A DNA stretch of 64,000 bases from assembly GCA_023386955.1 (NCBI GenBank), contig JAEWIS010000035.1, forward strand, positions 91,841 to 155,840. Direction: 5' to 3'. Positions 1 to 64,000 of the stretch are shown piece after piece (the stretch's first letter is position 1; each line of letters opens with the position of its first letter). This DNA comes from Bacillota bacterium. Its GTDB lineage: Bacteria > Bacillota > Bacilli > Paenibacillales > NBRC-103111. The notes beneath the pieces are model-generated. The model had not been told where the DNA came from. It saw only the letters and a program-made list of their open reading frames with translations, and searched no databases. Position numbers and translations under genes: made by a program.

Positions 1-929
1 GTAGCGGCAGGCAGGTAACCGAGCAGAACGCCCAAACCGCCGCAGATCGCGGTGCCGCCGTCGCCGCCTTTGCCGCGAACAATCCCATCCTCTGAAACGG
101 TAAGCTCGCATTGGTAGGGATCACCGAGGAAATGCAGCCCGAAGAAGTTGGGCAGCTCCAGGTCGTAGGGACGTTCAGGGCCCGGGAGGCCGTTGTCCGT
201 GCGGGTATCCCCATCGGCTCCGGCGCGGTCCAGCTCCCCGAAGTGACGAACCTTCATGGTGTAGTCGAAGCTGTCCCCCCAGGGGAACAGGGTCCGGCTG
301 CCTCCGCCGTAGAGGTATTCCCATTCATCCTCCGTCAGAATGGCGAAGCCTTCCGTAAGCGAAGTCTCGGCCCATTCGGGATAGTCGTCGCTGGTCCAGA
401 ATAGCTCCACCCGAACCTCTTCGCCCATCCGGGTAAAACGGTGTGCTTCATGTAGCTCATAGGCATTGTAGGTTGACTGGAGGAAAGTATCCAGATCGGC
501 CTGCAGCTCGTCATCCTCCGCCAGCTCTTCGGCAGTTGCGTCCTCCCAGCTGACCGACTGAACCTGGTGTTCCACCAGCATCGGCCCGATGGTCACCTGC
601 CGCAACGGCGACATCTGCTCCCGCAGCAACTCCGGGGTTTTCTCCAGCCTCCTGCCCATCTCCTCCAGGCCCTTCTCCAGCTCTGCCCGCGTTGGAGCAT
701 CCATCCGGTCGATACGGTTTTCCCAGCCCAGGGTAACCCGGTCTCCCGGAATGAAGACGAACTCGCGGCCCTCGTAACCGAATATGCCAGTTTCCAACTG
801 TTGGCCATACCGTGCGAAGGTATCCATACGCAGCAGCGAGAAGCCCCCGGGCAGCGGCAGCGCCCGTAATTCCGACTCCTTCTCCGCAGTAGTCAAGGCT
901 TGCCAGACAGAACGTTGATGGGTGTGCAT
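1..929 (-). CDS. Formylglycine-generating-enzyme (SUMF1)-like domain protein, 3' end outside window
   Basis: The reading frame is open from an ATG at 929-927, preceded by GATAGGAGGAAT, and runs off the window start, so the C terminus is missing. About 309 residues are visible. Residues around 195-230 read ILTEDEWEYLYGGG followed by LFPWGD, and then NFFGLHFLGDPYQCE. This is the order of the FGE-sulfatase/SUMF1 fold (LPTEAEWEYAARGG, PWGD, N.FGL.DM.GNV.EW). True FGE enzymes oxidise a sulfatase cysteine, but many bacterial members have other or unknown roles, and the catalytic cysteine region is not fully present here. The N-terminal ~190 residues match nothing I recognise. It is divergent from the WYL regulator across about 100 bp, so that regulator is a candidate controller. 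Family confident, function unknown. Confidence 0.7.
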   Translation of the reverse strand, partial: MHTHQRSVWQALTTAEKESELRALPLPGGFSLLRMDTFARYGQQLETGIFGYEGREFVFIPGDRVTLGWENRIDRMDAPTRAELEKGLEEMGRRLEKTPELLREQMSPLRQVTIGPMLVEHQVQSVSWEDATAEELAEDDELQADLDTFLQSTYNAYELHEAHRFTRMGEEVRVELFWTSDDYPEWAETSLTEGFAILTEDEWEYLYGGGSRTLFPWGDSFDYTMKVRHFGELDRAGADGDTRTDNGLPGPERPYDLELPNFFGLHFLGDPYQCELTVSEDGIVRGKGGDGGTAICGGLGVLLGYLPAA

Positions 930-962
930 CGGATTCCTCCTATCATGACGGTAGATGATTCT

Positions 963-991
963 ATACTAGCAAGCCCGCCCCATGTGGGCAA
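963..991 (-). promoter_or_regulatory. Candidate sigma-A promoter of the FGE-like gene
   Basis: On the minus strand TTGCCC and TAGTAT are separated by 17 bp, ending about 34 bp upstream of the start codon. The spacing is ideal and the -35 box is imperfect. The short shared intergenic region makes it a natural place for control by the divergent WYL regulator. Confidence 0.45.
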
Positions 992-1029
992 CTGATGTAT
1001 ACCAATAAACCGAACTTCAGGGGAGATCT

Positions 1030-1974
1030 ATGAAAAAAACAGAGAGACAAAACGGGATCGTGCATTTATTACGGGTACGCAAGAAAATGACGGCACATGA
1101 GCTGGCCCGTTATTTTGAGGTGAGTGAACGGACCATATACCGGGATATTGATGCCCTTAGCCAGCTTCAGGTTCCCATTATAGCCTATGAGGGTTTGGGT
1201 GGGGGTTACGAAATTCCCCCTTCTTACTTCATGCCCAGCATTAAGCTCAGCGAGCAGGAAGCCCTTATGCTGCTGATGGTATTGAAGGCAGGCGAGGAGC
1301 TTCATATCCCCAATCTGGCCACAGACTATAACCTGCTCAGCAGCAAGGTGATGAATGCTCTGTCGGACGAGGAGAGACAACAAGCGGCTCAGGTCATGTC
1401 TCACATCGAGTTTAACATCATCCGCATTATGCCGAAGGGCTACATTGAGGATGTGCTAAAGCCTATACTGGAGGCATTCGGGCGGTCCTGCGATCTGCAA
1501 ATGGGGTATTATCATCCGGAGCGGAATGAGACCGAGCACCGGCAGGTTTCGCCGATCAGGCTGTTTTTTACGGATGGGGGCTGGTATGTGAAGGGCTTCT
1601 GCCATGTCAGACAGGCCAAACGAACCTTTCGGCTGGACCGCATCGTGTCCCTGACTTGCCTGGATGTAGAAAACCGCTATATGAACAAGGAGCTGAACCT
1701 GCCGGATCAGGACAGGTTTACCTGGTTCACCTACGAGCTCCTCATTGATCCAGCCCTGTACCGGATTATCAAAGAGGATGCCTATCTCCAGCACGCGGAA
1801 GTGAAAACGGCAGCAAACGGGCTGCATCTGACGGTTCGGACTCCCTACAAAAACGACATCCTTCAATTGGTCTTACACCATCCGGAGCAGGTGACGGCTT
1901 TACAGCCGGAAGCGTTCCTTCAAGAAATCGAAGCAATAAGCCAAGCCATTCATAAGAAATATTGTAAACCCTGA
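1030..1974 (+). CDS. HTH/WYL-domain transcriptional regulator (YafY/DeoR-like)
   Basis: A 314-residue protein starting at ATG after GGGGAG. Residues 5-60 form a winged helix of the HTH_11 type (ELARYFEVSERTIYRDI is the recognition region). The middle holds a WYL domain, seen in FTDGGWYVKGFCH and RTFRLDRI around residues 178-205, followed by a WCX-like C-terminal extension. Length and order are normal for this family, which binds DNA and senses small ligands or nucleic acid through WYL. It is divergent from the FGE-like gene and is followed at 85 bp by a phosphotriesterase-family gene. Its stop codon lies inside a terminator hairpin, so the downstream gene is probably mostly separately transcribed. 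Ligand and targets are unknown. Confidence 0.85.
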   Translation: MKKTERQNGIVHLLRVRKKMTAHELARYFEVSERTIYRDIDALSQLQVPIIAYEGLGGGYEIPPSYFMPSIKLSEQEALMLLMVLKAGEELHIPNLATDYNLLSSKVMNALSDEERQQAAQVMSHIEFNIIRIMPKGYIEDVLKPILEAFGRSCDLQMGYYHPERNETEHRQVSPIRLFFTDGGWYVKGFCHVRQAKRTFRLDRIVSLTCLDVENRYMNKELNLPDQDRFTWFTYELLIDPALYRIIKEDAYLQHAEVKTAANGLHLTVRTPYKNDILQLVLHHPEQVTALQPEAFLQEIEAISQAIHKKYCKP

Positions 1975-2000
1975 CACTCTGATGTCGGGGTTTATTGTTT
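1966..2000 (+). terminator. Rho-independent terminator after the WYL regulator
   Basis: An 11-bp stem, AAACCCTGACA with TGTCGGGGTTT (one G-U pair), has a 6-nt loop and is followed by ATTGTTT. It contains the regulator's TGA stop. Confidence 0.65.
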
Positions 2001-2059
2001 ATGCTGGAGGCGCATCGGTGAGTAATAGAACCGGATTGAGTCCACAAGGAGGAAAAACG

Positions 2060-3007
2060 ATGATTCATACAGTGAGAGGCCCCATCCCAAAGAGTGAGCT
2101 TGGTCTGACCTTAGGGCATGAACATTTCAAGTGGGAATTTGACGAGTGCAAGGCAAACAGCATGTATTTTGACAAAAGCTATTCAGAGGAGGAGATTCAG
2201 TCAGACCTGAAGGTGATACTGCCCATCCTGCTGGATATCAAAAAGAAAGGAGGCCAGGCCGTGGTAGAAGCCTCGCCGCCAATCGGCGGGCAGAATGTCC
2301 GCTTATTAAAGGAATTGTCGGAGCAAGCGGATATGCATATCATCCCGTGTACAGGATGGAACATGACGAAGCAGCTCTATGAGGTGTTTCCGAATCAGTT
2401 CGAAGAGCAGCTGGCCAACCGTTGGATCAAGGATTTCCAAGAAGGGCTGGATACCATCGACGGCCTAGTAATTCGTCCGGGACACATCAAGCTGCTGCTG
2501 GACAAGGGTGTGTTGTCCAAGGTGGATCAAGCCATGCTGGTTGCCGCGGTAAGGGCCAGCAAAGCCACAGGGTTACCCATTCACTGCCATATCCTCGAGG
2601 CCAAAATGGTTTCCGAAGTCATCCGGGTACTGGACGCAGAGCAGGCGGACTATCAACAATTCCTGTGGGCCCATACGGATAAAGAAGCCCATAAGGAAAC
2701 CATCAAGCTCGCCGCCGAAAAAGGCATGTGGCTGGGCATGGACACGATCAGAAAGGGAACCAGCCCGGAGCGATTCGAGCTTCTGCGCTACATCCTGTCA
2801 TTGGGCTATGGACATAAAGTGCTGCTTTCCCAGGATTACGACTTCTATGCAGAAGCAACAGAATCCATAGAGAATCATCCGTGTACGGTTATCTTTGAAG
2901 AGTTTATTCCTTATTGCGAAGAGAACGGAATAGAGAGGCAGGAGATTATACGGATGATGACAGAGAATCCTGGGGAGTTTTATGATGTAGGTACAAAAGC
3001 TAGATAA
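2060..3007 (+). CDS. Phosphotriesterase-family metal-dependent hydrolase
   Basis: The 315-residue start at 2060 was chosen because AAGGAGG lies 8 nt upstream; a longer frame from 1982 has no ribosome site. The metal-binding series of the PTE/amidohydrolase family is visible in order: LGHEH near the N terminus (HxH), IKLLLDKG (candidate bridging lysine), IHCHI, LWAHTDK and LLSQDYDF (final aspartate). Family members are lactonases, phosphotriesterases or related hydrolases, and the substrate cannot be read from the sequence. No signal peptide, so cytoplasmic. It lies 85 bp downstream of the WYL regulator and 58 bp upstream of a DUF6273 gene. Confidence 0.8.
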   Translation: MIHTVRGPIPKSELGLTLGHEHFKWEFDECKANSMYFDKSYSEEEIQSDLKVILPILLDIKKKGGQAVVEASPPIGGQNVRLLKELSEQADMHIIPCTGWNMTKQLYEVFPNQFEEQLANRWIKDFQEGLDTIDGLVIRPGHIKLLLDKGVLSKVDQAMLVAAVRASKATGLPIHCHILEAKMVSEVIRVLDAEQADYQQFLWAHTDKEAHKETIKLAAEKGMWLGMDTIRKGTSPERFELLRYILSLGYGHKVLLSQDYDFYAEATESIENHPCTVIFEEFIPYCEENGIERQEIIRMMTENPGEFYDVGTKAR

Positions 3008-3065
3008 TTGGTATAATGATGGTAAAGTTCGAGAAGCAGAAGATAATGAGGGCGGGGAGAAAGAG

Positions 3066-3692
3066 ATGGGAGAGTTTCAGATCGGCTCAATCATGCCCTT
3101 CGGCAGCTATCAATGGCGCATTCTGGATATACAGGGCAATGCGGCCTTGATAATAACGGAATCCATAATTGAACAACACGTCTATCATAATAGCGCGGGT
3201 GATGTAACATGGGCGGACTGCGCCCTAAGAAACTATCTGAACGGTGAGTTTTATGACAGATTCACCGCATCCGAACAGGCAAGGATCATTCCCGTATTGA
3301 ACCAAAACCACGACAATCCGTGGTACGGTTCAACAGGTGGAGAGGATACGCAGGATTACATATTTCTGCTAAGCATCGAAGAAGCAGTGTGCCACTATTT
3401 CGGGGACAGCAGGAAAAACCTCGAAAACCGCAGCGCCAAACAACGATACTGGTTTCAAAAGAAAGACGAAAACAACGCCAAGCGAAGAGCGACACTCCAT
3501 GGGCGTGGATGGTGGTGGTGGCTCCGGTCGTCCGGCCGAGACAATCGAAGAGCCGTATATATCCACGGCGACGGCAATATAGGCATCCAGGGAAACGGCA
3601 CCTTCCGCTACAACAGCAACACGATCCACCCTTCAACAGGCGATAACAGCGGGGGCGTTCGTCCTGTTGTGTGGGTGAGGTTGGAAGGGTGA
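3066..3692 (+). CDS. DUF6273 domain protein
   Basis: A 208-residue protein. The N terminus has the family opening W-R-I-L-D...AL-I-I, and the C terminus has GRGWWWWLRSSGRDN, VYIHGDGNIGIQG and GVRPVVWVRLEG. This is the DUF6273 pattern (WWLRSPG ... VRPALWL) common in Firmicutes, which in structure recalls the C-type-lectin/FGE-like fold. It has no signal peptide and no transmembrane segment. No enzymatic role is established. It sits at the left edge of the AT-rich island and is followed by a good terminator, so it is not part of the downstream SMC operon. Confidence 0.75.
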   Translation: MGEFQIGSIMPFGSYQWRILDIQGNAALIITESIIEQHVYHNSAGDVTWADCALRNYLNGEFYDRFTASEQARIIPVLNQNHDNPWYGSTGGEDTQDYIFLLSIEEAVCHYFGDSRKNLENRSAKQRYWFQKKDENNAKRRATLHGRGWWWWLRSSGRDNRRAVYIHGDGNIGIQGNGTFRYNSNTIHPSTGDNSGGVRPVVWVRLEG

Positions 3693-3807
3693 ATTTGGAC
3701 CAAAAAAGGGAGCTGCGTGACTGCAGGACACGAACATAGGGTTTGTGTGTTGTTGGTTAAGGAGTAAAAATAGAGCCGCATTTACCAATGGAAATATAAT
3801 AAAATAG

Positions 3808-3849
3808 ATGTCCTTGGAACTTTTATTAGGCCAAGGGCATTATTTTTTT
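3808..3849 (+). terminator. Rho-independent terminator after the DUF6273 gene
   Basis: Stem ATGTCCTTGG with CCAAGGGCAT (one G-U pair), 13-nt loop, then TATTTTTTT. It separates the backbone genes from the operon beginning at 3956. The rest of 3693-3955 is AT-rich with no gene that I can see. Confidence 0.75.
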
Positions 3850-3955
3850 GTCAAGAGATTGATACTGGATTGGTATTTTGCATGAATAGCAGGAAAAAGA
3901 TAGCAGGAAGTCGAAATATGCTATTAAAAAATTCTTTTTAAATTGAGGTGGAAGT

Positions 3956-5215
3956 ATGCCTTCTGACCTAGAACAAACAATAATAGATATCGACTATAAC
4001 CTAAATAAAGATGATATTATTGATGCAAAAAAAATTGAACCATATTATAAGATGTTTGGAGTATTCAACATTCAAGATCCTAGGATGACCACTTTAGTTC
4101 TAGCTTCAGCGAGAACAATCTCGCGACATGGAGGAAATTTATCACGTTCGGAACTTGATGACATACTTAATTACATGCAGAAAAGTATGCGTAGGAAAGT
4201 CATTAGCTATTTAATTAAATATGAGTGGATACTTTTTAATGGTATCGACTATCAGATGCCTGGTCGTATTGTTTCATTGCTTACTCATGGTTTATTTGGA
4301 TCTGTGATTCGCGGAGAAATGGATTTTGCTCAAGAAATTTTACTTGTTGGAAACGAAGCTGAAATATCTGACTTGTATAACTTAGATCAAGAAACAATAG
4401 AAAAAAACTTCCATATTCATATGAGACAATTGAATTATATTAGAGACAATATTGAGCGAACGATCCAAAGACGATCAAAAAGAGAGATAAGAGAAATCAT
4501 TCAAACAAGCCCTACAATACTAAGTGCTATCGATGAGCTAAGAAAGAAGATAAAAAGAAGAAATGATCTATCGAGTAGTTTTCAGAAAAGAAACGAATTT
4601 TACGAAGTTTGTGGACAGATTACAGCGTTAGTTGCCCAAACATTGGATATTGCTAGAGATAATCTATTGCAAGATGTTAGTGCTTTAGGAAAATATATTG
4701 ATCCCGAGAAAATGGAGGAGTTTCTTAGAGGGACTTCGGTTGAGTATCTGACCAATTTGGCTACTAATTATTTTTCCGCGCCTAAGCAAACTCCACAACT
4801 AAGAGAAGAGACCCTCATTTATAAAACTAAATCATTCTTTCTACAAGAATATAATGAAATAACAGAGATTCCCCCTCCTCCTATTATTGATTTTGAAGAA
4901 GAAGAGATCATTTTTGAAACAAAAGATAATCCCCTCGATTTATTACATCATGAATTAATATTTAAGCTCAAAGATAGACAAGATGCTCCTCTAGATGAAG
5001 TTTTGTTTTCTAAAGGTGATAACTTTGGATTAGCGATGTATCGGACAGGACAAGCTGTCAAGCTTGTTTCTAACCTTCAAGTATCAGAAACAGTCATCAA
5101 AAAAGAAACTTTGGGTCTCGAAGTAAAAGATAATATGAAATCTTTAAAAAATCGTTCTATAAAAGAAATGACAGAAGCTTATATTAGGAGGGGGAATTAT
5201 GGAGGAAACAACTAA
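3956..5215 (+). CDS. Kleisin-like subunit of an SMC complex (JetA/MksF/MukF-like position)
   Basis: A 419-residue acidic, mostly helical protein, ATG after GAGGTGG. Residues ~40-110 look like a winged-helix/helical bundle (SRSELDDILNYMQKSM, VISYLIKYEWIL). Residues ~150-280 are long charged helices, then comes an acidic proline-bearing linker near 315-330 (EIPPPPIIDFEEEE), and a C-terminal ~70 residues that could form a cap-binding winged helix. I cannot match it to a named family by sequence alone. The call rests on architecture and on gene order, kleisin then KITE then SMC, as in mukF-mukE-mukB, mksF-mksE-mksB and jetA-jetB-jetC. It overlaps the next gene by 17 nt. Codon use is AT-rich, unlike the flanking backbone genes. 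Confidence 0.55.
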   Translation: MPSDLEQTIIDIDYNLNKDDIIDAKKIEPYYKMFGVFNIQDPRMTTLVLASARTISRHGGNLSRSELDDILNYMQKSMRRKVISYLIKYEWILFNGIDYQMPGRIVSLLTHGLFGSVIRGEMDFAQEILLVGNEAEISDLYNLDQETIEKNFHIHMRQLNYIRDNIERTIQRRSKREIREIIQTSPTILSAIDELRKKIKRRNDLSSSFQKRNEFYEVCGQITALVAQTLDIARDNLLQDVSALGKYIDPEKMEEFLRGTSVEYLTNLATNYFSAPKQTPQLREETLIYKTKSFFLQEYNEITEIPPPPIIDFEEEEIIFETKDNPLDLLHHELIFKLKDRQDAPLDEVLFSKGDNFGLAMYRTGQAVKLVSNLQVSETVIKKETLGLEVKDNMKSLKNRSIKEMTEAYIRRGNYGGNN

Positions 5216-5807
5216 TCCAGAGGTGCAACGAATTTGCTCACTTTTTCATTATGGGTGGGTCTCTAAAGAATCAGTAGGAATTTTAGAGAAGAACTTGACT
5301 CTATATAGAGAAGTTCAACAAGCGTTAGGTACGATGGGGTACGAGCTTATTAATTTTCCAAATTGTGAGTGGTATGTAATTCGCTTAAAGAAAGAATTTG
5401 ATGATGACGCTTTTGATAAATTTCATCGAAAAAATAGTGGTTTCAACCAAAGACATATGGCATTGATAACTATACTCTTTATAAAGCTAATGGTACCCCG
5501 TTTAATAGGAAACTATGGAGATCAAGAAATTTATACAACCTTAGACGAGTTGACATTAAATTATGGAGAGAAATTTCGTTTTAGAAGATGGAGCCCCCGT
5601 AACTCAATTGAATCTCTAATTAAAATGTTAAAAAAGCATTGGTTTGTTATTGAAAAGGGGAAAAGGTATTACGCTGGACCTGCAATGTTTATGCTCCATT
5701 ACAACGATTACCTTCAGAATATTACACAGGATATGCTTCAAGAGATGATGGAGCTTACTCAGCAAGTCGCTAAGGATTTATCAGAGGATCAGATGAAGGC
5801 AGATTAA
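5199..5807 (+). CDS. KITE/MukE-like winged-helix subunit (JetB position)
   Basis: A 202-residue protein, ATG after TTAGGAGGGGG inside the end of the preceding gene, so translation is probably coupled. Residues ~85-165 contain a plausible winged helix: MALITILFIKL, then IYTTLDELTLNYGEKF, then SPRNSIESLIKMLKKHWFVIEKGKRYYAGPAM, with the wing strand VIEKGKRYYAG. Size, position between kleisin and SMC genes, and the tandem-wH look fit the KITE proteins MukE, MksE and JetB, which dimerise and bind the kleisin linker and DNA. No enzymatic motif. Assignment is by context plus fold impression. Confidence 0.55.
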   Translation: MEETTNPEVQRICSLFHYGWVSKESVGILEKNLTLYREVQQALGTMGYELINFPNCEWYVIRLKKEFDDDAFDKFHRKNSGFNQRHMALITILFIKLMVPRLIGNYGDQEIYTTLDELTLNYGEKFRFRRWSPRNSIESLIKMLKKHWFVIEKGKRYYAGPAMFMLHYNDYLQNITQDMLQEMMELTQQVAKDLSEDQMKAD

Positions 5808-5843
5808 AAGAAAGACCTGGATAGAGAGGGGGAAGAGCAGTAA

Positions 5844-8717
5844 ATGATTAAAGACTTTTCGACTGCTTATTGGGGGCTACTACCGACCACATCTAAGCCA
5901 TATCCAGCACATCCAAAAGTTAATGCCTTTGTTGGAGCTTCAGGTCATGGCAAAACCACCATCATGGATGGACTTCGCTTGCTTTTAGGAGATGCTAAAT
6001 TCGAAAATAATAGGGATGCGCTTCATTACATGCATGAAAGGAGTAAGTGGTCTGTTGTTCGGGCTTCTTTTTATAATGAGTCAGTGAATGGGATGCGACC
6101 ATTTGATAATGCAGGCTGTCAAGATGATGAAGTTACTTGTTGTTGTTTAATTACAATTAATTCGAATGGTCGGCCAGAAAAAGATTATTATGTGTTTGAT
6201 GGCAGATTTACTGAGATAGTTGAATTAGGAAGAAATCCAAAAGCTTATAGTCAGAGTCTGAGAACACAAAAGCAATATAAGCAGATTCTAGAAGAATGTC
6301 TAGGAGTAACACCGGCTTTTAGAAATCTTATGTCGATGAATCCGACAACTGTTAAGAATCTTGTTCATTTGGATTCTAATGACCTTTTTTTAAAAGTCTT
6401 CGAGTTAAAAGGGGTAAAAAAGATTCATGACAATTTTAGAGCGGCCAAAGATGAGTTAGGCAGGCAAGAAGTAAGTTTGCATCATGCACAAAATTCACTT
6501 AATGAGGGATTGGATAATTTCAGTAAACTTCAAATGAAATCTGAAAAGTTTAAAGGATATCAATCCAATAGGTTAATATTACAATCTGTTAAACAGAAGC
6601 TGTTAAAAGTAGAGTATTGGGAAAATAGTACTTCAATTATGGTATATGAAAAAAAAGACTCAGCGCTTAAAAGTGAGGTTAGGACAAACCAGGATAAAAA
6701 ACTTAATTTAGAAGTAGAAAGGCGTTCTATTCAGTCGGAAGTTTTTAACATGGGAGAAGAACAAAAGCAGTATAGGACTACTGTATCTGAATTTCAAAAA
6801 GAGATTGGACAATTAAGGGAAAAAATTGGTGAGATATCATCGGAAAGAAAAATAACAGATCAAGATGTGTTAGAGCTAAAAAAAATTAGGCCTTTAAACA
6901 AAGAAGGTCTTATTCAAAACTATAGAAATGCTCATGAAAATATGGAAGAAGCTAAAATAGCATGGCGCAAGGAGAAAGATAAGCTTTACAATCTTGAGCA
7001 GAGAAAAAAAGATTTAGATCAGGATAAACCACATCCTGATTTTGTGTACGAGTTCACCTCAAAACTCAATGAAAATAATATTAATTATATTCTTTTAGCC
7101 GATGCCATATCTCTTAAGCCCGAATATGAAAAATGGCAAGTAGCAGTTGAGGCGTTTTTGGGGAATGAACGATTTAGAATAATTGTTAATAAGAATCAAG
7201 AAGTAATAACGAAAAAGCTTCAGGAGAAATATAGATATACTTCCAGGGTAAGTATTTTGAAACCACGCGCAGAGATTCTTTTTAAGAGAAATATTTCTTT
7301 TCCAACAATTAGTTCAGTAATCGACGTAGCATTTCCAGACAAAGTCGGCGGTTATTTAACTCGTTTGAATGAAATTTATTTGGTTGAAACAGTCGAAGAG
7401 GGTCATCAACTTCAAAAACAAGGATTAACAAGTATTACACTAAAGGGCTTACTGCAAGACCATGATGGCTCTATTTTTAGAAAATATCACCGATTATGTT
7501 GTGGCAAAATGGCCATAGAGAAAGAAAAAATGTTAATCAACATTGAAATAAACAACCAAAAGAAAATATGTCGAGAAAATGAGGCCCTAGTAACTAATTT
7601 TGATGAGGAAGTTAGACAACTTCATGCTAGCATTAAGGAACAGAATGAGTTAGAAAAATTACCAATTAAAGAGAAAAAACTAAATGATCTGAATAATGAT
7701 TATCAGAGTCTTTTGAATGAAATAGATCAAAAGGAAAATTTGTGCGAAAAAATAAATAGTAAACAAGAGAAAATCACAGGGTTCCTTACCGAAAAGAAAG
7801 TTACTGAAGCTATATTTGAACAACAGGAAAAGCACTGTCAGGAAGAAATCGAACGATTAAGTCGAGAAATAAAAGTTGTATTACAAGAACTGACAATTAA
7901 AAAGATAGATCTGGAAGAATCAAAGCAAAAGCTCATTGTATTTGGGATTTCAGAGGATGATATAGAATTTATATCTGAAGATATAAATTCATCTTCTTTT
8001 AAAAATGAACAAGGTGAAGTATATTCTTCAAAAGAGTTAAAAAAAGAAAGTGATCGTATTTCTGAGTTTATTAATAGTTTCATAAAAGAAAATCCAGATA
8101 TTGATGAGACAATAGTAGAACTTGTAAAAACACAAGAGGTTTTGGTTAATCAATTACAAAGCCGATTTAACTTCATCAAAGGAGAAAGAGATAGTTGGGA
8201 ACAAGAGTGTAATAACAGTCTTGCGGCACTTCAAAGTCATATTAAAGAAACAATGAAAGACTTTATAGAAGAATTCCTTATGATGGCTGATCTAATCGGG
8301 GCTAACGCCGCGGGTCGACTCGAACCACGGGGGGAAGATCCAGACTTGTGGGAGTTATATCTATCTATAGGGTTCGATGGGAAGAAACCTGTCCTTATTA
8401 GTAGTCCTGGATTATCTTCCGGACAAAGGGCTCGAACTAGCCTTTTAGTGTTGTTGGCTGCAGTAAGCAGTAAAAGGAGAGGAGAAAAGCTTTCCATTAT
8501 GTTCTTAGATGAGCCTAACGCTGAGGTTGATGACTATAGTGGAAACGATATTGGTCAGGTCTTCCAAGTAACTGATATTCAATATTTTATAACGCATCAA
8601 ACGGGGGAATCTCTTAAATCTATACAGTGGATAGACCATTCTTTTATATGTAGTCAATGTCCCCCGGATTCGGATTTCACTAAGCCCCTAATAGTCCAAA
8701 AAATACGGAATGACTAA
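5844..8717 (+). CDS. SMC-type ATPase with hinge (JetC/MksB/MukB position)
   Basis: A 957-residue protein with a full SMC plan. The N-terminal ATPase half has Walker A GASGHGKTT (residues 31-39, K37). A coiled coil covers about 190-400. A globular hinge follows at about 410-560 (NYILLADAISLKPEYEKW, VAVEAFLGNERFRIIV). A second coiled coil covers about 565-800. The C-terminal half has signature LSSGQRA (857-863), Walker B IMFLDEP (D889, E890) and H-loop YFITHQTGE. All catalytic residues are intact. It is shorter than canonical SMC (~1150-1200) or MukB (~1480). SMC complexes use ATP to extrude DNA loops, and Wadjet/MksB versions recognise small circular DNA. ATG after GAGGGGGAAG. It lies 36 bp after the KITE-like gene and 49 bp before the chosen kinase start. 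Confidence 0.85.
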   Translation: MIKDFSTAYWGLLPTTSKPYPAHPKVNAFVGASGHGKTTIMDGLRLLLGDAKFENNRDALHYMHERSKWSVVRASFYNESVNGMRPFDNAGCQDDEVTCCCLITINSNGRPEKDYYVFDGRFTEIVELGRNPKAYSQSLRTQKQYKQILEECLGVTPAFRNLMSMNPTTVKNLVHLDSNDLFLKVFELKGVKKIHDNFRAAKDELGRQEVSLHHAQNSLNEGLDNFSKLQMKSEKFKGYQSNRLILQSVKQKLLKVEYWENSTSIMVYEKKDSALKSEVRTNQDKKLNLEVERRSIQSEVFNMGEEQKQYRTTVSEFQKEIGQLREKIGEISSERKITDQDVLELKKIRPLNKEGLIQNYRNAHENMEEAKIAWRKEKDKLYNLEQRKKDLDQDKPHPDFVYEFTSKLNENNINYILLADAISLKPEYEKWQVAVEAFLGNERFRIIVNKNQEVITKKLQEKYRYTSRVSILKPRAEILFKRNISFPTISSVIDVAFPDKVGGYLTRLNEIYLVETVEEGHQLQKQGLTSITLKGLLQDHDGSIFRKYHRLCCGKMAIEKEKMLINIEINNQKKICRENEALVTNFDEEVRQLHASIKEQNELEKLPIKEKKLNDLNNDYQSLLNEIDQKENLCEKINSKQEKITGFLTEKKVTEAIFEQQEKHCQEEIERLSREIKVVLQELTIKKIDLEESKQKLIVFGISEDDIEFISEDINSSSFKNEQGEVYSSKELKKESDRISEFINSFIKENPDIDETIVELVKTQEVLVNQLQSRFNFIKGERDSWEQECNNSLAALQSHIKETMKDFIEEFLMMADLIGANAAGRLEPRGEDPDLWELYLSIGFDGKKPVLISSPGLSSGQRARTSLLVLLAAVSSKRRGEKLSIMFLDEPNAEVDDYSGNDIGQVFQVTDIQYFITHQTGESLKSIQWIDHSFICSQCPPDSDFTKPLIVQKIRND

Positions 8718-8766
8718 ATTTCATAGTTTATGAATGTAAGGAACACTTAATGGGGGAATGATTCAA

Positions 8767-10614
8767 ATGGCTGCAGATCATATTTTTTTAATTGATGATC
8801 GCGATACTGGCCTAGAGGTAAAGAAAAATTTTAGAGATGAATATCGTTTCCCAGTCGAAATGTCCGTGACCGGGCGAAAGTATAGTGGAGTAGAAGCTAC
8901 TCTTAACAAGCAGCATGGTAAGAAGATACTTATGGAGTTTATTTTGAAATTACTTTTAAAAGGTCCAAAGCAATATGAATCATTTGTTAAAAAAGTGCTT
9001 CAAAGATTTAGTTGGTTTGATTTAAGTGATTCTTTGGAGATTCTCTTGTTAGATGGTGTGATACAGGTTGTTTTTAAAAACTTAAAACCTCGGAAAGCAG
9101 TAGATTGGGTACCAAAAATAATACAGCTTGATCCCAGGGCTTTAGAGTTTTTAACACTAGAAAAACCAGACATCAACCTGGAACTTGCAAAACTAAAAAA
9201 ATCAGTGATCGAATTAATCGCAAATGCCAAAAATCCGCTCAGGCAACAAATCTTTCAGTGGATTGCAGAAACAGAAATAAAAGATGGATCAGGTGCTGTA
9301 ATCGCCGATTCTAAATCGTATCGAAAATATAGATCAATTATTCTTACAATTTCTCATTACATCTATTTGAAGGAACGTGGAGAAATAATACCTTTACGTC
9401 ATTTGTCAAACCAACTTTGGGGTCAGCCATTTTTGTTAAGCACTTATAGAAAAGATATTGGTTTTGCAGCTAACATACCCTCGGATGAGCTTGATTCTGT
9501 GCTTCTTGCGGATATTAATAGTGAATTGCATGCTCCTCTAGTCTCAATTTCACCAGTTGAAGAATTACAGAAGCTTTTGAGTAAACTTTCGGAGCCTAAG
9601 ATTTCATATGATGTCATAATATTAGCCATGAATGATCATATAGAGAAAATTATTGAATTGATAGGTGATTCCAAGAATGAAACTCTAAATACTTTTTTGT
9701 TAGATTATTACGATTTTAAATCCAAGTTTTTTGAGAGTAACTCGCAAGAGAACATATCGTCAAATTTAGTAGAATTCGAAAAATCTATTACTACCTTTAA
9801 AAGAGAAATGCTTAAGATAGAGAATATTAGGCATAAATATGAGATGATCGTATTGGAAGAGTTGGGAAGTGGTTCTTTTGCCAGAGTTTATAAGGTATTC
9901 GATCCGGAATTAAATAATATTGTAGCATGTAAAATTCTTTTCCCAAGAAGTCACTTTAAGCAAGTGTATAGAAATGAGGGGGATGAATATATACTTCGTT
10001 TTAAACGAGAGGTCAGACTGTTGACTAAGGAGCTGCAACATAGAAACATCGTGGATGTCGGGAAGATACAAGTTGAAGGTTCAATCTTTTGGTTTACTAT
10101 GCCATTAGCAAGTTTTACTTTAGACAAATGGATAAAAGATAACCGTAATGCTTCTGTAGATAAACGTATGGAAATCTTTAAACAGATTATTTCTGGTGTT
10201 AAATACTTACATGAGAGAGAAAAATACCATCGGGACTTAGCTCCAAATAACATTTTATTATATGAAACAGATCATGGATTAGAAGTAAAGATAGCTGATT
10301 TCGGACTGGCAAAAGATATTAGGTCAGAGTCATTTTTCACAGCTTTATCAAAGAGAGGCTATGGCCAGATAGAGTTTACTGATCCTCAGCAACGAAATAA
10401 TTTAGCCGAATCCACACATTTATCGGATATCTACTCATTAGGAGCACTGTTGTATTATATATTAAGCAATAAATACCCCAAAAAAAGGTTTTATGTGAAA
10501 GTTATATGCCAAGATGTAGTTATGAAGGCAATGGATAAGCGAGCTATACGTTATCAAACAGTTTATGATTTTGAGCATGAACTATACGAGTGTATGAAAT
10601 TGAGTGATAAATAG
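8767..10614 (+). CDS. Protein with C-terminal Hanks-type Ser/Thr kinase; fourth gene of the SMC operon
   Basis: ATG 8767 was chosen because GGGGGA lies about 9 nt upstream; an in-frame ATG at 8758 is too close to it (615 versus 618 residues). Residues ~356-612 are a complete protein kinase: glycine loop LGSGSFARVY (366-375), VACKIL with K389, alpha-C E415, HRDLAPNN (D490, N495), IADFG (D511), and an activation-segment end FTDPQQ instead of APE. The N-terminal ~350 residues include a possible winged helix (VLQRFSWFDLSDSLEIL, then LLDGVIQVVFKN), a second helical region (PLRHLSNQLWGQPFL) and a helical linker. I see no Toprim or nuclease motif. It occupies the place of jetD/mksG, the nuclease of Wadjet. 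The kinase call is firm; its role as effector or switch of the SMC complex is inference. Confidence 0.85.
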   Translation: MAADHIFLIDDRDTGLEVKKNFRDEYRFPVEMSVTGRKYSGVEATLNKQHGKKILMEFILKLLLKGPKQYESFVKKVLQRFSWFDLSDSLEILLLDGVIQVVFKNLKPRKAVDWVPKIIQLDPRALEFLTLEKPDINLELAKLKKSVIELIANAKNPLRQQIFQWIAETEIKDGSGAVIADSKSYRKYRSIILTISHYIYLKERGEIIPLRHLSNQLWGQPFLLSTYRKDIGFAANIPSDELDSVLLADINSELHAPLVSISPVEELQKLLSKLSEPKISYDVIILAMNDHIEKIIELIGDSKNETLNTFLLDYYDFKSKFFESNSQENISSNLVEFEKSITTFKREMLKIENIRHKYEMIVLEELGSGSFARVYKVFDPELNNIVACKILFPRSHFKQVYRNEGDEYILRFKREVRLLTKELQHRNIVDVGKIQVEGSIFWFTMPLASFTLDKWIKDNRNASVDKRMEIFKQIISGVKYLHEREKYHRDLAPNNILLYETDHGLEVKIADFGLAKDIRSESFFTALSKRGYGQIEFTDPQQRNNLAESTHLSDIYSLGALLYYILSNKYPKKRFYVKVICQDVVMKAMDKRAIRYQTVYDFEHELYECMKLSDK

Positions 10615-10691
10615 GTTGTATATAAAATTAACTTTCGGAGTTCCCTCAATTTTGTATAACAGATAAGGAAAAGCGGTAGTACTGCCATTGA

Positions 10692-10802
10692 TATTCCCTT
10701 AGTGATTATTGGGATTATAAGCATACTCTGATTGATGAAGAGACCATATGGCACCGCGGCGGCGAGTCAATTATCCGCGCACATGTGGAGCATGCGGTGT
10801 AG
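10692..10802 (+). pseudogene. Possible 3' gene remnant between the kinase gene and the IS
   Basis: After a TGA at 10689-10691 a frame reads about 36 residues ending at TAG 10802, with protein-like text such as LIDEETIWHRGGESIIRAHV. It has no start codon and no ribosome site. Its base composition is more GC-rich than the operon before it. I do not recognise the family. It may be the tail of a gene lost when the island was assembled. The rest of 10615-10956 shows nothing else. Confidence 0.3.
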
Positions 10803-10956
10803 ATGTGTCGAGTCGATACCTAGGAGTCTATAGTTGCCAGCTTAGAAGATGTCATTCTCCTATGCGAATGATGATAGACTATAAGAATAAGAAAATTTGA
10901 GATGCGATTAAGTTTCGATCATATCGGATTTTGAGAACAATTTCTAAACAATTAAG

Positions 10957-10964
10957 AGAGCACC
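10957..10964. repeat. Left target-site duplication of the IS256-family element
   Basis: The 8 bp AGAGCACC directly before the left end recur as AGAGCACC at 12337-12344 directly after the right end. Eight or nine bp is the usual duplication length for IS256-family elements. Confidence 0.8.
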
Positions 10965-12336
10965 GAGTCTGTAAAATATTTTTATGTAAACTCTCAAAAC
11001 CAAATCTAGTAAACTAGAAGGAAGGTCGGTTAGAGAGGATGACACAAGTGGCACGGTTTAGCAAGGAACAGGTGAAGGCATTCGTCGAGGAAAACAACCT
11101 GAAGACCATGGATGACGTGCAATCTGCACTCAAGGAATTGTTTGCAGAGACGCTTCAGTCCATGCTGGAGGCCGAACTCGACACGGAACTTGGATATGAG
11201 AAGCACGATATGAAGAACAAGGCGACCACTAACAGCCGCAACGGAAAAACGAAAAAGACCGTCACTAGCGAATATGGTGAAGTGGAAATCCAAGTTCCGC
11301 GTGATCCTAACGGTGAGTTTGAGCTCATGATCGTGAAGAAGCATCAGTCGAATGTGACGGGTATTGAGGACCAGATTATCGCCATGTACGCCAAGGGTGT
11401 GAGTACACGTGACATCCAGGACCATTTGAACCGGTTATATGGCATTGATGTCTCCCCTACGATGATCTCAATCGTAACCAACAAGATCGTGCCCCTGATC
11501 AAGGAATGGCAGAATCTCCCGTTGCAAGGTGTATATGCCGTTGTATTCCTGGATGCTATCCACTTTAAGGTCAAGCAGGACGGAGCGATTGTGAACAAGG
11601 CTGCCTACATGGTTATCGGGATTGATCTGGATGGCAACAAGGACGTGTTGGGCATGTGGATTGGGGAGAATGAGTCCGCCAAGTTCTGGCTTAGTGTTCT
11701 TAACGATCTCAAAAACCGCGGCGTACATGACATTCTTATCACCTGTGTAGACAACCTGACGGGGTTCTTTCAAGCTATTTCCGCCTGCTATCCGAAGACC
11801 GAGATCCAAAAGTGTATTGTCCACCAAATCCGGAATTCCACACGGTACGTGTCCTACAAGGACTTGAAGAAGGTTACAGCGGACTTAAAGCCGATTTACA
11901 AAGCCACTACGGAAGAGGCCGCTTTGGTCGAACTGGATCGTTTCGAAGAGGCCTGGGGAACCAAGTATCCGCTCATTATCCGCTCCTGGCGTAACAATTG
12001 GGACGAGCTTGCTACGTTCTTTAAATATCCCCCAGAGATTCGGAAACTTATCTATACGACCAACATCATCGAGAGTTACCATCGCCAACTCCGCAAAGTC
12101 ACAAAAGGGAAAAGCATCTTCCCCTCCGATGAAGCGTTGTTGAAGATGCTCTATCTGTCCACCATGGATGTGGTTCGGAAATGGACGGGGCGGGTTCAGA
12201 ACTGGGGACAAATGCTGCTGCAGCTTTCCGTCTTTTTCCCTGATCGGGTCTGCCAACATTTACGGTAGACAGGCCAACTCCTCCTTCCCGGGGTAATTCC
12301 CTATAAATGAGTTTACAGAAAAATATTGACAGACCT
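10965..12336. mobile_element. IS256-family insertion sequence (about 1372 bp)
   Basis: One transposase gene is bounded by imperfect terminal inverted repeats. The left end reads GTCTGT then AATATTTTT then GTAAACTC (10965-10993). The right end read on the minus strand gives GTCTGT, CAATATTTTT, CTGTAAACTC (12336-12309), with one indel and a few mismatches. An 8-bp target duplication, AGAGCACC, flanks it exactly. The element looks complete. It landed in the 5' arm of a terminator hairpin, and the duplication leaves a working hairpin on the right side. Confidence 0.85.
11039..12268 (+). CDS. IS256-family (mutator-type) transposase
   Basis: A 409-residue DDE transposase. Visible acid residues are in VVFLDAIHFKV, CVDNLTGF and IIESYHRQLRK, the IS256 DDE triad with the family motif NIIESYHRQLR close to the C terminus. 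The N-terminal region carries the usual zinc-less helical DNA-binding part and the conserved NSRNGKTKKT segment. ATG after GAAGGTCGGTTAGAGAGG. No internal stop or frameshift, so it is probably active. Its GC content is higher than that of the operon it follows, consistent with recent arrival. Confidence 0.9.
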   Translation: MTQVARFSKEQVKAFVEENNLKTMDDVQSALKELFAETLQSMLEAELDTELGYEKHDMKNKATTNSRNGKTKKTVTSEYGEVEIQVPRDPNGEFELMIVKKHQSNVTGIEDQIIAMYAKGVSTRDIQDHLNRLYGIDVSPTMISIVTNKIVPLIKEWQNLPLQGVYAVVFLDAIHFKVKQDGAIVNKAAYMVIGIDLDGNKDVLGMWIGENESAKFWLSVLNDLKNRGVHDILITCVDNLTGFFQAISACYPKTEIQKCIVHQIRNSTRYVSYKDLKKVTADLKPIYKATTEEAALVELDRFEEAWGTKYPLIIRSWRNNWDELATFFKYPPEIRKLIYTTNIIESYHRQLRKVTKGKSIFPSDEALLKMLYLSTMDVVRKWTGRVQNWGQMLLQLSVFFPDRVCQHLR

Positions 12337-12344
12337 AGAGCACC
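12337..12344. repeat. Right target-site duplication of the IS256-family element
   Basis: AGAGCACC, identical to 10957-10964. Its last six bases are also the start of a terminator stem. Confidence 0.8.
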
Positions 12345-12367
12345 CTTTCACCGGGTGCTTTCTTTTT
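12339..12367 (+). terminator. Terminator reconstituted at the IS insertion site
   Basis: Stem AGCACCC with GGGTGCT, loop TTTCACC, then TTCTTTTTT. Its left arm lies in the target duplication. Before the insertion this would have ended transcription from the left, probably of the SMC-kinase operon or of the lost gene after it. Confidence 0.7.
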
Positions 12368-12503
12368 TATGACAAGTGTGCACAACAACGTGTTATGTTT
12401 TTTATTAGGCAAAGTCAACAATAAATCGACATAAAAGGCCAGGCTATTCAACAAATTATTTGAACACAATGTCAGAAAAGTATGAAACGTGCCAAAAATG
12501 TAA

Positions 12504-12532
12504 TTGACAATATATATAGCTTACTCTATAAC
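12504..12532 (+). promoter_or_regulatory. Strong sigma-A-type promoter upstream of the type I R-M operon
   Basis: TTGACA and TATAAC are separated by exactly 17 bp. It lies about 255 bp before hsdM. It may originally have served the decayed gene at 12602-12786, and it is the best visible promoter for the R-M genes. Confidence 0.65.
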
Positions 12533-12601
12533 ATGAGATGTGGAGTTGGATATATAACCATCCACAAAACATTAAAAACACGAAAAGAATTGAGTTTATG
12601 A

Positions 12602-12786
12602 GAAGAAAATCTTGCCCGTGTATTGAATATTAGTTTTACGACAGCAAAAGCGTACCTAACAAACTAACTCGAATGCGGCATGTTGAATGTTGTAAAGGAA
12701 AAGAAATATTAAAAGGAATTATTGATATTTTGGTAATGGAGCAGTTTATGATTCTGTCAGAACCATATGAAGAGGAGAAAGAATAA
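12602..12786 (+). pseudogene. Decayed C-terminal winged-helix fragment, Fic-family-like
   Basis: One frame reads NLARVLNISFTTAKAYLTN, a stop, then LECGMLNVVKEKK and another stop. A second frame continues with GIIDILVMEQFMILSEPYEE and stops at 12784-12786, directly before the hsdM ATG. Removing two stops and one frameshift gives the C-terminal winged helix typical of Fic/DOC-family proteins (LNISF.TA ... L...GIL ... Y.DIL). No Fic motif itself remains. It is a relic on the island, with no function expected. Confidence 0.4.
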
Positions 12787-14619
12787 ATGGATAATCAGGT
12801 ATATAATCAAATTGTAAGTTTTATTTGGGCCATTGCAGATGATTGCCTTCGTGATGTTTATGTACGAGGAAAATATCGCGATGTTATACTACCTATGACG
12901 GTAATCCGCCGTCTAGATGCGGTGCTTGAGGAAACCAAAGATGAGGTTCTGAAAATGAAAATGATGCTCGATAACGCGGGTGTTGCCAATCAAACAGAAG
13001 CCCTTTGCAATGTTGCAAAGCAATCTTTTTGTAATGACTCTGAGTTTCGTCTTCGCGATCTGACGAGTCGAGTAAGCCAACAGAAATTGAAAGCCGACTT
13101 TATTGCATACTTGGACGGTTTTTCACCTAATGTTCAGGAAATATTGGCCAAATTTAAGTTTCGCAATCAAATTGATACCATGGTAGATGCAGATATCCTC
13201 AGCTCAGTTATTGAAAAGTTTGTATCACCAACCATAAATCTTGCGCCGTTCCCGGTATTGGATGATAATGGTGGTATTCGCATACCCGCGTTGGATAACC
13301 ATACGATGGGAACAATCTTTGAGGAATTAATTCACCGCTTCAGCGAAGAAAACAACGAGGAAGCTGGGGAACACTTTACACCACGCGATGTCGTAGAATT
13401 AATGGCGGACTTAATATTCTTACCCGTAGCTGATCAAATCAAAGATTCTACATATTCGGTGTACGACGGCGCAAGCGGCACCGGCGGCATGCTTACTGTG
13501 TCTCAAGACCGTCTGCAGGAGCTAGCGCGGCGTAATAAACGCACTGTGTCCATCCACCTTTTTGGGCAGGAAATTAATCCAGAAACTTATGCAATTACAA
13601 AGGCTGATTTGCTTCTTAAAGGCGAAGGGGCGGAATTGGAAAACATTTCCTATGGATCTACCCTTGGTAATGATGGATTTCCGAGCCGGCAGTTTGACTT
13701 TATGCTTTCAAATCCACCATATGGAAAAAGCTGGAAAGGTGATGCTGAAAAAATGGGGGGCAAAAAAGGGATTATGGATCCCCGATTTGTTACTAATTTT
13801 GCAGGCATTCCTGACTTTAGCATGATCCCACGCACAAGTGATGGCCAGCTTTTGTTCCTGCTCAACAATGTAAGCAAGATGAAGGAAACCACTGAGCTTG
13901 GTTCTCGTATTGCAGAGGTGCATAATGGCTCTAGCTTGTTTACGGGTGATGCTGGTCAGGGCGAGAGCAATGCCCGCCGCTATCTCATCGAGCGTGACTT
14001 GGTCGAGGCGATAATTGCTTTACCTGAGAATATGTTTTATAACACGGGAATAGGAACATTCGTTTGGATCCTTTCCAATCGTAAAGCCGGGACGCCTCGC
14101 GAGGGTAAGTTGCAGTTAATTGATGCAACCAGCTTAAAATCGCCTCTGCGAAAGAATTTAGGCAAAAAAAGCTGTGAACTAACTGGAGGCAAAGATGGTA
14201 TACGACGTCAAATTGTTGATTTGTTCTTGAAATTTGAAGAAAACGAGTATAGTAAAATCTTCGATAATACTGCGTTTGGATATTATAAGGTTACTGTTTT
14301 ACGTCCTCAACTGGGCGAAAACGGCAAGCCGTTACGTGATAAAAATGGAAAACTCATCGTTGATAAAGAACTAACCGACACCGAGCAGATTCCGCTGAAC
14401 TACGAAGGCGGAATTGATGCGTTTATTTCCAAGGAGGTGCTTCCTTATGCACCTGAGGCGTGGGTGGATGAAAAGCAAACAAAAATCGGCTATGAAATCA
14501 GCTTTACTAAACATTTTTATACGCCTGTACAACTACGTGAGCTTTCTCAGATTGTCGCTGATATTCGTGCGCTGGAAGCGGAAACGGATGGATTGCTTGA
14601 GGAGGTTCTGGGAAATTGA
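12787..14619 (+). CDS. hsdM: Type I restriction-modification system, DNA methyltransferase subunit
   Basis: A 610-residue N6-adenine methyltransferase. The N-terminal ~160 residues form the HsdM helical domain (FIWAIADDCLRDVYVRGKYRD). The SAM-binding motif is YDGASGTGG (226-234), and the catalytic motif is SNPPYGKSW (NPPY at 309-312). With HsdS it methylates adenine in a bipartite recognition site and is also required in the HsdR-containing restriction complex. Somewhat longer than the classic ~520-residue form, with an extra C-terminal region from ~480. Ribosome site GAAGAGGAGAAAG. Its stop overlaps the hsdS start. First gene of a four-gene operon. Confidence 0.93.
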   Translation: MDNQVYNQIVSFIWAIADDCLRDVYVRGKYRDVILPMTVIRRLDAVLEETKDEVLKMKMMLDNAGVANQTEALCNVAKQSFCNDSEFRLRDLTSRVSQQKLKADFIAYLDGFSPNVQEILAKFKFRNQIDTMVDADILSSVIEKFVSPTINLAPFPVLDDNGGIRIPALDNHTMGTIFEELIHRFSEENNEEAGEHFTPRDVVELMADLIFLPVADQIKDSTYSVYDGASGTGGMLTVSQDRLQELARRNKRTVSIHLFGQEINPETYAITKADLLLKGEGAELENISYGSTLGNDGFPSRQFDFMLSNPPYGKSWKGDAEKMGGKKGIMDPRFVTNFAGIPDFSMIPRTSDGQLLFLLNNVSKMKETTELGSRIAEVHNGSSLFTGDAGQGESNARRYLIERDLVEAIIALPENMFYNTGIGTFVWILSNRKAGTPREGKLQLIDATSLKSPLRKNLGKKSCELTGGKDGIRRQIVDLFLKFEENEYSKIFDNTAFGYYKVTVLRPQLGENGKPLRDKNGKLIVDKELTDTEQIPLNYEGGIDAFISKEVLPYAPEAWVDEKQTKIGYEISFTKHFYTPVQLRELSQIVADIRALEAETDGLLEEVLGN

Positions 14620-15896
14620 ACACCTACGAAACATATAAGCCCATCAGTCTACCTTGGCTTCATTATGTGCCATCCCATTGGGACATGGTTCGTAATAAAG
14701 TTGTTATGAAAGAATCAAAAAACACTGTTGGTGATGAGTCATCAAAATACACTCTCTTGTCATTGACAAAAAGTGGTGTTATTGTTAGGGATTTAACGCA
14801 AATGAAAGGCAAGTTTCCTAGTGATTTTAGCACCTATAAAATAGTAGAAGACGAGCAGATTATTTTTTGTCTCTTTGATATAGATGAAACTCCTCGTACC
14901 GTAGGGCTCTCACATCATTCTGGAATGATAACAGGAGCTTACGATGTTTTTTACATTACAGGTATCAATCCCAAATATCTGCAATACTACTATTTGTCGC
15001 TTGATAATGTAAAGGCTATGCGTCCGCTGTACACAGGTTTAAGAAAAGTTATTGGGATGACGACCTTTATGCAAATATCCTTACCCCTCCCGCCACGTAC
15101 CGAGCAGGATCAAATTGTCTGCTTTCTTGACTGGAAGCTGTCACAGATAAACCGCCTTATCAACGCAAAGAAAAAACAAATTGCTCTGCTGCAGGACCAG
15201 AAGCGAGTGGTGGTGAATGAGGCAGTAATGAATGCTGCGTGGTCAACCCGTAGACTGAAAACGTTCTTAAAGGAAAGTAATGATGCTGTCGGCGATAAAG
15301 CTGATGAATACGATTTACTTTCTCTAACAAAAGGCGGCGTAATTATTCGAGATCTTAGCACAGGAAAGGGAAAGTTTCCGAGTGATTTCGGGACATATAA
15401 AGTAGTCCGTGCTGGTCAAATAATTTTTTGCTTATTTGATATCGATGAAACGCCACGAACCGTTGGTTTATCCTATAATGACGGTATGATTACTGGTGCG
15501 TATGATGTGTTTTCAATTAGTGACATCGAACCTAAGTTTCTTGAATACTACTTCATTGCGATTGATAATGTTAAAGGGTTAAAACCTCTATACTCTGGAC
15601 TTCGAAAAGTTGTAAATAAAGAAAAATTTCTACAAATACAAGTTCCAATACCCCCCATTAAGGAACAACAATCAATCGTTGTAGAACTTGATGCTAAATG
15701 TGCCTGCATTAATAGACTAATCGAAAAAATTAATACTGAGATCAAATTCCTCAATGAATATCGCATACGTTTAATTTCCGATGTAGCTACCGGAAAGATT
15801 GATGTGCGAAATGAAACTGTGCCTGACTATGAAGCAATTGAAGAAACGGCAGAGAATGAGTCGTTGGTTGTTAACGAAGAAGAATTGTATGAATAG
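14616..15896 (+). CDS. hsdS: Type I restriction-modification system, specificity subunit with two near-identical TRDs
   Basis: A 426-residue protein starting at TTG in the overlap TTGA with the hsdM stop; GGAGG lies 10 nt upstream. It has the usual two target-recognition domains, each followed by a conserved coiled-coil spacer (EQDQIVCFLDWKLSQINRLI and EQQSIVVELDAKCACINRLI). The two TRDs (about residues 30-150 and 213-333) are strikingly alike: both contain KGKFPSDF, QIIFCLFDIDETPRTVGLS and GMITGAYDVF, roughly two thirds identical by hand alignment. Normally the two TRDs differ and read different half-sites. Here both should read the same or a very similar half-site, predicting a near-palindromic target. 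Confidence 0.92.
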   Translation: MNTYETYKPISLPWLHYVPSHWDMVRNKVVMKESKNTVGDESSKYTLLSLTKSGVIVRDLTQMKGKFPSDFSTYKIVEDEQIIFCLFDIDETPRTVGLSHHSGMITGAYDVFYITGINPKYLQYYYLSLDNVKAMRPLYTGLRKVIGMTTFMQISLPLPPRTEQDQIVCFLDWKLSQINRLINAKKKQIALLQDQKRVVVNEAVMNAAWSTRRLKTFLKESNDAVGDKADEYDLLSLTKGGVIIRDLSTGKGKFPSDFGTYKVVRAGQIIFCLFDIDETPRTVGLSYNDGMITGAYDVFSISDIEPKFLEYYFIAIDNVKGLKPLYSGLRKVVNKEKFLQIQVPIPPIKEQQSIVVELDAKCACINRLIEKINTEIKFLNEYRIRLISDVATGKIDVRNETVPDYEAIEETAENESLVVNEEELYE

Positions 15897-15920
15897 ATGA
15901 TAAAACGGGGGTGATCATTA

Positions 15921-16508
15921 ATGCTTGACATAAAAGAGTGGAAGTGGGAAAAAGTAAAATCTAAAGATAAAGTAGAGCATACTTTGTCATGCCCATATTG
16001 TAACGTTAAGGTTCGAGCTACATCCGATACAAGAATATTTGATGCAGATACGGGCGCAATAAAGTATCACATATTTAAATGCCCAGAATGTTGTATGCCT
16101 ATAACTATTGGACTCGACGGAAGAATCATACCCACATCCCAGTTTTTACCGTTTGAAGATGTTCCATTTTTGCCATTCAGAATAGAGAAAATGTATTGCG
16201 AATGTAGGAAATGCTTCTCCAACGATTGCTTTTATTCGGTTATAATGGTTGCCCGTACAATGATAATGCATATAGCGGCAGATTTAGGTGCAGCATCAAA
16301 TCTTAAGTTTATAGAATATATAGACTACTTAGAACATCAAGGATATATATCAAGGCACAGTAGGACTTGGGTTGACAAAATAAGAAAATTAGGAAATCAG
16401 TACATACACGAATTGGATGAAGCAACTAAACAAGAGGCTGAATTAGCAATTATCTTCATTATGCATTTATTGATCGATGTATATAAGTTGCCGGAGATGG
16501 CGAAATAG
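15921..16508 (+). CDS. DUF4145 domain protein with N-terminal zinc ribbon
   Basis: A 195-residue protein, ATG after GGGGGTGATC. The N terminus holds CPYC and CPEC pairs about 40 residues apart, which look like a zinc ribbon. The C-terminal ~90 residues are helical and carry the DUF4145 pattern (VARTMIMHIAADLG ... LRKLGNQYIHE-like segment KIRKLGNQYIHELDE). DUF4145 proteins are often encoded with type I R-M genes but have no established activity. It lies between hsdS and hsdR with 24 and 12 bp gaps, so it is certainly co-transcribed. An accessory role in restriction or its control is inferred from position only. Confidence 0.75.
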   Translation: MLDIKEWKWEKVKSKDKVEHTLSCPYCNVKVRATSDTRIFDADTGAIKYHIFKCPECCMPITIGLDGRIIPTSQFLPFEDVPFLPFRIEKMYCECRKCFSNDCFYSVIMVARTMIMHIAADLGAASNLKFIEYIDYLEHQGYISRHSRTWVDKIRKLGNQYIHELDEATKQEAELAIIFIMHLLIDVYKLPEMAK

Positions 16509-16520
16509 GGGGGGTTGTTT

Positions 16521-19478
16521 ATGGGAACCAACGTTAAAGAACAAGGTTTTGAGTCACTAATTGTCAATCACCTTGTTACGCAAAATGGTTTTGAGCAGGG
16601 CGAAAGCTCTGACTACAACCGCGAATACGCCATTGATGAAACGCGGTTGTTACGCTTTTTAGAAGTGACTCAATTCGAACAAATGGAGTTGCTTGAGATA
16701 AAAAAAAGCAGACAAAAATATAATCAGTTTCTTAACCGCCTAAGTGGTGAAATTGCCAAGCGCGGTGTAATTGATGTACTTAGAAATGGGGTGAAAATCT
16801 ACCCTGCAAACCTAGTAATGTTCTATATGACTCCATCACTTAAAAATGCAGCTGCAAAAAAAATATTCGAACAGAATATCTTCAGTGTAACACGTCAACT
16901 GATGTATTCCAGAGACAGCACCACTCTTGCGTTGGATTTGTGTATTTTCATAAATGGTCTGCCCGTTATCACTTGCGAGTTAAAGAACCAGTTGACCAGC
17001 CAAGACGTAGACGACGCAGTTTGGCAATATAAAACTGATCGTGACCCGAAGGAACTGTTGTTTACGTTCAAACGGTGTATGGTGCATTTTGCTGTAGATG
17101 ATGCCAGAGTGAAGTTTTGCACAAAATTAAGTGGCAAAAGCTCATGGTTCTTGCCCTTTGATAAAGGCTATAATGACGGTGCTGGCAACCCGCCGAACTC
17201 GGATGGAATTATGACTGATTACCTGTGGAAACAGATTTTCACGAGAGCAGAGCTTGCTAATATAATCGAAAATTACGCTCAAGTAGTGGAACGAATTGAT
17301 CCAGACACTAAGGTGAAATCATATACACAAATTTTCCCTCGCTATCATCAGCTTGCAGTGGTCAAGTCCTTGCTTGCTAATGTAAAGGCTAACGGCGTGG
17401 GACAACGGTATTTAATCCAGCACAGTGCAGGAAGTGGTAAGTCAAACTCCATTGCGTGGCTGGCGCACCAAATTGTTGGCTTGGAGCGTAATGGAGGTAA
17501 CGTCTTTGATTCGGTTATCATAGTCACCGATCGCGTGAATCTCGATAAGCAAATCCGTGACACAATCAAGCAGTTCATGCAGGTTTCTAACACTGTTGCA
17601 TGGGCGGAGCATTCTGGAGATCTACGTAAAGCAATAGCCGGTGGTAAGAAAATCATTATCACCACCGTTCAAAAATTCCCCTACATTTTGGAGGGCATCG
17701 GCACGGCTCACAAGGGGCGTAGCTTTGCCATTATCATTGATGAGGCACACTCCAGCCAAAGCGGTGATATGTCCGCTTCTATGAACATTGCCCTTGGAGG
17801 CGATTATAACCCCGTTAATGACACTGAAGATAAAATCAACCTTCTGATTGAAGGGCGCAAAATGTTGACCAATGCCAGTTATTTCGCCTTTACGGCCACG
17901 CCGAAAAACAAAACGCTGGAGATATTTGGTGTTCCTGTTCCTCAACCGGATGGCACGGTGAAACACGTTCCATTTCACAATTATTCCATGAAACAAGCAA
18001 TCCAAGAAGGTTTCATCTTGGATGTGCTGCAATATTATACGCCTATTAAGAGCTACTACAAGCTAGCAAAGATTATCACTGAAAATCCAATGTTCGATAA
18101 GAAAAAGGCTCAGAAACGCCTCCGCGCCTTTGTCGAGGGCGATCAGTTTGCGTTGAACACCAAAGCAAACATTATCGTGGAGCATTTCCATGAGCAAGTT
18201 ATCTCTAAGGCAAAAATCGGTGGCAAAGCCCGTTGCATGGTGGTCACCGCCGGCATCGAACGGGCTATTGACTATTACTATGCTATTACCCAATGTCTTG
18301 CTGAGCGGAAAAGTCCATATAAAGCCATCGTCGCTTTTTCTGGAGAGAAGAAGTACGAGGAAAAAATGCTGACTGAGTCTACTGTTAATGGATTTCCTAG
18401 CAATCAGATTGAAAAGAACTTTAAAACAGAGCCTTACCGCTTCCTAATTGTTGCGGACAAATTTCAAACGGGTTATGACGAGCCTTTACTTCACACTATG
18501 TATATTGACAAAATTTTAACGGATATCAAGGCGGTTCAAACTCTATCTCGCTTGAATCGTGCTCATCCCGATAAACATGATACCTTTGTTTTGGACTTTG
18601 CCAACGAGCCGGATGATATAAAAGAGTCGTTCTCGCGCTATTACCGTACAACAATTCTATCAAATGAAACTGATCCAAACAAACTCTATGACTTGATTGC
18701 GGCCATGGAACAGCATGAGGTTTATACAGAGTACCATGTTGACGACTTTATTGGGCTGTACCTCAACGGCGCCGAGAGGGAAAAGCTCGATCCGATTTTG
18801 GATACTTGCGCCGCGATGTACAAAGGCTTAGATGTGGATGCTCAAGTGGAGTTCAAAGGCTCTGCCAAAGGATTTGTCCGCACATATGGCTTCTTAGGAG
18901 CAATCTTGCCCTATGGTAATGCCGGATGGGAAAAACTCGCTATCTTCCTAAGGCTACTCTTGCCCAAGCTTCCCTCGCCTATAGAAGAAGATTTATCAGC
19001 AGGTATTTTGGAGGCAATTGACCTTGATAGTTACCGAGCTGAGGCTCAGGCTATGGTTTCTATTCAGTTGCAAGATTCCGACGCAGAAGTTGGCCCAGTA
19101 CCTACAAGTGCCATCGGAGGTAATCAAACACCAGAGCTTGATTTGCTCACCAATATTCTGTCTACATTTAATGATCTATTTGGCAATATTGACTGGAAAG
19201 ATGCAGATAATGTTCGAGCCCAAATCCAGCGCATTCCAGGCATGGTGTCGCAAGATAAGGCGTACCAAAACGCTATGAAAAACTCCGATAGACAAAATGC
19301 TCGTATGGAAAGTGATCGTGCCCTTCAAACGGCAATCCTCAGCGTCATGTCCGATAACATGGAACTTTTTAAGCAATTTACGGACAATCAGTCTTTCAAA
19401 AAATGGCTAGCGGATATGGTGTTTAGTGTGACTTATAACGCAGAAGGCAAGGCTTATGATGGACAGAAGACTATTTAA
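16521..19478 (+). CDS. hsdR: Type I restriction-modification system, endonuclease/translocase subunit
   Basis: A 985-residue protein; ATG 16521 was preferred over an in-frame TTG at 16515 because GGGGGGG is 6 nt before the ATG. The N-terminal PD-(D/E)xK nuclease shows D139 and E153-L-K155 (VITCELKNQ). The SF2 motor follows, with Walker A HSAGSGKS (301-308), DEAH box IIIDEAHSSQ (D407-H410) and TATPKN (motif III), then the second RecA lobe (FQTGYDEPLLHTMYIDK, QTLSRLNRAHP) and a C-terminal helical region that binds HsdM. All key residues are intact, so the system should restrict unmodified DNA by ATP-driven translocation. Last gene of the R-M operon. Confidence 0.93.
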   Translation: MGTNVKEQGFESLIVNHLVTQNGFEQGESSDYNREYAIDETRLLRFLEVTQFEQMELLEIKKSRQKYNQFLNRLSGEIAKRGVIDVLRNGVKIYPANLVMFYMTPSLKNAAAKKIFEQNIFSVTRQLMYSRDSTTLALDLCIFINGLPVITCELKNQLTSQDVDDAVWQYKTDRDPKELLFTFKRCMVHFAVDDARVKFCTKLSGKSSWFLPFDKGYNDGAGNPPNSDGIMTDYLWKQIFTRAELANIIENYAQVVERIDPDTKVKSYTQIFPRYHQLAVVKSLLANVKANGVGQRYLIQHSAGSGKSNSIAWLAHQIVGLERNGGNVFDSVIIVTDRVNLDKQIRDTIKQFMQVSNTVAWAEHSGDLRKAIAGGKKIIITTVQKFPYILEGIGTAHKGRSFAIIIDEAHSSQSGDMSASMNIALGGDYNPVNDTEDKINLLIEGRKMLTNASYFAFTATPKNKTLEIFGVPVPQPDGTVKHVPFHNYSMKQAIQEGFILDVLQYYTPIKSYYKLAKIITENPMFDKKKAQKRLRAFVEGDQFALNTKANIIVEHFHEQVISKAKIGGKARCMVVTAGIERAIDYYYAITQCLAERKSPYKAIVAFSGEKKYEEKMLTESTVNGFPSNQIEKNFKTEPYRFLIVADKFQTGYDEPLLHTMYIDKILTDIKAVQTLSRLNRAHPDKHDTFVLDFANEPDDIKESFSRYYRTTILSNETDPNKLYDLIAAMEQHEVYTEYHVDDFIGLYLNGAEREKLDPILDTCAAMYKGLDVDAQVEFKGSAKGFVRTYGFLGAILPYGNAGWEKLAIFLRLLLPKLPSPIEEDLSAGILEAIDLDSYRAEAQAMVSIQLQDSDAEVGPVPTSAIGGNQTPELDLLTNILSTFNDLFGNIDWKDADNVRAQIQRIPGMVSQDKAYQNAMKNSDRQNARMESDRALQTAILSVMSDNMELFKQFTDNQSFKKWLADMVFSVTYNAEGKAYDGQKTI

Positions 19479-19641
19479 ATATTAGAGTATGTGTGAAGAG
19501 AGGACTGTATTGATAATGAAATCTAGAATTGTTGATAGAGCTCTCTCGTTCCACGTGTATTAGTCCTAAATCAGGAAATAAAGAGGTAGAGGATGTAAAT
19601 CAGAAAGAAAAAATAATAATGCAAAAATATGAACGACAAAC

Positions 19642-19682
19642 CGTCTATTTTCACTTTCCAGTGGGAGTAGACGTTTTTTTAA
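19642..19682 (+). terminator. Rho-independent terminator after the type I R-M operon
   Basis: Stem CGTCTATTTTCACT with AGTGGGAGTAGACG (several G-U pairs), 4-nt loop, followed by TTTTTTT. It probably marks the right end of the defence genes. Elsewhere in 19479-19894 I see no gene, only AT-rich sequence. Confidence 0.75.
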
Positions 19683-19894
19683 TAGTGATTTTGAGGAATT
19701 AAAATAGATTCATAGGAGGTTTATAAACTACAAGGAGGGTAATTTTTAAACTCATTTAAGTCAAGGATGAAAGCCCTCATAATCAAATACAAAGATTATT
19801 AAACCAGTTTATTTCCTATCCCAAAACGAAGCTGCATAACGCAAGGTAGACGAATTAATCACCCTTTATACCAACACAACAAGGAGGAGCCCAC

Positions 19895-20203
19895 ATGAAT
19901 TTCCCACCCTGGTTTTTGGAGACGATGCAAGGTCGGTTGGAGGAGGTGGCGGCGCGGATTGAGCGTCATGGTGATTTTGGGCAGGTCCGCGGGGAGGAGG
20001 ATGCGGCGTTTGCGGCTTTGTTCGGTTCTGTGGATGTGACGCGGATTCCGGAGTTTGTGGAGTGGGAGGATAAGCATTATATCCGGCAGGGGCTTCAGCA
20101 TGAGCGTCTGTATCTGCAAGGGCTGCAGGATGGGGTGCAGCTTGCGGTGGGGTTGTTGTTTTCTTCTGGTCCGTTTGAGCGGGAGACACCCGGTAAAGGT
20201 TGA
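19895..20203 (+). CDS. Small uncharacterised helical protein, 102 aa
   Basis: ATG after a strong AAGGAGG site. The sequence is predicted helical, acidic and without membrane segment: an N-terminal helix (ETMQGRLEEVAARIERHG), a middle loop and a C-terminal helix rich in Gln and Leu (QGLQHERLYLQGLQDGVQLAVGLL). Small proteins of this look are common in Paenibacillus, possibly DUF6809-like, but I cannot confirm the family. GC content is back to that of the backbone. It is a single gene with its own terminator. Confidence 0.55.
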   Translation: MNFPPWFLETMQGRLEEVAARIERHGDFGQVRGEEDAAFAALFGSVDVTRIPEFVEWEDKHYIRQGLQHERLYLQGLQDGVQLAVGLLFSSGPFERETPGKG

Positions 20204-20229
20204 TCGGGTTCGAATCAGGTATGATCCAG

Positions 20230-20256
20230 CCACTCGTGAAACGGGTGGTTTTTTTA
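20230..20256 (+). terminator. Rho-independent terminator after the 102-aa gene
   Basis: Stem CCACTCGT with ACGGGTGG (one G-U pair), loop GAA, then TTTTTTT. It lies 27 bp after the stop. Confidence 0.75.
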
Positions 20257-20350
20257 CTGAACATTTACAAGGACATTTTCCTGTTGGAATGATATTATTT
20301 AGTTTATTAGCATTATTTTCGTTTTCTTGCAGATTGGGGTTGGGTTCATC

Positions 20351-22498
20351 ATGGGCAGGCTTCTTCGGTTCGGTTCTCGTACGCTCTGGCTTTATATAGC
20401 GGCTGCCGTTGTGGTTGGGGTGGTTGCCTGCTATGCCGTCATCTCTGCATCAGGTTCCCCTGCGCTCCAAAGTGAAGAGGGCATTCTGGATGTGACGCAG
20501 GCGCATGTCCGTGAGCATCCCCTCCCGTTAAAAGGGGAGTGGGCGTTCTATTGGCAGGAGCTGCTGTCGCCGGAAGACATCCATAATCGTGCTGGAAGAA
20601 ACGGAGATCAAAACCATTGGATTACCATCCCGAACTCCTGGCTGGGTTACCGGTTAGATGGTGAGCCGTTAAGCGGTACAGGCTATGCAACCTTTCGGCT
20701 GGTGATTAAGCTTGGTGAGCAGGATCGGAATGAGCGGCTTGCGCTGCGGCTGCCTACGATCTTCCATGCGTATAAGCTATGGGTGAATGGTGAGCTGTTG
20801 GCGGAGGTTGGGGTGGTTGGTCCGGACAAGAGCAGTGTGACTCCGCGTCTGGCCACGAGACTGGTGTTCTTCCAGCCTGAGCGTGACCAGGTGGAGCTGG
20901 TGATGCAGGTGGCCAACTTCCATCATAAGCGTGGCGGCATCACCTCGAATATTGAGCTGGGCGGCAGTGATGTGTTAACGGTCAAGACCAAGCTGAGAAT
21001 TGCTGCTGATATGTTCATCACCGCAAGCCTGCTGGTGATTGGACTGTATCACCTGCTGCTGTTTATCCTGCGGCGCAAGGACAGGGCTGCCTTGTATTTT
21101 GGCCTGTTCACCGTGTTGATGGGTATCCGGTCCTTGCTGGTGGGCGAGCTTTTGCTTACACAATTGTGGCCTTCCATTCCATGGGGATTGCAGTTCAAGC
21201 TCGAATACCTGATTCTTTGCAGCTGTGCATACATCATCATGAGGTACTTCGATTGTATTTTCCCCGATTATGTGTCGCGGTGGTTTCATCTTGCCACGCG
21301 GATCGTAACGGCTGTTCTGTGTACCGTTGTGGTGGTGACTCCTGCACGCATCTATACCCAATTATTAGTAATAATCGGTGTGTTCATTGTTCTCCATATG
21401 GTTTATCTCATGGTTGGGCTGGCCCATGAAGCTATGCGGCGCAAGGAGGGAGCGCTGATCTTCCTGCTGGTGTCGGTGGTGGCTCTGGTTACGGTCATCA
21501 ACGATTTCCTATACTATAATGAATGGTCCCGGGTGGGAAATACATCGCCGCTTGGTTTGCTGGTATTTACGGTGGCCCAGATCATTCTGCTATCGTCCCG
21601 GTTTACCCGGGCGGCAACGAATGAAGAACGGATCACACGTGAGCTGCAGGATGCGAACCACAAGCTGGTGGAGATGAATACGAATCTGGAACGGCTCGTA
21701 CAGGAGCGCACCCATGCCTTATCTGCTGCGCATGATGATCTGCGCACCTCCTATGACCGGCTGCTCCACTCCGAACAAGGGAGGAAGAAGCTGCTTGCTT
21801 ATATCACCCATGATCTGCGGCTGCCGCTGTCCAGCATGCTGGGTTATGTAGAGGCGGTGCAGGACGGGGTCAAGCCGGAACGCAATGATCAGTATCTGAA
21901 GTATATCCGGGATAATACCATACGGATTAACCGCATGATCGAGGAGCTGTCCTTCCTGTCGCATTTGGAGACGGGACAGGTTCCGTACCGGATGAGGCCG
22001 GTTCAGGTGAAGCCCTTCCTGCAAGGTTTTTTTGAACAGTATGAGCTGGTTGTGCGTGACGCAGGGCTGGAGTTTGTGCTGGATATGGGAGCTGCGGAGG
22101 AGCAATCGCATAACCTGCTTGTTGTGGAGATGGATGAGCAGCGCTTCGATCAGGCTTTGTTTAATCTGGTGTCCAACGCCATGAAGTTCACCTCCAGAGG
22201 GGGGCTGGTGCGTATTGCGCTGGCGGTGGAAGAGGTGGAGCATATCCGGTATGCGGTCATCCGCGTAGAGGATTCCGGCATGGGTATTCCTCCGGACCAG
22301 CTGGAAGAAATCTTCAACCGCAATTACAAGGTGGAGCGGCCGGGCGTGGAGCAGGGAGCAGAGGGCAGCGGGCTGGGGCTGGCGATTTGCAGGGAAATCG
22401 TCCAAGCCCATGGCGGGACGGTCCGGGCGGAGAGCGACGGCAGGACGGGGGCGGTATTCTACGTGTCGCTTCCTTGTATGGTAAGGAGCTGCGAGTAA
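20351..22498 (+). CDS. 7TMR-DISM sensor histidine kinase
   Basis: A 715-residue membrane kinase; ATG 20351 was chosen because it begins the signal-anchor MGRLLRFGSRTLWLYIAAAV. Residues ~30-210 are an extracytoplasmic jelly-roll (7TMR-DISMED2-like: LPLKGEWAFYWQEL, GTGYATFRL). About seven membrane segments follow (residues ~220-425), then a coiled coil, then the kinase: H-box YITHDLRLPLSSM with H487, N-box FNLVSNAMKFT, and G-boxes DSGMGIPP and GSGLGLAICREI. DISM receptors sense carbohydrates or other small extracellular ligands. It forms a pair with the response regulator 48 bp downstream. The intergenic segment carries a TAGCGGAAC-type repeat fragment. Confidence 0.88.
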   Translation: MGRLLRFGSRTLWLYIAAAVVVGVVACYAVISASGSPALQSEEGILDVTQAHVREHPLPLKGEWAFYWQELLSPEDIHNRAGRNGDQNHWITIPNSWLGYRLDGEPLSGTGYATFRLVIKLGEQDRNERLALRLPTIFHAYKLWVNGELLAEVGVVGPDKSSVTPRLATRLVFFQPERDQVELVMQVANFHHKRGGITSNIELGGSDVLTVKTKLRIAADMFITASLLVIGLYHLLLFILRRKDRAALYFGLFTVLMGIRSLLVGELLLTQLWPSIPWGLQFKLEYLILCSCAYIIMRYFDCIFPDYVSRWFHLATRIVTAVLCTVVVVTPARIYTQLLVIIGVFIVLHMVYLMVGLAHEAMRRKEGALIFLLVSVVALVTVINDFLYYNEWSRVGNTSPLGLLVFTVAQIILLSSRFTRAATNEERITRELQDANHKLVEMNTNLERLVQERTHALSAAHDDLRTSYDRLLHSEQGRKKLLAYITHDLRLPLSSMLGYVEAVQDGVKPERNDQYLKYIRDNTIRINRMIEELSFLSHLETGQVPYRMRPVQVKPFLQGFFEQYELVVRDAGLEFVLDMGAAEEQSHNLLVVEMDEQRFDQALFNLVSNAMKFTSRGGLVRIALAVEEVEHIRYAVIRVEDSGMGIPPDQLEEIFNRNYKVERPGVEQGAEGSGLGLAICREIVQAHGGTVRAESDGRTGAVFYVSLPCMVRSCE

Positions 22499-22546
22499 AA
22501 TAGCGGAACGTTATTTCGCAGTCTCGAAGTGAAGGAAGGTGACGGT

Positions 22547-23254
22547 ATGGCGGACGCTTACAAAATATTGATCGTCGATGATGATCCCCATATATGCGAA
22601 ATTGTTCAGGTGTATTGCGAGCGGGAGGGGTTCATCTCCTCTTACAGTCATAACGGGGCGGAAGCGATGAAGCTGCTGGTTTCGTTCCAGCCGGATTTGA
22701 TTGTACTGGATGTGCTGCTGGCGAATGAAAACGGCATTGACTGGTGCAGGAACGCACGAGCCTACACGGATGCGCCGATTCTGTTTCTGAGCAGCCGTGA
22801 GGAGGACGAGGTGAAGATCAGCGCCTTGTCCTATGGCGGCGACGATTATGTGACCAAGCCGTTCAGTCCTGGGGTACTCATGGCCAAGATCAGGGCTCAT
22901 CTTCGCAGAGTGTCCAAGGGCAGGAGAGAACAGCTGCTGGAGCTGCCGGGGCTGACGCTGGATTTCTACGCACAGACTGTCAACATGGGGAGTGAATCTA
23001 TCTTTTTATCCCAAAAAGAATTCAATCTGCTGTCCTATATGGCACAAAACGTGAATCGCCCCGTCAGTGTCGATGCGTTGTTTCAGCTTGTCTGGGGCAT
23101 GGAGAGCCTGAAGGATACAAGAACAGTGGCTGTACACATTAGCAATCTCCGCAAGAAAATCGAGGCTGACCCAGCCAATCCCGAGAGAATCATTACGGTT
23201 CGGGGAGGCGGCTATATGCTGGTTGCCAGAGGTGCTGCACAAGCGCGGACATAG
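22547..23254 (+). CDS. OmpR-family response regulator
   Basis: A 235-residue protein. ATG 22547 follows GAAGGAAGGTG; a GTG at 22529 lies inside that site and is rejected. The receiver domain shows ILIVDDD, phospho-acceptor D55 in LIVLDVLL, and K in YVTKPFSPG. The C-terminal winged helix has the trans_reg_C pattern (LTLDFYAQTVNMGSESIFLSQKEFNLL, TVAVHISNLRKKIE, RGGGYML). It is the partner of the DISM kinase just upstream. Targets are unknown; the downstream MFS and transglutaminase-like genes are possible but not shown. Confidence 0.9.
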   Translation: MADAYKILIVDDDPHICEIVQVYCEREGFISSYSHNGAEAMKLLVSFQPDLIVLDVLLANENGIDWCRNARAYTDAPILFLSSREEDEVKISALSYGGDDYVTKPFSPGVLMAKIRAHLRRVSKGRREQLLELPGLTLDFYAQTVNMGSESIFLSQKEFNLLSYMAQNVNRPVSVDALFQLVWGMESLKDTRTVAVHISNLRKKIEADPANPERIITVRGGGYMLVARGAAQART

Positions 23255-23314
23255 GCCGTGTTTGCTAACACTCCCTAGCGCCGCGGGGGTTATCGGTTCT
23301 ATCTTTAAAATTGA

Positions 23315-23366
23315 ACAACGGGCTTCTCCGTTATCCTCGGATAATGAAGAGGCCCCTTGTTTGTTG
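23315..23366 (+). terminator. Long imperfect hairpin, probable terminator after the DISM two-component operon
   Basis: A 22-bp imperfect stem (23315-23336 with 23339-23360) has a 2-nt loop and is followed by TTGTTG. It lies 60 bp after the regulator stop and about 90 bp before the MFS gene. The tail is poor in T, so it could instead be an attenuator. Confidence 0.5.
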
Positions 23367-23452
23367 TGCGTCGATGGAGTAATAAAGGGGCATTGCGGCT
23401 GGTATTCTATGGTATACTCTTGGTAAATCGCGATCAGAAAGGTAGTCACCCC

Positions 23453-24715
23453 ATGATGCTGTGGAAGCACCCGCTTATTCAATTATTAAACCGTAACAAA
23501 GGAAATCCCAGAACGCTGATTTTGATGGAGCCGCTTTGGGGGATTCCGTATAATTTAATTGCGCCGTTTGCTACGTTGTATATGTATACCCAGGGCATAA
23601 CGGATGTTCAGATTGGCCTGATTCTGTCGGTAGCGATGTTTGTTCAGGTGTTTTTTTCGTTCTTTGGCGGGATTATCACCGATAAGCTGGGGCGTAAGGT
23701 GACGACCATGCTGGGGGATTTTATGGGCTGGAGTGTGGCTTGTTTGGTCTGGGCTGTGTCGGGCAGCTTCTGGCTCTTCCTGCTGGCGGTTGTATTCAAC
23801 AGCTTCGAGCAGATTAACCAGACGGCCTGGTTTTGCTTATTGATTGAGGATGCAGAGCCCAAGGATTTATTGGGCATCTATACGTGGGCCAACATCGGCG
23901 GTTTGGTGGCTGTCTTTTTTGCGCCCATTTCCGGGTTATTGATCCAGTCCTTCAGTGTGGTTCCGGTTGTCCGGGTGCTGTATGTGGTGTTCGCGGTCAA
24001 TATGCTGATTAAGGTGATTATTACGTTCCGGCATTGTGATGAAACCCGGCAGGGCAAGCTCCGTATGGCCGAGACGAAGGGCACCTCTGTTGCGCAGATG
24101 CTCTATGAATACAAGGACCTGATTCCCAAGGTGTTGAAGAATAAGGAGATTCTGAAGGTGCTGATGGTCTCCGTGATTCTGCATATTACGAATCTGATCA
24201 GTGCCAATTTTTTCAGCTTGTATGTCACCCAGCGGTTAGGCATCGCCGACCGGTATCTGGCTTTTTTTCCTATATTAAATGCAGCGGTCATGTTGATCTT
24301 CATGGTTGGCATCCAGCACCGCCTAGAGGGTGTGAAGTTCCGTATCCCCATGCGGACCGGTCTGCTGTTGTATGCGGCGTGCCCGATTCTCTTGATCCTG
24401 ACGCCTGTCGGGAACATGCTGTTTATTATTCTCTATGTTTTTGTGGCGGCAGTAGCCACTGCTCTGGTTATGCCCCGCAAGGACGCCTTGCTCCAGCTAA
24501 ACATCCATCCCCAGGAGCGTGCCCGCATTAATGCGCTGATTATGGCCTTTACCATTGCGTTCGCGTCACCGTTTGGCTACCTGGCCGGGTGGTTATCCAG
24601 TATGGACCGCCGGCTGCCGTTTCTATTTGTATTTGCTATTTTTGTGGTGGCGATCGTGATTGTTGGGCGAATTCGTGATCCGGAGTTTGCTGAGGAGCAG
24701 GGGGAGACTGGTTGA
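23453..24715 (+). CDS. MFS transporter
   Basis: A 420-residue membrane protein. ATG 23453 follows GAAAGGTAG; upstream in-frame codons lack a site. About 12 hydrophobic segments are visible, with the MFS loop motif GGIITDKLGRKVT between segments 2 and 3 and a second-half start near residue 225. The cytoplasmic central loop (residues ~195-215) is charged. No substrate can be named. The next gene starts 17 bp after the stop, and GGGGAGG overlaps the stop region, so the two are co-translated neighbours. Confidence 0.85.
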   Translation: MMLWKHPLIQLLNRNKGNPRTLILMEPLWGIPYNLIAPFATLYMYTQGITDVQIGLILSVAMFVQVFFSFFGGIITDKLGRKVTTMLGDFMGWSVACLVWAVSGSFWLFLLAVVFNSFEQINQTAWFCLLIEDAEPKDLLGIYTWANIGGLVAVFFAPISGLLIQSFSVVPVVRVLYVVFAVNMLIKVIITFRHCDETRQGKLRMAETKGTSVAQMLYEYKDLIPKVLKNKEILKVLMVSVILHITNLISANFFSLYVTQRLGIADRYLAFFPILNAAVMLIFMVGIQHRLEGVKFRIPMRTGLLLYAACPILLILTPVGNMLFIILYVFVAAVATALVMPRKDALLQLNIHPQERARINALIMAFTIAFASPFGYLAGWLSSMDRRLPFLFVFAIFVVAIVIVGRIRDPEFAEEQGETG

Positions 24716-24732
24716 GGGGAGGCATTTTACAC

Positions 24733-25923
24733 ATGAGGATACTGCCTTGGTTTGTAGGCTTGTTTACAGGTAAGGGTGAAGACCAGGAAAGCGTAAACAA
24801 TGGCGAAAGCAATATAGCTTCTCTATCAAGCCCCTTACCTCGAAGTGCGGCATTCGCTAACCTATTTCAAGAGCATAAGCCGGCGGAGTATCATTTTGAA
24901 AGATTCGTATACGCGGCACTATGCAGCAGTGGGCTTATTAAAAAGGGTGTTTCACATTCCCAGCTTATATTCATAAAAGAATCATCAGCAGGAAACATTA
25001 CATGCCAGCTCAAAGTCAATAAGCAAGGAGAACGAGAGAAGAATATTTTTCGTGTTTCCTTGAATCATGTATCGGATGATACGTTACAGCTCCAATCGTT
25101 TTCATTGTCAACCTACTGCTGTAATCTTAATATTGAAAAAGAGGTTTACCGATACCTTGCGATTATCGCCAGTGAAGCGGGCTATTCGTATCTGGAGCCG
25201 TCGGGGATTGTCTACGAATCGAAGGATGACTTTGATTTTTCAACACCGGATATAGGCGATTTGTTTCCTTTTTTAGGACACTTAAGGAGGTTGCTTTCAG
25301 AAAAAATTCAAGAGATGGATAGCGAAGCAGATGGTGACGATTTACGGAAGCTGCTGGAACTCGTGCATCCTGTGGAATTCAATCTATTCAACTTGATTTC
25401 CTATGAACAAACGGTCGCTGTCCCTGATCTTATTATAAGAACGAATCGGGATCTATCGGAAATCCAAAAAAACTACTTGATTAAAATGGCGCGTACGCTG
25501 TATTGTGGCCTGCATACCCGCCCAGATCATCGAACTACCGTCAGAGGACAATGTGTTTTGCTAAGCCAGATTGTATTTTTTCTGGCTGCGGACAAATTGA
25601 ATATACCCGTGCCCAATCTTACTATTTTGGATGGATGTATGAAGGGGATGGGAGCACATACCGTTGCAGCAATAAACGGAAGAATAGTGGATGCGACATC
25701 CGATCAGTTTCACGATGGTGGGCGCTGGCTCAATGTCTATGAAGATAATAGTATTTACTTTGACTATTCCAAGTGCTCTCCATCAGAATACAATGAAGAA
25801 TACATACAACCGTATATCGAATTATTTCGAAGTCAATACAAGGAAATATCGGTAGAGGATTTTCTGCGCAGTACAGATAAATATCTGTTTAAACGATCGA
25901 GTGAAGCTCAAGTGTGGAGTTAG
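24733..25923 (+). CDS. Uncharacterised protein with C-terminal transglutaminase-like Cys-His-Asp domain
   Basis: A 396-residue protein. ATG 24733 lies 10 nt after GGGGAGG at the MFS stop; an in-frame TTG at 24712 is less likely. Residues ~1-200 are unfamiliar. Residues ~265-330 show RGQCVLLSQIVFFLAAD (C274), GMGAHTVAAINGRIVDATSD (H309 and D320) and QFHDGG. The C-H-D order with spacing of 35 and 11 fits the transglutaminase/papain-like fold (H-x-V-x-x-NG-x-x-x-D-x-T). It may be a cysteine protease or an acyl-transfer enzyme. Coupling to an exporter-type MFS gene suggests processing or transport of a small product, but no precursor gene is visible. More AT-rich than its neighbours. Confidence 0.6.
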   Translation: MRILPWFVGLFTGKGEDQESVNNGESNIASLSSPLPRSAAFANLFQEHKPAEYHFERFVYAALCSSGLIKKGVSHSQLIFIKESSAGNITCQLKVNKQGEREKNIFRVSLNHVSDDTLQLQSFSLSTYCCNLNIEKEVYRYLAIIASEAGYSYLEPSGIVYESKDDFDFSTPDIGDLFPFLGHLRRLLSEKIQEMDSEADGDDLRKLLELVHPVEFNLFNLISYEQTVAVPDLIIRTNRDLSEIQKNYLIKMARTLYCGLHTRPDHRTTVRGQCVLLSQIVFFLAADKLNIPVPNLTILDGCMKGMGAHTVAAINGRIVDATSDQFHDGGRWLNVYEDNSIYFDYSKCSPSEYNEEYIQPYIELFRSQYKEISVEDFLRSTDKYLFKRSSEAQVWS

Positions 25924-25982
25924 GAATATACCTTTTGATCAGGCAAGCTGTATTCGTGATGGGTTTTCTGAAATTTTCGTAC

Positions 25983-26567
25983 TTAATATTCCACACCGCG
26001 AACCTTCGAGAAGATCATGGTATTCCGCAGTGAACCGTCCATATCCCGCGTTTCGTTGCGCAGAATCCCCTCTAATGTGAAGCCGCAGCGTTCCGCTACC
26101 TTGGCGCTCCGCAGATTATGGGCGTCACACCGGATCTGGATGCGGTTCGCCGATAGCTCCCGTATGGCAAAGTCTGTAATGGCATGTACGGCTTCGGTGA
26201 CGTAGCCCTGCTGTTGGCAAGAGGTGCGGACCCAATATCCAATTTCGAACTTGCGCGTCTGCCAATCAATTTGGTGAAGGCCGCTGCTGCCCACGATTTG
26301 CCCTGTTTGTTTATTCAGCAACAGCAGTCTCAGGTCCTTGCGCCCGATAAATTGCGCTCTGGCATGCCGCAGGTTTGCCTCGGTTTCTTCGATGGCCGGG
26401 GTGTTTTGCGCCCAGGGCATCCACGGACGTAATTCCTCTATACTTTCTCTGATTGCCTCGTTTACAGCCGCGCCATCATGCCATAACGGTGCACGGATGA
26501 TCAAACGGTCGCTTTCGAAGCTTTCCGGGAAATCCAGCAGGATCGGGTCGGGATTGGCGGTGCTCAT
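25983..26567 (-). CDS. GNAT-family N-acetyltransferase (RimJ/RimL-like)
   Basis: A 194-residue enzyme. ATG 26567 is preceded by TTGGAGGGAAGC; a longer frame to 26627 has no ribosome site. It has the RimJ/RimL pattern: FESDRLIIRAPLWHDG at the N terminus, IVGSSGLHQIDW, FEIGYWVRTSCQQQGYVTEA (acetyl-CoA loop), and NLRSAKVAERCGFTLEGILRN. Such enzymes acetylate ribosomal-protein N termini, other amines or small molecules, and the substrate cannot be told. Single gene, opposite in direction to its neighbours. Confidence 0.88.
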   Translation of the reverse strand: MSTANPDPILLDFPESFESDRLIIRAPLWHDGAAVNEAIRESIEELRPWMPWAQNTPAIEETEANLRHARAQFIGRKDLRLLLLNKQTGQIVGSSGLHQIDWQTRKFEIGYWVRTSCQQQGYVTEAVHAITDFAIRELSANRIQIRCDAHNLRSAKVAERCGFTLEGILRNETRDMDGSLRNTMIFSKVRGVEY

Positions 26568-26659
26568 ATGCTTCCCTCCAAGGAAATATTTCCAGTAACC
26601 ATACCACAGAGGGCGTTTCTTTTTCAAGAGGGAGTTAAGGCAAGCAGGCCATCCTTTTC

Positions 26660-26688
26660 TTGAAATGAAAGCGATAGTTTCATATAAT
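26660..26688 (+). promoter_or_regulatory. Sigma-A promoter of the cassette-1 regulator/kinase genes
   Basis: TTGAAA and TATAAT separated by exactly 17 bp, 37 bp before the LytTR regulator start. Confidence 0.75.
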
Positions 26689-26725
26689 ATTCATGCTGCT
26701 TTTCTGATAACGGGAGGTATCCGCT

Positions 26726-27454
26726 ATGCTCCGTATTGCCATCTGTGATGACACGGAGGCTGAGCTGGAACAGATGCTGGCCTTGGCCAACGCATATATT
26801 GCCGGCCGTGGCCTTGCTGCTGATGTGCGGGCATTCGGTCATCCGGATGTGCTTTTGACAGCTTATGAAACGGAAACCTTCCATATTTTCCTGCTGGATA
26901 TGGTGATGCCCATGGTTAACGGATTGGAGCTGGGCCGGAGCATCCGCCGGATTAGCACCGATGCACAGATCATCTACATCACCACCGAACCCGGGTTTGC
27001 GCTGGACGCCTATGCGGTAAACCCGCTGCATTATCTTCTTAAGCCCGTAGACAGACAGGCGTTTTTCTCCGCATTGGATTTGGCTGTGGAGAAGGTGAAC
27101 TTCGGTGAGGAGCTGCATGTGACCGTCAAAACCCGGCAGGGGCTCCGCACGTTGTCCGCCGATGCCATTGCCTGCTGTGAATATGTGCGCCACAGTGTCG
27201 TGTATACGCTATTAAACGGCGAACGGGTAGAAACCACTACGATTACCGGCAGCTTTGCCAACCACATTGCCCCACTGCTCCAGGACCGCCGCTTTATTCA
27301 GCCCCACGCCGCATTTGCCGTCAATATGAGCCGGGTGGAGCGCTTAAGCAGGGAGGAATTCACCCTCCGGGGCGGTTTCCTGGTTCCGGTGTCCGGTAAG
27401 CAATATACCTCCGTGCGCAATGCCTACATGAGCTACCGGCTTGGGGAGATGTAA
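26726..27454 (+). CDS. LytTR-family response regulator (AgrA/LytR-like), cassette 1
   Basis: A 242-residue protein, ATG after CGGGAGG. The receiver starts LRIAICDDTEAE, with phospho-acceptor D58 in FLLDMVMP and K in YLLKPVD. The C-terminal LytTR DNA-binding domain is seen in VKTRQGLRTLSADAIACCEY, FIQPHAAFAVNMSRVERL and GGFLVPVSGKQY. LytTR regulators bind paired direct repeats about 21-22 bp apart. It is followed after 2 bp by its GHKL kinase and then by the first giant SLH gene and protease, which it probably controls. Paralogue of the regulator at 44134-44913. Confidence 0.9.
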   Translation: MLRIAICDDTEAELEQMLALANAYIAGRGLAADVRAFGHPDVLLTAYETETFHIFLLDMVMPMVNGLELGRSIRRISTDAQIIYITTEPGFALDAYAVNPLHYLLKPVDRQAFFSALDLAVEKVNFGEELHVTVKTRQGLRTLSADAIACCEYVRHSVVYTLLNGERVETTTITGSFANHIAPLLQDRRFIQPHAAFAVNMSRVERLSREEFTLRGGFLVPVSGKQYTSVRNAYMSYRLGEM

Positions 27455-27456
27455 CG

Positions 27457-28728
27457 ATGGAGCTGTACGACATTATCCGGTCGGCCGCCACCAATGCCAT
27501 GCTGGTTATGCTGCTGTTTACGCTGGCGCAGTCCAGATACCGCGCGCCCGTCCAGTGGGCGGCGCTGGCCGTCATCGTGTGCCTGAACACGGGGTTGAAC
27601 ATCTGGTTCTATCTGCAGGATGATTATACCACCCTGGCCAAGCTGGACATTGTGTATTTCATATTTGTGGGCATCGTGGCCAAGCCGCTTTTTCGGGACC
27701 GTCTGATGCAATGGCTGTTCAACTGCTTCATGGTCATGAATATCTATGCTGCCGGAGTCATTCTAAGCTTCTATCTGTGTCATTTGTTCCCGTACCCCAA
27801 TTATGCGGTCACGCTGCTGCGTGTACTGCTGTTCGGCGCGGCCATTTATCTGTTCCGCCATCATCTGCGGCCCTTGTACCGCCAGGCAGCCGAACGGTGG
27901 GATGTGTATCTGATTGTGTCTGCGGCGCTGTTTATGAACTTTGCCTGGTACTTCTTCTCCGGCGCCGACGTGACCCGGATGCTGACGGAGAATATAGCTC
28001 CTCTTCTGCTCCTGATTCTGCTGGCGGTGCTGCTGTATCTGGCGGCCCTTCTTTCGCTTCGCAAGCACATGCAGGAAACGCTGCTGCGGGAGGAGCATCT
28101 GAACATCCGGGCCGACCGGGAGCTGACCCGCCACCGTCTGGCCCTGATGGACGAAGCGGTGCGTCAGATGAGCATTGCCCAGCATGACCGCCGCCACTTC
28201 AATAATACGCTGCTCGGCCTGCTGGAGCAGGGTGAAGCCGGCAAAGCCGCCGGCCTTATCCGCAGCTACAGCGAGTCTTTGCCCCGGAAGCCCCGGAGCT
28301 ATTGCGACAATGTGCCGGTGAATGCCGCCGTGTCCTATTATGCCGAGTTGGCCAGGCAGCAGGACATCCGCTGCGATTTGCGCCTCGATATTCCCCAAAC
28401 CCTGGATGTGGACGAGATGTCCCTTGCGATAACGGTGTCCAACCTGATGGAAAATGCCATAACCGCCGTATCCGCCCTTCCCGCACCCGAACGCCGCCTG
28501 CGTCTGACGGCCGTCTATGCCGGCCAGCTGATTCTGGAATGCTCCAACCCCTTTGCCGGTCCGGTCGCCTTTGACGTAGCGGGGCTTCCTGTTTCCGCAA
28601 AGGAGGGGCATGGCACGGGCAGCCGGAGCGTGGCGGATTTTGTCAGGAAATGCGGCGGGGAGCTGGTGTATGAGGTGAAGGAGGGGCTGTTTCGGGTGCG
28701 CATCGGCATGATCGGCAACAATAAGTAG
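27457..28728 (+). CDS. GHKL-domain sensor histidine kinase (AgrC-like), cassette 1
   Basis: A 423-residue kinase. The N-terminal ~200 residues form about six membrane segments. Then a coiled coil leads to the H-box IAQHDRRHFNNTLLG with H243, followed by the GHKL ATPase (NLMENAITAV as N-box; GHGTGSRSVADFV as G-box). The AgrC-type topology suggests sensing of a small extracellular or membrane-borne signal, perhaps a peptide. No peptide precursor gene is visible in cassette 1. Partner of the LytTR regulator 2 bp upstream. Confidence 0.88.
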   Translation: MELYDIIRSAATNAMLVMLLFTLAQSRYRAPVQWAALAVIVCLNTGLNIWFYLQDDYTTLAKLDIVYFIFVGIVAKPLFRDRLMQWLFNCFMVMNIYAAGVILSFYLCHLFPYPNYAVTLLRVLLFGAAIYLFRHHLRPLYRQAAERWDVYLIVSAALFMNFAWYFFSGADVTRMLTENIAPLLLLILLAVLLYLAALLSLRKHMQETLLREEHLNIRADRELTRHRLALMDEAVRQMSIAQHDRRHFNNTLLGLLEQGEAGKAAGLIRSYSESLPRKPRSYCDNVPVNAAVSYYAELARQQDIRCDLRLDIPQTLDVDEMSLAITVSNLMENAITAVSALPAPERRLRLTAVYAGQLILECSNPFAGPVAFDVAGLPVSAKEGHGTGSRSVADFVRKCGGELVYEVKEGLFRVRIGMIGNNK

Positions 28729-28750
28729 AAAATGGCGGTTTTTAAGTAGA
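28723..28750 (+). promoter_or_regulatory. Possible LytTR-type direct repeat before the cassette-1 giant gene
   Basis: AAGTAGA occurs at 28723 and 28744, 21 bp apart, with a possible -10 TATGCT at 28773. The spacing fits a LytTR dimer, but the repeat is short, overlaps the kinase stop and does not match the better site at 44957-44992. Confidence 0.3.
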
Positions 28751-28860
28751 TTTGCCGCACACACTCCTTTTTTATGCTATTTTCGACAGAAAATACGTAT
28801 AAAGAGGGAGTTTTTTTCATGTCCCATCCAGAAAAGCAGTGGTGTAGAAGGAGAGGGAAT

Positions 28861-31800
28861 ATGATGCTGAAGAGGCTCGTCAGTGTACTGCTGGTGTTCT
28901 GCCTCGCAGCCGGTCTCGTTCCGCCCCGGGCATTGGCAGCCAACGGCAACGATCCTGTGCCGCCAGTTCCCTTCACGGACGTCAGCAGCAGTGCCTGGTA
29001 TTATGATGCTGTTCGATATGTGTACGAAAACAAGATTTTCGGCGGCACCTCCGATACCCGCTTCACCCCGGATGGCACCATGACCCGGGGTATGTTTGTT
29101 ACCGTGCTGGGACGTATGGCAGGTGTGGATGCCACGAGTACAGGACCGTCCGCCTTCTCCGACGTCCCCCGGAACGCCTGGTACGCCCCTTATGTGGAAT
29201 GGGCCGCCAGGTACGGCATTACCTCCGGTACCGGAAACGATACCTTTTCTCCCGATGCCAGCATCAGCCGTGAGCAGATGGCCTCCTTCTTTGTGCGTTA
29301 TTTTGAAGGCTTTGGTGTGGATTACCAGACGGGCGCGAATGTCGCCACAACACCCGCTGACATGGGAGAGGTGGCCGATTATGCCCAAGAAGCCGTTCTG
29401 AAGCTATGGCAAGCCGGACTCTTAAACGGCGATGGCGCAAGCTTCAATCCGTCTGCTAACGCAAGCCGTGCCCAAGCGGCGGCACTGTGTATGCGTACGG
29501 ACAAGGCGGTCAAGATCTGGTACAAGGAGCCGGGTGTTCCATCGGAGCATGTCCGTACTGTACCCGAGGCGGAACCCAAGCCAACACCGTCCCCTGGAAG
29601 CAATGACAGCGGTGACGGCGACTCATCTGAGACGGCTGTCACCTACTATACCTTCAAGTTTGATACCAATGACGGCACCGTCATTTCTGACCGGAGCCTC
29701 CGCAAGGACAGCAAGCTGAACAATCTGCCGGTCCCTTATAAGGCGGATTCCATCTTCATCGGGTGGTGCTACGACGAGGCGCTTACCCGGCTGGTGGCGG
29801 CTGGAGATACAGCGCAGGAGAGCGCCATCCTGTATGCCAAATATGAGGAGATGTCTCCCCTCCCGCAGGATTTTCAGACACCGGTAGCCCGGGCCATTGA
29901 CACAAGCCCGGATTTCGCCGTAACGGTCTCGGCGCCGGACGACATGGACCTGGACCAGTTCAAGGACGCGGTTACCCTTAAAAACCTCAGCTCTAACGAA
30001 AACAAGGAATGGTTCAGCATCACCGGCGGCAGCGGCACCTTTACTATCTCCGGCGTCAATGATCTGGGGGTGCAGGGTGCCCGGCAGAGTGGTTTTGTGG
30101 AGGGCTCTGCTTATAAGATCACGCTGGAGGATAAGACCCTGTCCTTTGTGGGGCAGGATGCCTCCGCCCGTGAATATGTGTTCACCATCAAGCGGGCAGA
30201 GGTGGTGAATGTGTCTCTGAATGGGCAGATGGCGCAGATTCCGCTGGCGGATATTTCCGGCCTGACCGTCAATGGGATACCTGCCACCACGGTCTCCATC
30301 CCCGTGATCACCGTAGGCCTCCATGGAGCCCCTGCCGAAAACGGCACGACCACGGGCAGCTTTATCTACAGCAAAGGGACCTTGGCCGCAGGCGACACCA
30401 TTATGATCTATGAGGGGGATACCCCTCCCCAAATGGATGCCGTCAGCAGCGATAATAATACGGCCTTTGTGAGGATCACCCAAGCGGAAGGCAGCAGCTA
30501 TACATACAAAACCGCGGATGCGGAGGATGTCCTGTTTACACCGGATGTATTGCCGGTCAGCATAGGGGCGGACCGCGACGGGGATGCGGGCAACCACTCC
30601 ATCACCGTGGACAGGGCGGATCTCACCTATACCGATGACCGCTTTGCCCACATGGGTCTGGACTCGCAAACAACCATTGACGCGGGAGATTTCATCTCCT
30701 TCTACTCCGGCACGCTGCAAACGGACGGCACTCTCGCCGATGGCGGGCACATGCTGGGTTATGCCAGGGTCACGGCTGTGACCGAAGCGGAAGGGAGCTA
30801 TACCGTTGCGTACACGGATGTCAGTCTGTCCGAGCTGCAGCAGGCCATGGCCGCTTATAAGAAGGAGACCATCCGCTCCGATAATCTGCTGGAGGGGGTG
30901 GACCGTAAAGCTATCGAGTCCAGCGTGGAGCAGCAGGCCCGCAATAGCGGCTTTGCCGAGGAAGCCGGCAGGTATCTGGCGGCGTTGGCCTTGGAGACGG
31001 ATTCCTTTACCCGGCTTAGAGACGATTACAGTCTGACCGCCGTGGAGATGACCATGGACGGCCAGCCCATCACCCGGGAGACCCTGCAGCGGATGGGCGG
31101 CGCCAAAGCGGAGGTTGAGCTGAGCAAGCTCCAGGTGACCCTCAGCACGGACCTTGTCCACTTCGAAGGGATTGACGGCTTGCGTCTCACGCTGGATGTG
31201 GGGATCAAGGTGAAGATCGAATGCAACGATAATGTGACCATCGAGATCGAAATTGTCGGCTCCTTCGAGCAGGAGGTCCGCGTTGATATCGGTGTGGACG
31301 GCGATGCCGTGTGGAAATGGTGGGGCATCTTCCCATATATTGCGGAGTATGAGGTCACTGCCTATGTAGAGCTTTATGAGTACACCGGCATTGGCATTGA
31401 AGCCACCATTGCCACCAAGGAAACCGAAGACGAGGGCTTTGGCACCAAGAATGAGGAAATTGAGAAGATCGGCAAGCAGATCAAGGATCTCATGGACCAA
31501 AAGGAGAAGTACATCGGAGACGGCTCCGGTACCGTGGGGGACAGTCTGGAAGAAAAGTATGCCGCCATGCTGGAGAATGAAAGCGATTGGGTGACGCTGT
31601 TTGAGAAGGCGTTGGTGGAGCAGGAGCAACAGGTCATGCTCATCATCGCGATTAACATCGAGGTCAAGCTGGTGGTGAGCGCCAACCTGAACATTTCCCT
31701 GGGGCTGGATTTCTGGTATGAGAATGCCAAGCGCTATATCTATACCGTGCAGGTTTTTGCCGGGAATGTGACCAGCGATACCATTGATCTGGTGGAGGAG

Positions 31801-34800
31801 CACTACGAATTTGAATTTTATGTGATGGGTACGATGGGCCTCCGGGCCGGGATTAAGGCCGAGATCAAGGTGGGTCTTTTCTCCACGAAGCTGGCCAGTG
31901 TCGGTTTCGGCGCAGAGGCGGGCGCCTATGTCCGGGTTTGGGGGTATTTCTATTATCAGCTGAAATACACCGCCTCCCAGGGGAGAAATAGCGCCTATTC
32001 CGGTGCGTTGTACCTGGAGCTGGGCATCTATCTGGAAATTACCTTCGAGGCCCAGGCCTTAGCCGGCACCTTCAAGTACAATCCAACCTTGTACGGGAAC
32101 GAATGGCCTCTCCTTACGGCAGGCTCACGGGACAACGTACGCGATTTTGCCTACGGGGCGGATGCGGTGCCCGCCATCCAGTTGAAAAGCTATATCACCA
32201 CCACCCAATTGCCGGACAGCCTCTTCGAGATGGCGTATCTGGATTTGAAGGAGGGGCTGGATGACGGCAAGCTGTTTACCGCCATCTATGATGACAAAAC
32301 CAGCTTCCGGATTACCATGACTAACGAGGCCTTCTCCTACGATGCCAACACCAACTACGTTACTGTGAATCCGGGCGCACAGCCCGAGCAGGATGGGGAA
32401 ATGGTCATCACCTGGATCACACAGCCGCTGGCGTTCAGCTCCGCCCCGTTGGAGCGGCGCATTCCCCTCCATTGGGACAATCTGAGGGACGGTTATGTCA
32501 TTGCCCCCTACTCTAACGGAGGCAGCTATGTCCCCGTCATTCTCAAGAAGTACGGGGAGGCAGTCCCTGCTCCGGCAGACCCTGTCAAGGCGGGGTATAC
32601 CTTTGGCGGCTGGCACAACAATGCCCAGCTGACCGGTCCGTATACCTTCCCGGGAACGATGCCCAATGCGGATACCGATATCTACGCGGCTTGGAGCTCC
32701 GCCACCGACACCCCATACAGGGTGGAGCACTACAAAGAGACTTCGGGCTCCAGTCAATATGCCTTGGCGGAGCAGGAGCAGCTGCGGGGTACCACAGGCA
32801 CCACGGTTTGGCCCTCGGTCAGAGCCTATACCGGCTTCCACACCCCCGGCCAGAAGGAGCTGACCATCAAGCCGGACGGTTCCGCTGTCCTGCGTTATTA
32901 CTATGATCTGCAGACCCGCACCGTGACCTTCGATCCCGGCATTGTAGGCGGGGATAAGGTCGTGAACCGGCTGAAATACGGCTCCGCCATTACTGCTCCC
33001 CAGTTTGGCGCCAAGGGTTATATCTTCAAGGGCTGGGACCGGACGGTCAGCACCTATATGGGCGAGCAGGACCAAACCTACACCGCACAATGGGAGAAGG
33101 ACACCGGTACGGAGTACCGGGTGGAGCATTATGTTCAACAGCCCGACGGCAGATATTTCCTGCAGGATATCGTCTTGAAAACAGGCCAAACCGGTGAACG
33201 GATCAGCACCTCCGCTCTGGTAAACAGCCGGTATGTGACAGAGGGCGAAACCGCCTTCGAGAACGCGACCGTCAATGGCAGGGTAAGCGAAGCAGAGCCC
33301 ATTTCCAGCGATGGCAAAACGGTCATCAAGGTCAACTATAAGCGCATCCGGCATACGGTGACCTTTGACCCTGCAAACGGGGCAGCTCCTCTGACCTATA
33401 CGCTGTACGCCGGTGCGGCCATCGTGCCGCCCGGGGCAACGCGGGTGGGTTATACCTTTGCAGGATGGTCCCCTGAGGTGCCGGAGACCCTCGGTGCAAC
33501 AGACCTCACCTTTACTGCGCGGTGGGAGGCGGCAGGAGGCATTGCATACAGTGTGAAGCATATCCGTGAGGATGTGAACGGCGCTTATCCCGCCGCAGGC
33601 AAGCTTGTGGAATGGGAATTCAGAACGGGCATAACCGGGGAAGAGACGCAGGCAGTAGCCAGAGCCTATGAGAGCTTCACAGCCGGAGAGACGGCGCAGG
33701 AGCGGATCCGGCCGGACGGCTCCACTGTGGTGGAGATCCGCTACGCCAGAAACAGCTACAGCGTACATTGGGCGGCGGGCGATATGACCATTACGGTTCC
33801 GGTCAAATATGAAGCGGTGATCGCCAAGCCGGAAAACCCGGTCAAGCAGGGTTATGTCCTGGATTATTGGCAGGGGTTTGCAGAAGGGACCCTCATGGGC
33901 ACCGGGGAGCGGACCTACACTGCCGTTTGGAAGCCTGCAGCGGATACGCCCTACACCGTCAAGCATATCCGCGAGGAGGTGGACGGCACCTATTCCAGCG
34001 GAGGCGGACTGGTGGAGAGCGAGACCCTGTCCGGGATAACCGGAACCTCTACGGCTGCCAATGCCAAAGCCTACAGCGGATTTGCCCCGGGAGAGGCGGT
34101 GCAAGCAACCATTCAGCCGGACGGCTCCACCGTGGTAGAAATCCGTTACGCCAGAAACACCTATGCCATCACCTGGGTGGCGGACGGGCAGACCTTTGCC
34201 ACTACCCCGAGTGTCAAATTCGGTACGGCGGTTCCCGCCAAACCCGAGGGTACACCGGTCAAGGCAGGTTATACGTTCCGGCAGTGGAAGGGAGTCCCGG
34301 AGATTATGCCCGCCAAGGGGCTCACCGTGACAGCCGAATTTACTGCAAACACGTACATGGTGACACTGGATATGGCTTGTGAGCTGCCCGGCGTTTCCAT
34401 AACGGTTACCTACGACAGCCCTTATGGAGATGCTTTGGCTGTACCGGAGCGGGCGGGATATCACTTTGAACGGTGGGTGAACGCTGGCGGCGATACGGTT
34501 ACGGCGGCCAGCAGGGTAAGGACGGCGGAGGACCACACGCTGACAGCGGTGTGGGCGGTTAGGACGGACACCGGTTACACCGTGAAGCACATGAAGCAGG
34601 ATGTGGAGGGCCATTACCCGGAATCGCTGGTGGAGGCTGAACACAAGGCCGGCATCACCGGAGCGGACACCGCCGCAGCTGCGAAGGATTATCCCGGCTT
34701 CTCTGCATCGGAGTCCGTCACCCAGCAGGCGGTTAAGGGGGACGGCTCAACCGTCATCGAGATCCGCTACACCAGAAACGCCTATCCGCTGATCTGGGTG

Positions 34801-37800
34801 GCGGACGGCAAGACCCTTGAAGCCGGGTCTGTGAAGTACGGAGCCAGCCTTACAGCTCCGGAAATTCCGGACAAACCGGGCTACCGCTTTGTCCAATGGA
34901 GGAATATCCAGACCTCCATGCCGGCAGAGGCATTGACCGTTACTGCCGAATATGCTCCCTGCACCTACATGGTAACCTTCGATGCCAACGGCGGCAGCGG
35001 TTTGACCCCGTCGGTTACATCGGTAACCTACGGCAGGACCTATGGCACGCTGCCGGCAGGCCTTGTCCGGGAGGGGTATGCCTTTGCCGGATGGAGCCTC
35101 GGTGAAAGCATCGTGAACGGAGCCTCTGTGGTAGCCATTGCGGGAGACCATACGCTGATTGCGCTGTGGGACCCGCTGGATGGCATCGCGTATACGGTAA
35201 GGCACTATAAAGACTGGGGCGGTAATCAAGGTGAGGAGCTGTTCCTGACAGAGGAAAAAACCGGCGTTGCGGGGGAAACCACCACTGCCGCGTCCACCGA
35301 TTGCACAGGCTTCACCGCCCAGCCCATTATCCAGAAGACCATTGACGGCAACGGCGCAACATGGGTCAATGTCGTCTACAGCCGAAACAGCTATGAGGTT
35401 GTCTGGATGGCGGAAGGGAGACCTTACCTAACCACGCATGTGAAGTATAACGATACGGTCGTTCCTCCTGCCTCCATCCCGGACAAAACAGGCTATTCTT
35501 TTTCAGGCTGGGAATCGTTTCCTCGGGTTATGCCGGCCAACCCGATGGCGGTGGAGGCCAGGTTTACGGCGCTTTCGTATCAAGTGTCGTTTGATAAAAA
35601 CGGCGGTTTCCTTGCAAACCCCAACGCGATGAAGGTCACCTATGACCAGACCTACAGCGAGCTGGCCTACCGAATTCCCTTCCGCGCAGGTTATACCTTC
35701 GAGGGCTGGCAGAACGGGCAGGGCCAGATCGTCACCGCGGACAGCGTGGTCAAAACAGCAGGGGATCATACCTTAACGGCTGTATGGAGCTTGAGCAAGG
35801 TGACCTATACGGTGGAGTATTACCAGCAGGATCTTCCGGTCAGCGCGCATACGAATACCCTGGTTGACCAGGTGTCCTATGACAGCTACAACAGCGATAT
35901 CCACGTTGTGAAAACACAGGTGCCGAAATATGAGTATGAGGGTTTTTCCCTGAATGAGATCTCTCTCAATGATGAAGCCAAAAGGATCGCATTCTACTAC
36001 TGGAGGAACTACTATGCCCTGAGCTATGACAGCGCCGGAGGAGTGCAGGGAACGGGAATCATGAATCTGCCCTATGGCACATCCATCAACCTTTTCACGC
36101 CTGTCCGCGCCGGATACACGTTCCAGGGCTGGGAGCCGGAGCTTCCGGCGGTTATGCCTGCAAGTGACCTGAGCATCGTGGCCCAATGGCAGGCGGAAGA
36201 GGACAATGTGATCCTGTTGAAGGGGTACAGCCCAGAAGGGGATAAAATCATCTATGGTACTACGGATGCAACCCTTGTGCTGCCCACTCCTTACCGGACC
36301 GGGTTTACCTTTGGCGGATGGTATACACAGGAGACAGGCGGCGAACGGATAACCGCCCTGCGGGTCACAGGCGATATCACCCTGTATGCCCGTTGGACGG
36401 GGAACCGCTACCAGGTGGGCTTTGATCTGAACGGCGCCGAAGGTTCAGCTCCCGGAAGCAGGCAGATGCTCTTCGATAAGCCGTATGTATTGCCTGACGT
36501 GAGCGGAGCCAAAACCGGCTACACCTTTGATGGCTGGTTCACCGCAGACAAGGGCGGCACCCGGGTGATCGGGGACACCCCTGTCAGCACGGCATCGGAT
36601 CATATCCTGTATGCCCAGTGGAAGCCAAACGAGTACCGGGTGGCGTTTAACGGCAACGGCGCAACCGGCGGCAGCATGGATGCCCAGTCCCATATCTACG
36701 ACCAGCGCATTGCCCTGGCCGGGAATGCCTTCGTCAAAACCGGCGGCATCTTCACAGGCTGGAATACACAAGCCGACGGCAGCGGCACGGCCTACTCGGA
36801 TGCTGAACAGGTGATGAACCTCTCCGCACAGGGGGATATCACCCTGTATGCCCAGTGGGCACTGGGGCAGTTCACCATTGCCTTCAACAGTGACGGAACG
36901 GCAGTCCCGTCCATTACACAGGCGTACGGTACAGCCGTAGCCGCCCCGGTCCCTCCGGCCAAAACCGGCTACAGCTTTATCGGATGGAAGCTGGAGGGGA
37001 CTGACGGCCTGTATACCTTTACCACGATGCCCGGTGACAACATCACCCTGACGGCACGGTGGGAGACCGTCTTCTATACGATCCGCTATGCCTATGACAC
37101 TAATCTGTATCTAAGGGATGACTATCTGCCCGGCTATTATTCCATCCTGAGTGATCCCATTCGTCTGCCGGAGCTCCAATACGATAAAACGGGTTATACC
37201 TTTGCAGGGTGGTATACAAGTGACCGGTTTGCCGAACAGGACAAGGCCGGAGTGGTCGCCATCCCGGCGGGCAGCTCCGGTGACAGGACCTTCTATGCCA
37301 AGTGGACGCCTAACCAGATTGTAGTGACCTTCCACAGCAACCGCGTCCCGGATGAGACCGTGCAGCAGCTCTTCACCTATGACGCGGCGCAGCCGCTGGC
37401 CAGCAATTCCTTTGCAAATATCGGGTATTCCTTCGTCGGCTGGAGCGTTGCAAGGGACAGCGCTGAGATTTACCGGACTGACGGACAAGTGGTGAAGAAT
37501 CCGGCTGCCCAGGGAGAGGTGCATCTGTATGCCATTTGGAAGGAGAATATCAGCACTATTTCGTACAGTCTGAACGGTGTGGCTGCCAGTGTGGACAACC
37601 CTACCCTCTACCATGGCACCTCAGGGGAAATCAGGCTGAATGCGCCTACCGGCATCCGCGGGGGATTCCAGTTCCTCGGCTGGTACGATTCCGGCGGCCG
37701 TCTGATCGAGTCGATTCAACCAGGCAGCACCGGCGCCATTCAACTGACGGCAAAGTGGGCACACGGCGGCTTGTTCTCACTGAGCTATGTGGGTACGGCT

Positions 37801-39147
37801 TATGATAACAACGGGACCGGCACCAGCACCTACCGGGTGACCCGGACCATCCCGTCTGCCGCCGTAATCACTGAGGATGTCCAGTACGTGTTCTACCGCA
37901 CCGTCAACGGAACGGCCATCGGAGGAACAGCGGAGGCGGAGCACTTCAAGCATGTGGGCGGTCAGGCTGTGTTTGCCACCTTCACCTCCGCGGACGGTGA
38001 CGGAAGCTACCGGGAGTTCAAGGTGGAGGGAGAAACGGCTACCCCGTCGCTCCGCAGCGGCGCGGCCATATCCGACAATGCGCTGGCTTCGGCTTATACC
38101 ATGGGTGGAAACCGCTACTACTCCGTGGAGCTGTATAAGCTGACCAGCGCCAGGAATCTCTGTGCCGGCAACATGGACCCGGAGAAGAGGACGGTCAAGC
38201 GGGAGCTGGCCCAGAATACCGCGTACAAGCTCACCCCGTCGGAGATAGGGACATACCAACGAATCGCTGAGACATCCAACAAACGGCTGGAAATCAAGGA
38301 AAGCAGCGGCGGCAGCAGCTATACCGGCACACTGGCGGTTGGTTTGTCTGCCAAGGCCTTCGATCTGAACCGCTACCAAAGCAACCAGAGCCTCGGAGCG
38401 TACATCAATGCCACCGCAACAGGCATGGGGGTGCAGCTGCGGAATCTGACGGCCACGGACGACGGGTGGAGAATGTACCGCTATGTGCTGTTTAATCATG
38501 TGGAGGGGAATGTATCCTTCGACAAGAATAAAAACAGCACCAACCTGCCCAATTTGCCGCAGGCCAGCAAATATGGCATGATTTACGGCATTAACGGAGA
38601 CAAGGATAATAGGGATGCCTACACCGTCACCCTGCCGGGTGCTGTGGGTACACTTGGCGCAAGCGGCACCCAATACGGCGTTCATGTGACCAGTACGCTG
38701 GGAGCATTGGGGGGAGGCTCCGGGGACTACTATGTCCCATATGGAAAGGATGAACTCTGCTCCATTACCATGGGAGCCTACAACTCCGCATCCGCCGACT
38801 CTTACTTCTACTTCAACGCCGGCGAGCTGTGGGCCAAACCCCTCGACCAGGCCAAGCCCAATCAGATCGGCGTTGCCCCTATGGCTGTTGGCCGGTACCA
38901 GGCAGGCGATACCATTTCCATCTCTGTGGTGTATGACGAGATTGTGGCCGACCGCAATAACGTGACGCTTGGCGCCATCGAAGGACTGAATTTGAGCTAT
39001 GCCGGCTATGTGGGCGGCGAGGGCACTAATGTTCTCCACTTTGTGGGCACACTCAGTGCGGATTACGAGGTGGAGGAGAAGGTGAATGAGGCGCTTGTGA
39101 CCTGCATGCCCGTCAGCGGCGCGGCCAAGGATATGTGGGGCAACTAA
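28861..39147 (+). CDS. Giant SLH-domain surface protein with Listeria-Bacteroides-type repeats, 3428 aa
   Basis: ATG 28861 follows AAGGAGAGGG; an in-frame ATG at 28819 with GAGGGA is a weaker alternative. Signal peptide 1-26 (MLKRLVSVLLVFCLAAGL ... ALA). Three SLH domains cover ~38-225 (FTDVSSSAWYYDAV, AFSDVPRNAWYAPYV), which bind pyruvylated wall polymer. A first B-repeat-like unit (~260-325) is followed by an unfamiliar beta-rich core of ~330-1195 with a coiled-coil stretch near 870-925. About 18 further Listeria-Bacteroides-type repeats (GYTFAGW pattern) are interleaved with about seven MucBP-like units (YTVKHIREE) over ~1200-2970. A ~450-residue unknown C terminus ends the protein. No LPXTG. 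An adhesin or ligand-binding role is inference. Paralogue of 45428-52042. Confidence 0.88.
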   Translation: MMLKRLVSVLLVFCLAAGLVPPRALAANGNDPVPPVPFTDVSSSAWYYDAVRYVYENKIFGGTSDTRFTPDGTMTRGMFVTVLGRMAGVDATSTGPSAFSDVPRNAWYAPYVEWAARYGITSGTGNDTFSPDASISREQMASFFVRYFEGFGVDYQTGANVATTPADMGEVADYAQEAVLKLWQAGLLNGDGASFNPSANASRAQAAALCMRTDKAVKIWYKEPGVPSEHVRTVPEAEPKPTPSPGSNDSGDGDSSETAVTYYTFKFDTNDGTVISDRSLRKDSKLNNLPVPYKADSIFIGWCYDEALTRLVAAGDTAQESAILYAKYEEMSPLPQDFQTPVARAIDTSPDFAVTVSAPDDMDLDQFKDAVTLKNLSSNENKEWFSITGGSGTFTISGVNDLGVQGARQSGFVEGSAYKITLEDKTLSFVGQDASAREYVFTIKRAEVVNVSLNGQMAQIPLADISGLTVNGIPATTVSIPVITVGLHGAPAENGTTTGSFIYSKGTLAAGDTIMIYEGDTPPQMDAVSSDNNTAFVRITQAEGSSYTYKTADAEDVLFTPDVLPVSIGADRDGDAGNHSITVDRADLTYTDDRFAHMGLDSQTTIDAGDFISFYSGTLQTDGTLADGGHMLGYARVTAVTEAEGSYTVAYTDVSLSELQQAMAAYKKETIRSDNLLEGVDRKAIESSVEQQARNSGFAEEAGRYLAALALETDSFTRLRDDYSLTAVEMTMDGQPITRETLQRMGGAKAEVELSKLQVTLSTDLVHFEGIDGLRLTLDVGIKVKIECNDNVTIEIEIVGSFEQEVRVDIGVDGDAVWKWWGIFPYIAEYEVTAYVELYEYTGIGIEATIATKETEDEGFGTKNEEIEKIGKQIKDLMDQKEKYIGDGSGTVGDSLEEKYAAMLENESDWVTLFEKALVEQEQQVMLIIAINIEVKLVVSANLNISLGLDFWYENAKRYIYTVQVFAGNVTSDTIDLVEEHYEFEFYVMGTMGLRAGIKAEIKVGLFSTKLASVGFGAEAGAYVRVWGYFYYQLKYTASQGRNSAYSGALYLELGIYLEITFEAQALAGTFKYNPTLYGNEWPLLTAGSRDNVRDFAYGADAVPAIQLKSYITTTQLPDSLFEMAYLDLKEGLDDGKLFTAIYDDKTSFRITMTNEAFSYDANTNYVTVNPGAQPEQDGEMVITWITQPLAFSSAPLERRIPLHWDNLRDGYVIAPYSNGGSYVPVILKKYGEAVPAPADPVKAGYTFGGWHNNAQLTGPYTFPGTMPNADTDIYAAWSSATDTPYRVEHYKETSGSSQYALAEQEQLRGTTGTTVWPSVRAYTGFHTPGQKELTIKPDGSAVLRYYYDLQTRTVTFDPGIVGGDKVVNRLKYGSAITAPQFGAKGYIFKGWDRTVSTYMGEQDQTYTAQWEKDTGTEYRVEHYVQQPDGRYFLQDIVLKTGQTGERISTSALVNSRYVTEGETAFENATVNGRVSEAEPISSDGKTVIKVNYKRIRHTVTFDPANGAAPLTYTLYAGAAIVPPGATRVGYTFAGWSPEVPETLGATDLTFTARWEAAGGIAYSVKHIREDVNGAYPAAGKLVEWEFRTGITGEETQAVARAYESFTAGETAQERIRPDGSTVVEIRYARNSYSVHWAAGDMTITVPVKYEAVIAKPENPVKQGYVLDYWQGFAEGTLMGTGERTYTAVWKPAADTPYTVKHIREEVDGTYSSGGGLVESETLSGITGTSTAANAKAYSGFAPGEAVQATIQPDGSTVVEIRYARNTYAITWVADGQTFATTPSVKFGTAVPAKPEGTPVKAGYTFRQWKGVPEIMPAKGLTVTAEFTANTYMVTLDMACELPGVSITVTYDSPYGDALAVPERAGYHFERWVNAGGDTVTAASRVRTAEDHTLTAVWAVRTDTGYTVKHMKQDVEGHYPESLVEAEHKAGITGADTAAAAKDYPGFSASESVTQQAVKGDGSTVIEIRYTRNAYPLIWVADGKTLEAGSVKYGASLTAPEIPDKPGYRFVQWRNIQTSMPAEALTVTAEYAPCTYMVTFDANGGSGLTPSVTSVTYGRTYGTLPAGLVREGYAFAGWSLGESIVNGASVVAIAGDHTLIALWDPLDGIAYTVRHYKDWGGNQGEELFLTEEKTGVAGETTTAASTDCTGFTAQPIIQKTIDGNGATWVNVVYSRNSYEVVWMAEGRPYLTTHVKYNDTVVPPASIPDKTGYSFSGWESFPRVMPANPMAVEARFTALSYQVSFDKNGGFLANPNAMKVTYDQTYSELAYRIPFRAGYTFEGWQNGQGQIVTADSVVKTAGDHTLTAVWSLSKVTYTVEYYQQDLPVSAHTNTLVDQVSYDSYNSDIHVVKTQVPKYEYEGFSLNEISLNDEAKRIAFYYWRNYYALSYDSAGGVQGTGIMNLPYGTSINLFTPVRAGYTFQGWEPELPAVMPASDLSIVAQWQAEEDNVILLKGYSPEGDKIIYGTTDATLVLPTPYRTGFTFGGWYTQETGGERITALRVTGDITLYARWTGNRYQVGFDLNGAEGSAPGSRQMLFDKPYVLPDVSGAKTGYTFDGWFTADKGGTRVIGDTPVSTASDHILYAQWKPNEYRVAFNGNGATGGSMDAQSHIYDQRIALAGNAFVKTGGIFTGWNTQADGSGTAYSDAEQVMNLSAQGDITLYAQWALGQFTIAFNSDGTAVPSITQAYGTAVAAPVPPAKTGYSFIGWKLEGTDGLYTFTTMPGDNITLTARWETVFYTIRYAYDTNLYLRDDYLPGYYSILSDPIRLPELQYDKTGYTFAGWYTSDRFAEQDKAGVVAIPAGSSGDRTFYAKWTPNQIVVTFHSNRVPDETVQQLFTYDAAQPLASNSFANIGYSFVGWSVARDSAEIYRTDGQVVKNPAAQGEVHLYAIWKENISTISYSLNGVAASVDNPTLYHGTSGEIRLNAPTGIRGGFQFLGWYDSGGRLIESIQPGSTGAIQLTAKWAHGGLFSLSYVGTAYDNNGTGTSTYRVTRTIPSAAVITEDVQYVFYRTVNGTAIGGTAEAEHFKHVGGQAVFATFTSADGDGSYREFKVEGETATPSLRSGAAISDNALASAYTMGGNRYYSVELYKLTSARNLCAGNMDPEKRTVKRELAQNTAYKLTPSEIGTYQRIAETSNKRLEIKESSGGSSYTGTLAVGLSAKAFDLNRYQSNQSLGAYINATATGMGVQLRNLTATDDGWRMYRYVLFNHVEGNVSFDKNKNSTNLPNLPQASKYGMIYGINGDKDNRDAYTVTLPGAVGTLGASGTQYGVHVTSTLGALGGGSGDYYVPYGKDELCSITMGAYNSASADSYFYFNAGELWAKPLDQAKPNQIGVAPMAVGRYQAGDTISISVVYDEIVADRNNVTLGAIEGLNLSYAGYVGGEGTNVLHFVGTLSADYEVEEKVNEALVTCMPVSGAAKDMWGN

Positions 39148-39184
39148 GGGGGGCTGCATCACGCAGCTCCAGGAGGAGCACACG

Positions 39185-40123
39185 GTGAAACCGATTCTCT
39201 CTTTTCGTATCCGGAATTGCTTCGAAGCATGTCGTCACTTTTGGGGGTTTATTTTGTTAGGCCAGCTGTTTCTGGCGGTGTCGGGAACGGCGGCAGCGGA
39301 GCAGCCTCCGGGGGTGAAGGTGGCTCTCATCGACAGCGGCATCTCCCCTATCGCCATTGACGCCGCCCATATCGGCAAGGGCTGGAATTACGCCCTGCCC
39401 CGACGGGATACGGCTGATGTTATCGGCCACGGCACGGCTCTGGCGGGTTTGATTCTGGAATCGGCGCCGGATGCCGTACTGGTGCCGCTGGTGTACGATA
39501 CCAGAACCGCCGGAGGGAAGCCCGTCCAATCGGATCTGAATACCATCGTCCGGATCATCCGGGATGCGGTGGATGAGTACGACTGCCAGGTCATCAACCT
39601 CAGCGCAGGAGTCACCAGGGATGTCCCTGCCCTGCGGGAAGCCATCGCGTATGCGGAACAGCAGGGGGTCGTTGTGGTGGCTTCGGTGGGGAACCGCCAA
39701 CGGACCGCTCCCGAGCTTACCTATTACCCTGCTGCCTACGAAACCGTCATCGGTGTGGGGGCGCTGCGGCAGGATGGCCGGGCGGCCTCCTTCTCCCAGC
39801 GGAACGGGGTGACTCTGGCGGCTCCGGGAGAAAAGCTGCAGGTTTTGGGGCTGCGGGGGGAGAGCACTACCGCCTCCGGCACCTCTTATGCCGCCGCTCA
39901 AGTCACAGGAGCTGTGGCTGCCGTTCTGGCGGCGCAGCCCGGCCTGCAGCCGGAACAGGTGCGGCAGCTGCTGTATGACAGCGCCAGGGATGTGGAAGCG
40001 GCCGGGTTTGATCCGGACACGGGTTATGGCGCCGTGCAGATGGACGAAGCCTTGAAGCTGGTGCGTACAGGAGGTTATGGAAGCCTCAAAACAGGCAGGG
40101 CTGGTTTGGAGGGACCTCTGTGA
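39185..40123 (+). CDS. Secreted subtilase (S8) without visible propeptide, cassette 1
   Basis: A 312-residue serine protease starting at GTG after CCAGGAGGAG. The N-terminal hydrophobic segment (FWGFILLGQLFLAVSGTAAA) is a signal peptide or anchor. The catalytic domain begins almost at once: VKVALIDSGIS (Asp), VIGHGTALAG (His), SGTSYAAAQVTGA (Ser), with the oxyanion region VASVGNRQ. There is no room for an I9 inhibitor propeptide between signal and catalytic Asp, which is unusual for secreted subtilisins. It follows the giant SLH gene by 37 bp, so the giant protein is the obvious candidate substrate or partner. Paralogue of 52098-52889. Confidence 0.88.
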   Translation: MKPILSFRIRNCFEACRHFWGFILLGQLFLAVSGTAAAEQPPGVKVALIDSGISPIAIDAAHIGKGWNYALPRRDTADVIGHGTALAGLILESAPDAVLVPLVYDTRTAGGKPVQSDLNTIVRIIRDAVDEYDCQVINLSAGVTRDVPALREAIAYAEQQGVVVVASVGNRQRTAPELTYYPAAYETVIGVGALRQDGRAASFSQRNGVTLAAPGEKLQVLGLRGESTTASGTSYAAAQVTGAVAAVLAAQPGLQPEQVRQLLYDSARDVEAAGFDPDTGYGAVQMDEALKLVRTGGYGSLKTGRAGLEGPL

Positions 40124-40130
40124 AACGATT

Positions 40131-40262
40131 ATCCTGCAAAAGTGCATCTATTCTGCCAGAATTTCGACGCTTGCTGCATACCAAATTCAAATGTGCATCT
40201 ATTTGGAGCCGCAGGGTCCAACTTGCTCCCATCTGACGGAAATAACTGCATTTTTGCAGGAT
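40131..40262. repeat. Intergenic inverted repeat element
   Basis: ATCCTGCAAAAGTGCA (40131-40146) faces TGCATTTTTGCAGGAT (40247-40262), a 16-bp inverted pair with one mismatch, enclosing further GTGCATCTATT-type motifs. The 40124-40339 gap holds no gene. It looks like a small dispersed repeat (MITE- or BIME-like), or its pair of arms could act as a terminator for convergent genes. Confidence 0.5.
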
Positions 40263-40339
40263 AGATTGTACAAACGAAGGTTAGTCTCTCAAATAAATGC
40301 ACATTTGCATTTCGGAAAGAGGCTGGAGGGAACCAAATG

Positions 40340-41212
40340 TTAATTTGAAGGACTCACACGGATTTTCGTCATAAAGACGAAGATGCCCAGCAGAACCAGC
40401 AGGTTGGCAGCGGGGAACACCACCATTTCCGCTACCGATATGTCCACTCCAGCCAGCTTTTGGTTAATGACCATGGCCGTAAGGGAGGTCAGCATGGTCG
40501 CCCCTTTCATACACATCACCGCAGAGAGCAGCAGCCCGGCTGGTCTTCTGCGCATCAGCAGAATGGCCGACAGAATGGATACGGGAATGATCAAACCCAG
40601 ATCCATTACCTGTATGACCAGTGTGGTGTAATGCTCCAGAACCAAGGGAGTGCCTCCATCCAGAAGAGGAGGAACGATCCTGCCCAGCCACATGAGTGCA
40701 ATGGCACACATGAAGACGATCATGAGAATGCCGATTGTTCGGGTGGGCAGCTTCTCGCTGAATGCTTGTTGGAGCAGGGCCATATCAAAGGAAAGCATCA
40801 CCAGCACAAACGCGAAAAAGCACAAGGACATCAGCGCCACATACACCAGAAACAGCGGGTTATATGTACACAAGAAGGAATAGGACATGTAGGTATACAG
40901 GAAATAGGCCAGTGTTCCCGCGAATAACAATCTTGCTCTCAGCGACTTTCGTCTTGCAAACCAGCAGGACAGGATCAAAAGCGGAACGCCGAGAAACACC
41001 GTCACCCAATCCTGTGCTATCGCTTGGGCTGCCGCCGCAACGGAGTCCTTGGCATAGATGCCCTTGCCGTGGAGCTGGACCATTTCCCCGTGAATGGATA
41101 AGAAGGTTTGGCCCTCTGCGCCTTCCCCCGGCATAATTCCGATGATTCCCGCCACTAGGGACAGTAGGACAATCAGGGCGGTAAGAATACTGATGGTTCG
41201 TTGATGCTTCAT
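40340..41212 (-). CDS. Uncharacterised membrane protein, about 8 transmembrane segments
   Basis: A 290-residue hydrophobic protein, ATG after AAAGGAGGAATGTG. Segments are visible near residues 8-27, 70-90, 96-116, 120-145, 160-182, 200-225, 230-252 and 262-282, with an extracytoplasmic loop of ~40 residues after the first. No catalytic or transporter motif was recognised. Its start codon follows the TetR gene's stop immediately, so the two are co-transcribed and this protein is the likely regulated product. Expression would be released when the TetR protein meets its inducer. Confidence 0.7.
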   Translation of the reverse strand: MKHQRTISILTALIVLLSLVAGIIGIMPGEGAEGQTFLSIHGEMVQLHGKGIYAKDSVAAAAQAIAQDWVTVFLGVPLLILSCWFARRKSLRARLLFAGTLAYFLYTYMSYSFLCTYNPLFLVYVALMSLCFFAFVLVMLSFDMALLQQAFSEKLPTRTIGILMIVFMCAIALMWLGRIVPPLLDGGTPLVLEHYTTLVIQVMDLGLIIPVSILSAILLMRRRPAGLLLSAVMCMKGATMLTSLTAMVINQKLAGVDISVAEMVVFPAANLLVLLGIFVFMTKIRVSPSN

Positions 41213-41851
41213 TCACATTCCTCCTTTAGGGTGTTCAGCCGGATTCCGAAGTGCTTGCAGAACAAACTCTGCTGTGTGGTCCATCAACCGCTGCCGCTGC
41301 TCCTCATTCACCTGCTCCACAATGCTTCGCAGCGCAAGTCCGAAGGCCAGGGACCAGATGGTTTGTGCGGTCAGCTCCACCTGGGCGTCCGTAGACCCGG
41401 CCCATCCCGGCAGCTCCCGCAGGACTCTGCACACCATGCTGATGGCCGGACGTTCACAGGCCGCACCCTGCTGCAGCACAGAGGTACGGGCCAGCACGGC
41501 GGGGGAAGAATTGAGCATGATGCTTTTATAGGCATCGCCCATTTCTACAGCCAGCATCATGAAGCTTTTTATGCTTTCCTTCAGCCGCTCCTCCGGTGAA
41601 TTCCCGGTGGTTTGGAGAGGAGACAACGCCGCCAGTATTCTGCGGTATTCTTCCTCCATAAGGATTCCGATGATCTCCTCCTTGTTCTTGAAATAGTGGT
41701 AGATGATGGCGGGGGAATAGTCGATCATGCCTGCTATTTTGCGGATGGAGATTCCGTCTATCCCGCTGTGGCTGACGATTTCGCGCGCGGCGTTCAGAAT
41801 ATCCTCCCGCATCTCCGCTTTTTCCCGTTCTTTTCGTTCGGCAATGCTCAT
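41213..41851 (-). CDS. TetR-family transcriptional regulator
   Basis: A 212-residue protein; ATG 41851 was chosen because GAAGAGGTG precedes it, whereas an in-frame ATG at 41890 lies inside the operator. N-terminal HTH: REDILNAAREIVSHSGIDGISIRKIAGMIDYSPAIIYHYFKNKEEI (quoted as positions ~16-60; key helix IRKIAGMIDYSPAIIYHYF). The C-terminal ~140 residues are the ligand-binding bundle with a WHG-like segment. A strong promoter with two operator-like palindromes lies immediately upstream, so it is probably autorepressed and represses the downstream membrane gene. The ligand is unknown. Confidence 0.88.
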   Translation of the reverse strand: MSIAERKEREKAEMREDILNAAREIVSHSGIDGISIRKIAGMIDYSPAIIYHYFKNKEEIIGILMEEEYRRILAALSPLQTTGNSPEERLKESIKSFMMLAVEMGDAYKSIMLNSSPAVLARTSVLQQGAACERPAISMVCRVLRELPGWAGSTDAQVELTAQTIWSLAFGLALRSIVEQVNEEQRQRLMDHTAEFVLQALRNPAEHPKGGM

Positions 41852-41871
41852 CCTATACACCTCTTCATTCG

Positions 41872-41904
41872 TTGAACAGTGTTCAATCATTGAATAGTGT
41901 TTAT
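41872..41904. promoter_or_regulatory. Paired TetR operator-like palindromes
   Basis: TTGAACAGTGTTCAA (41872-41886) is a perfect 7-1-7 palindrome. A second, weaker copy TTGAATAGTGTTTAT follows at 41890-41904, offset by 18 bp. They cover the region from the promoter -10 to the ribosome site of the TetR gene, ideal for autorepression. Confidence 0.75.
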
Positions 41905-41932
41905 TATACTCCTGTTATTTTTGGGGTGTCAA
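41903..41932 (-). promoter_or_regulatory. Sigma-A promoter of the TetR/membrane-protein operon
   Basis: On the minus strand TTGACA (41932-41927) and TATAAT (41908-41903) are both consensus, with an 18-bp spacer. The -10 box touches the weaker operator copy. Confidence 0.8.
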
Positions 41933-41950
41933 TGGCGTGATACGGGCAGC

Positions 41951-41991
41951 AAAAAAACCGGACGGAACACCATGTGTTTCCGCCCGGCTTA
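41951..41991 (-). terminator. Rho-independent terminator after the YrpD-like gene
   Basis: On the minus strand a stem CCGGGCGGAAACAC with GTGTTCCGTCCGG (loop ATG) is followed by TTTTTTT. It sits 35 bp after the stop at 42026. Confidence 0.8.
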
Positions 41992-42025
41992 TTTTTTAAG
42001 TCCGGGATAGAGGATATGGGGAAGC

Positions 42026-42685
42026 TTACACCTTTACGGAAGCATAATAAATCCCGCTGCCAAAAGAAGCCGCAGAAACGGAATAATCCACGGGAGCAGG
42101 AGTGGTAACCCCCGCAGGAGAATGGGTAATGCCGGGGGTACAATTGCTGGAGTTAACATTAATCCATGTGCCGCTTGCGTTCCGGTATTTCGTATTGAAG
42201 GTTTTCACTTGATTGTGCCGAATGGTGAAGGCAGGAAGAGGATTGGGAATCGAAGCAGAGGAGTCCCACTGGCCCTGTGCACAAGCCAGAACGACGCGCC
42301 CGTTCGTGAAGGTAGCGGTGGAGGAATAGGTTGGCGAGAAGCTGTGGCGGTGAACGCCATTTACATAGAATTTCACAACATAATTGGAGCCCGAGCTCAA
42401 TAAAAGCTGCAGGCTGATATTCACCGTATCCCCGTTGACGAATTCCCCGTATGCTCCTCCGGCATCTGTTCCCGGGACTGCGCCGCTGTTGGCAAACCAA
42501 TGCCAGCTGCTTTCGCCGTTGCGGGTGGAGATGCCGCATTCATAGTCGCCGAAGCCTACATAGAAGTTAATAAATCCGCCGCCGGAGCCAAAAGAGAACG
42601 CGCTGGGCAACACCAAATCCGTGCTAAACCCATTCACTGCAGGAGTAACCGGTAGCCGGACAATCTTGGAATATTCAATCGCCAT
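42026..42685 (-). CDS. Beta-rich protein of unknown function, possibly YrpD-like
   Basis: A 219-residue protein, ATG after AAGAGGAGGAAA. Rich in Gly, Ser, Thr and aromatic residues, with FINFYVGFGDYECGISTRN, WHWFANSG, VKFYVNGVHRHSFSP and TYSSTATFTNGRVVLACA; this looks like a single jelly-roll or lectin-type beta-sandwich. I recall B. subtilis YrpD-type proteins with similar text, but this is not certain. No signal peptide is visible, although the composition is typical of secreted proteins, so export may be non-classical or the protein may be cytosolic. Its own terminator follows. The gap 42686-42856 upstream holds no gene. Confidence 0.5.
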   Translation of the reverse strand: MAIEYSKIVRLPVTPAVNGFSTDLVLPSAFSFGSGGGFINFYVGFGDYECGISTRNGESSWHWFANSGAVPGTDAGGAYGEFVNGDTVNISLQLLLSSGSNYVVKFYVNGVHRHSFSPTYSSTATFTNGRVVLACAQGQWDSSASIPNPLPAFTIRHNQVKTFNTKYRNASGTWINVNSSNCTPGITHSPAGVTTPAPVDYSVSAASFGSGIYYASVKV

Positions 42686-42856
42686 GAAATTTCCTCCTCT
42701 TGAAGTAAGTCGAGAATACTAGCAAGCTTGCTGGCATCTCACCCTTACCATATTGCAGAATGCTAGAGAAGGTTTGTGCTTTGGCATCATTTTTGGAATG
42801 AAGTACCTCCTGCAGTTTCATAACATGCTGCGGCGCCGGATCTGATGAGTGCCTCA

Positions 42857-44137
42857 TTACCGGAGTGAGAGCATGATTTTCAGCGTAAACACACCATCCT
42901 CGGCGCTGAAAATGGCCTGTCCGCCGTGGGTATCCGCGATGGCGGCAATGCTGCGCGTTCCGTAGCCATGTCCTTCCCGGGAGGATTGGGGAAATCCGCC
43001 TTTCATGACAATCGCGCCCTCATAGGGGTTCTCTATTAAAATCAGCAGATTGGCCTTATGTACCATGGCCTTGACAGATACGACCCTGCGCTCAGGCTCG
43101 GGGCAGGCAGCGGCAGCGAAGATGGCGTTTTCTAGACCGTTGGAGAGCAGGGAGCAAAGCTCTGTATCACTAAGGGGTATGGATCCCGGCAGCCTTGCAT
43201 CAACCGTCATGGTAATTCCCGCATGCTTCGCCTTGGTTAAAAAGGTGGATAAAATCAAATTGACCGTTTCGTTTTCGCAAAAGCGGATCGGGGTGATGGC
43301 ATCAATATCGGACTGTGCAGTAAGCAGATACGTTTTGATCTTATCTATACTGCCTTCGGAAGCCATGCCCTGCAGAATGGCAAAGTGATGACGCATGTCG
43401 TGCCGGTAGGCAGCAGCCATATTCTGCATCTGCCGCAGGGAGACAAGCTCCGAATGGGCACCGTGGAGCTGAGCGGCCAGCATATCCCGTTCTCTGTGGG
43501 CACGAGCCTGCTTTTGCATTTCCATATAATAAAAGATAATAAACACGAAATAAACGATGGAGAAGACAGAGGGCATGAACTGAACCGCCCCGTTTACCCC
43601 CCGGTAAAGCAAATCGGTATAAATCGTGGTCGTGTAATCGAATAAATAGTAAAACAGCGGAGCGGCGCCGAGCAGGATGCAGGTTTTGACGGACTTCTCC
43701 ATCAGCTGCCGGAGAGTACCTGCTACATATCTTTGGAAGAGATAATAGGCCAACACCACGGCTGCGATATAGCAAATATGCTCGCCTAGCCTGCTGCTGA
43801 AGACGCCTCCCCCAATGCTGCCGATCCATCGGGGCACCTGACAGCAAAGGTAGGCGGAGAGCACGCTTACGGTGGAAATCAACCAAGGGCGTTTCATACA
43901 CAGGGTGAGGAACAGAACCATGGGCAGATGGATGATCAGGGGATATAATTTTGAAGTGAAGTCGATGTTAAAAAACCACCAGCAGGAGGACTGCACAAAA
44001 AGGAGAATGACGCATGCGCAGGCAACAGCAAGATTGTTCTTCCGCGTTCGCTCGATACCCGCGAAGCAGACCGAAAGCGCCACGCCGAAGAGCAGGGAGA
44101 AACCAAACCGAATAAGTCCAATGGAAGTTGTGATCAT
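42857..44137 (-). CDS. GHKL-domain sensor histidine kinase (AgrC-like), cassette 2
   Basis: A 426-residue kinase. About six membrane segments in the first ~200 residues, then a coiled coil (QKQARAHRERDMLAAQLHG), H-box AAAYRHDMRHHFAIL with H246, N-box LLSNGLENAIFAA and G-box GHGYGTRSIAAIADTHGG. Its ATG overlaps the stop of the LytTR regulator gene as ATGA, so translation is coupled. It is the counterpart of the kinase at 27457-28728, and the sensor halves differ enough to suggest different signals. The pair is divergent from the small membrane protein, giant SLH and protease genes. Confidence 0.88.
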   Translation of the reverse strand: MITTSIGLIRFGFSLLFGVALSVCFAGIERTRKNNLAVACACVILLFVQSSCWWFFNIDFTSKLYPLIIHLPMVLFLTLCMKRPWLISTVSVLSAYLCCQVPRWIGSIGGGVFSSRLGEHICYIAAVVLAYYLFQRYVAGTLRQLMEKSVKTCILLGAAPLFYYLFDYTTTIYTDLLYRGVNGAVQFMPSVFSIVYFVFIIFYYMEMQKQARAHRERDMLAAQLHGAHSELVSLRQMQNMAAAYRHDMRHHFAILQGMASEGSIDKIKTYLLTAQSDIDAITPIRFCENETVNLILSTFLTKAKHAGITMTVDARLPGSIPLSDTELCSLLSNGLENAIFAAAACPEPERRVVSVKAMVHKANLLILIENPYEGAIVMKGGFPQSSREGHGYGTRSIAAIADTHGGQAIFSAEDGVFTLKIMLSLR

Positions 44138-44913
44138 TCAACACCGCTTCTTCTATCCTGCGCCAGCTCTTCGGCCTCGCAGAACAGGAATTGTGTATAG
44201 GCTGTACGCACTTGCGGATAGGCTGCTCTGGACACCGGCACACGCCATCCCGACGCGGTGACAAGCTCTCCCTGCCGCAGCTCCTGCACCCATTGCAGAT
44301 TCACGAGATAAGAGCGGTGCACCTTAATAAAATCAGGTCTTTTCAACAGGGCCTGCTCAAAGTCCGCCAGACTGCCCGTTACCTCCCGCGTGCCTCCGTA
44401 TGTCAGATAAAAATACAATTTTTTTGCGCTGACTTCTATGTATTCGATTTTCCCGTAAGGGAGGCTGAACACGCTGGACTGGGTTTTGATGCACAGGGCA
44501 TCCTCCGGCTTTTTGAAATCATCCAGCGACCTGTCCAGGATCGGAAAGAGCTTTTCCTCTGAAGCCGGTTTTAGCAGATAGAAGTGCGCCTGCACACTGT
44601 AGCTCTCCACCGCGTATTCCGGCGAGGAGGTCAGGAACACGATCTGGATCCGGCTGTTGCGCTCCCGAATTTCCCGGGCCGCCTGGATACCGTTGACGCC
44701 TGGCATCAGCACATCCAGAAGCAGCATATCGTAATTCTCGTTTTCCATGGAGGCCAGTAGCTCTACGGCATTTCGAAAGCTCACATAGGAAATCGCCGCC
44801 TTCCGATTATGCCGGTACGATTCCAGCAGAGCAGCAATCTGCCGCAGGTCCCGGCTATCATCGTCACAAATCGCAATCTTCAGCCGTTCCGCCTCCTCTC
44901 TTTTTATTCTCAT
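44134..44913 (-). CDS. LytTR-family response regulator, cassette 2
   Basis: Receiver LKIAICDDDSRD, LLLDVLMPG with the phospho-acceptor aspartate, and YLLKPAS, followed by a LytTR domain (IEYIEVSAKKLYFYLTYG, FIKVHRSYLVNLQWVQEL, GWRVPVSRAAYPQ). The start is uncertain. ATG 44913 is used here. Yet the best ribosome site, GAGAGGAGG, points to a CTG at 44883 whose product would begin right at the receiver (LKIAICDD), like its paralogue at 26726 (MLRIAICDD). Paired direct repeats 44 bp upstream suggest autoregulation. Confidence 0.85.
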   Translation of the reverse strand: MRIKREEAERLKIAICDDDSRDLRQIAALLESYRHNRKAAISYVSFRNAVELLASMENENYDMLLLDVLMPGVNGIQAAREIRERNSRIQIVFLTSSPEYAVESYSVQAHFYLLKPASEEKLFPILDRSLDDFKKPEDALCIKTQSSVFSLPYGKIEYIEVSAKKLYFYLTYGGTREVTGSLADFEQALLKRPDFIKVHRSYLVNLQWVQELRQGELVTASGWRVPVSRAAYPQVRTAYTQFLFCEAEELAQDRRSGVE

Positions 44914-44956
44914 CCCCATTTTAATATCAATTGGAACCTTCTTCAACCACCCTAAT

Positions 44957-44992
44957 TACCGTTCAGGCCGAAATCCACTACCGTTCAGGCCG
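44957..44992. promoter_or_regulatory. Paired direct repeat, probable LytTR regulator binding site
   Basis: TACCGTTCAGGCCG occurs twice, exactly, at 44957-44970 and 44979-44992, 22 bp start to start (8-bp spacer). LytTR regulators such as AgrA and ComE bind two direct repeats about two helical turns apart with an ACNNTTCAG-like core. The site lies between the divergent regulator/kinase genes and the SLH operon, about 28 bp before a possible extended -10 (TGGTATTTT at 45017-45025), the usual activator position. Confidence 0.75.
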
Positions 44993-45059
44993 GGGACGGT
45001 TTTTTGGCGCTTTTTCTGGTATTTTATCGTTACATGCAAATTGAGAGGAGCGGTGCCGT

Positions 45060-45431
45060 CTGTCCACTATCAGTGCGTTCTTTATAACGTGCATCTACAC
45101 AGTGGGATTTGTGACCATCTGGTTTACAACCGTCTATACGGAGCTGTCAGCAAAGCGAAACAGGCTTGCTGAACTTGATGAGCTGCTGCGTCTGCACGAG
45201 GAGCTGTACACCAAGGCAAGGGATGGTCCCGATATGCAGTCTGCCAATGGAATGGTGGAAATCAGCCGGATGCTCTGGCATGAGGCGTCCCAAAACTATA
45301 ACTGCATTCTGAACAAACCCATGAACCGCATGCCGGCTCTGCTGATGGGCTTTCGGGCTGTAGACGAGGAAAGCAGCCCAGGTAAACATCTCATGGCAAA
45401 TCAAAAAATAAAAGGGGGCACATACAGATGA
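45060..45431 (+). CDS. Small membrane-anchored protein, first gene of the cassette-2 SLH operon
   Basis: The frame has no ATG, GTG or TTG before 45102, but AGAGGAG sits 9 nt before a CTG at 45060. From there the product is 123 residues with an N-terminal membrane segment (STISAFFITCIYTVGFVTIW) and a charged helical domain. A later GTG (45102) would cut the membrane segment. The C-terminal part (ASQNYNCILNKPMNRMPALLMGF) resembles LemA-type sequences (YN..I...P...A...GF). The stop overlaps the giant gene's start as ATGA, so this is a genuine coupled gene. It has no counterpart in cassette 1. Function unknown; a signalling or export helper role is possible. Confidence 0.55.
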   Translation: MSTISAFFITCIYTVGFVTIWFTTVYTELSAKRNRLAELDELLRLHEELYTKARDGPDMQSANGMVEISRMLWHEASQNYNCILNKPMNRMPALLMGFRAVDEESSPGKHLMANQKIKGGTYR

Positions 45432-48400
45432 AGAAACGGCTTTTGAGTCTTTTCCTCTGCCTGTGTATGCTGGCTACCCTCTTTCCCGCAGGGGTTTTGG
45501 CGGGGCAGGGCGACAGCTGGAGCACAGCAGCGCGGACGACAGATGGAATGACAGACGAAAGGACAGCACATTCCTTTACCGATGTAAACGAATCCGACTG
45601 GTTTTACAGCTCGGTGCAGTATGCCTCTCTGCACGGCATTTTCTCAGGTACCTCTGCGGCCACATTCGAACCAAACGGAGCCATGACCCGCGGCATGTTT
45701 GTAACCGTGTTGGGGCGTATGGCAGGGGTAGACACTGCAAGCTACAAGGGGGAATCTGCGTTTTCGGATGTGGCAGCAGATGCCTACTATGCCTCCTATG
45801 TCACATGGGCAGCCAAACACGGGATTACATCGGGTGCTGCTGAAGGCAGCTTTGCACCTCAGGAACTTATCAACCGCCAGCAGATGGCAGCATTCGTCGT
45901 ACGCTACTTTGAGACCTTCGGTGTGGACTACGACACGGGGACCCGCATCACCACGACCCCGGCGGATATCGGCGGCGTTGCGGAGTATGCCAGGGATGCC
46001 GTTATGAAGTTATGGAAAGCCGGCTTGCTGGCCGGCGACGGTGTCCATTTTCATCCTCTGGACAATGCCAGCCGTGCCCAGGCAGCAACGCTGTGTATGC
46101 GGACAGACCGGGCTGTAAAAACGTGGTATAAGGAACCTGGTGTCCCCAAGGAGAAGACACCGGTTGTTACGCCGCCTTCTTCCGGCAGCGAGCCTACCGG
46201 CGGCAGCCCATCGGGAGGCAGTCCCTCCGGCGGCGGCTCGTCCGGAGACGGCTCTTCCGGCGACAACCCCACAGTCTATTACGAAGTAACGCTGAATACG
46301 GGAGAAGAATCTATCAAGAAGCTCTATCCCGCCGGAACCCTGCTTAGCACCATGCCCGTCCCTGCTCAAGAGGGCGGAACGGTGTTCCTGGGTTGGTATT
46401 ATGACAGTGCTTTGAGCAGCATGGTGGCCAGCACGGACAACCTTGCAAGAAATCTGACGCTGTATGCGAAATTTACCGAAACCGTGTCATTTACCGAAAC
46501 CGGCGAGCTGAATTTCGTAACGAAGCAGGATGTTGCTGAAGACTTTTCCATCATCCTGTCTGCGGATCATGTGCCTGTATCCGGTGCTGATTTTACATTC
46601 CGCAACATTACCGACCCCTCTGTGACCGACGGAACGGACGGCGTGGAGCAGGAGACCGTTGCCGTTACCGGCAGCGCAGGCAGCTTTACTGTTACTTCTG
46701 CCAGCATCAGCGGCTTTGCCCCCGGTCATACCTATCAGATCGAGCTGCTGAACGATGCGGTTACCTTTGCAGGTGAGAGCGGAGAAATACGCTATTATAA
46801 CTTCATTATACAGAAGGATGAAGTGCTGAATCTGACGCTCAGCGAGGGCATCAAGTATATTGCCGCCTCCGCTTTGTCTGAAACCGACCGCAACAATGTG
46901 CTGGAATATGCCGGTCTGTATCAGGCTGTCACCGATGCCCAGGGAGTCACCACGTACACCGCCAACAGTGGCGCTGGCAGCTTTACTTACTCTGGCGGCG
47001 GGATTCTGGCGGGCGATACCATCGCCGTTTATACCGGCAAGAAGCCTGATCAACGGGCGGTAGTGGACAGCGGCGCTGTGGCCTATCTGGAGATCACACG
47101 CATCGACGGCAAAACGTATTATTATGAATCCGCCAAGTCGGAGGATGTGCTGTTTACCCCCGATTTGCTGCCTATCGATCTGGATGCAGGCGATGGGGTG
47201 ACAGTGGGCAACACGGTTGCCTCCAGCGGCACAGGCAGCATCACGATTGAAACGGGGAAGCTGAATTTCTCTGCTGCCCCATACGCTGATATGGGTCTTG
47301 GCACGGATACTGTAGTGGAGCCGGGGGATTTTCTGAGCTTTTTCGACAACGGTGATTTTGGGGATGAGACTGCCAGCAAGCAGGGGTATGGCCTCATTAC
47401 CAATGTTACGGTGAAGGGCGACAGCACGATTATTGCATACACCGTTGTAGACGAAGCAGATGTGCTGTCCGCCATGGAGCTGTACAGCGAAAGTGAGCTC
47501 ACCGATGAAGAGATCGAGGCCGCCTATGACGAGCAGCTCATCCGTGAAACGGTGGAGTCCCAGCTTTTGTCCGGCGGCTTTATCCAGGAGGCCGGCAAGG
47601 CTCTGGCGGGTCTGGCTATCCAGACTGATGAGATCAAGGAGATCTTCGGCAGTGAGGACAACCTCGCCCTGTCCGACTATACCATTGCCTATAGTGACGG
47701 CACTCCCGTCCATGCAGACGATCTGGTTCTCATGGGCAACATTGTGAATAAAGAGGGAGGCGTCAAGACCAGCGTGTCCGTCACTCCCCGGCTGTCCCAT
47801 TTTGAAGGCAAAAAGGGCGTTCGGGTGGAAGTGGCCGTAACCTACAATTTTGATATTAAGAAATCGGGCTCGGATAAAAAGGTAGAGGTTGAGCTGACGG
47901 CCTTCTTCGAGCAGGAGGTGCTGTTTGGCTTCAGCGTCAGCGGCGGCGCTGTGTGGAAGAAGAAATGGATCTTCCCCTATATCGCAGATTACCGCATGAC
48001 CGGCAACATCGACCTGGGCACCTATACCGGTGTGGGCATTACCGCAACCGCCAAGCTGGATGAGGAGGATGAGCCCTGGGGGATGCCTTGGCCGAAAAAT
48101 GCCAAAGAGGCAGCGGCCACGAAAAAGATCTTCAGTCTCAGCGAGTCCATCAAAAAGATGGTGGAGGATGTAGAGACTGTATTCCCTGAGTCCGAAGCAT
48201 CCTCCTCCGGCGGTCTGGCCGGGAAGTACGCGGCATTTATGGAGGACGCCAACGATGCGTGGGTGGATCTGTTTGTGGTTAACTTGATCGACCTGCGTGG
48301 CGGGGTAGATCCCCTTCACATTCTGGCCTACGGCATCCAGGTGGATTTTGTGGTGTCCGCCAATCTGAATGTGGCCGTCGGCATGACCTTCCAGTATGAA

Positions 48401-51400
48401 AACTCCAAGCGTCATTCCTTCGTCCTGACGCTGAAGAGCAAGCAGGCCAACAGCGAAACCATCGATTTAAGCACAAACGGTTATCAGTTTGACTTCTATG
48501 TCATGGGCAGCATGGGTATCCGTGCCGGTGTCCGAGCCAAAGCGTTGGTGGGTCTATTCTCCACAAAGCTGGATGGAATCGGGCTGCAAATTGAAGCCGG
48601 GGCGTATGCCCGCTTATGGGGGTACTTCTATTATTCGTTGACGAACTACAAAATAAATGGGGTCTGGGTAAAGAACAGCAGCTCGTCTGGAGCCATGCTG
48701 GTGGAGATTGGCACGTATCTGGATGTTAATTTTGTGGCGGAGGTCTTGAACGGCAAATACTCTTACGCCCCAAGCATTTACGCCAAAGAATGGCCCCTCT
48801 GGTCAGCGGGGCAGCGGGAGAACGTCTATGACTTTGCCTATGGGGATGCTCCCGCCTACACCATCCAGAATGTAACCACGTATACGCTGCCCACTACGTT
48901 ATTCCAGATGAAGTGGATGGATCTGAAAACTGGCGACATCGGTGAGGAGAACAAACCCAACACCAAAAACTTCGATGCCAATACCGTCCACCATACCGAC
49001 GATGAAAAGTATTTCGCCGTGGAGCTGTCCAACCCGGCCTTTACGTATAACCCGGTTAACAACAAGATCACCGTTAGCCGGGCCTCTGGGGATAGCACAC
49101 TCACCACCGAAATGAAGGTGATTTGGAAGGGGGCTCCTCTGGCCTCCTCCACCGAAACCCTCAGCCGGACAATTACGCTGAAATGGAGCGATTTGGCCAA
49201 TGGGAAAACCATCGTCTTTGATTCCAAAGGCGGCAGCCCGGTGGACATGATCTGCAAGCTGGCCGGGGCGAATATCTCTCTTCTAAAGCCAGCCAATCCC
49301 ACCAAAGCGGGTTATACCTTTGCCGGCTGGTACACCAATGAGGCCTATACCGGGACTGCTTATACCATTCCTGACACGATGCCCGGCGGGAATGTGACCC
49401 TGTATGCGAAGTGGACCCCCAATATGGCATCGTATACCGTGGAGCACTATCAGGAGGGACTGGATGGCATGTATGTGCTGGAGGAGCGCCAGACCCTAAA
49501 CGGTGTTACTAACCAGGCTACTGACGCCCAGGCAAAGAGTTATGCAGGCTTTACGCCCAAGGCCATCCAGCAAAAGACCATTCTAGCCGATGGCAATACG
49601 GTGGTTCAGGTCTATTATGAACGCAATCGTTATAGCGTGACCTTCAACTATGGTGCGGAAGCGGGCAACAGAAGCGTGGCTGTCCAATACCCCGTGGGTG
49701 CAAAAATCCAGTGGAGCAGCCCTGCCGCTCCCGGTTACTCTTTCCTGCACTGGAACAGCGCCATCCCCGCGGTTATGCCGGCCAATGACTTGACCTTTAC
49801 CGCTGTTTGGGAAACACGGCAGGACACCAAGTATACTGTTGAGCACTACCAGGAAGGGTTGACTGGGGGTGCCTACATCCTTGCCGAAACGGAAGTCAAA
49901 ACAGGAAGCAGTAATGCCAATGTGAGCCCGGAGACCAAAAGCTATACAGGGTTTACCGCGCCTTCCGCACAGCCGGTAACCATCAAGGGTGACGGCTCCA
50001 CCGTGGTGAAGTACTACTATACCCGCAACATGTATACATTGACCTACGCACTGGGGAATGGTGAAGAGGATGCCGTATTCACTATTAAATTCGGTGATTC
50101 GATTGTGCAGCAGCCCGATCCTGCGAGAGCAGGCGTCACCTTTGCCGGTTGGCTGGAAAACGGTGTGGAAGCACCGGTCCCTGCCACTATGCCTGCAAGA
50201 GATGTCACTCTGACCACACAATGGAATGTGGTGCAGTACACCATCACCTTCGACAGCAATGGCGGCAGTGAAGTGGCGGCCATTACTCAAGAATACGGCA
50301 CAGCTGTTACTGAGCCGGCTGCACCTACGCGAACAGGCTATACCTTTGCCGGTTGGACTCTGAATGGCAACGCCTATACTTTCAGTACCATGCCTGCGGA
50401 AAATATCATCCTGACTGCTGCCTGGACAGCAGACAGTAGCATTGCTTATACGGTAGAACACTTCAAGGAGGAGCTGGACGGAAGCTATCCTGCTGCGCCC
50501 GGCGAGACGGAGAATTTGAACGGCACCATGGGGGCTACGGTTTATGCCGCCGCTAAGAGTTATACCGGATTTACCTATGAGCCCAATGTCGGCGGCACGG
50601 TTTCCTCCGGCACAGTTACGGCAGACGGCAGCTTGGTATTAAAGGTGTACTACACCCGTAACAGTTACAACGTAACATGGGATGGCAACGGCGGCACAGT
50701 GGATAACACTGGGGCAACCTATGGCAGTGTGAAGTATGGTGCACCCATTACCAAGCCAACCCATAACCCTACCAAAGCAGGGTATACCTTTCATCAGTGG
50801 TCCGGCTATACGGCAAATATGACCATGCCTGCGGCTAATACGACATTTACCGTCGATTGGACAGCCAATGAATATACCGTCACCTTTGACAGTAATGGCG
50901 GCAGTGAAGTGGTATCTATTACCAAGGCATATGGTACAGCAGTGACTGCCCCTGCAGCACCAACCAAGGAAAACTACACCTTTGCCGGGTGGCAGCTGAA
51001 TGGTACGAATTATGTTTTCACCACCATGCCTGCGGAGAATATTACATTGGTGGCCGTGTGGTCTGTGATACCTGCCTATACGGTAAACTTCGATGCTAAC
51101 GGAGGTACGGTTGGCACAGCCTCCACGTCTGTTTTTGCAGGCAGCATGTATGGTGATCTTCCTGCTCCGACCTATGCCGGGCACTATTTCCTTGGTTGGT
51201 TTACGGCCACAAGCGGCGGAACGAAAGTTACCAGCACGACCCATGTAGAGCTTTCTGCCGATCATACTCTGTATGCCCGTTGGGCTGCTGCAGGTTATAC
51301 GGGCGAGGTCCACGAGAAAGTGGTGCTCTATGTTGCCGGAATAAAAGTGACCACGGAGAATATGAACGACATCCTTGGTGATGGTTCCGCCAGTGTGCAG

Positions 51401-52042
51401 TTTGATCCCAGCTCAACAACTACTTATGAAGGCGGATATATTAATAATGCAGGCACGTTGTATCTTAACAACGCAACCATCGCCGGGACGTACAGCACTT
51501 CCTATCTAAGTGCAGCCATATACAGCGAGGGAAGCCTGGGCATCGTAAACACGGGCACAAGCACAGTAACAAACACCACGTACAACGCTGCCGTGTCCAA
51601 TGTATTCGGTATCTATACAAACAGCGCCCTGGTCATAGAAGGAACGGGTACTCTGAGCGTAGCCAGTGGCACTGGGGGAACCTACATGAACAGCGGTATC
51701 CGAGTTGGAGCGGGCGGGAATTACTTCACCATTAACGGGCCTAACGTGCGAGCCTTTGGCGGTGTTGCAGGAAGTGGCGGCAAGAGCTATGGTGTGTGTG
51801 TCGGTATCTTAGATTATGTGTACACTGTCATACTGAAGAAAGGCACCTTGGAAACTCGCGGTTACGATTACGCGGCATTTTGTGGTCCTCGGGACAGTAC
51901 GGTTAAGTATTTTGTTACCAATGGAAGCACAAAAATTGCCAACATCACTGTCAGCACCAGCTACGATGGAACATCATCTGCTTCTGTACCACAGAATGAA
52001 ACCTACCAAGACTATAAATTTATCACGGTCACAAATCCGTAA
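45428..52042 (+). CDS. Giant SLH-domain surface protein with Listeria-Bacteroides-type repeats, 2204 aa
   Basis: ATG in the overlap ATGA with the small membrane gene; AAAAGGGGG upstream. Signal peptide 1-25 (KKRLLSLFLCLCMLATLFPAG). Three SLH domains at ~48-235, a Gly/Ser linker (~245-280), one Listeria-Bacteroides-type unit, then an unfamiliar core at ~355-1250 clearly related to that of the 3428-residue paralogue (both have FEQEV, VWK with IFPYIA, FYVMG-MG-RAG, GLFSTKL, LWGYFYY). About seven further GYTFAGW-type repeats with three MucBP-like units (YTVEHYQEG) follow at ~1258-1954, then a C-terminal ~245-residue beta-helix-like domain rich in Thr, Gly and Asn (AGTLYLNNATIAG). Wall-attached through SLH; ligand unknown. 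Confidence 0.88.
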   Translation: MKKRLLSLFLCLCMLATLFPAGVLAGQGDSWSTAARTTDGMTDERTAHSFTDVNESDWFYSSVQYASLHGIFSGTSAATFEPNGAMTRGMFVTVLGRMAGVDTASYKGESAFSDVAADAYYASYVTWAAKHGITSGAAEGSFAPQELINRQQMAAFVVRYFETFGVDYDTGTRITTTPADIGGVAEYARDAVMKLWKAGLLAGDGVHFHPLDNASRAQAATLCMRTDRAVKTWYKEPGVPKEKTPVVTPPSSGSEPTGGSPSGGSPSGGGSSGDGSSGDNPTVYYEVTLNTGEESIKKLYPAGTLLSTMPVPAQEGGTVFLGWYYDSALSSMVASTDNLARNLTLYAKFTETVSFTETGELNFVTKQDVAEDFSIILSADHVPVSGADFTFRNITDPSVTDGTDGVEQETVAVTGSAGSFTVTSASISGFAPGHTYQIELLNDAVTFAGESGEIRYYNFIIQKDEVLNLTLSEGIKYIAASALSETDRNNVLEYAGLYQAVTDAQGVTTYTANSGAGSFTYSGGGILAGDTIAVYTGKKPDQRAVVDSGAVAYLEITRIDGKTYYYESAKSEDVLFTPDLLPIDLDAGDGVTVGNTVASSGTGSITIETGKLNFSAAPYADMGLGTDTVVEPGDFLSFFDNGDFGDETASKQGYGLITNVTVKGDSTIIAYTVVDEADVLSAMELYSESELTDEEIEAAYDEQLIRETVESQLLSGGFIQEAGKALAGLAIQTDEIKEIFGSEDNLALSDYTIAYSDGTPVHADDLVLMGNIVNKEGGVKTSVSVTPRLSHFEGKKGVRVEVAVTYNFDIKKSGSDKKVEVELTAFFEQEVLFGFSVSGGAVWKKKWIFPYIADYRMTGNIDLGTYTGVGITATAKLDEEDEPWGMPWPKNAKEAAATKKIFSLSESIKKMVEDVETVFPESEASSSGGLAGKYAAFMEDANDAWVDLFVVNLIDLRGGVDPLHILAYGIQVDFVVSANLNVAVGMTFQYENSKRHSFVLTLKSKQANSETIDLSTNGYQFDFYVMGSMGIRAGVRAKALVGLFSTKLDGIGLQIEAGAYARLWGYFYYSLTNYKINGVWVKNSSSSGAMLVEIGTYLDVNFVAEVLNGKYSYAPSIYAKEWPLWSAGQRENVYDFAYGDAPAYTIQNVTTYTLPTTLFQMKWMDLKTGDIGEENKPNTKNFDANTVHHTDDEKYFAVELSNPAFTYNPVNNKITVSRASGDSTLTTEMKVIWKGAPLASSTETLSRTITLKWSDLANGKTIVFDSKGGSPVDMICKLAGANISLLKPANPTKAGYTFAGWYTNEAYTGTAYTIPDTMPGGNVTLYAKWTPNMASYTVEHYQEGLDGMYVLEERQTLNGVTNQATDAQAKSYAGFTPKAIQQKTILADGNTVVQVYYERNRYSVTFNYGAEAGNRSVAVQYPVGAKIQWSSPAAPGYSFLHWNSAIPAVMPANDLTFTAVWETRQDTKYTVEHYQEGLTGGAYILAETEVKTGSSNANVSPETKSYTGFTAPSAQPVTIKGDGSTVVKYYYTRNMYTLTYALGNGEEDAVFTIKFGDSIVQQPDPARAGVTFAGWLENGVEAPVPATMPARDVTLTTQWNVVQYTITFDSNGGSEVAAITQEYGTAVTEPAAPTRTGYTFAGWTLNGNAYTFSTMPAENIILTAAWTADSSIAYTVEHFKEELDGSYPAAPGETENLNGTMGATVYAAAKSYTGFTYEPNVGGTVSSGTVTADGSLVLKVYYTRNSYNVTWDGNGGTVDNTGATYGSVKYGAPITKPTHNPTKAGYTFHQWSGYTANMTMPAANTTFTVDWTANEYTVTFDSNGGSEVVSITKAYGTAVTAPAAPTKENYTFAGWQLNGTNYVFTTMPAENITLVAVWSVIPAYTVNFDANGGTVGTASTSVFAGSMYGDLPAPTYAGHYFLGWFTATSGGTKVTSTTHVELSADHTLYARWAAAGYTGEVHEKVVLYVAGIKVTTENMNDILGDGSASVQFDPSSTTTYEGGYINNAGTLYLNNATIAGTYSTSYLSAAIYSEGSLGIVNTGTSTVTNTTYNAAVSNVFGIYTNSALVIEGTGTLSVASGTGGTYMNSGIRVGAGGNYFTINGPNVRAFGGVAGSGGKSYGVCVGILDYVYTVILKKGTLETRGYDYAAFCGPRDSTVKYFVTNGSTKIANITVSTSYDGTSSASVPQNETYQDYKFITVTNP

Positions 52043-52049
52043 AAGGTAA

Positions 52050-52079
52050 AAAGAGGCGGAGGGAACTCCGCCTCTTTAC
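52050..52079 (+). terminator. Intra-operon hairpin between giant gene and protease
   Basis: A perfect 12-bp stem AAAGAGGCGGAG with CTCCGCCTCTTT and loop GGAA, with almost no T run after it. It may be a partial terminator or mRNA-stability element that lowers protease expression relative to the giant protein. Confidence 0.6.
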
Positions 52080-52097
52080 CACGAAAAGGGTGAGAAC

Positions 52098-52889
52098 ATG
52101 AAGAGGTATATTTTATTCGCCGCAGTGCTGATTGCTTTGCTATGGACCGGATCCGTTATGGCTGCCGAGGCTGAACCAGTACGTGTTGCAGTCATTGATA
52201 CCGGCATTTCCGAAAAGACTATCCTGAAGACAAATCTGTCCCCAGGGCAAAACTACATTCTGCCTAATCAAACCACTGCCGACACAATCGGCCACGGTAC
52301 GGCCATCGCTTCGATCATTGTAGGCAGCAAGGCAGCCGGGATAGAGGGGCTTTACCCGGAGGCGATCCTGGTTCCGTTGGTCTACTACGGAAAAAACGAA
52401 GAGGGCGGCACCATCAAGGGTGACTCTGCCATGCTGGCAAGGATCATTCGCGACGCGGTGGAGGTCTATGACTGTAACATCGTGAATATCAGCTCCGGCG
52501 TTCTGACCGATACGCCTGCTTTGCGGGATGCGGTGGAATGGGCGGAGAAACAGGGGGTATTGGTTATTTCCAGCGCGGGAAATGACGGGGATGATACCGT
52601 TTATTATCCCTGTGCATACAGCAGCGTTCTATGTGTGGGCGCGGCGAATGAATCGAACAGCGCTCCGGCAGGCTTCTCCAACCGCCATGAGGCAGTGGAT
52701 CTGCTGGCTCCCGGAGAGAGACTGCCCACAGCCACCATAAAAGGCAACCGACTGCCGGCTTCCGGCACCAGCTATTCCGCGGCTTATATTTCAGGTGTTG
52801 CGGCTAAACTCCTGACCGAATATCCCGACCTGACCGCAGCGCAGGTCCGGCAGCTCCTTTATGCCGCTGCCGCAGATTTTGGCACTTGA
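52098..52889 (+). CDS. Secreted subtilase (S8) without visible propeptide, cassette 2
   Basis: A 263-residue serine protease with signal peptide MKRYILFAAVLIALLWTGSV (cleavage near AMA/AEA at ~25). The catalytic domain begins immediately: VRVAVIDTGIS (Asp), TIGHGTAIAS (His), SGTSYSAAYISGVA (Ser), oxyanion ISSAGNDGDD. Like its paralogue at 39185 it has no I9-type propeptide. The catalytic core is small (about 235 residues against ~275 for subtilisin). It lies 55 bp after the giant SLH gene, and the shared order suggests that the protease acts on, or together with, that protein at the cell surface. Confidence 0.88.
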   Translation: MKRYILFAAVLIALLWTGSVMAAEAEPVRVAVIDTGISEKTILKTNLSPGQNYILPNQTTADTIGHGTAIASIIVGSKAAGIEGLYPEAILVPLVYYGKNEEGGTIKGDSAMLARIIRDAVEVYDCNIVNISSGVLTDTPALRDAVEWAEKQGVLVISSAGNDGDDTVYYPCAYSSVLCVGAANESNSAPAGFSNRHEAVDLLAPGERLPTATIKGNRLPASGTSYSAAYISGVAAKLLTEYPDLTAAQVRQLLYAAAADFGT

Positions 52890-52915
52890 TAATAGAAAGC
52901 AATACATACCCCGTT

Positions 52916-53485
52916 TCATAACGTGCTGCGCCGCAGCTCATAGAAATATTGCACGGCCGGATGTTTGGCCTTTGTCTTTGCGGAGAGGTTCACGATCCGT
53001 TTTTTGCCTACCCGTCTGTCAATCAGGGCCAGAATGTTCAACAGGATATCCGGGCTTTCCAGACTGTCTTCTATCGATGTTGATAAAAAGGTGGTGGCGG
53101 CAGCAGTAAAGTTAGATTTACTTAGCGCTGCCTGTGCCAGCATAAGCTGTTTGGCGTGGACGGCGCTTTTTCTGCTCCTGGCTATGACAGGAAGACGCGC
53201 CTCCGGAACAGCCCCTTTGGTCTCGATTCGGATGGCCTCAATCTCCTCCGGTTCTACAGGAATGTAGATATCCGGATCGTTCCGGACCTCCTGCTCCGTC
53301 TCATACCAGCGGATGGGGCTGGTCCGGTCATTCATATTCAGGATATCCTTCTTATCTACGGCAAGGTAACAAATCCCCGGCCGGTCAAGCAAGTAGCGGT
53401 AGCCGGTTGCCCGGTAGCCGACCCTCCCCGCTAAGGCAGGACTGAGGAACCCCTCCAGCTGCTGCTTCAGTTTACTCCAGCTCAT
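52916..53485 (-). CDS. SF0329-family protein
   Basis: A 189-residue soluble protein; ATG 53485 was chosen because it is 6 nt after GAAGAGGG, with another ATG at 53488 adjacent. The sequence MSWSKLKQQLEGFLSPALAGRV, GICYLAVDKKDILNM, RSRKSAVHAKQLMLAQAALSK and NILALIDRRVGKKRI matches what I remember of the SF0329 family in Bacillaceae, which has no known activity. The C-terminal half is helical. Single gene, converging on the cassette-2 protease gene. Confidence 0.65.
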   Translation of the reverse strand: MSWSKLKQQLEGFLSPALAGRVGYRATGYRYLLDRPGICYLAVDKKDILNMNDRTSPIRWYETEQEVRNDPDIYIPVEPEEIEAIRIETKGAVPEARLPVIARSRKSAVHAKQLMLAQAALSKSNFTAAATTFLSTSIEDSLESPDILLNILALIDRRVGKKRIVNLSAKTKAKHPAVQYFYELRRSTL

Positions 53486-53570
53486 CATAAACCCTCTTCC
53501 CGATATTTTCAGCATAGCCGTATTGTACCGTTTATGAAATGAAAATAAAACACCGTGGGTAGTTGTACGG

Positions 53571-53756
53571 CTAACGGCGGTGAGAGACGCTATTTGCTAC
53601 AAAACCGGGGGGCTGCAATTTCTAACGGAAGCAGAAGGCGCTATTAGTCTAAAATGAGGCTTGCGAGGGGGCATTTTGACCAAATAGAGGCTGTGGCCGC
53701 CGTTAGATTTTTGGAAGAGGGGTTTTGGCCGAAATAAAGGCTCTCACCGCCGTTAG
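53571..53756. repeat. Intergenic inverted repeat of the CTAACGGCGG type
   Basis: CTAACGGCGGTGAGAG (53571-53586) is perfectly inverted as CTCTCACCGCCGTTAG (53741-53756), and a third partial copy (GCCGCCGTTAGA) starts at 53698. Related TAACGGAACT-type words occur at 59971-60153. No gene is seen in 53486-53964, so the gap is mainly this repeat plus the promoter below. Confidence 0.6.
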
Positions 53757-53897
53757 AATCGCCCATGGCTCAACGAGCCAGCGCCAGAAACGAAACGCCG
53801 GGGCAGACGCCGCATTTTCTCATAAATCGCCAAAATCCGGCGGCCTTCCCATTAGGGCAGCGTCCGTATTGCATTCCATGGGATATAGTCTTCCCCC

Positions 53898-53926
53898 TTC
53901 CCAACCCACCGGACTTTCTGTATAAT
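53898..53926 (+). promoter_or_regulatory. Promoter upstream of the YesM-like kinase
   Basis: TATAAT at 53921-53926 is consensus, with a weak -35 (TTCCCA) 17 bp before it. The transcript would begin about 30 bp before the ATG. GTAAGCACTTAC just downstream is a 12-bp perfect palindrome (53932-53943) and a possible operator. Confidence 0.55.
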
Positions 53927-53964
53927 GCGGATGTAAGCACTTACAACTTTTATAGAAAAAGGAA

Positions 53965-55725
53965 ATGGTGGTCGGGGCCTTGCTCAGAATTCATACCATG
54001 CGCAGCCAGATTCTGGTGGGTTTTGTCGGGGTGATGACGGTGGTTCTTTGTGTATTCGGGGCCAGCACATATCAATCGGTGTCTCTCCTTTTGAAGAATA
54101 ACTCCAGCGGCCATATCGAGCAGACGGCGGTGCAGGCCAACGGACGGCTGGATGCGCTCTTGGAGCAGACCAATGCTCTGACGGCCCAAATTATGACGGA
54201 CGGGTATGTGCAGGAGCTGCTGCTTCACGAGCTGAAGGGCAGGCAGGCCGACTTCACCCAGCGGCAGGGGCTGCTTCAGGTGATCAGCCGCTTCCAGTCC
54301 TATTCCACCGGGGTGAACCGGGTGGAGCTGTATGCTGCCGACGGGCGCAGGCTGTTTCCCATGGATGATCAAAGCCTGGGCGCCCGGGTAAGCCCGAAGG
54401 ATATTCAAGCCGCCGATTCGGGTTTGGGCCGGCTGGCCTGGCTGGGCATTGACCCGGGCGATTCTTCGTCGGTATTATCCCTGCGCCGGATCAATCTGAT
54501 GGACCGCTGGTACTCCCACGGCGGTTATTTGCTGCTGAGTCTGGACCGGTCCTACTTCGATTTTCAGACGCCGTATCCTCTGGGCCGCATGACCGAGATG
54601 ATGATTCTGGCCGATCACGACGGCTCTCCCATTGCCATGAATACCAAAATCCCCCTTCCCGTGCAGGAGCTCTTGGACAGCACCAGCTCGACGGTCCCGA
54701 TTAACGGGGAGGAATATATTCTGGTGAAGCAGCCCTCCGAATCCACCGGCTGGACCTTGATGATTCTCACTCCCGTCCGCGATGTGACCAAGGGGATCTC
54801 TGTCCTCCGTCAGGCCTTGCTGCTTTCGGGGGCAGCGGGCTTTGTGCTGTTCATTGTGCTGTCCTATCTGCTCTCGGGGCTTATTACCCGGCCCATTCTC
54901 CGGCTGATCAAGGCTATGCGCGGCGCCCGGGATGGTGTGCTGAAGCCCAACCTGGAGCATTCCCGCACCATGGAGCTGCAGGAGCTGAACCATACGTATA
55001 ACCAGATGGCGGACAATATCAATGCCCTCATTAAGCTGGTCTACGAGAAGGAGCTGGTCCAAAGCCAGACGGAGCTCCGGGCTTTGCAGGCGCAGATCAA
55101 CCCGCATTTTTTGTACAACACGCTGGAGGCCTTCTATTGGTCGCTCTCTGACAAGGGGGAGGAGGAGCTGGCGGATCTGGTGGTAGCCATGTCCCACATG
55201 TTTCGTTATGTCATCGGCGGCTCCGGCAAGCAGGAGTGGGTCACCATCGGCGATGAGCTGGAGCATATTGAGCGGTACCTTCACATCATGCGGATGCGCT
55301 TCGGCCTGCGGCTGTTCTGGTCCGTGGATTGCCCGGATTCCTGCCGGGCTACACCCATCCCCAAGCTATTGATCCAGCCTTTGGTGGAGAACGCCATTGT
55401 CCATGGCATCGAAGGGAAGGTGGAGGGCGGAAGAGTCCGCATCGCTATCGAGGAGCTCGGGCAGCTGGGGGGCCAGAGGCTTGCCGTAGTTGTAGAGGAT
55501 AACGGAGCGGGGATGGAGGCCAAGGCCTTGGAGAGCCTGCTGCTGTCCATCCGCTCGGGCACGCCAGTTTCCACGAAGGGGACGGGGTTGGGGCTGCGCA
55601 ATGTGAAGAGACGGCTGGAGCTGTATTACCATGATCAGGCAGGTGCCCTGTCTGTAGAGAGCACACCGGGAGCGGGCACGGTGGTGCGGTTTGAGATTCC
55701 CAGGGAAGAAGGGGAGAGTGCATGA
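53965..55725 (+). CDS. YesM-family sensor histidine kinase
   Basis: A 586-residue kinase. ATG 53965 is used; TTG 53980 giving MLRIHTMRSQ is a plausible alternative. Membrane segment at ~13-33, an extracytoplasmic dCache-like sensor (~35-275), a second membrane segment (~285-305), HAMP (~307-360), His_kinase domain QAQINPHFLYNTLEAFYWS with H381, and HATPase with VENAIVHGIEGK, DNGAGM and GTGLGLRNVKRRL. YesM kinases pair with AraC-type YesN regulators and adjust carbohydrate uptake genes. The next gene overlaps as ATGA, and a sugar ABC importer follows, so the ligand is probably the imported sugar, alone or bound to its binding protein. Confidence 0.9.
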   Translation: MVVGALLRIHTMRSQILVGFVGVMTVVLCVFGASTYQSVSLLLKNNSSGHIEQTAVQANGRLDALLEQTNALTAQIMTDGYVQELLLHELKGRQADFTQRQGLLQVISRFQSYSTGVNRVELYAADGRRLFPMDDQSLGARVSPKDIQAADSGLGRLAWLGIDPGDSSSVLSLRRINLMDRWYSHGGYLLLSLDRSYFDFQTPYPLGRMTEMMILADHDGSPIAMNTKIPLPVQELLDSTSSTVPINGEEYILVKQPSESTGWTLMILTPVRDVTKGISVLRQALLLSGAAGFVLFIVLSYLLSGLITRPILRLIKAMRGARDGVLKPNLEHSRTMELQELNHTYNQMADNINALIKLVYEKELVQSQTELRALQAQINPHFLYNTLEAFYWSLSDKGEEELADLVVAMSHMFRYVIGGSGKQEWVTIGDELEHIERYLHIMRMRFGLRLFWSVDCPDSCRATPIPKLLIQPLVENAIVHGIEGKVEGGRVRIAIEELGQLGGQRLAVVVEDNGAGMEAKALESLLLSIRSGTPVSTKGTGLGLRNVKRRLELYYHDQAGALSVESTPGAGTVVRFEIPREEGESA

Positions 55726-56519
55726 ATTCGCTTAAGACTGTACTGGTGGTGGATGATGAGCCAAGAACCCGGGACGGGGTCAAAAAAACGCTGGAAACGG
55801 ACTTGTCCGGAGCAGTCCGGGTTATAACCGCGGGCAGCGCGGCTGAGGCCACACGGGTGCTGGAGGAGGAGCAGGTGCATCTGCTTATCACGGATATTCG
55901 CATGCCGGAGATCACCGGGCTTACACTGGTGGAGAATGCCCAGGCCAAGGGAGCCAGCCCGGTAGTCATTATTATTTCCGGCCACGCCGTATTCGAATAT
56001 GCCCACCATGCCATCCGGCTGGGGGTGTTCCAATATCTGCTGAAGCCCCTGGAGAAGCGCAAGCTCTTGGAAACGGTGGAGCAGGCTCTGAAGCTGGACC
56101 AAAGCCGCCACCGCCAGCAGGCTATGGAGAGGATGGTGGATCAAACCCTGCTGGAGCTCCAGGAAAGCGGGGAAGGGCGGATCGGCGAGCCGGTGCTGAA
56201 GGCGATGCGTTATGTGGAGAGCCATCTCCAGGCCCCCTTAGGCCTGCGGGAGGTAGCGGAGGTGGTGCACCTGAACGCCAGCTATTTCAGCTTTTTGTTC
56301 AAGGAGCAGACCGGGTTGACCTTCCTGGAATATGTCACCCGCTGCAAACTCCAGAAGGCCAAGGAGCTGCTGCTTGCCACGGCTTTGCCCATCGGTGAAA
56401 TTGCCGCGCAGGTGGGGTATCTGACCCCCAAATACTTCATCAAGCTGTTCAAGGAAAACACGGGATTAAGCCCCAGCCAATACCGCAAGCAGATGTCCGG
56501 GGACAACGGGCCCATCTAA
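55722..56519 (+). CDS. YesN-family AraC-type response regulator
   Basis: A 265-residue protein whose ATG overlaps the kinase stop. Receiver domain: VLVVDDEPRTRDG, phospho-acceptor D58 in LITDIRMPE, K in YLLKPLEKRK. C-terminal AraC double helix-turn-helix: LREVAEVVHLNASYFSFLFKEQTG and IGEIAAQVGYLTPKYFIKLFKENTGLSPSQYRK. Compact for the family, which often carries a longer linker. It probably activates the importer genes beginning 120 bp downstream. Confidence 0.92.
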   Translation: MNSLKTVLVVDDEPRTRDGVKKTLETDLSGAVRVITAGSAAEATRVLEEEQVHLLITDIRMPEITGLTLVENAQAKGASPVVIIISGHAVFEYAHHAIRLGVFQYLLKPLEKRKLLETVEQALKLDQSRHRQQAMERMVDQTLLELQESGEGRIGEPVLKAMRYVESHLQAPLGLREVAEVVHLNASYFSFLFKEQTGLTFLEYVTRCKLQKAKELLLATALPIGEIAAQVGYLTPKYFIKLFKENTGLSPSQYRKQMSGDNGPI

Positions 56520-56551
56520 AGAATAAGGTATTTTCCCCAAAACCTGTAACC

Positions 56552-56580
56552 TTACGGGAACAAAACGGCCATGCTACGAT
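56552..56580 (+). promoter_or_regulatory. Candidate promoter of the sugar importer genes
   Basis: TTACGG and TACGAT with a 17-bp spacer, about 58 bp before the substrate-binding-protein ATG. Weak boxes fit a promoter that needs the YesN-type activator. Confidence 0.4.
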
Positions 56581-56638
56581 AAAGACACAGCTGCCGGAGC
56601 ATTGCGCGGCGGCGACGATACCCAAGGGGGAAGTTGGA

Positions 56639-58015
56639 ATGGTCAAAAAAGCGTTTGCTGGTCTGTTGGCGCTGTCCATGCTGGGAGCGGTTTCACTGGC
56701 GGGCTGTGCCTCGAACAAGGATGAGGAAGGGTCCAAAGCATCATCTGCACCGGCAGCTACAGCTGCAGCGTCTGCCCAAGCCACCACTCAACCGACCGCC
56801 AAGGCGGAGAAGGTCACCATTAACTTCATGCATTTGTGGCCGGCAGGGAGCTCCAAACAGCAAAATGTAATCGTTAACAAAATCATCGACGACTACACCA
56901 AGGCCAACCCTAACGTAACCGTGAAGCAGGAAATCCTGGAGAATGAGCAGTACAAAAGCAAGCTGAAGGTGCTGTCCGCCTCCAATCAGCTGCCGGATGT
57001 GGGCATGACCTGGGCAGCGGGTTTCCTGGAGCCGTATGTCAAGGGCAACTTGTTCGCTACTCTGGATGACGGGCTGCAGGGCAAGCTGAAGGATAAGTTT
57101 GTGGCTGGCACTACGGAGGCGTATGCCATCGGCGGCAAAACCTACGCGTACCCCCTGGAGCTGAACATTACCCCGGTTTATTATAACAAGGCGCTTTTTG
57201 CCAAGTACGGGTTGAAGGTGCCCGGCACGTATGATGAATTCCTTGAGGTTGTGAAAACACTGGCCAAGAACAATGTGGCTCCGATTGCTCTGGGCAATAA
57301 GGACCGCTGGACCGGGTCCCTGTGGTACATGTACCTGGCCAACCGCATCGGCGGCACGGAGCCGCTGAAGAAGGCTGTGGACCGCAGCGCCTCCTTCGAG
57401 GATCCCAGCCTGATCCGGGCGGCCAAGGAAATCCAGCAGCTGGTAGATCTCAACGCCTTCAATAAGGGCTTCAACGGGCTGTCCAATGATGAAGGCAAGT
57501 CCGAGTTTATGAACGAAAAAGCAGCCATGTACATGATGGGAACCTGGGAGCTGCCCAACTTTACCACCAATCCGGATGTGCCCAAAGCGTTTAAAGACAA
57601 TGTCGGCTTCTTCAAATTCCCCACCGTCAGCGGTGGCAAAAGTGATGTGAACAGCTGGGTGGGCGGTCCCGGTGTTGGCCTGTTCGTGGCGCAGAACTCC
57701 AAGGTGAAGGAAGAGGCCAAGAAGTTCGTGGAGTATTTCGTAGAGCAATGGGGCAAGGTTTCCGTCACCGATGCGGGTGTGATACCGGCTACCAAGGTGG
57801 ATACCTCTGCTGTGCAGTTGCCCGCCATGTATATTGATCTCCTCAAGGAGCTGAACAATGCCAGCAGCATCACACTGTTTGCCGATGTGCAGATGAAACC
57901 CTCCGCCGCTGAGGCGCATCTCAATATGATCCAGGCCATCTTCGGCAAAGCGGTGACGCCAGAGGACTTCGCCAAGAAGCATGAGGAAGCGCTGACCAAG
58001 GCAGCCAGCGAATAA
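56639..58015 (+). CDS. Sugar ABC transporter substrate-binding lipoprotein
   Basis: A 458-residue family-1 extracellular binding protein. Lipoprotein signal MVKKAFAGLLALSMLGAV with lipobox LAGC (Cys ~22), then an Ala/Thr-rich linker and the SBP_bac_1 fold: FMHLWPAGSSKQQNVIVNKIIDDY, LPDVGMTWAAGF, YYNKALFAKYGLKVPGTYDEF, NEKAAMYMMGTWELPNF. This class binds mono- or oligosaccharides. It is tethered to the membrane and delivers the sugar to the two permeases downstream. No ATPase gene is present, as usual for Paenibacillus CUT1 importers, which share MsmX-type ATPases. Confidence 0.92.
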   Translation: MVKKAFAGLLALSMLGAVSLAGCASNKDEEGSKASSAPAATAAASAQATTQPTAKAEKVTINFMHLWPAGSSKQQNVIVNKIIDDYTKANPNVTVKQEILENEQYKSKLKVLSASNQLPDVGMTWAAGFLEPYVKGNLFATLDDGLQGKLKDKFVAGTTEAYAIGGKTYAYPLELNITPVYYNKALFAKYGLKVPGTYDEFLEVVKTLAKNNVAPIALGNKDRWTGSLWYMYLANRIGGTEPLKKAVDRSASFEDPSLIRAAKEIQQLVDLNAFNKGFNGLSNDEGKSEFMNEKAAMYMMGTWELPNFTTNPDVPKAFKDNVGFFKFPTVSGGKSDVNSWVGGPGVGLFVAQNSKVKEEAKKFVEYFVEQWGKVSVTDAGVIPATKVDTSAVQLPAMYIDLLKELNNASSITLFADVQMKPSAAEAHLNMIQAIFGKAVTPEDFAKKHEEALTKAASE

Positions 58016-58040
58016 AGCCGGAAGGAGGAACGGTAACCAC

Positions 58041-58922
58041 ATGGATAAGGTGCTGTCCAACAAATGGATTATCGCATTATATGTACTGCCTTCGCTTCTA
58101 TTGGTCCTGGGGCTGATCTACATTCCCATTGTGCTGACGGGTTATTACGGGCTGACCAAGTGGGATGGCATCGGCGCCAAGGAGTTCATCGGTCTGGATA
58201 ATTATCTGGAGCTGATGGGCGACAGGCTGTTCTGGGAGAGCGCCTTCCATTCCTTGCTGCTGGCCGTTTTCTCCGCTCTCAGCCTGCTGGTTTATCTGGC
58301 GGTGGCGCTGCTGCTGGCCGGACGGATCAAGGGCTCCAATCTGCTGCGTAAGATTTATCTGGTGCCGATGCTGCTGTCGTCGGTGGCTATCGCCCAGCTG
58401 TGGCTGAAAATCTACCATCCCACTAACGGGATTCTGACCAGCGCTCTGGAGTTTATCGGTTTTACGAATACACCTGCCTGGCTGGCTGAACCGGCTTATG
58501 TGCTGCCTGCCTTGTTTGTCCCTATTCTGTGGCAGTACGCCGGCTTCTATATTCTGATCTATTATTCCGCACTGAAGAATATCCCCTCCTCCCTGGAGGA
58601 GGCGGCCCGTATCGACGGAGCGAATCCGCTGCAGATTGCCCTGCGGATCAAGGTTCCGCTTATTGCCGAGGTGTTCAAGGTAACGGTGGTGCTGGCCGTT
58701 GTGGGTTCTCTGAAGTATTTTGACCTGATTTATGTGATGACCAACGGGGGACCCAACGGCGCCAGTGAGGTGATGGCCTCGTATATGTACCGGATCGCCT
58801 TTAAGGGCTTCAACTTCGGATATGGCAGCGCCATCGGATTCTTCCTGCTGCTGATCTGTCTGGTTGTTACTTGGCTCATCCGCAAATGGACGGCCGCCAA
58901 AGAAACCATCGAATATTCCTAG
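58041..58922 (+). CDS. Carbohydrate ABC transporter permease (MalF-like)
   Basis: A 293-residue inner-membrane protein with six predicted segments and the EAA motif EEAARIDGANPLQIALRIKVPL (positions ~187-208; EEAARIDGA is the key part) that contacts the ATPase. ATG after GAAGGAGGAACGG, 25 bp after the binding-protein stop. It has the MalF-type N terminus with a short cytoplasmic start, and pairs with the next gene to form the CUT1 channel. Confidence 0.93.
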   Translation: MDKVLSNKWIIALYVLPSLLLVLGLIYIPIVLTGYYGLTKWDGIGAKEFIGLDNYLELMGDRLFWESAFHSLLLAVFSALSLLVYLAVALLLAGRIKGSNLLRKIYLVPMLLSSVAIAQLWLKIYHPTNGILTSALEFIGFTNTPAWLAEPAYVLPALFVPILWQYAGFYILIYYSALKNIPSSLEEAARIDGANPLQIALRIKVPLIAEVFKVTVVLAVVGSLKYFDLIYVMTNGGPNGASEVMASYMYRIAFKGFNFGYGSAIGFFLLLICLVVTWLIRKWTAAKETIEYS

Positions 58923-58934
58923 GAGGGCACGTTC

Positions 58935-59819
58935 ATGGCCAAAGCTGTCATCACCCGGAGCAGAGCGGTCTTACGGCAGCCCGGATCCGCAGTTTTACAA
59001 GCAGGTGGGTGGGCGCTGCTCTATCTCATTCTGGCAATGGTTGCGGTTCTGCAGGTATTGCCCCTGATCTGGCTGGTTTTCTTCTCTCTGAAGAATAACC
59101 AGGAGGTGTTTAATCTGTCTCCCTTTGCCCTGCCTCTCCATCCCCGCTGGGGGAATTATACCAAGGTGTGGACAGAGGGCCAGATTGGCCACTATTTCAT
59201 GAACAGCGTGTGGATTACGGTGACGGCGGTGGCGCTGACGGTGCTGCTGGCCAGCATGGTCACCTATGCCATTACCCGGATGAGATGGAGGAACCGTTCT
59301 CTGGTCCTGGGGCTGTTTATGACCGGGATGATGATTCCCGTGCATTCCACCTTGATTCCGCTGTTCAGCCTGTTTTCGGATTTTAATCTGAAGGACCACC
59401 CGCTGTCGGTGATCCTGTCGTATACCGCCTTCAATATGCCGATTACGATTATGATTCTGCTGGGTGCCTATTACGCCCTGCCCCGGGAAATTGAAGAAGC
59501 GGCGGTGATGGATGGCTGCACGGTCAACCGGATGTTCTTCAGAGTGGTTCTTCCCATGACCATATCCGTCTTAACCACTACCGTGATTATTAACATGATT
59601 TATAACTGGAATGAGTTCATCTTCGTCAATACGTTCATCAGCTCGGATCATCTGAAAACCTTAACGGTAGGCGTGCAAAATTTCGTTGGGCAATACAGCA
59701 CGGACTGGGGCGCCATCGGAGCAACACTGGTCATCAGTATGCTGCCCATTGTTGTGGCCTTCTTCATTCTAAGCGAGCAGATCATGGAGGGGGTTACGGC
59801 AGGGGCGGTGAAGGGGTAA
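58935..59819 (+). CDS. Carbohydrate ABC transporter permease (MalG-like)
   Basis: A 294-residue protein with six predicted segments, EAA motif EIEEAAVMDGCTVNRMFF and the C-terminal MalG-type ending EQIMEGVTAGAVKG. ATG after CTAGGAGGGC, 12 bp after the partner permease. Last gene of the YesM/YesN-importer unit, which ends at the terminator at 59875. Confidence 0.93.
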   Translation: MAKAVITRSRAVLRQPGSAVLQAGGWALLYLILAMVAVLQVLPLIWLVFFSLKNNQEVFNLSPFALPLHPRWGNYTKVWTEGQIGHYFMNSVWITVTAVALTVLLASMVTYAITRMRWRNRSLVLGLFMTGMMIPVHSTLIPLFSLFSDFNLKDHPLSVILSYTAFNMPITIMILLGAYYALPREIEEAAVMDGCTVNRMFFRVVLPMTISVLTTTVIINMIYNWNEFIFVNTFISSDHLKTLTVGVQNFVGQYSTDWGAIGATLVISMLPIVVAFFILSEQIMEGVTAGAVKG

Positions 59820-59874
59820 AATTAGCGGGGAGCAGGATATGGCAAGGGGCTGACTGAAGAGTCCCGAAATAAAT

Positions 59875-59916
59875 AAGCTGAGCGGAAAACCACAAGTTTT
59901 CCGTCCAGCTTTTTTG
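59875..59916 (+). terminator. Rho-independent terminator after the sugar importer
   Basis: Stem AGCTGAGCGGAAAAC with GTTTTCCGTCCAGCT (two mismatched positions), loop CACAA, then TTTTTT. Confidence 0.85.
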
Positions 59917-59970
59917 TGTCTGTTTGTCTTGTTTGGCAGTCAGGACGAGTGGGAGCAACGTGTGAAGTTT

Positions 59971-60153
59971 TAACGGAACTGAGAGATGCTTAGACAGCCA
60001 AAATGACCTCTGCGGGTTTTTAACGGAACTCTCCGTCTCTTAGCGGCAAATTAGAGGGGAGGAAGCAGCCGAAATGAGCGGTAAGAGTCGCTTGGTTCCG
60101 TTACGTTTCAAATCGGGCGTATTTAGCTTGCTAAGAGTCGCTGAGTTCCGCTA
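59971..60153. repeat. Cluster of TAACGGAAC/GAGAG-type intergenic repeats
   Basis: TAACGGAACTGAGAGATGCTTA at 59971 and its inverted relative CTAAGAGTCGCTGAGTTCCGCTA near 60131-60153 flank further copies (TAACGGAACTCTCCGTCTC at ~60020; TAAGAGTCGC then GGTTCCGTTAC at ~60083). Longest exact word quoted is under 20 bases in each case. The same family is hinted at near 22500 and 53571-53756. The rest of 59917-60422 has no gene. Confidence 0.55.
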
Positions 60154-60422
60154 CAGCTTTGCCACCTGTATCACCGTTACCTCACAGGTTAGCAACCCAA
60201 CAAAGAGGTGGCCAATCTGCCGCATGGGCTCTACAGGAAACTGAGGCGACCCGGCTATTTTGTGAACAATTCGCGAACTTCTACATTATTCGATTTAAAT
60301 TGACAATATTATGGGAATTTAGCGGGGGTTTGTGAGAATTTTGCAAGACGCTGTCGGTAGAATGGAATGTGAACTTTGTAGAAGGACTTACAAAGTAAAA
60401 GTGTGAAACGGGAGTGAAATGA

Positions 60423-63400
60423 ATGCAGCATGCAAGAGGTTACAGAAGGCTGTTAGCTATGGTAATGGGATTCATGATGTTTGTTTCTACCGTAACACCG
60501 ATGTTGACTCCAGTTGCTCATGCGAATGTAGACCCTATTATCGATGAGGGATACAGCTGGACCGTGATCAACGGTGAAGAAGATTTTAATAATCCTTACG
60601 GAATGACAATGGATGCCAGTGGTAATTTGTACGTAGTTGATGGCAATAACGACAAAATCAAAACATTCTCTATGGGCCATTGGACCACGAAAGAAGTAGC
60701 CATCCGGCTATTGAACCCAAGAGCTGTGGCAATAGACCGCAACGGCAACATGTATGTAGTGGATACATTTAATAACCTGATCAAAAAATTCTCCAATAAT
60801 GTTTGGACAGATATTACCAACGGGGAAGGCTTCTCCGGTCCTTTTGGCATAGCCGTAGACAGCCATGGGACTGTATATGTGGCAGATACCTTCAACAGCA
60901 AAATTAAAAAGCTGGTTAACGAAAAGTGGGTGGATATTACATATAACGGACTCTTCCAATACCCCGAGGGTTTGTTTGTCGATGAAAGCGGAATGGTCTA
61001 CGTGGCCGATACGGGTAATAACACCGTCAAAAAACTGGTTCAGGAAAGTTGGACCGAGGTTACCGGCGGCGAGCTGCAGGAGCCCAGAGGGGTGGCCGTA
61101 AGCAGCATCGGGGAGCTTTATGTGACGGACAGCGGCAATAACAAAGTCAAAAAATGGTCCAATGGCGTTTGGACGAATCTCACCGGAAGCGGGAGCTTCA
61201 GGTACCCGACAGGTATAGCAGTAGACCCGGCAGGCACGGTTTACGTGTCAGACAGTGAGAACAATAAGGTTAAACGGTTAACGGCCACGAATAACGCATC
61301 CATGCCTTCCATTGGGACACAACCGGCAGGTGCTACGGTGACCACAGGGACCGCAGGTCTAAGCTTGAACGTAACGGCAGCCGTATACGACAGCGGCACG
61401 CTGAGCTACCAATGGTACAGCAACACGACGAACAGTGCTTCCGGGTGGACGGAAATTCCCGGTGCCACACAGAGCAGTTATACTGCGCCTACAACTGCGC
61501 CGGGGACAACATACTATTATGTGGTTGTCACCAATACGAATCCCCATGTAACGGGCATTCAAACCGTCAAGGCGGCCAGCAGTGTTGCAGCTGTAGCAGT
61601 GAGTGCAGAGCCTGTGACACAAGGCTGGACAGATATTACCAACTCGGGCGGTTTTTCCGGTCTGGGTGGACTGGTCATTGACGACAACGGGATTCTACAT
61701 GTGGTGGATGCCGGAAACAACACCGTGAAGAAGCTGCTGGACAACGTGTGGACGCAGATGAGCGGTCTGGAGGGCAACGAGGGAAGATTCAACGATATCG
61801 CGATGGACACCAACGGAAATTTGTATGTCCTGGATGCGAATGGCCCCTCGATCACAATGCTTTCTGGCGGAGCCTGGACGAGTCTGGATCCGTCAGGCTT
61901 AATCCGCCCATCGGATGTGGCCGTTGACAAAAACGGGAACGTGTATGTAACGGATAACTTTACTTCCTTAAAAATGCTGGTGGAAGACCGCTGGGTGGAC
62001 ATCGCCAGTACAGCCGGATTTAGTAAACCCACCGCAGTAACGGTAGATTCTGAAGGGAATCTGTACGTAGCGGATAATGACCGGATTAAAAAACAGTCTG
62101 GCGGCGTTTGGACAGATGTTACAGGCTCAACCCCGTTCATCTTCGCAATTATGCTCTCAGCGGATGACAACGGGAATATATACGCTGCGGATACCATCAA
62201 TGGTATTGTTAGAAAACTGTCCGGCGGCATTTGGACAGACCTCAGCAGTCCTGGAGAATTTATGATGCCCGCCGGTATAGCGGCAGACAAGAGCGGAAAT
62301 GTGTATGTCAGCGACGCAATGGCCAAGAAGATCAAAAAGTTGACTGTGGCCAGCACAGTTGTGAATGCGGCGACACCTTCCATCACGTCTCAGCCGGAGG
62401 GTGCTGCGGTGAATGTTGGGGACGCACGCCCCACCCTGAGCGTAGCAGCAAACGTAACCGATGGCGGAATCTTGAGCTACCAGTGGTACAGCAATACGGA
62501 GAACAGCACCAGCGGCAGCACAGCGATTGCCGGCGCCATAGGCAGCAGCTACGAGCCTCTGACCACAACAGCAGGGACCACCTACTACTATGTGGTTGTA
62601 AAAAACACGAATACAGAGGTTACGGGAGCTCAAACAAAGCTTGCAACCAGCCATATTGCAGCCGTAACGGTTAATCCGCCGGTGCCTGCGGCTTCGCCCA
62701 CTATTCTTAATCATCCGTACGGCGATACCGTGTATGCAGGTGATATTGTTACCCTGGGTGTAACCGCAACGAAAAGCGATGCCGGAGCATTAAGCTATCA
62801 GTGGTACAGCAACACGGTGGAAAGTATGGAGAATGCCACCCTGATCGAAGATGCAACGGCGGATTTTTACCAGCCGGCAGCGGATACAGCGGGGGTTATG
62901 TACTATTATGTGGCCGTGAAGAATACATTGGGCAGCCAATCTGCCACAACCTACAGCAGTATAGCTAAGGTAACGATCAAGGCGGCACCTGTAACGGGCG
63001 ACTGGATTGATATTACGGGATACAGACCCGTTAACGGACCCATTGACGTAGCGGCAAGTAACGACGGGACACTGTATGTAGCGGATGCCCATCAGCTTAA
63101 AAGAAGGGTTGCCGACGGAGGCTGGCAAGCTATTACGCCGCCTGTTGGACAGATTACCGGTATCACAACAGACTCCAATGGGGCTCTTTATTTGATAATG
63201 AAGAGTTCCAGTATGGTTTTGAAGTATTCCGAAGGAGGTTGGGGAGCCATTATCGCCGAAGGACTTTCCGACCCGGTGGATGTGGCCGTAGACAATCAAG
63301 GGAATATTTACGCGGCAGATACAGAGTTCCGCAGAATTATGAAGCTTGTGGGGGACCAATGGGAGAATGTTACGGATTCTTACATCAATGCTGCCGGCTT

Positions 63401-64000
63401 AGCAGTAGGTCATGATGGAACGATTTACGTAACCGATCATAACAACAGGGTTAAAAAGCTGTCGGGCTCCTCTTGGGTGGATATTACAGGTGAAGCTGTT
63501 TTTCTTAATCCGAAGGGGATCGGGGTCGACAGCCGTGGGGATGTCTATGTCGCCGACTCCGGCAATTCCGTCGTGAGGAAGCTGTCAGGGAACGAGTGGA
63601 CAGATGTGAGTATAAAGGATGAATTCTTTGTTCCTTATGGCATGTTTGTGGCTGGCAATGGAGAGGTGTATGTATGCGATATTGATGCCGGATTGATTAA
63701 GAAGCTGGCTGCTCCAGCCTTGGCGCCATCCATTACAACGCAGCCGACCGGAGCAACAGTAAAGGTAGGAGATATCGGCCCGGTTCTGAGCGTAACCGCC
63801 AAGAGCAACGATGACGGACAACTCAGCTACCAGTGGTACCGCAACGATACCCCCAGCACCAACGGTGCCTTTATGATCGAGGGTGCCACTAGCAGCAGCT
63901 ACACCATCTCGACAGAGAACGAGTCGAGCCGTTACTACTACGTGGTAGTGACCAACACGCAAAATGGGGCCAACGGCAATAAAACGGCGAAGGTTATCAG
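60423..64000 (+). CDS. Secreted NHL-repeat and Ig-like domain protein, 3' end outside window
   Basis: ATG 60423 follows ACGGGAGTGAAATGA. Signal peptide ~1-36 (YRRLLAMVMGFMMFVSTVTP). About 1192 residues are visible and the frame is open at the end. Three blocks of six NHL-like units are present (for example GIAVDSHGTVYVADTFN), each the size of a six-bladed beta-propeller: ~38-285, ~400-640 and ~860-1095. They are separated by one, then two, Ig-like modules with LSYQWYSNT and YYYVVVTNT, and a fourth Ig-like module runs into the window end. NHL propellers bind proteins, nucleic acid or glycans; here a surface binding role is inferred. SLH or other anchoring domains may follow beyond the window. 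Confidence 0.85.
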   Translation, partial: MQHARGYRRLLAMVMGFMMFVSTVTPMLTPVAHANVDPIIDEGYSWTVINGEEDFNNPYGMTMDASGNLYVVDGNNDKIKTFSMGHWTTKEVAIRLLNPRAVAIDRNGNMYVVDTFNNLIKKFSNNVWTDITNGEGFSGPFGIAVDSHGTVYVADTFNSKIKKLVNEKWVDITYNGLFQYPEGLFVDESGMVYVADTGNNTVKKLVQESWTEVTGGELQEPRGVAVSSIGELYVTDSGNNKVKKWSNGVWTNLTGSGSFRYPTGIAVDPAGTVYVSDSENNKVKRLTATNNASMPSIGTQPAGATVTTGTAGLSLNVTAAVYDSGTLSYQWYSNTTNSASGWTEIPGATQSSYTAPTTAPGTTYYYVVVTNTNPHVTGIQTVKAASSVAAVAVSAEPVTQGWTDITNSGGFSGLGGLVIDDNGILHVVDAGNNTVKKLLDNVWTQMSGLEGNEGRFNDIAMDTNGNLYVLDANGPSITMLSGGAWTSLDPSGLIRPSDVAVDKNGNVYVTDNFTSLKMLVEDRWVDIASTAGFSKPTAVTVDSEGNLYVADNDRIKKQSGGVWTDVTGSTPFIFAIMLSADDNGNIYAADTINGIVRKLSGGIWTDLSSPGEFMMPAGIAADKSGNVYVSDAMAKKIKKLTVASTVVNAATPSITSQPEGAAVNVGDARPTLSVAANVTDGGILSYQWYSNTENSTSGSTAIAGAIGSSYEPLTTTAGTTYYYVVVKNTNTEVTGAQTKLATSHIAAVTVNPPVPAASPTILNHPYGDTVYAGDIVTLGVTATKSDAGALSYQWYSNTVESMENATLIEDATADFYQPAADTAGVMYYYVAVKNTLGSQSATTYSSIAKVTIKAAPVTGDWIDITGYRPVNGPIDVAASNDGTLYVADAHQLKRRVADGGWQAITPPVGQITGITTDSNGALYLIMKSSSMVLKYSEGGWGAIIAEGLSDPVDVAVDNQGNIYAADTEFRRIMKLVGDQWENVTDSYINAAGLAVGHDGTIYVTDHNNRVKKLSGSSWVDITGEAVFLNPKGIGVDSRGDVYVADSGNSVVRKLSGNEWTDVSIKDEFFVPYGMFVAGNGEVYVCDIDAGLIKKLAAPALAPSITTQPTGATVKVGDIGPVLSVTAKSNDDGQLSYQWYRNDTPSTNGAFMIEGATSSSYTISTENESSRYYYVVVTNTQNGANGNKTAKVI

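Follow-up and report, generated by a model that had tools for sequence, protein, structure and literature searches.

What does an SMC complex do when a protein kinase is encoded in the place where Wadjet has its nuclease? The question is raised by four plus-strand open frames at 3956-10614 of the window, the whole stretch of 64,000 nucleotides that was analysed. All four frames were found at the positions given by an earlier sequence-only reading, and its overall observation, SMC-complex genes followed by an intact kinase, was confirmed. Gene 1 (3956..5215, 419 aa) encodes a kleisin (JetA/MukF/MksF-like) by predicted fold, gene 2 (5199..5807, 202 aa) a KITE protein (JetB/MukE-like), gene 3 (5844..8717, 957 aa) an SMC ATPase (JetC-like) and gene 4 (8758..10614, 618 aa) a JetD-type N-terminal domain joined to a Hanks-type kinase. 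Genes 1 and 2 overlap by 17 bases. The locus is AT-rich as had been claimed, with a G+C content of 34.2% against 50.2% for the window. The identical four-gene order was found in six of nine other loci collected through the SMC; therefore, the association of the four genes is more than chance.

In the hhalign comparison with canonical JetC, the gene 3 family gave P 99.2 and E 2.8e-19 over 853 columns. The canonical sets came from ten canonical stretches and held 10 rows for JetA, 9 for JetB, 6 for JetC and 10 for JetD. PADLOC JetC1 matched gene 3 at 6.1e-9, and a profile search of solved structures found SMC2 and JetC 8as8. The Pfam matches of gene 3 to AAA_23, SMC_N and SMC_hinge were weak, all under Pfam's own cut-offs. 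The hinge lies at residues 418-524 (7095..7415; SMC_hinge 0.0021, 18.9 bits against a cut-off of 22.5). The Walker A motif at residues 31-39 (5934..5960; G31, G36, K37 and T38), the signature motif, the Walker B motif MFLDEP at residues 886-891 (8499..8516; D889 and E890) and H918 are invariant in all 32 rows. The description of gene 3 as a complete SMC ATPase with a hinge was thus upheld, with a hinge match below the cut-off.

The gene 2 family (nine rows) profiles as JetB with P 86.6 and E 4.5e-6, while ten shuffled alignments gave at most 1.3; this agrees with the proposal of a KITE protein. The window's own gene 2 had no Pfam match, and PADLOC JetB1 (PDLC00502) matched one of nine gene 2 members, at 5e-4, and not that of the window. 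By sequence, gene 1 had no hhalign match to canonical JetA (P 0.5). It is a kleisin by predicted fold, as judged from a half-confident model that resembles MukF and whose best structural matches were MukBEF/MukEF entries and a chain of Wadjet-II JetABC. Profile searches of solved structures with genes 1 and 2 returned nothing useful, and PADLOC had no match for either gene of the window. Across the nine A4 members PADLOC gave single stray matches only; LmuA matched one of nine gene 1 relatives at 0.0055.

Gene 4 is composed of three parts. Its kinase domain at residues 365-588 (9850..10521) matched Pfam Pkinase at 7.4e-33, and the G-loop, VAIK lysine, glutamate, HRD and DFG features of Hanks-type kinases are all present. 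K392, E418, HRD, N498, D514 and G516 are conserved in 29 of 29 rows and the DFG phenylalanine in 27 of 29, so that the kinase is intact as had been described. The catalytic aspartate had been named D490; the residue was right and the numbering was not, since it is D493 in the 618-aa frame. The Foldseek best row for the kinase was S. aureus PknB (4eqm, E 1.6e-13), and kinases dominate among the best 50 of 2000 PDB matches of the full model. In the activation segment, D514-P543 (10297..10386), S523, S525, T528 and Y535 are invariant in 29 of 29 rows; the segment was modelled at low confidence, with residues 520-530 under pLDDT 50. No Pfam match to Toprim or JetD_C was obtained in gene 4 at E up to 1, and the reported absence of a Toprim nuclease therefore stands. 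Between the kinase and the N-terminal domain lies a variable linker at residues 262-354 (9541..9819), with predicted helices at 268-351 and poor conservation in alignment A2. This alignment omits P0033 (the window's own protein), P0046 (382 aa) and P0050 (416 aa, called partial), and the latter two have no listed kinase domain.

The N-terminal domain at residues 19-250 (8812..9507; model pLDDT about 88) connects gene 4 with Wadjet. Among the nine loci with the same SMC family, gene 4 is a kinase in six and a true JetD, with the N-terminal domain and a Toprim domain, in three (L003, L006 and L009; JetD_C at 2.5e-9, 3.8e-11 and 3.9e-11). The gene 4 N-terminus matched these sister JetDs in hhalign with E 3e-48 over about the first 235 JetD residues, and their N-terminal pieces alone with P 100 and E 4.1e-51, where 20 shuffled alignments reached at most P 1.0. 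Nineteen invariant columns are common to the domain in seven kinase and three Toprim rows. The sister N-terminus without Toprim in turn matched canonical JetD (P 89.1, E 2.3e-6; at most P 1.0 in 20 shuffled alignments). However, the direct comparison of the kinase-protein N-terminus with canonical JetD was weak (P 2.2; best of ten shuffled controls 2.0), and the tie to canonical JetD therefore runs through the sister JetDs. A homology search from the L003 JetD N-terminus returned only itself. Because the N-terminus is shared and three of nine loci have JetD at this place, gene 4 is, by homology, a fusion of a JetD-type N-terminal domain with a kinase that occupies the position of the Toprim nuclease. 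The phrase "kinase in place of the Wadjet nuclease" of the sequence-only reading was borne out in this sense.

An accidental arrangement, with an unrelated kinase gene downstream of the SMC by chance, is largely refuted and hardly credible. Kinase domains do occur in several defence systems, and PADLOC PD-T4-6, Stk2 and mad6 match over the kinase domain. Nevertheless, a gene 4 with the shared N-terminal domain comes after the SMC in nine of nine loci, its N-terminus is homologous to that of JetD, and the linkage is four of four in 394 genomes of one family. In that family, with two candidates scored per genome, the SMC profile matched 23 genomes at E 0.001, four of them with a full-length match, and the gene 4 N-terminal domain is present in these four as well. 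The N-terminus had five matches there, the fifth at 20 bits and with a stop. In the class of L001, it matched one of 299 genomes, the starting genome. Strong N-terminal matches across the 394 and 299 genomes are thus confined to genomes that have the SMC family, as the proposed linkage of kinase and SMC requires. In the class of L003, where two candidates were scored for each genome, the SMC profile matched 108 of 391 genomes, and in the order of L009 six of nine; in each case one match was full-length, the starting genome. With plasmids, a DNA search with the locus gave no match and tblastn of the SMC one 20% partial match alone; tblastn against phages gave none. One weak 22% partial match in viral contigs, to a 714-aa frame, was not counted to the SMC family.

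The patchy distribution bears on whether the complex serves the chromosome. In an MksBEF-type condensin, the kinase would tune the complex by phosphorylating the subunits of that complex or further chromosome proteins, with no role in defence. The available portions of PMC7617805 and PMC10586767 describe several Mks/Wadjet-group complexes without MksG, and assign a role in chromosome organisation to MukBEF and to a P. aeruginosa MksBEF; the lack of a conserved target gene near the compared operons would also fit. Such a role is nonetheless unlikely. The operon is present in only four of 394 family genomes, its G+C content in the window is low, and sister operons carry the JetD nuclease at the same place; therefore, gene 4 is read as an accessory effector rather than a housekeeping one.

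A second question is whether the DNA is still cut, by a nuclease in trans, with the kinase as a regulator. Such a nuclease could be the JetD of another system or the type I restriction-modification (R-M) system that lies downstream of the operon in the window. In Cohnella phaseoli, a canonical Wadjet-like operon (JetD_C 2.2e-19) does exist apart from the kinase-type one. Genome-wide, however, no JetD_C was found in five of the six kinase-type genomes (assembly completeness not given), and the R-M genes of the window had no BLASTP match in the other loci. Cutting in trans is therefore very improbable. JetD_C was found in 37 of 197 family genomes, and in the three Toprim-type genomes at the locus only. 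Defence neighbours were searched for in the window alone.

The reading preferred here, which we hold to be probable from homology and from analogy with Wadjet, is a Wadjet-type SMC complex with a kinase for the Toprim domain, in which small circular or invading DNA would be sensed and a phosphorylation signal sent instead of a cut. By analogy with Wadjet, the JetABC-like motor would extrude DNA until, on small circles, the loop is complete, a state that the JetD-type N-terminal domain would relay. A dimer of complexes may then bring two gene 4 copies together, so that they phosphorylate each other and the kinase is turned on. Mutual activation is proposed because the kinase is of the RD type (HRD) and has invariant Ser/Thr residues in its activation segment. 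The active kinase would phosphorylate host proteins and lead to growth arrest or abortive defence. Most likely, then, the predicted function is that JetABC-like sensing of circular DNA switches on a kinase that causes growth arrest or abortive defence. The low G+C content and the type I R-M system nearby in the window were counted in favour of this reading, as was the finding that no further gene is common next to the operons. The half-confident kleisin model, the missing JetA match by sequence and the lack of a conserved fifth gene that could be the target were counted against it.

Defence without cell arrest would be another outcome of the same sensing. Here the kinase would phosphorylate replication, partition or transcription proteins of the invader on the captured DNA and so silence it. 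The kinase would, by homology, be tethered through its JetD-type domain to a complex on the invading DNA, and no conserved partner gene accompanies it. On the other hand, this choice of substrates has no support from sequence and the kinase would need a broad substrate range to act on unrelated invaders, which leaves silencing rather improbable. The search for a conserved fifth gene, which might be a kinase target, found none beside the operons in the compared loci. Outside the four genes, the loci matched only in an L001-L007 pair and in a two-component pair that L005 has in common with the window; all of these lie at a distance from the operons.

Type I Wadjet (MksBEFG, JetABCD) is among the known systems closest to the locus. 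The order kleisin-KITE-SMC-gene 4 is the same, profile comparison ties the KITE to JetB and the SMC to JetC, and a JetD-type N-terminal domain is present in gene 4. In contrast, the window has a Hanks-type kinase instead of the Toprim nuclease, and its SMC is shorter, with 957 aa where the gene calls of the ten canonical stretches give 1110-1251. PADLOC JetD was not among the best 25 of 36 matches for gene 4. Since gene 4 has a kinase and no JetD Toprim, the locus was not filed as Wadjet proper. The sister operons share the SMC family and the N-terminal domain, but their gene 4 ends in Toprim. MukBEF and MksBEF without MksG resemble the window in the SMC and KITE profiles and the predicted kleisin fold; they have no MksG/JetD effector in the part of PMC7617805 consulted. 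A three-gene complex of this kind was rejected because of the JetD-type gene 4 behind every SMC. Lamassu combines an SMC-like ATPase with varied effectors, according to the accessible text of PMC10586767. Unlike Lamassu, the window has a KITE and a kleisin, and its effector is joined to a JetD-type domain. PADLOC LmuB gave weak partial matches (2.6e-9), and LmuA was absent from the matches listed for genes 1-4 (best 25 of 36 for gene 4). The defence kinases Stk2, PD-T4-6, PglW and mad6 have the Hanks-type kinase domain in common with gene 4, and their matches fall in or around that domain. In NCBIfam, gene 4 reached 82.2 of 460 bits for MADS6 and 53 of 990 for PglW. Membership of MADS was rejected at the curated cut-offs, with these 82.2 of 460 bits for the MAD6 kinase and 21.9 of 720 bits of the window HsdM for the MAD2 methyltransferase. 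To our knowledge, none of the four kinases is coupled to an SMC-kleisin-KITE complex, and this locus would, as far as we know, be the first in which a protein kinase is a dedicated subunit of a bacterial SMC complex. The literature search found no description of the four-gene composition, in agreement with the claimed novelty. A non-kleisin gene 1, a non-KITE gene 2, an unlinked kinase or a published precedent would each speak against the sequence-only reading; none of these was encountered.

Whether effectors have been exchanged was addressed with trees. In the N-terminal tree, which carries a long-branch warning, the kinase types lie on one side of a branch (starred, 99) and the Toprim types on the other. 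In the SMC tree, the three Toprim types do not group, and three changes are needed, at least two of them forced by starred branches; this tree comes from a short search and has long branches and 16 rows without a gene 4 assignment. Shuffled labels gave the same change count (mean 2.9), and the SMC tree therefore shows only this non-grouping. A seven-row clade supported at 100/100 in the SMC tree is rejected by the kinase tree (p-AU 0.0006); this clade was chosen after earlier trees had been inspected. L008, P28 and P30 held as one kinase clade were not rejected (p-AU 0.46). The conflict between the SMC and kinase trees, which have long branches and do not give the direction of a swap, favours an exchange of gene 4 among SMC backbones.

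Wadjet has one effector in the literature as seen in part, a nuclease for which the chromosome must never become a target. With nuclease and kinase naturally exchanged on one and the same domain, sensor and effector are shown to be separable. It is conceivable, at somewhat short of even confidence, that the SMC complex is a DNA-shape-gated signalling switch with the JetD N-terminus as a general plug for effector exchange. In such a switch, the motor would measure circular DNA and the result would be broadcast by phosphorylation from a JetD docking domain that bears a kinase as its new effector. A kinase effector promises a read-out of SMC sensing that spares the DNA. The window and L003, whose gene 4 is a JetD, form a natural experiment on how an SMC complex tells plasmid from chromosome, with different effectors on kleisins 73%, KITE proteins 82% and SMCs 68% identical. 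The SMCs of L006 and L009 are 37% and 41% identical to that of the window.

The operon on the forward strand at 3956–10614 is composed of four genes. Gene 1 (3956–5215), encoding a kleisin by predicted fold, overlaps gene 2 (5199–5807) for the JetB-like KITE protein by 17 bases. Gaps of 36 and 40 bases precede gene 3 (5844–8717) for the JetC-like SMC ATPase and gene 4 (8758–10614), respectively. A scan for the SMC family with one genome per species gave nine loci. The sequence-only reading had called for a survey of SMC neighbourhoods for a linked kinase gene, and the order kleisin-KITE-SMC-kinase was found in six of the nine (Sutcliffiella halmapala, Cohnella phaseoli, Paenibacillus profundus, P. 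shirakamiensis, Paenibacillus sp. PCH8, and Clostridium aminobutyricum). The gene 4 products of the other three (Ruminiclostridium MAG, Bacillota MAG, and Heliobacterium mobile) are 428–441 aa long and resemble the kinase protein solely across the first ~240 residues. The contig of one of these Toprim-type loci, L009, stops at KITE, and its kleisin lies outside the available sequence. An all-against-all BLASTP of the loci detected no additional common gene beside the operons. Therefore, the four genes look like a complete unit.

The three shorter proteins matched JetD_C (2.5e-9, 3.8e-11, and 3.9e-11) and PADLOC JetD1 (up to 2.4e-27). They have in common a glutamate in IEN and a DxD motif, which we take to be the Toprim metal residues. 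Their profile aligned by hhalign with that of canonical JetDs from ordinary Wadjet operons at P 99.7 over residues 78–422. Without Toprim, the N-terminus matched at P 89.1, and none of 20 shuffled controls exceeded 1.0. By these matches, the gene 4 product of the three loci is JetD. The N-terminus of the kinase proteins matched the profile of these sister JetDs at E 3e-48, and their N-terminal pieces alone at P 100 and E 4.1e-51. Against canonical JetD it reached P 2.2 by itself (best of 10 controls, 2.0), and the combined kinase and sister N-termini reached P 68.1 (controls at or below 0.5). Judged by profile matches through the sister JetDs, which serve as the bridge, the gene 4 product of the window carries a JetD-type N-terminal domain, and a kinase takes the position of the nuclease. 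The earlier proposal that a kinase replaces the Wadjet nuclease is thus supported, since JetD occupies the gene 4 place in three of nine loci and shares its N-terminal domain with the kinase protein.

The N-terminal tree separates kinase-type from Toprim-type N-termini by a branch at 99, with long branches. On the other hand, the SMC tree placed the SMC of the Toprim-type locus L003 beside the near clade of the window (68% identity). The window and L007 share 41% identity in SMC and 64% in the kinase protein; for the window and L001, the values are 73% and 69%, respectively. The kinase tree of 15 paired rows rejected a seven-member clade held by the SMC tree at 100/100 (p-AU 0.0006), the clade having been picked after earlier trees were known. 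Seven of the pairs came from DNA and eight were joined because their protein-database records gave contigs of the same length, among which the Desulfitobacterium hafniense DP7 pairing was additionally backed by neighbouring locus tags. From these placements, identities, and the rejection, we read that gene 4 passes between SMC backbones. The direction of exchange is not given by the trees; Toprim would be the older, because it is present in canonical JetD.

Of 394 genomes searched within the Paenibacillus profundus family, four had full-length SMC, and a separate search with the gene 4 N-terminal domain found the same four (>368 bits), just the best few candidates per genome being scored in both. 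Among assemblies of unstated completeness, a profile search detected no JetD_C in five of the six kinase-type genomes, and JetD_C was confined to the SMC locus in all three Toprim-type genomes. The sixth kinase-type genome, Cohnella phaseoli, has a separate operon (L099) whose frames are of canonical Wadjet size (455, 205, 1167, and 399 aa), with JetD_C at 2.2e-19. Kinase and JetD effector types can coexist within one genome. SMC relatives whose gene 4 was not readable (P0006–P0009, P0011, P0012, P0014, P0016, P0021, P0023–P0027, P0029, and P0031) may have additional kinds of effector joined to the JetD-type N-terminal domain. Of these, P0026 is likely to be of Toprim type because it is nearly identical to the protein of L006, a Toprim-type locus.

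In Wadjet, the shape of DNA is sensed by JetABC, JetD acts as the effector, and nuclease activation is proposed upon completed extrusion of a small circle, according to a review (PMC10586767). The window system retains the JetD-type domain and would retain this sensor. The kinase looks complete from its alignment: all 29 rows keep the lysine, glutamate, HRD, and DFG positions (DFG Phe in 27), and the activation segment contains invariant S523, S525, T528, and Y535. RD kinases with such a segment are usually switched on by phosphorylation within it, so a dimer of the SMC complex could juxtapose two kinases once the motors meet. Stk2 is a known defence kinase. By analogy with such kinases, the most likely outcome would be phosphorylation of host proteins and arrest of the invaded cell.

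The effector of Wadjet is the JetD nuclease, whereas the window system has a kinase on the JetD-type N-terminal domain. We would place it among systems of the Wadjet kind as a new effector variant, and not in Wadjet proper, because the defining nuclease is absent. No description of a kinase replacing JetD was found in the accessible portions of the searched literature, which took in every paper retrieved for Wadjet or JetABC together with a kinase, with subscription papers and bioRxiv preprints mostly outside it (PMC10586767, PMC10853773, PMC7617805, PMC10865869, PMC13040014, PMC11706625, PMC9252829, PMC10512200, PMC8649781, PMC12786226, PMC13186564, PMC11719660, PMC12645576, and PMC10740426). 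The Mks/Wadjet operon survey of PMC7617805 treated MksG as optional and inspected flanking models for operons without it. Kinase-type members may therefore sit unremarked in its Data S1.

The G+C content of the operon-like four-gene block is 34.2% vs 50.2% across the window, and its closest SMC relative is from Paenibacillus sp. IHB B 3415 (81% identity). A DUF6273 gene is located upstream of the block. Downstream, a mutator/IS256-kind transposase (11039–12268), a possible sign of island assembly, lies between the operon and a type I restriction-modification set. By eye, the two halves of the specificity subunit (14616–15896) resemble each other, a stretch similar to LLSLTK..GKFPSDF..CLFDIDETPRTVGLS..MITGAYDVF being present twice. 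Therefore, a near-symmetric recognition site would be predicted. A DUF4145 protein is encoded at 15921–16508, flanked by hsdS and hsdR. Farther on, there are two similar cassettes (26726–40123 and 42857–52889), each with a regulator gene next to a GHKL-domain sensor gene, followed by genes for a giant protein with S-layer homology and numerous Listeria-Bacteroides repeats (3457 aa in the first cassette, 2204 aa in the second) and then a subtilase. The second cassette has its regulator pair encoded on the other strand, and the regulator at 44134–44946 was assigned by eye.
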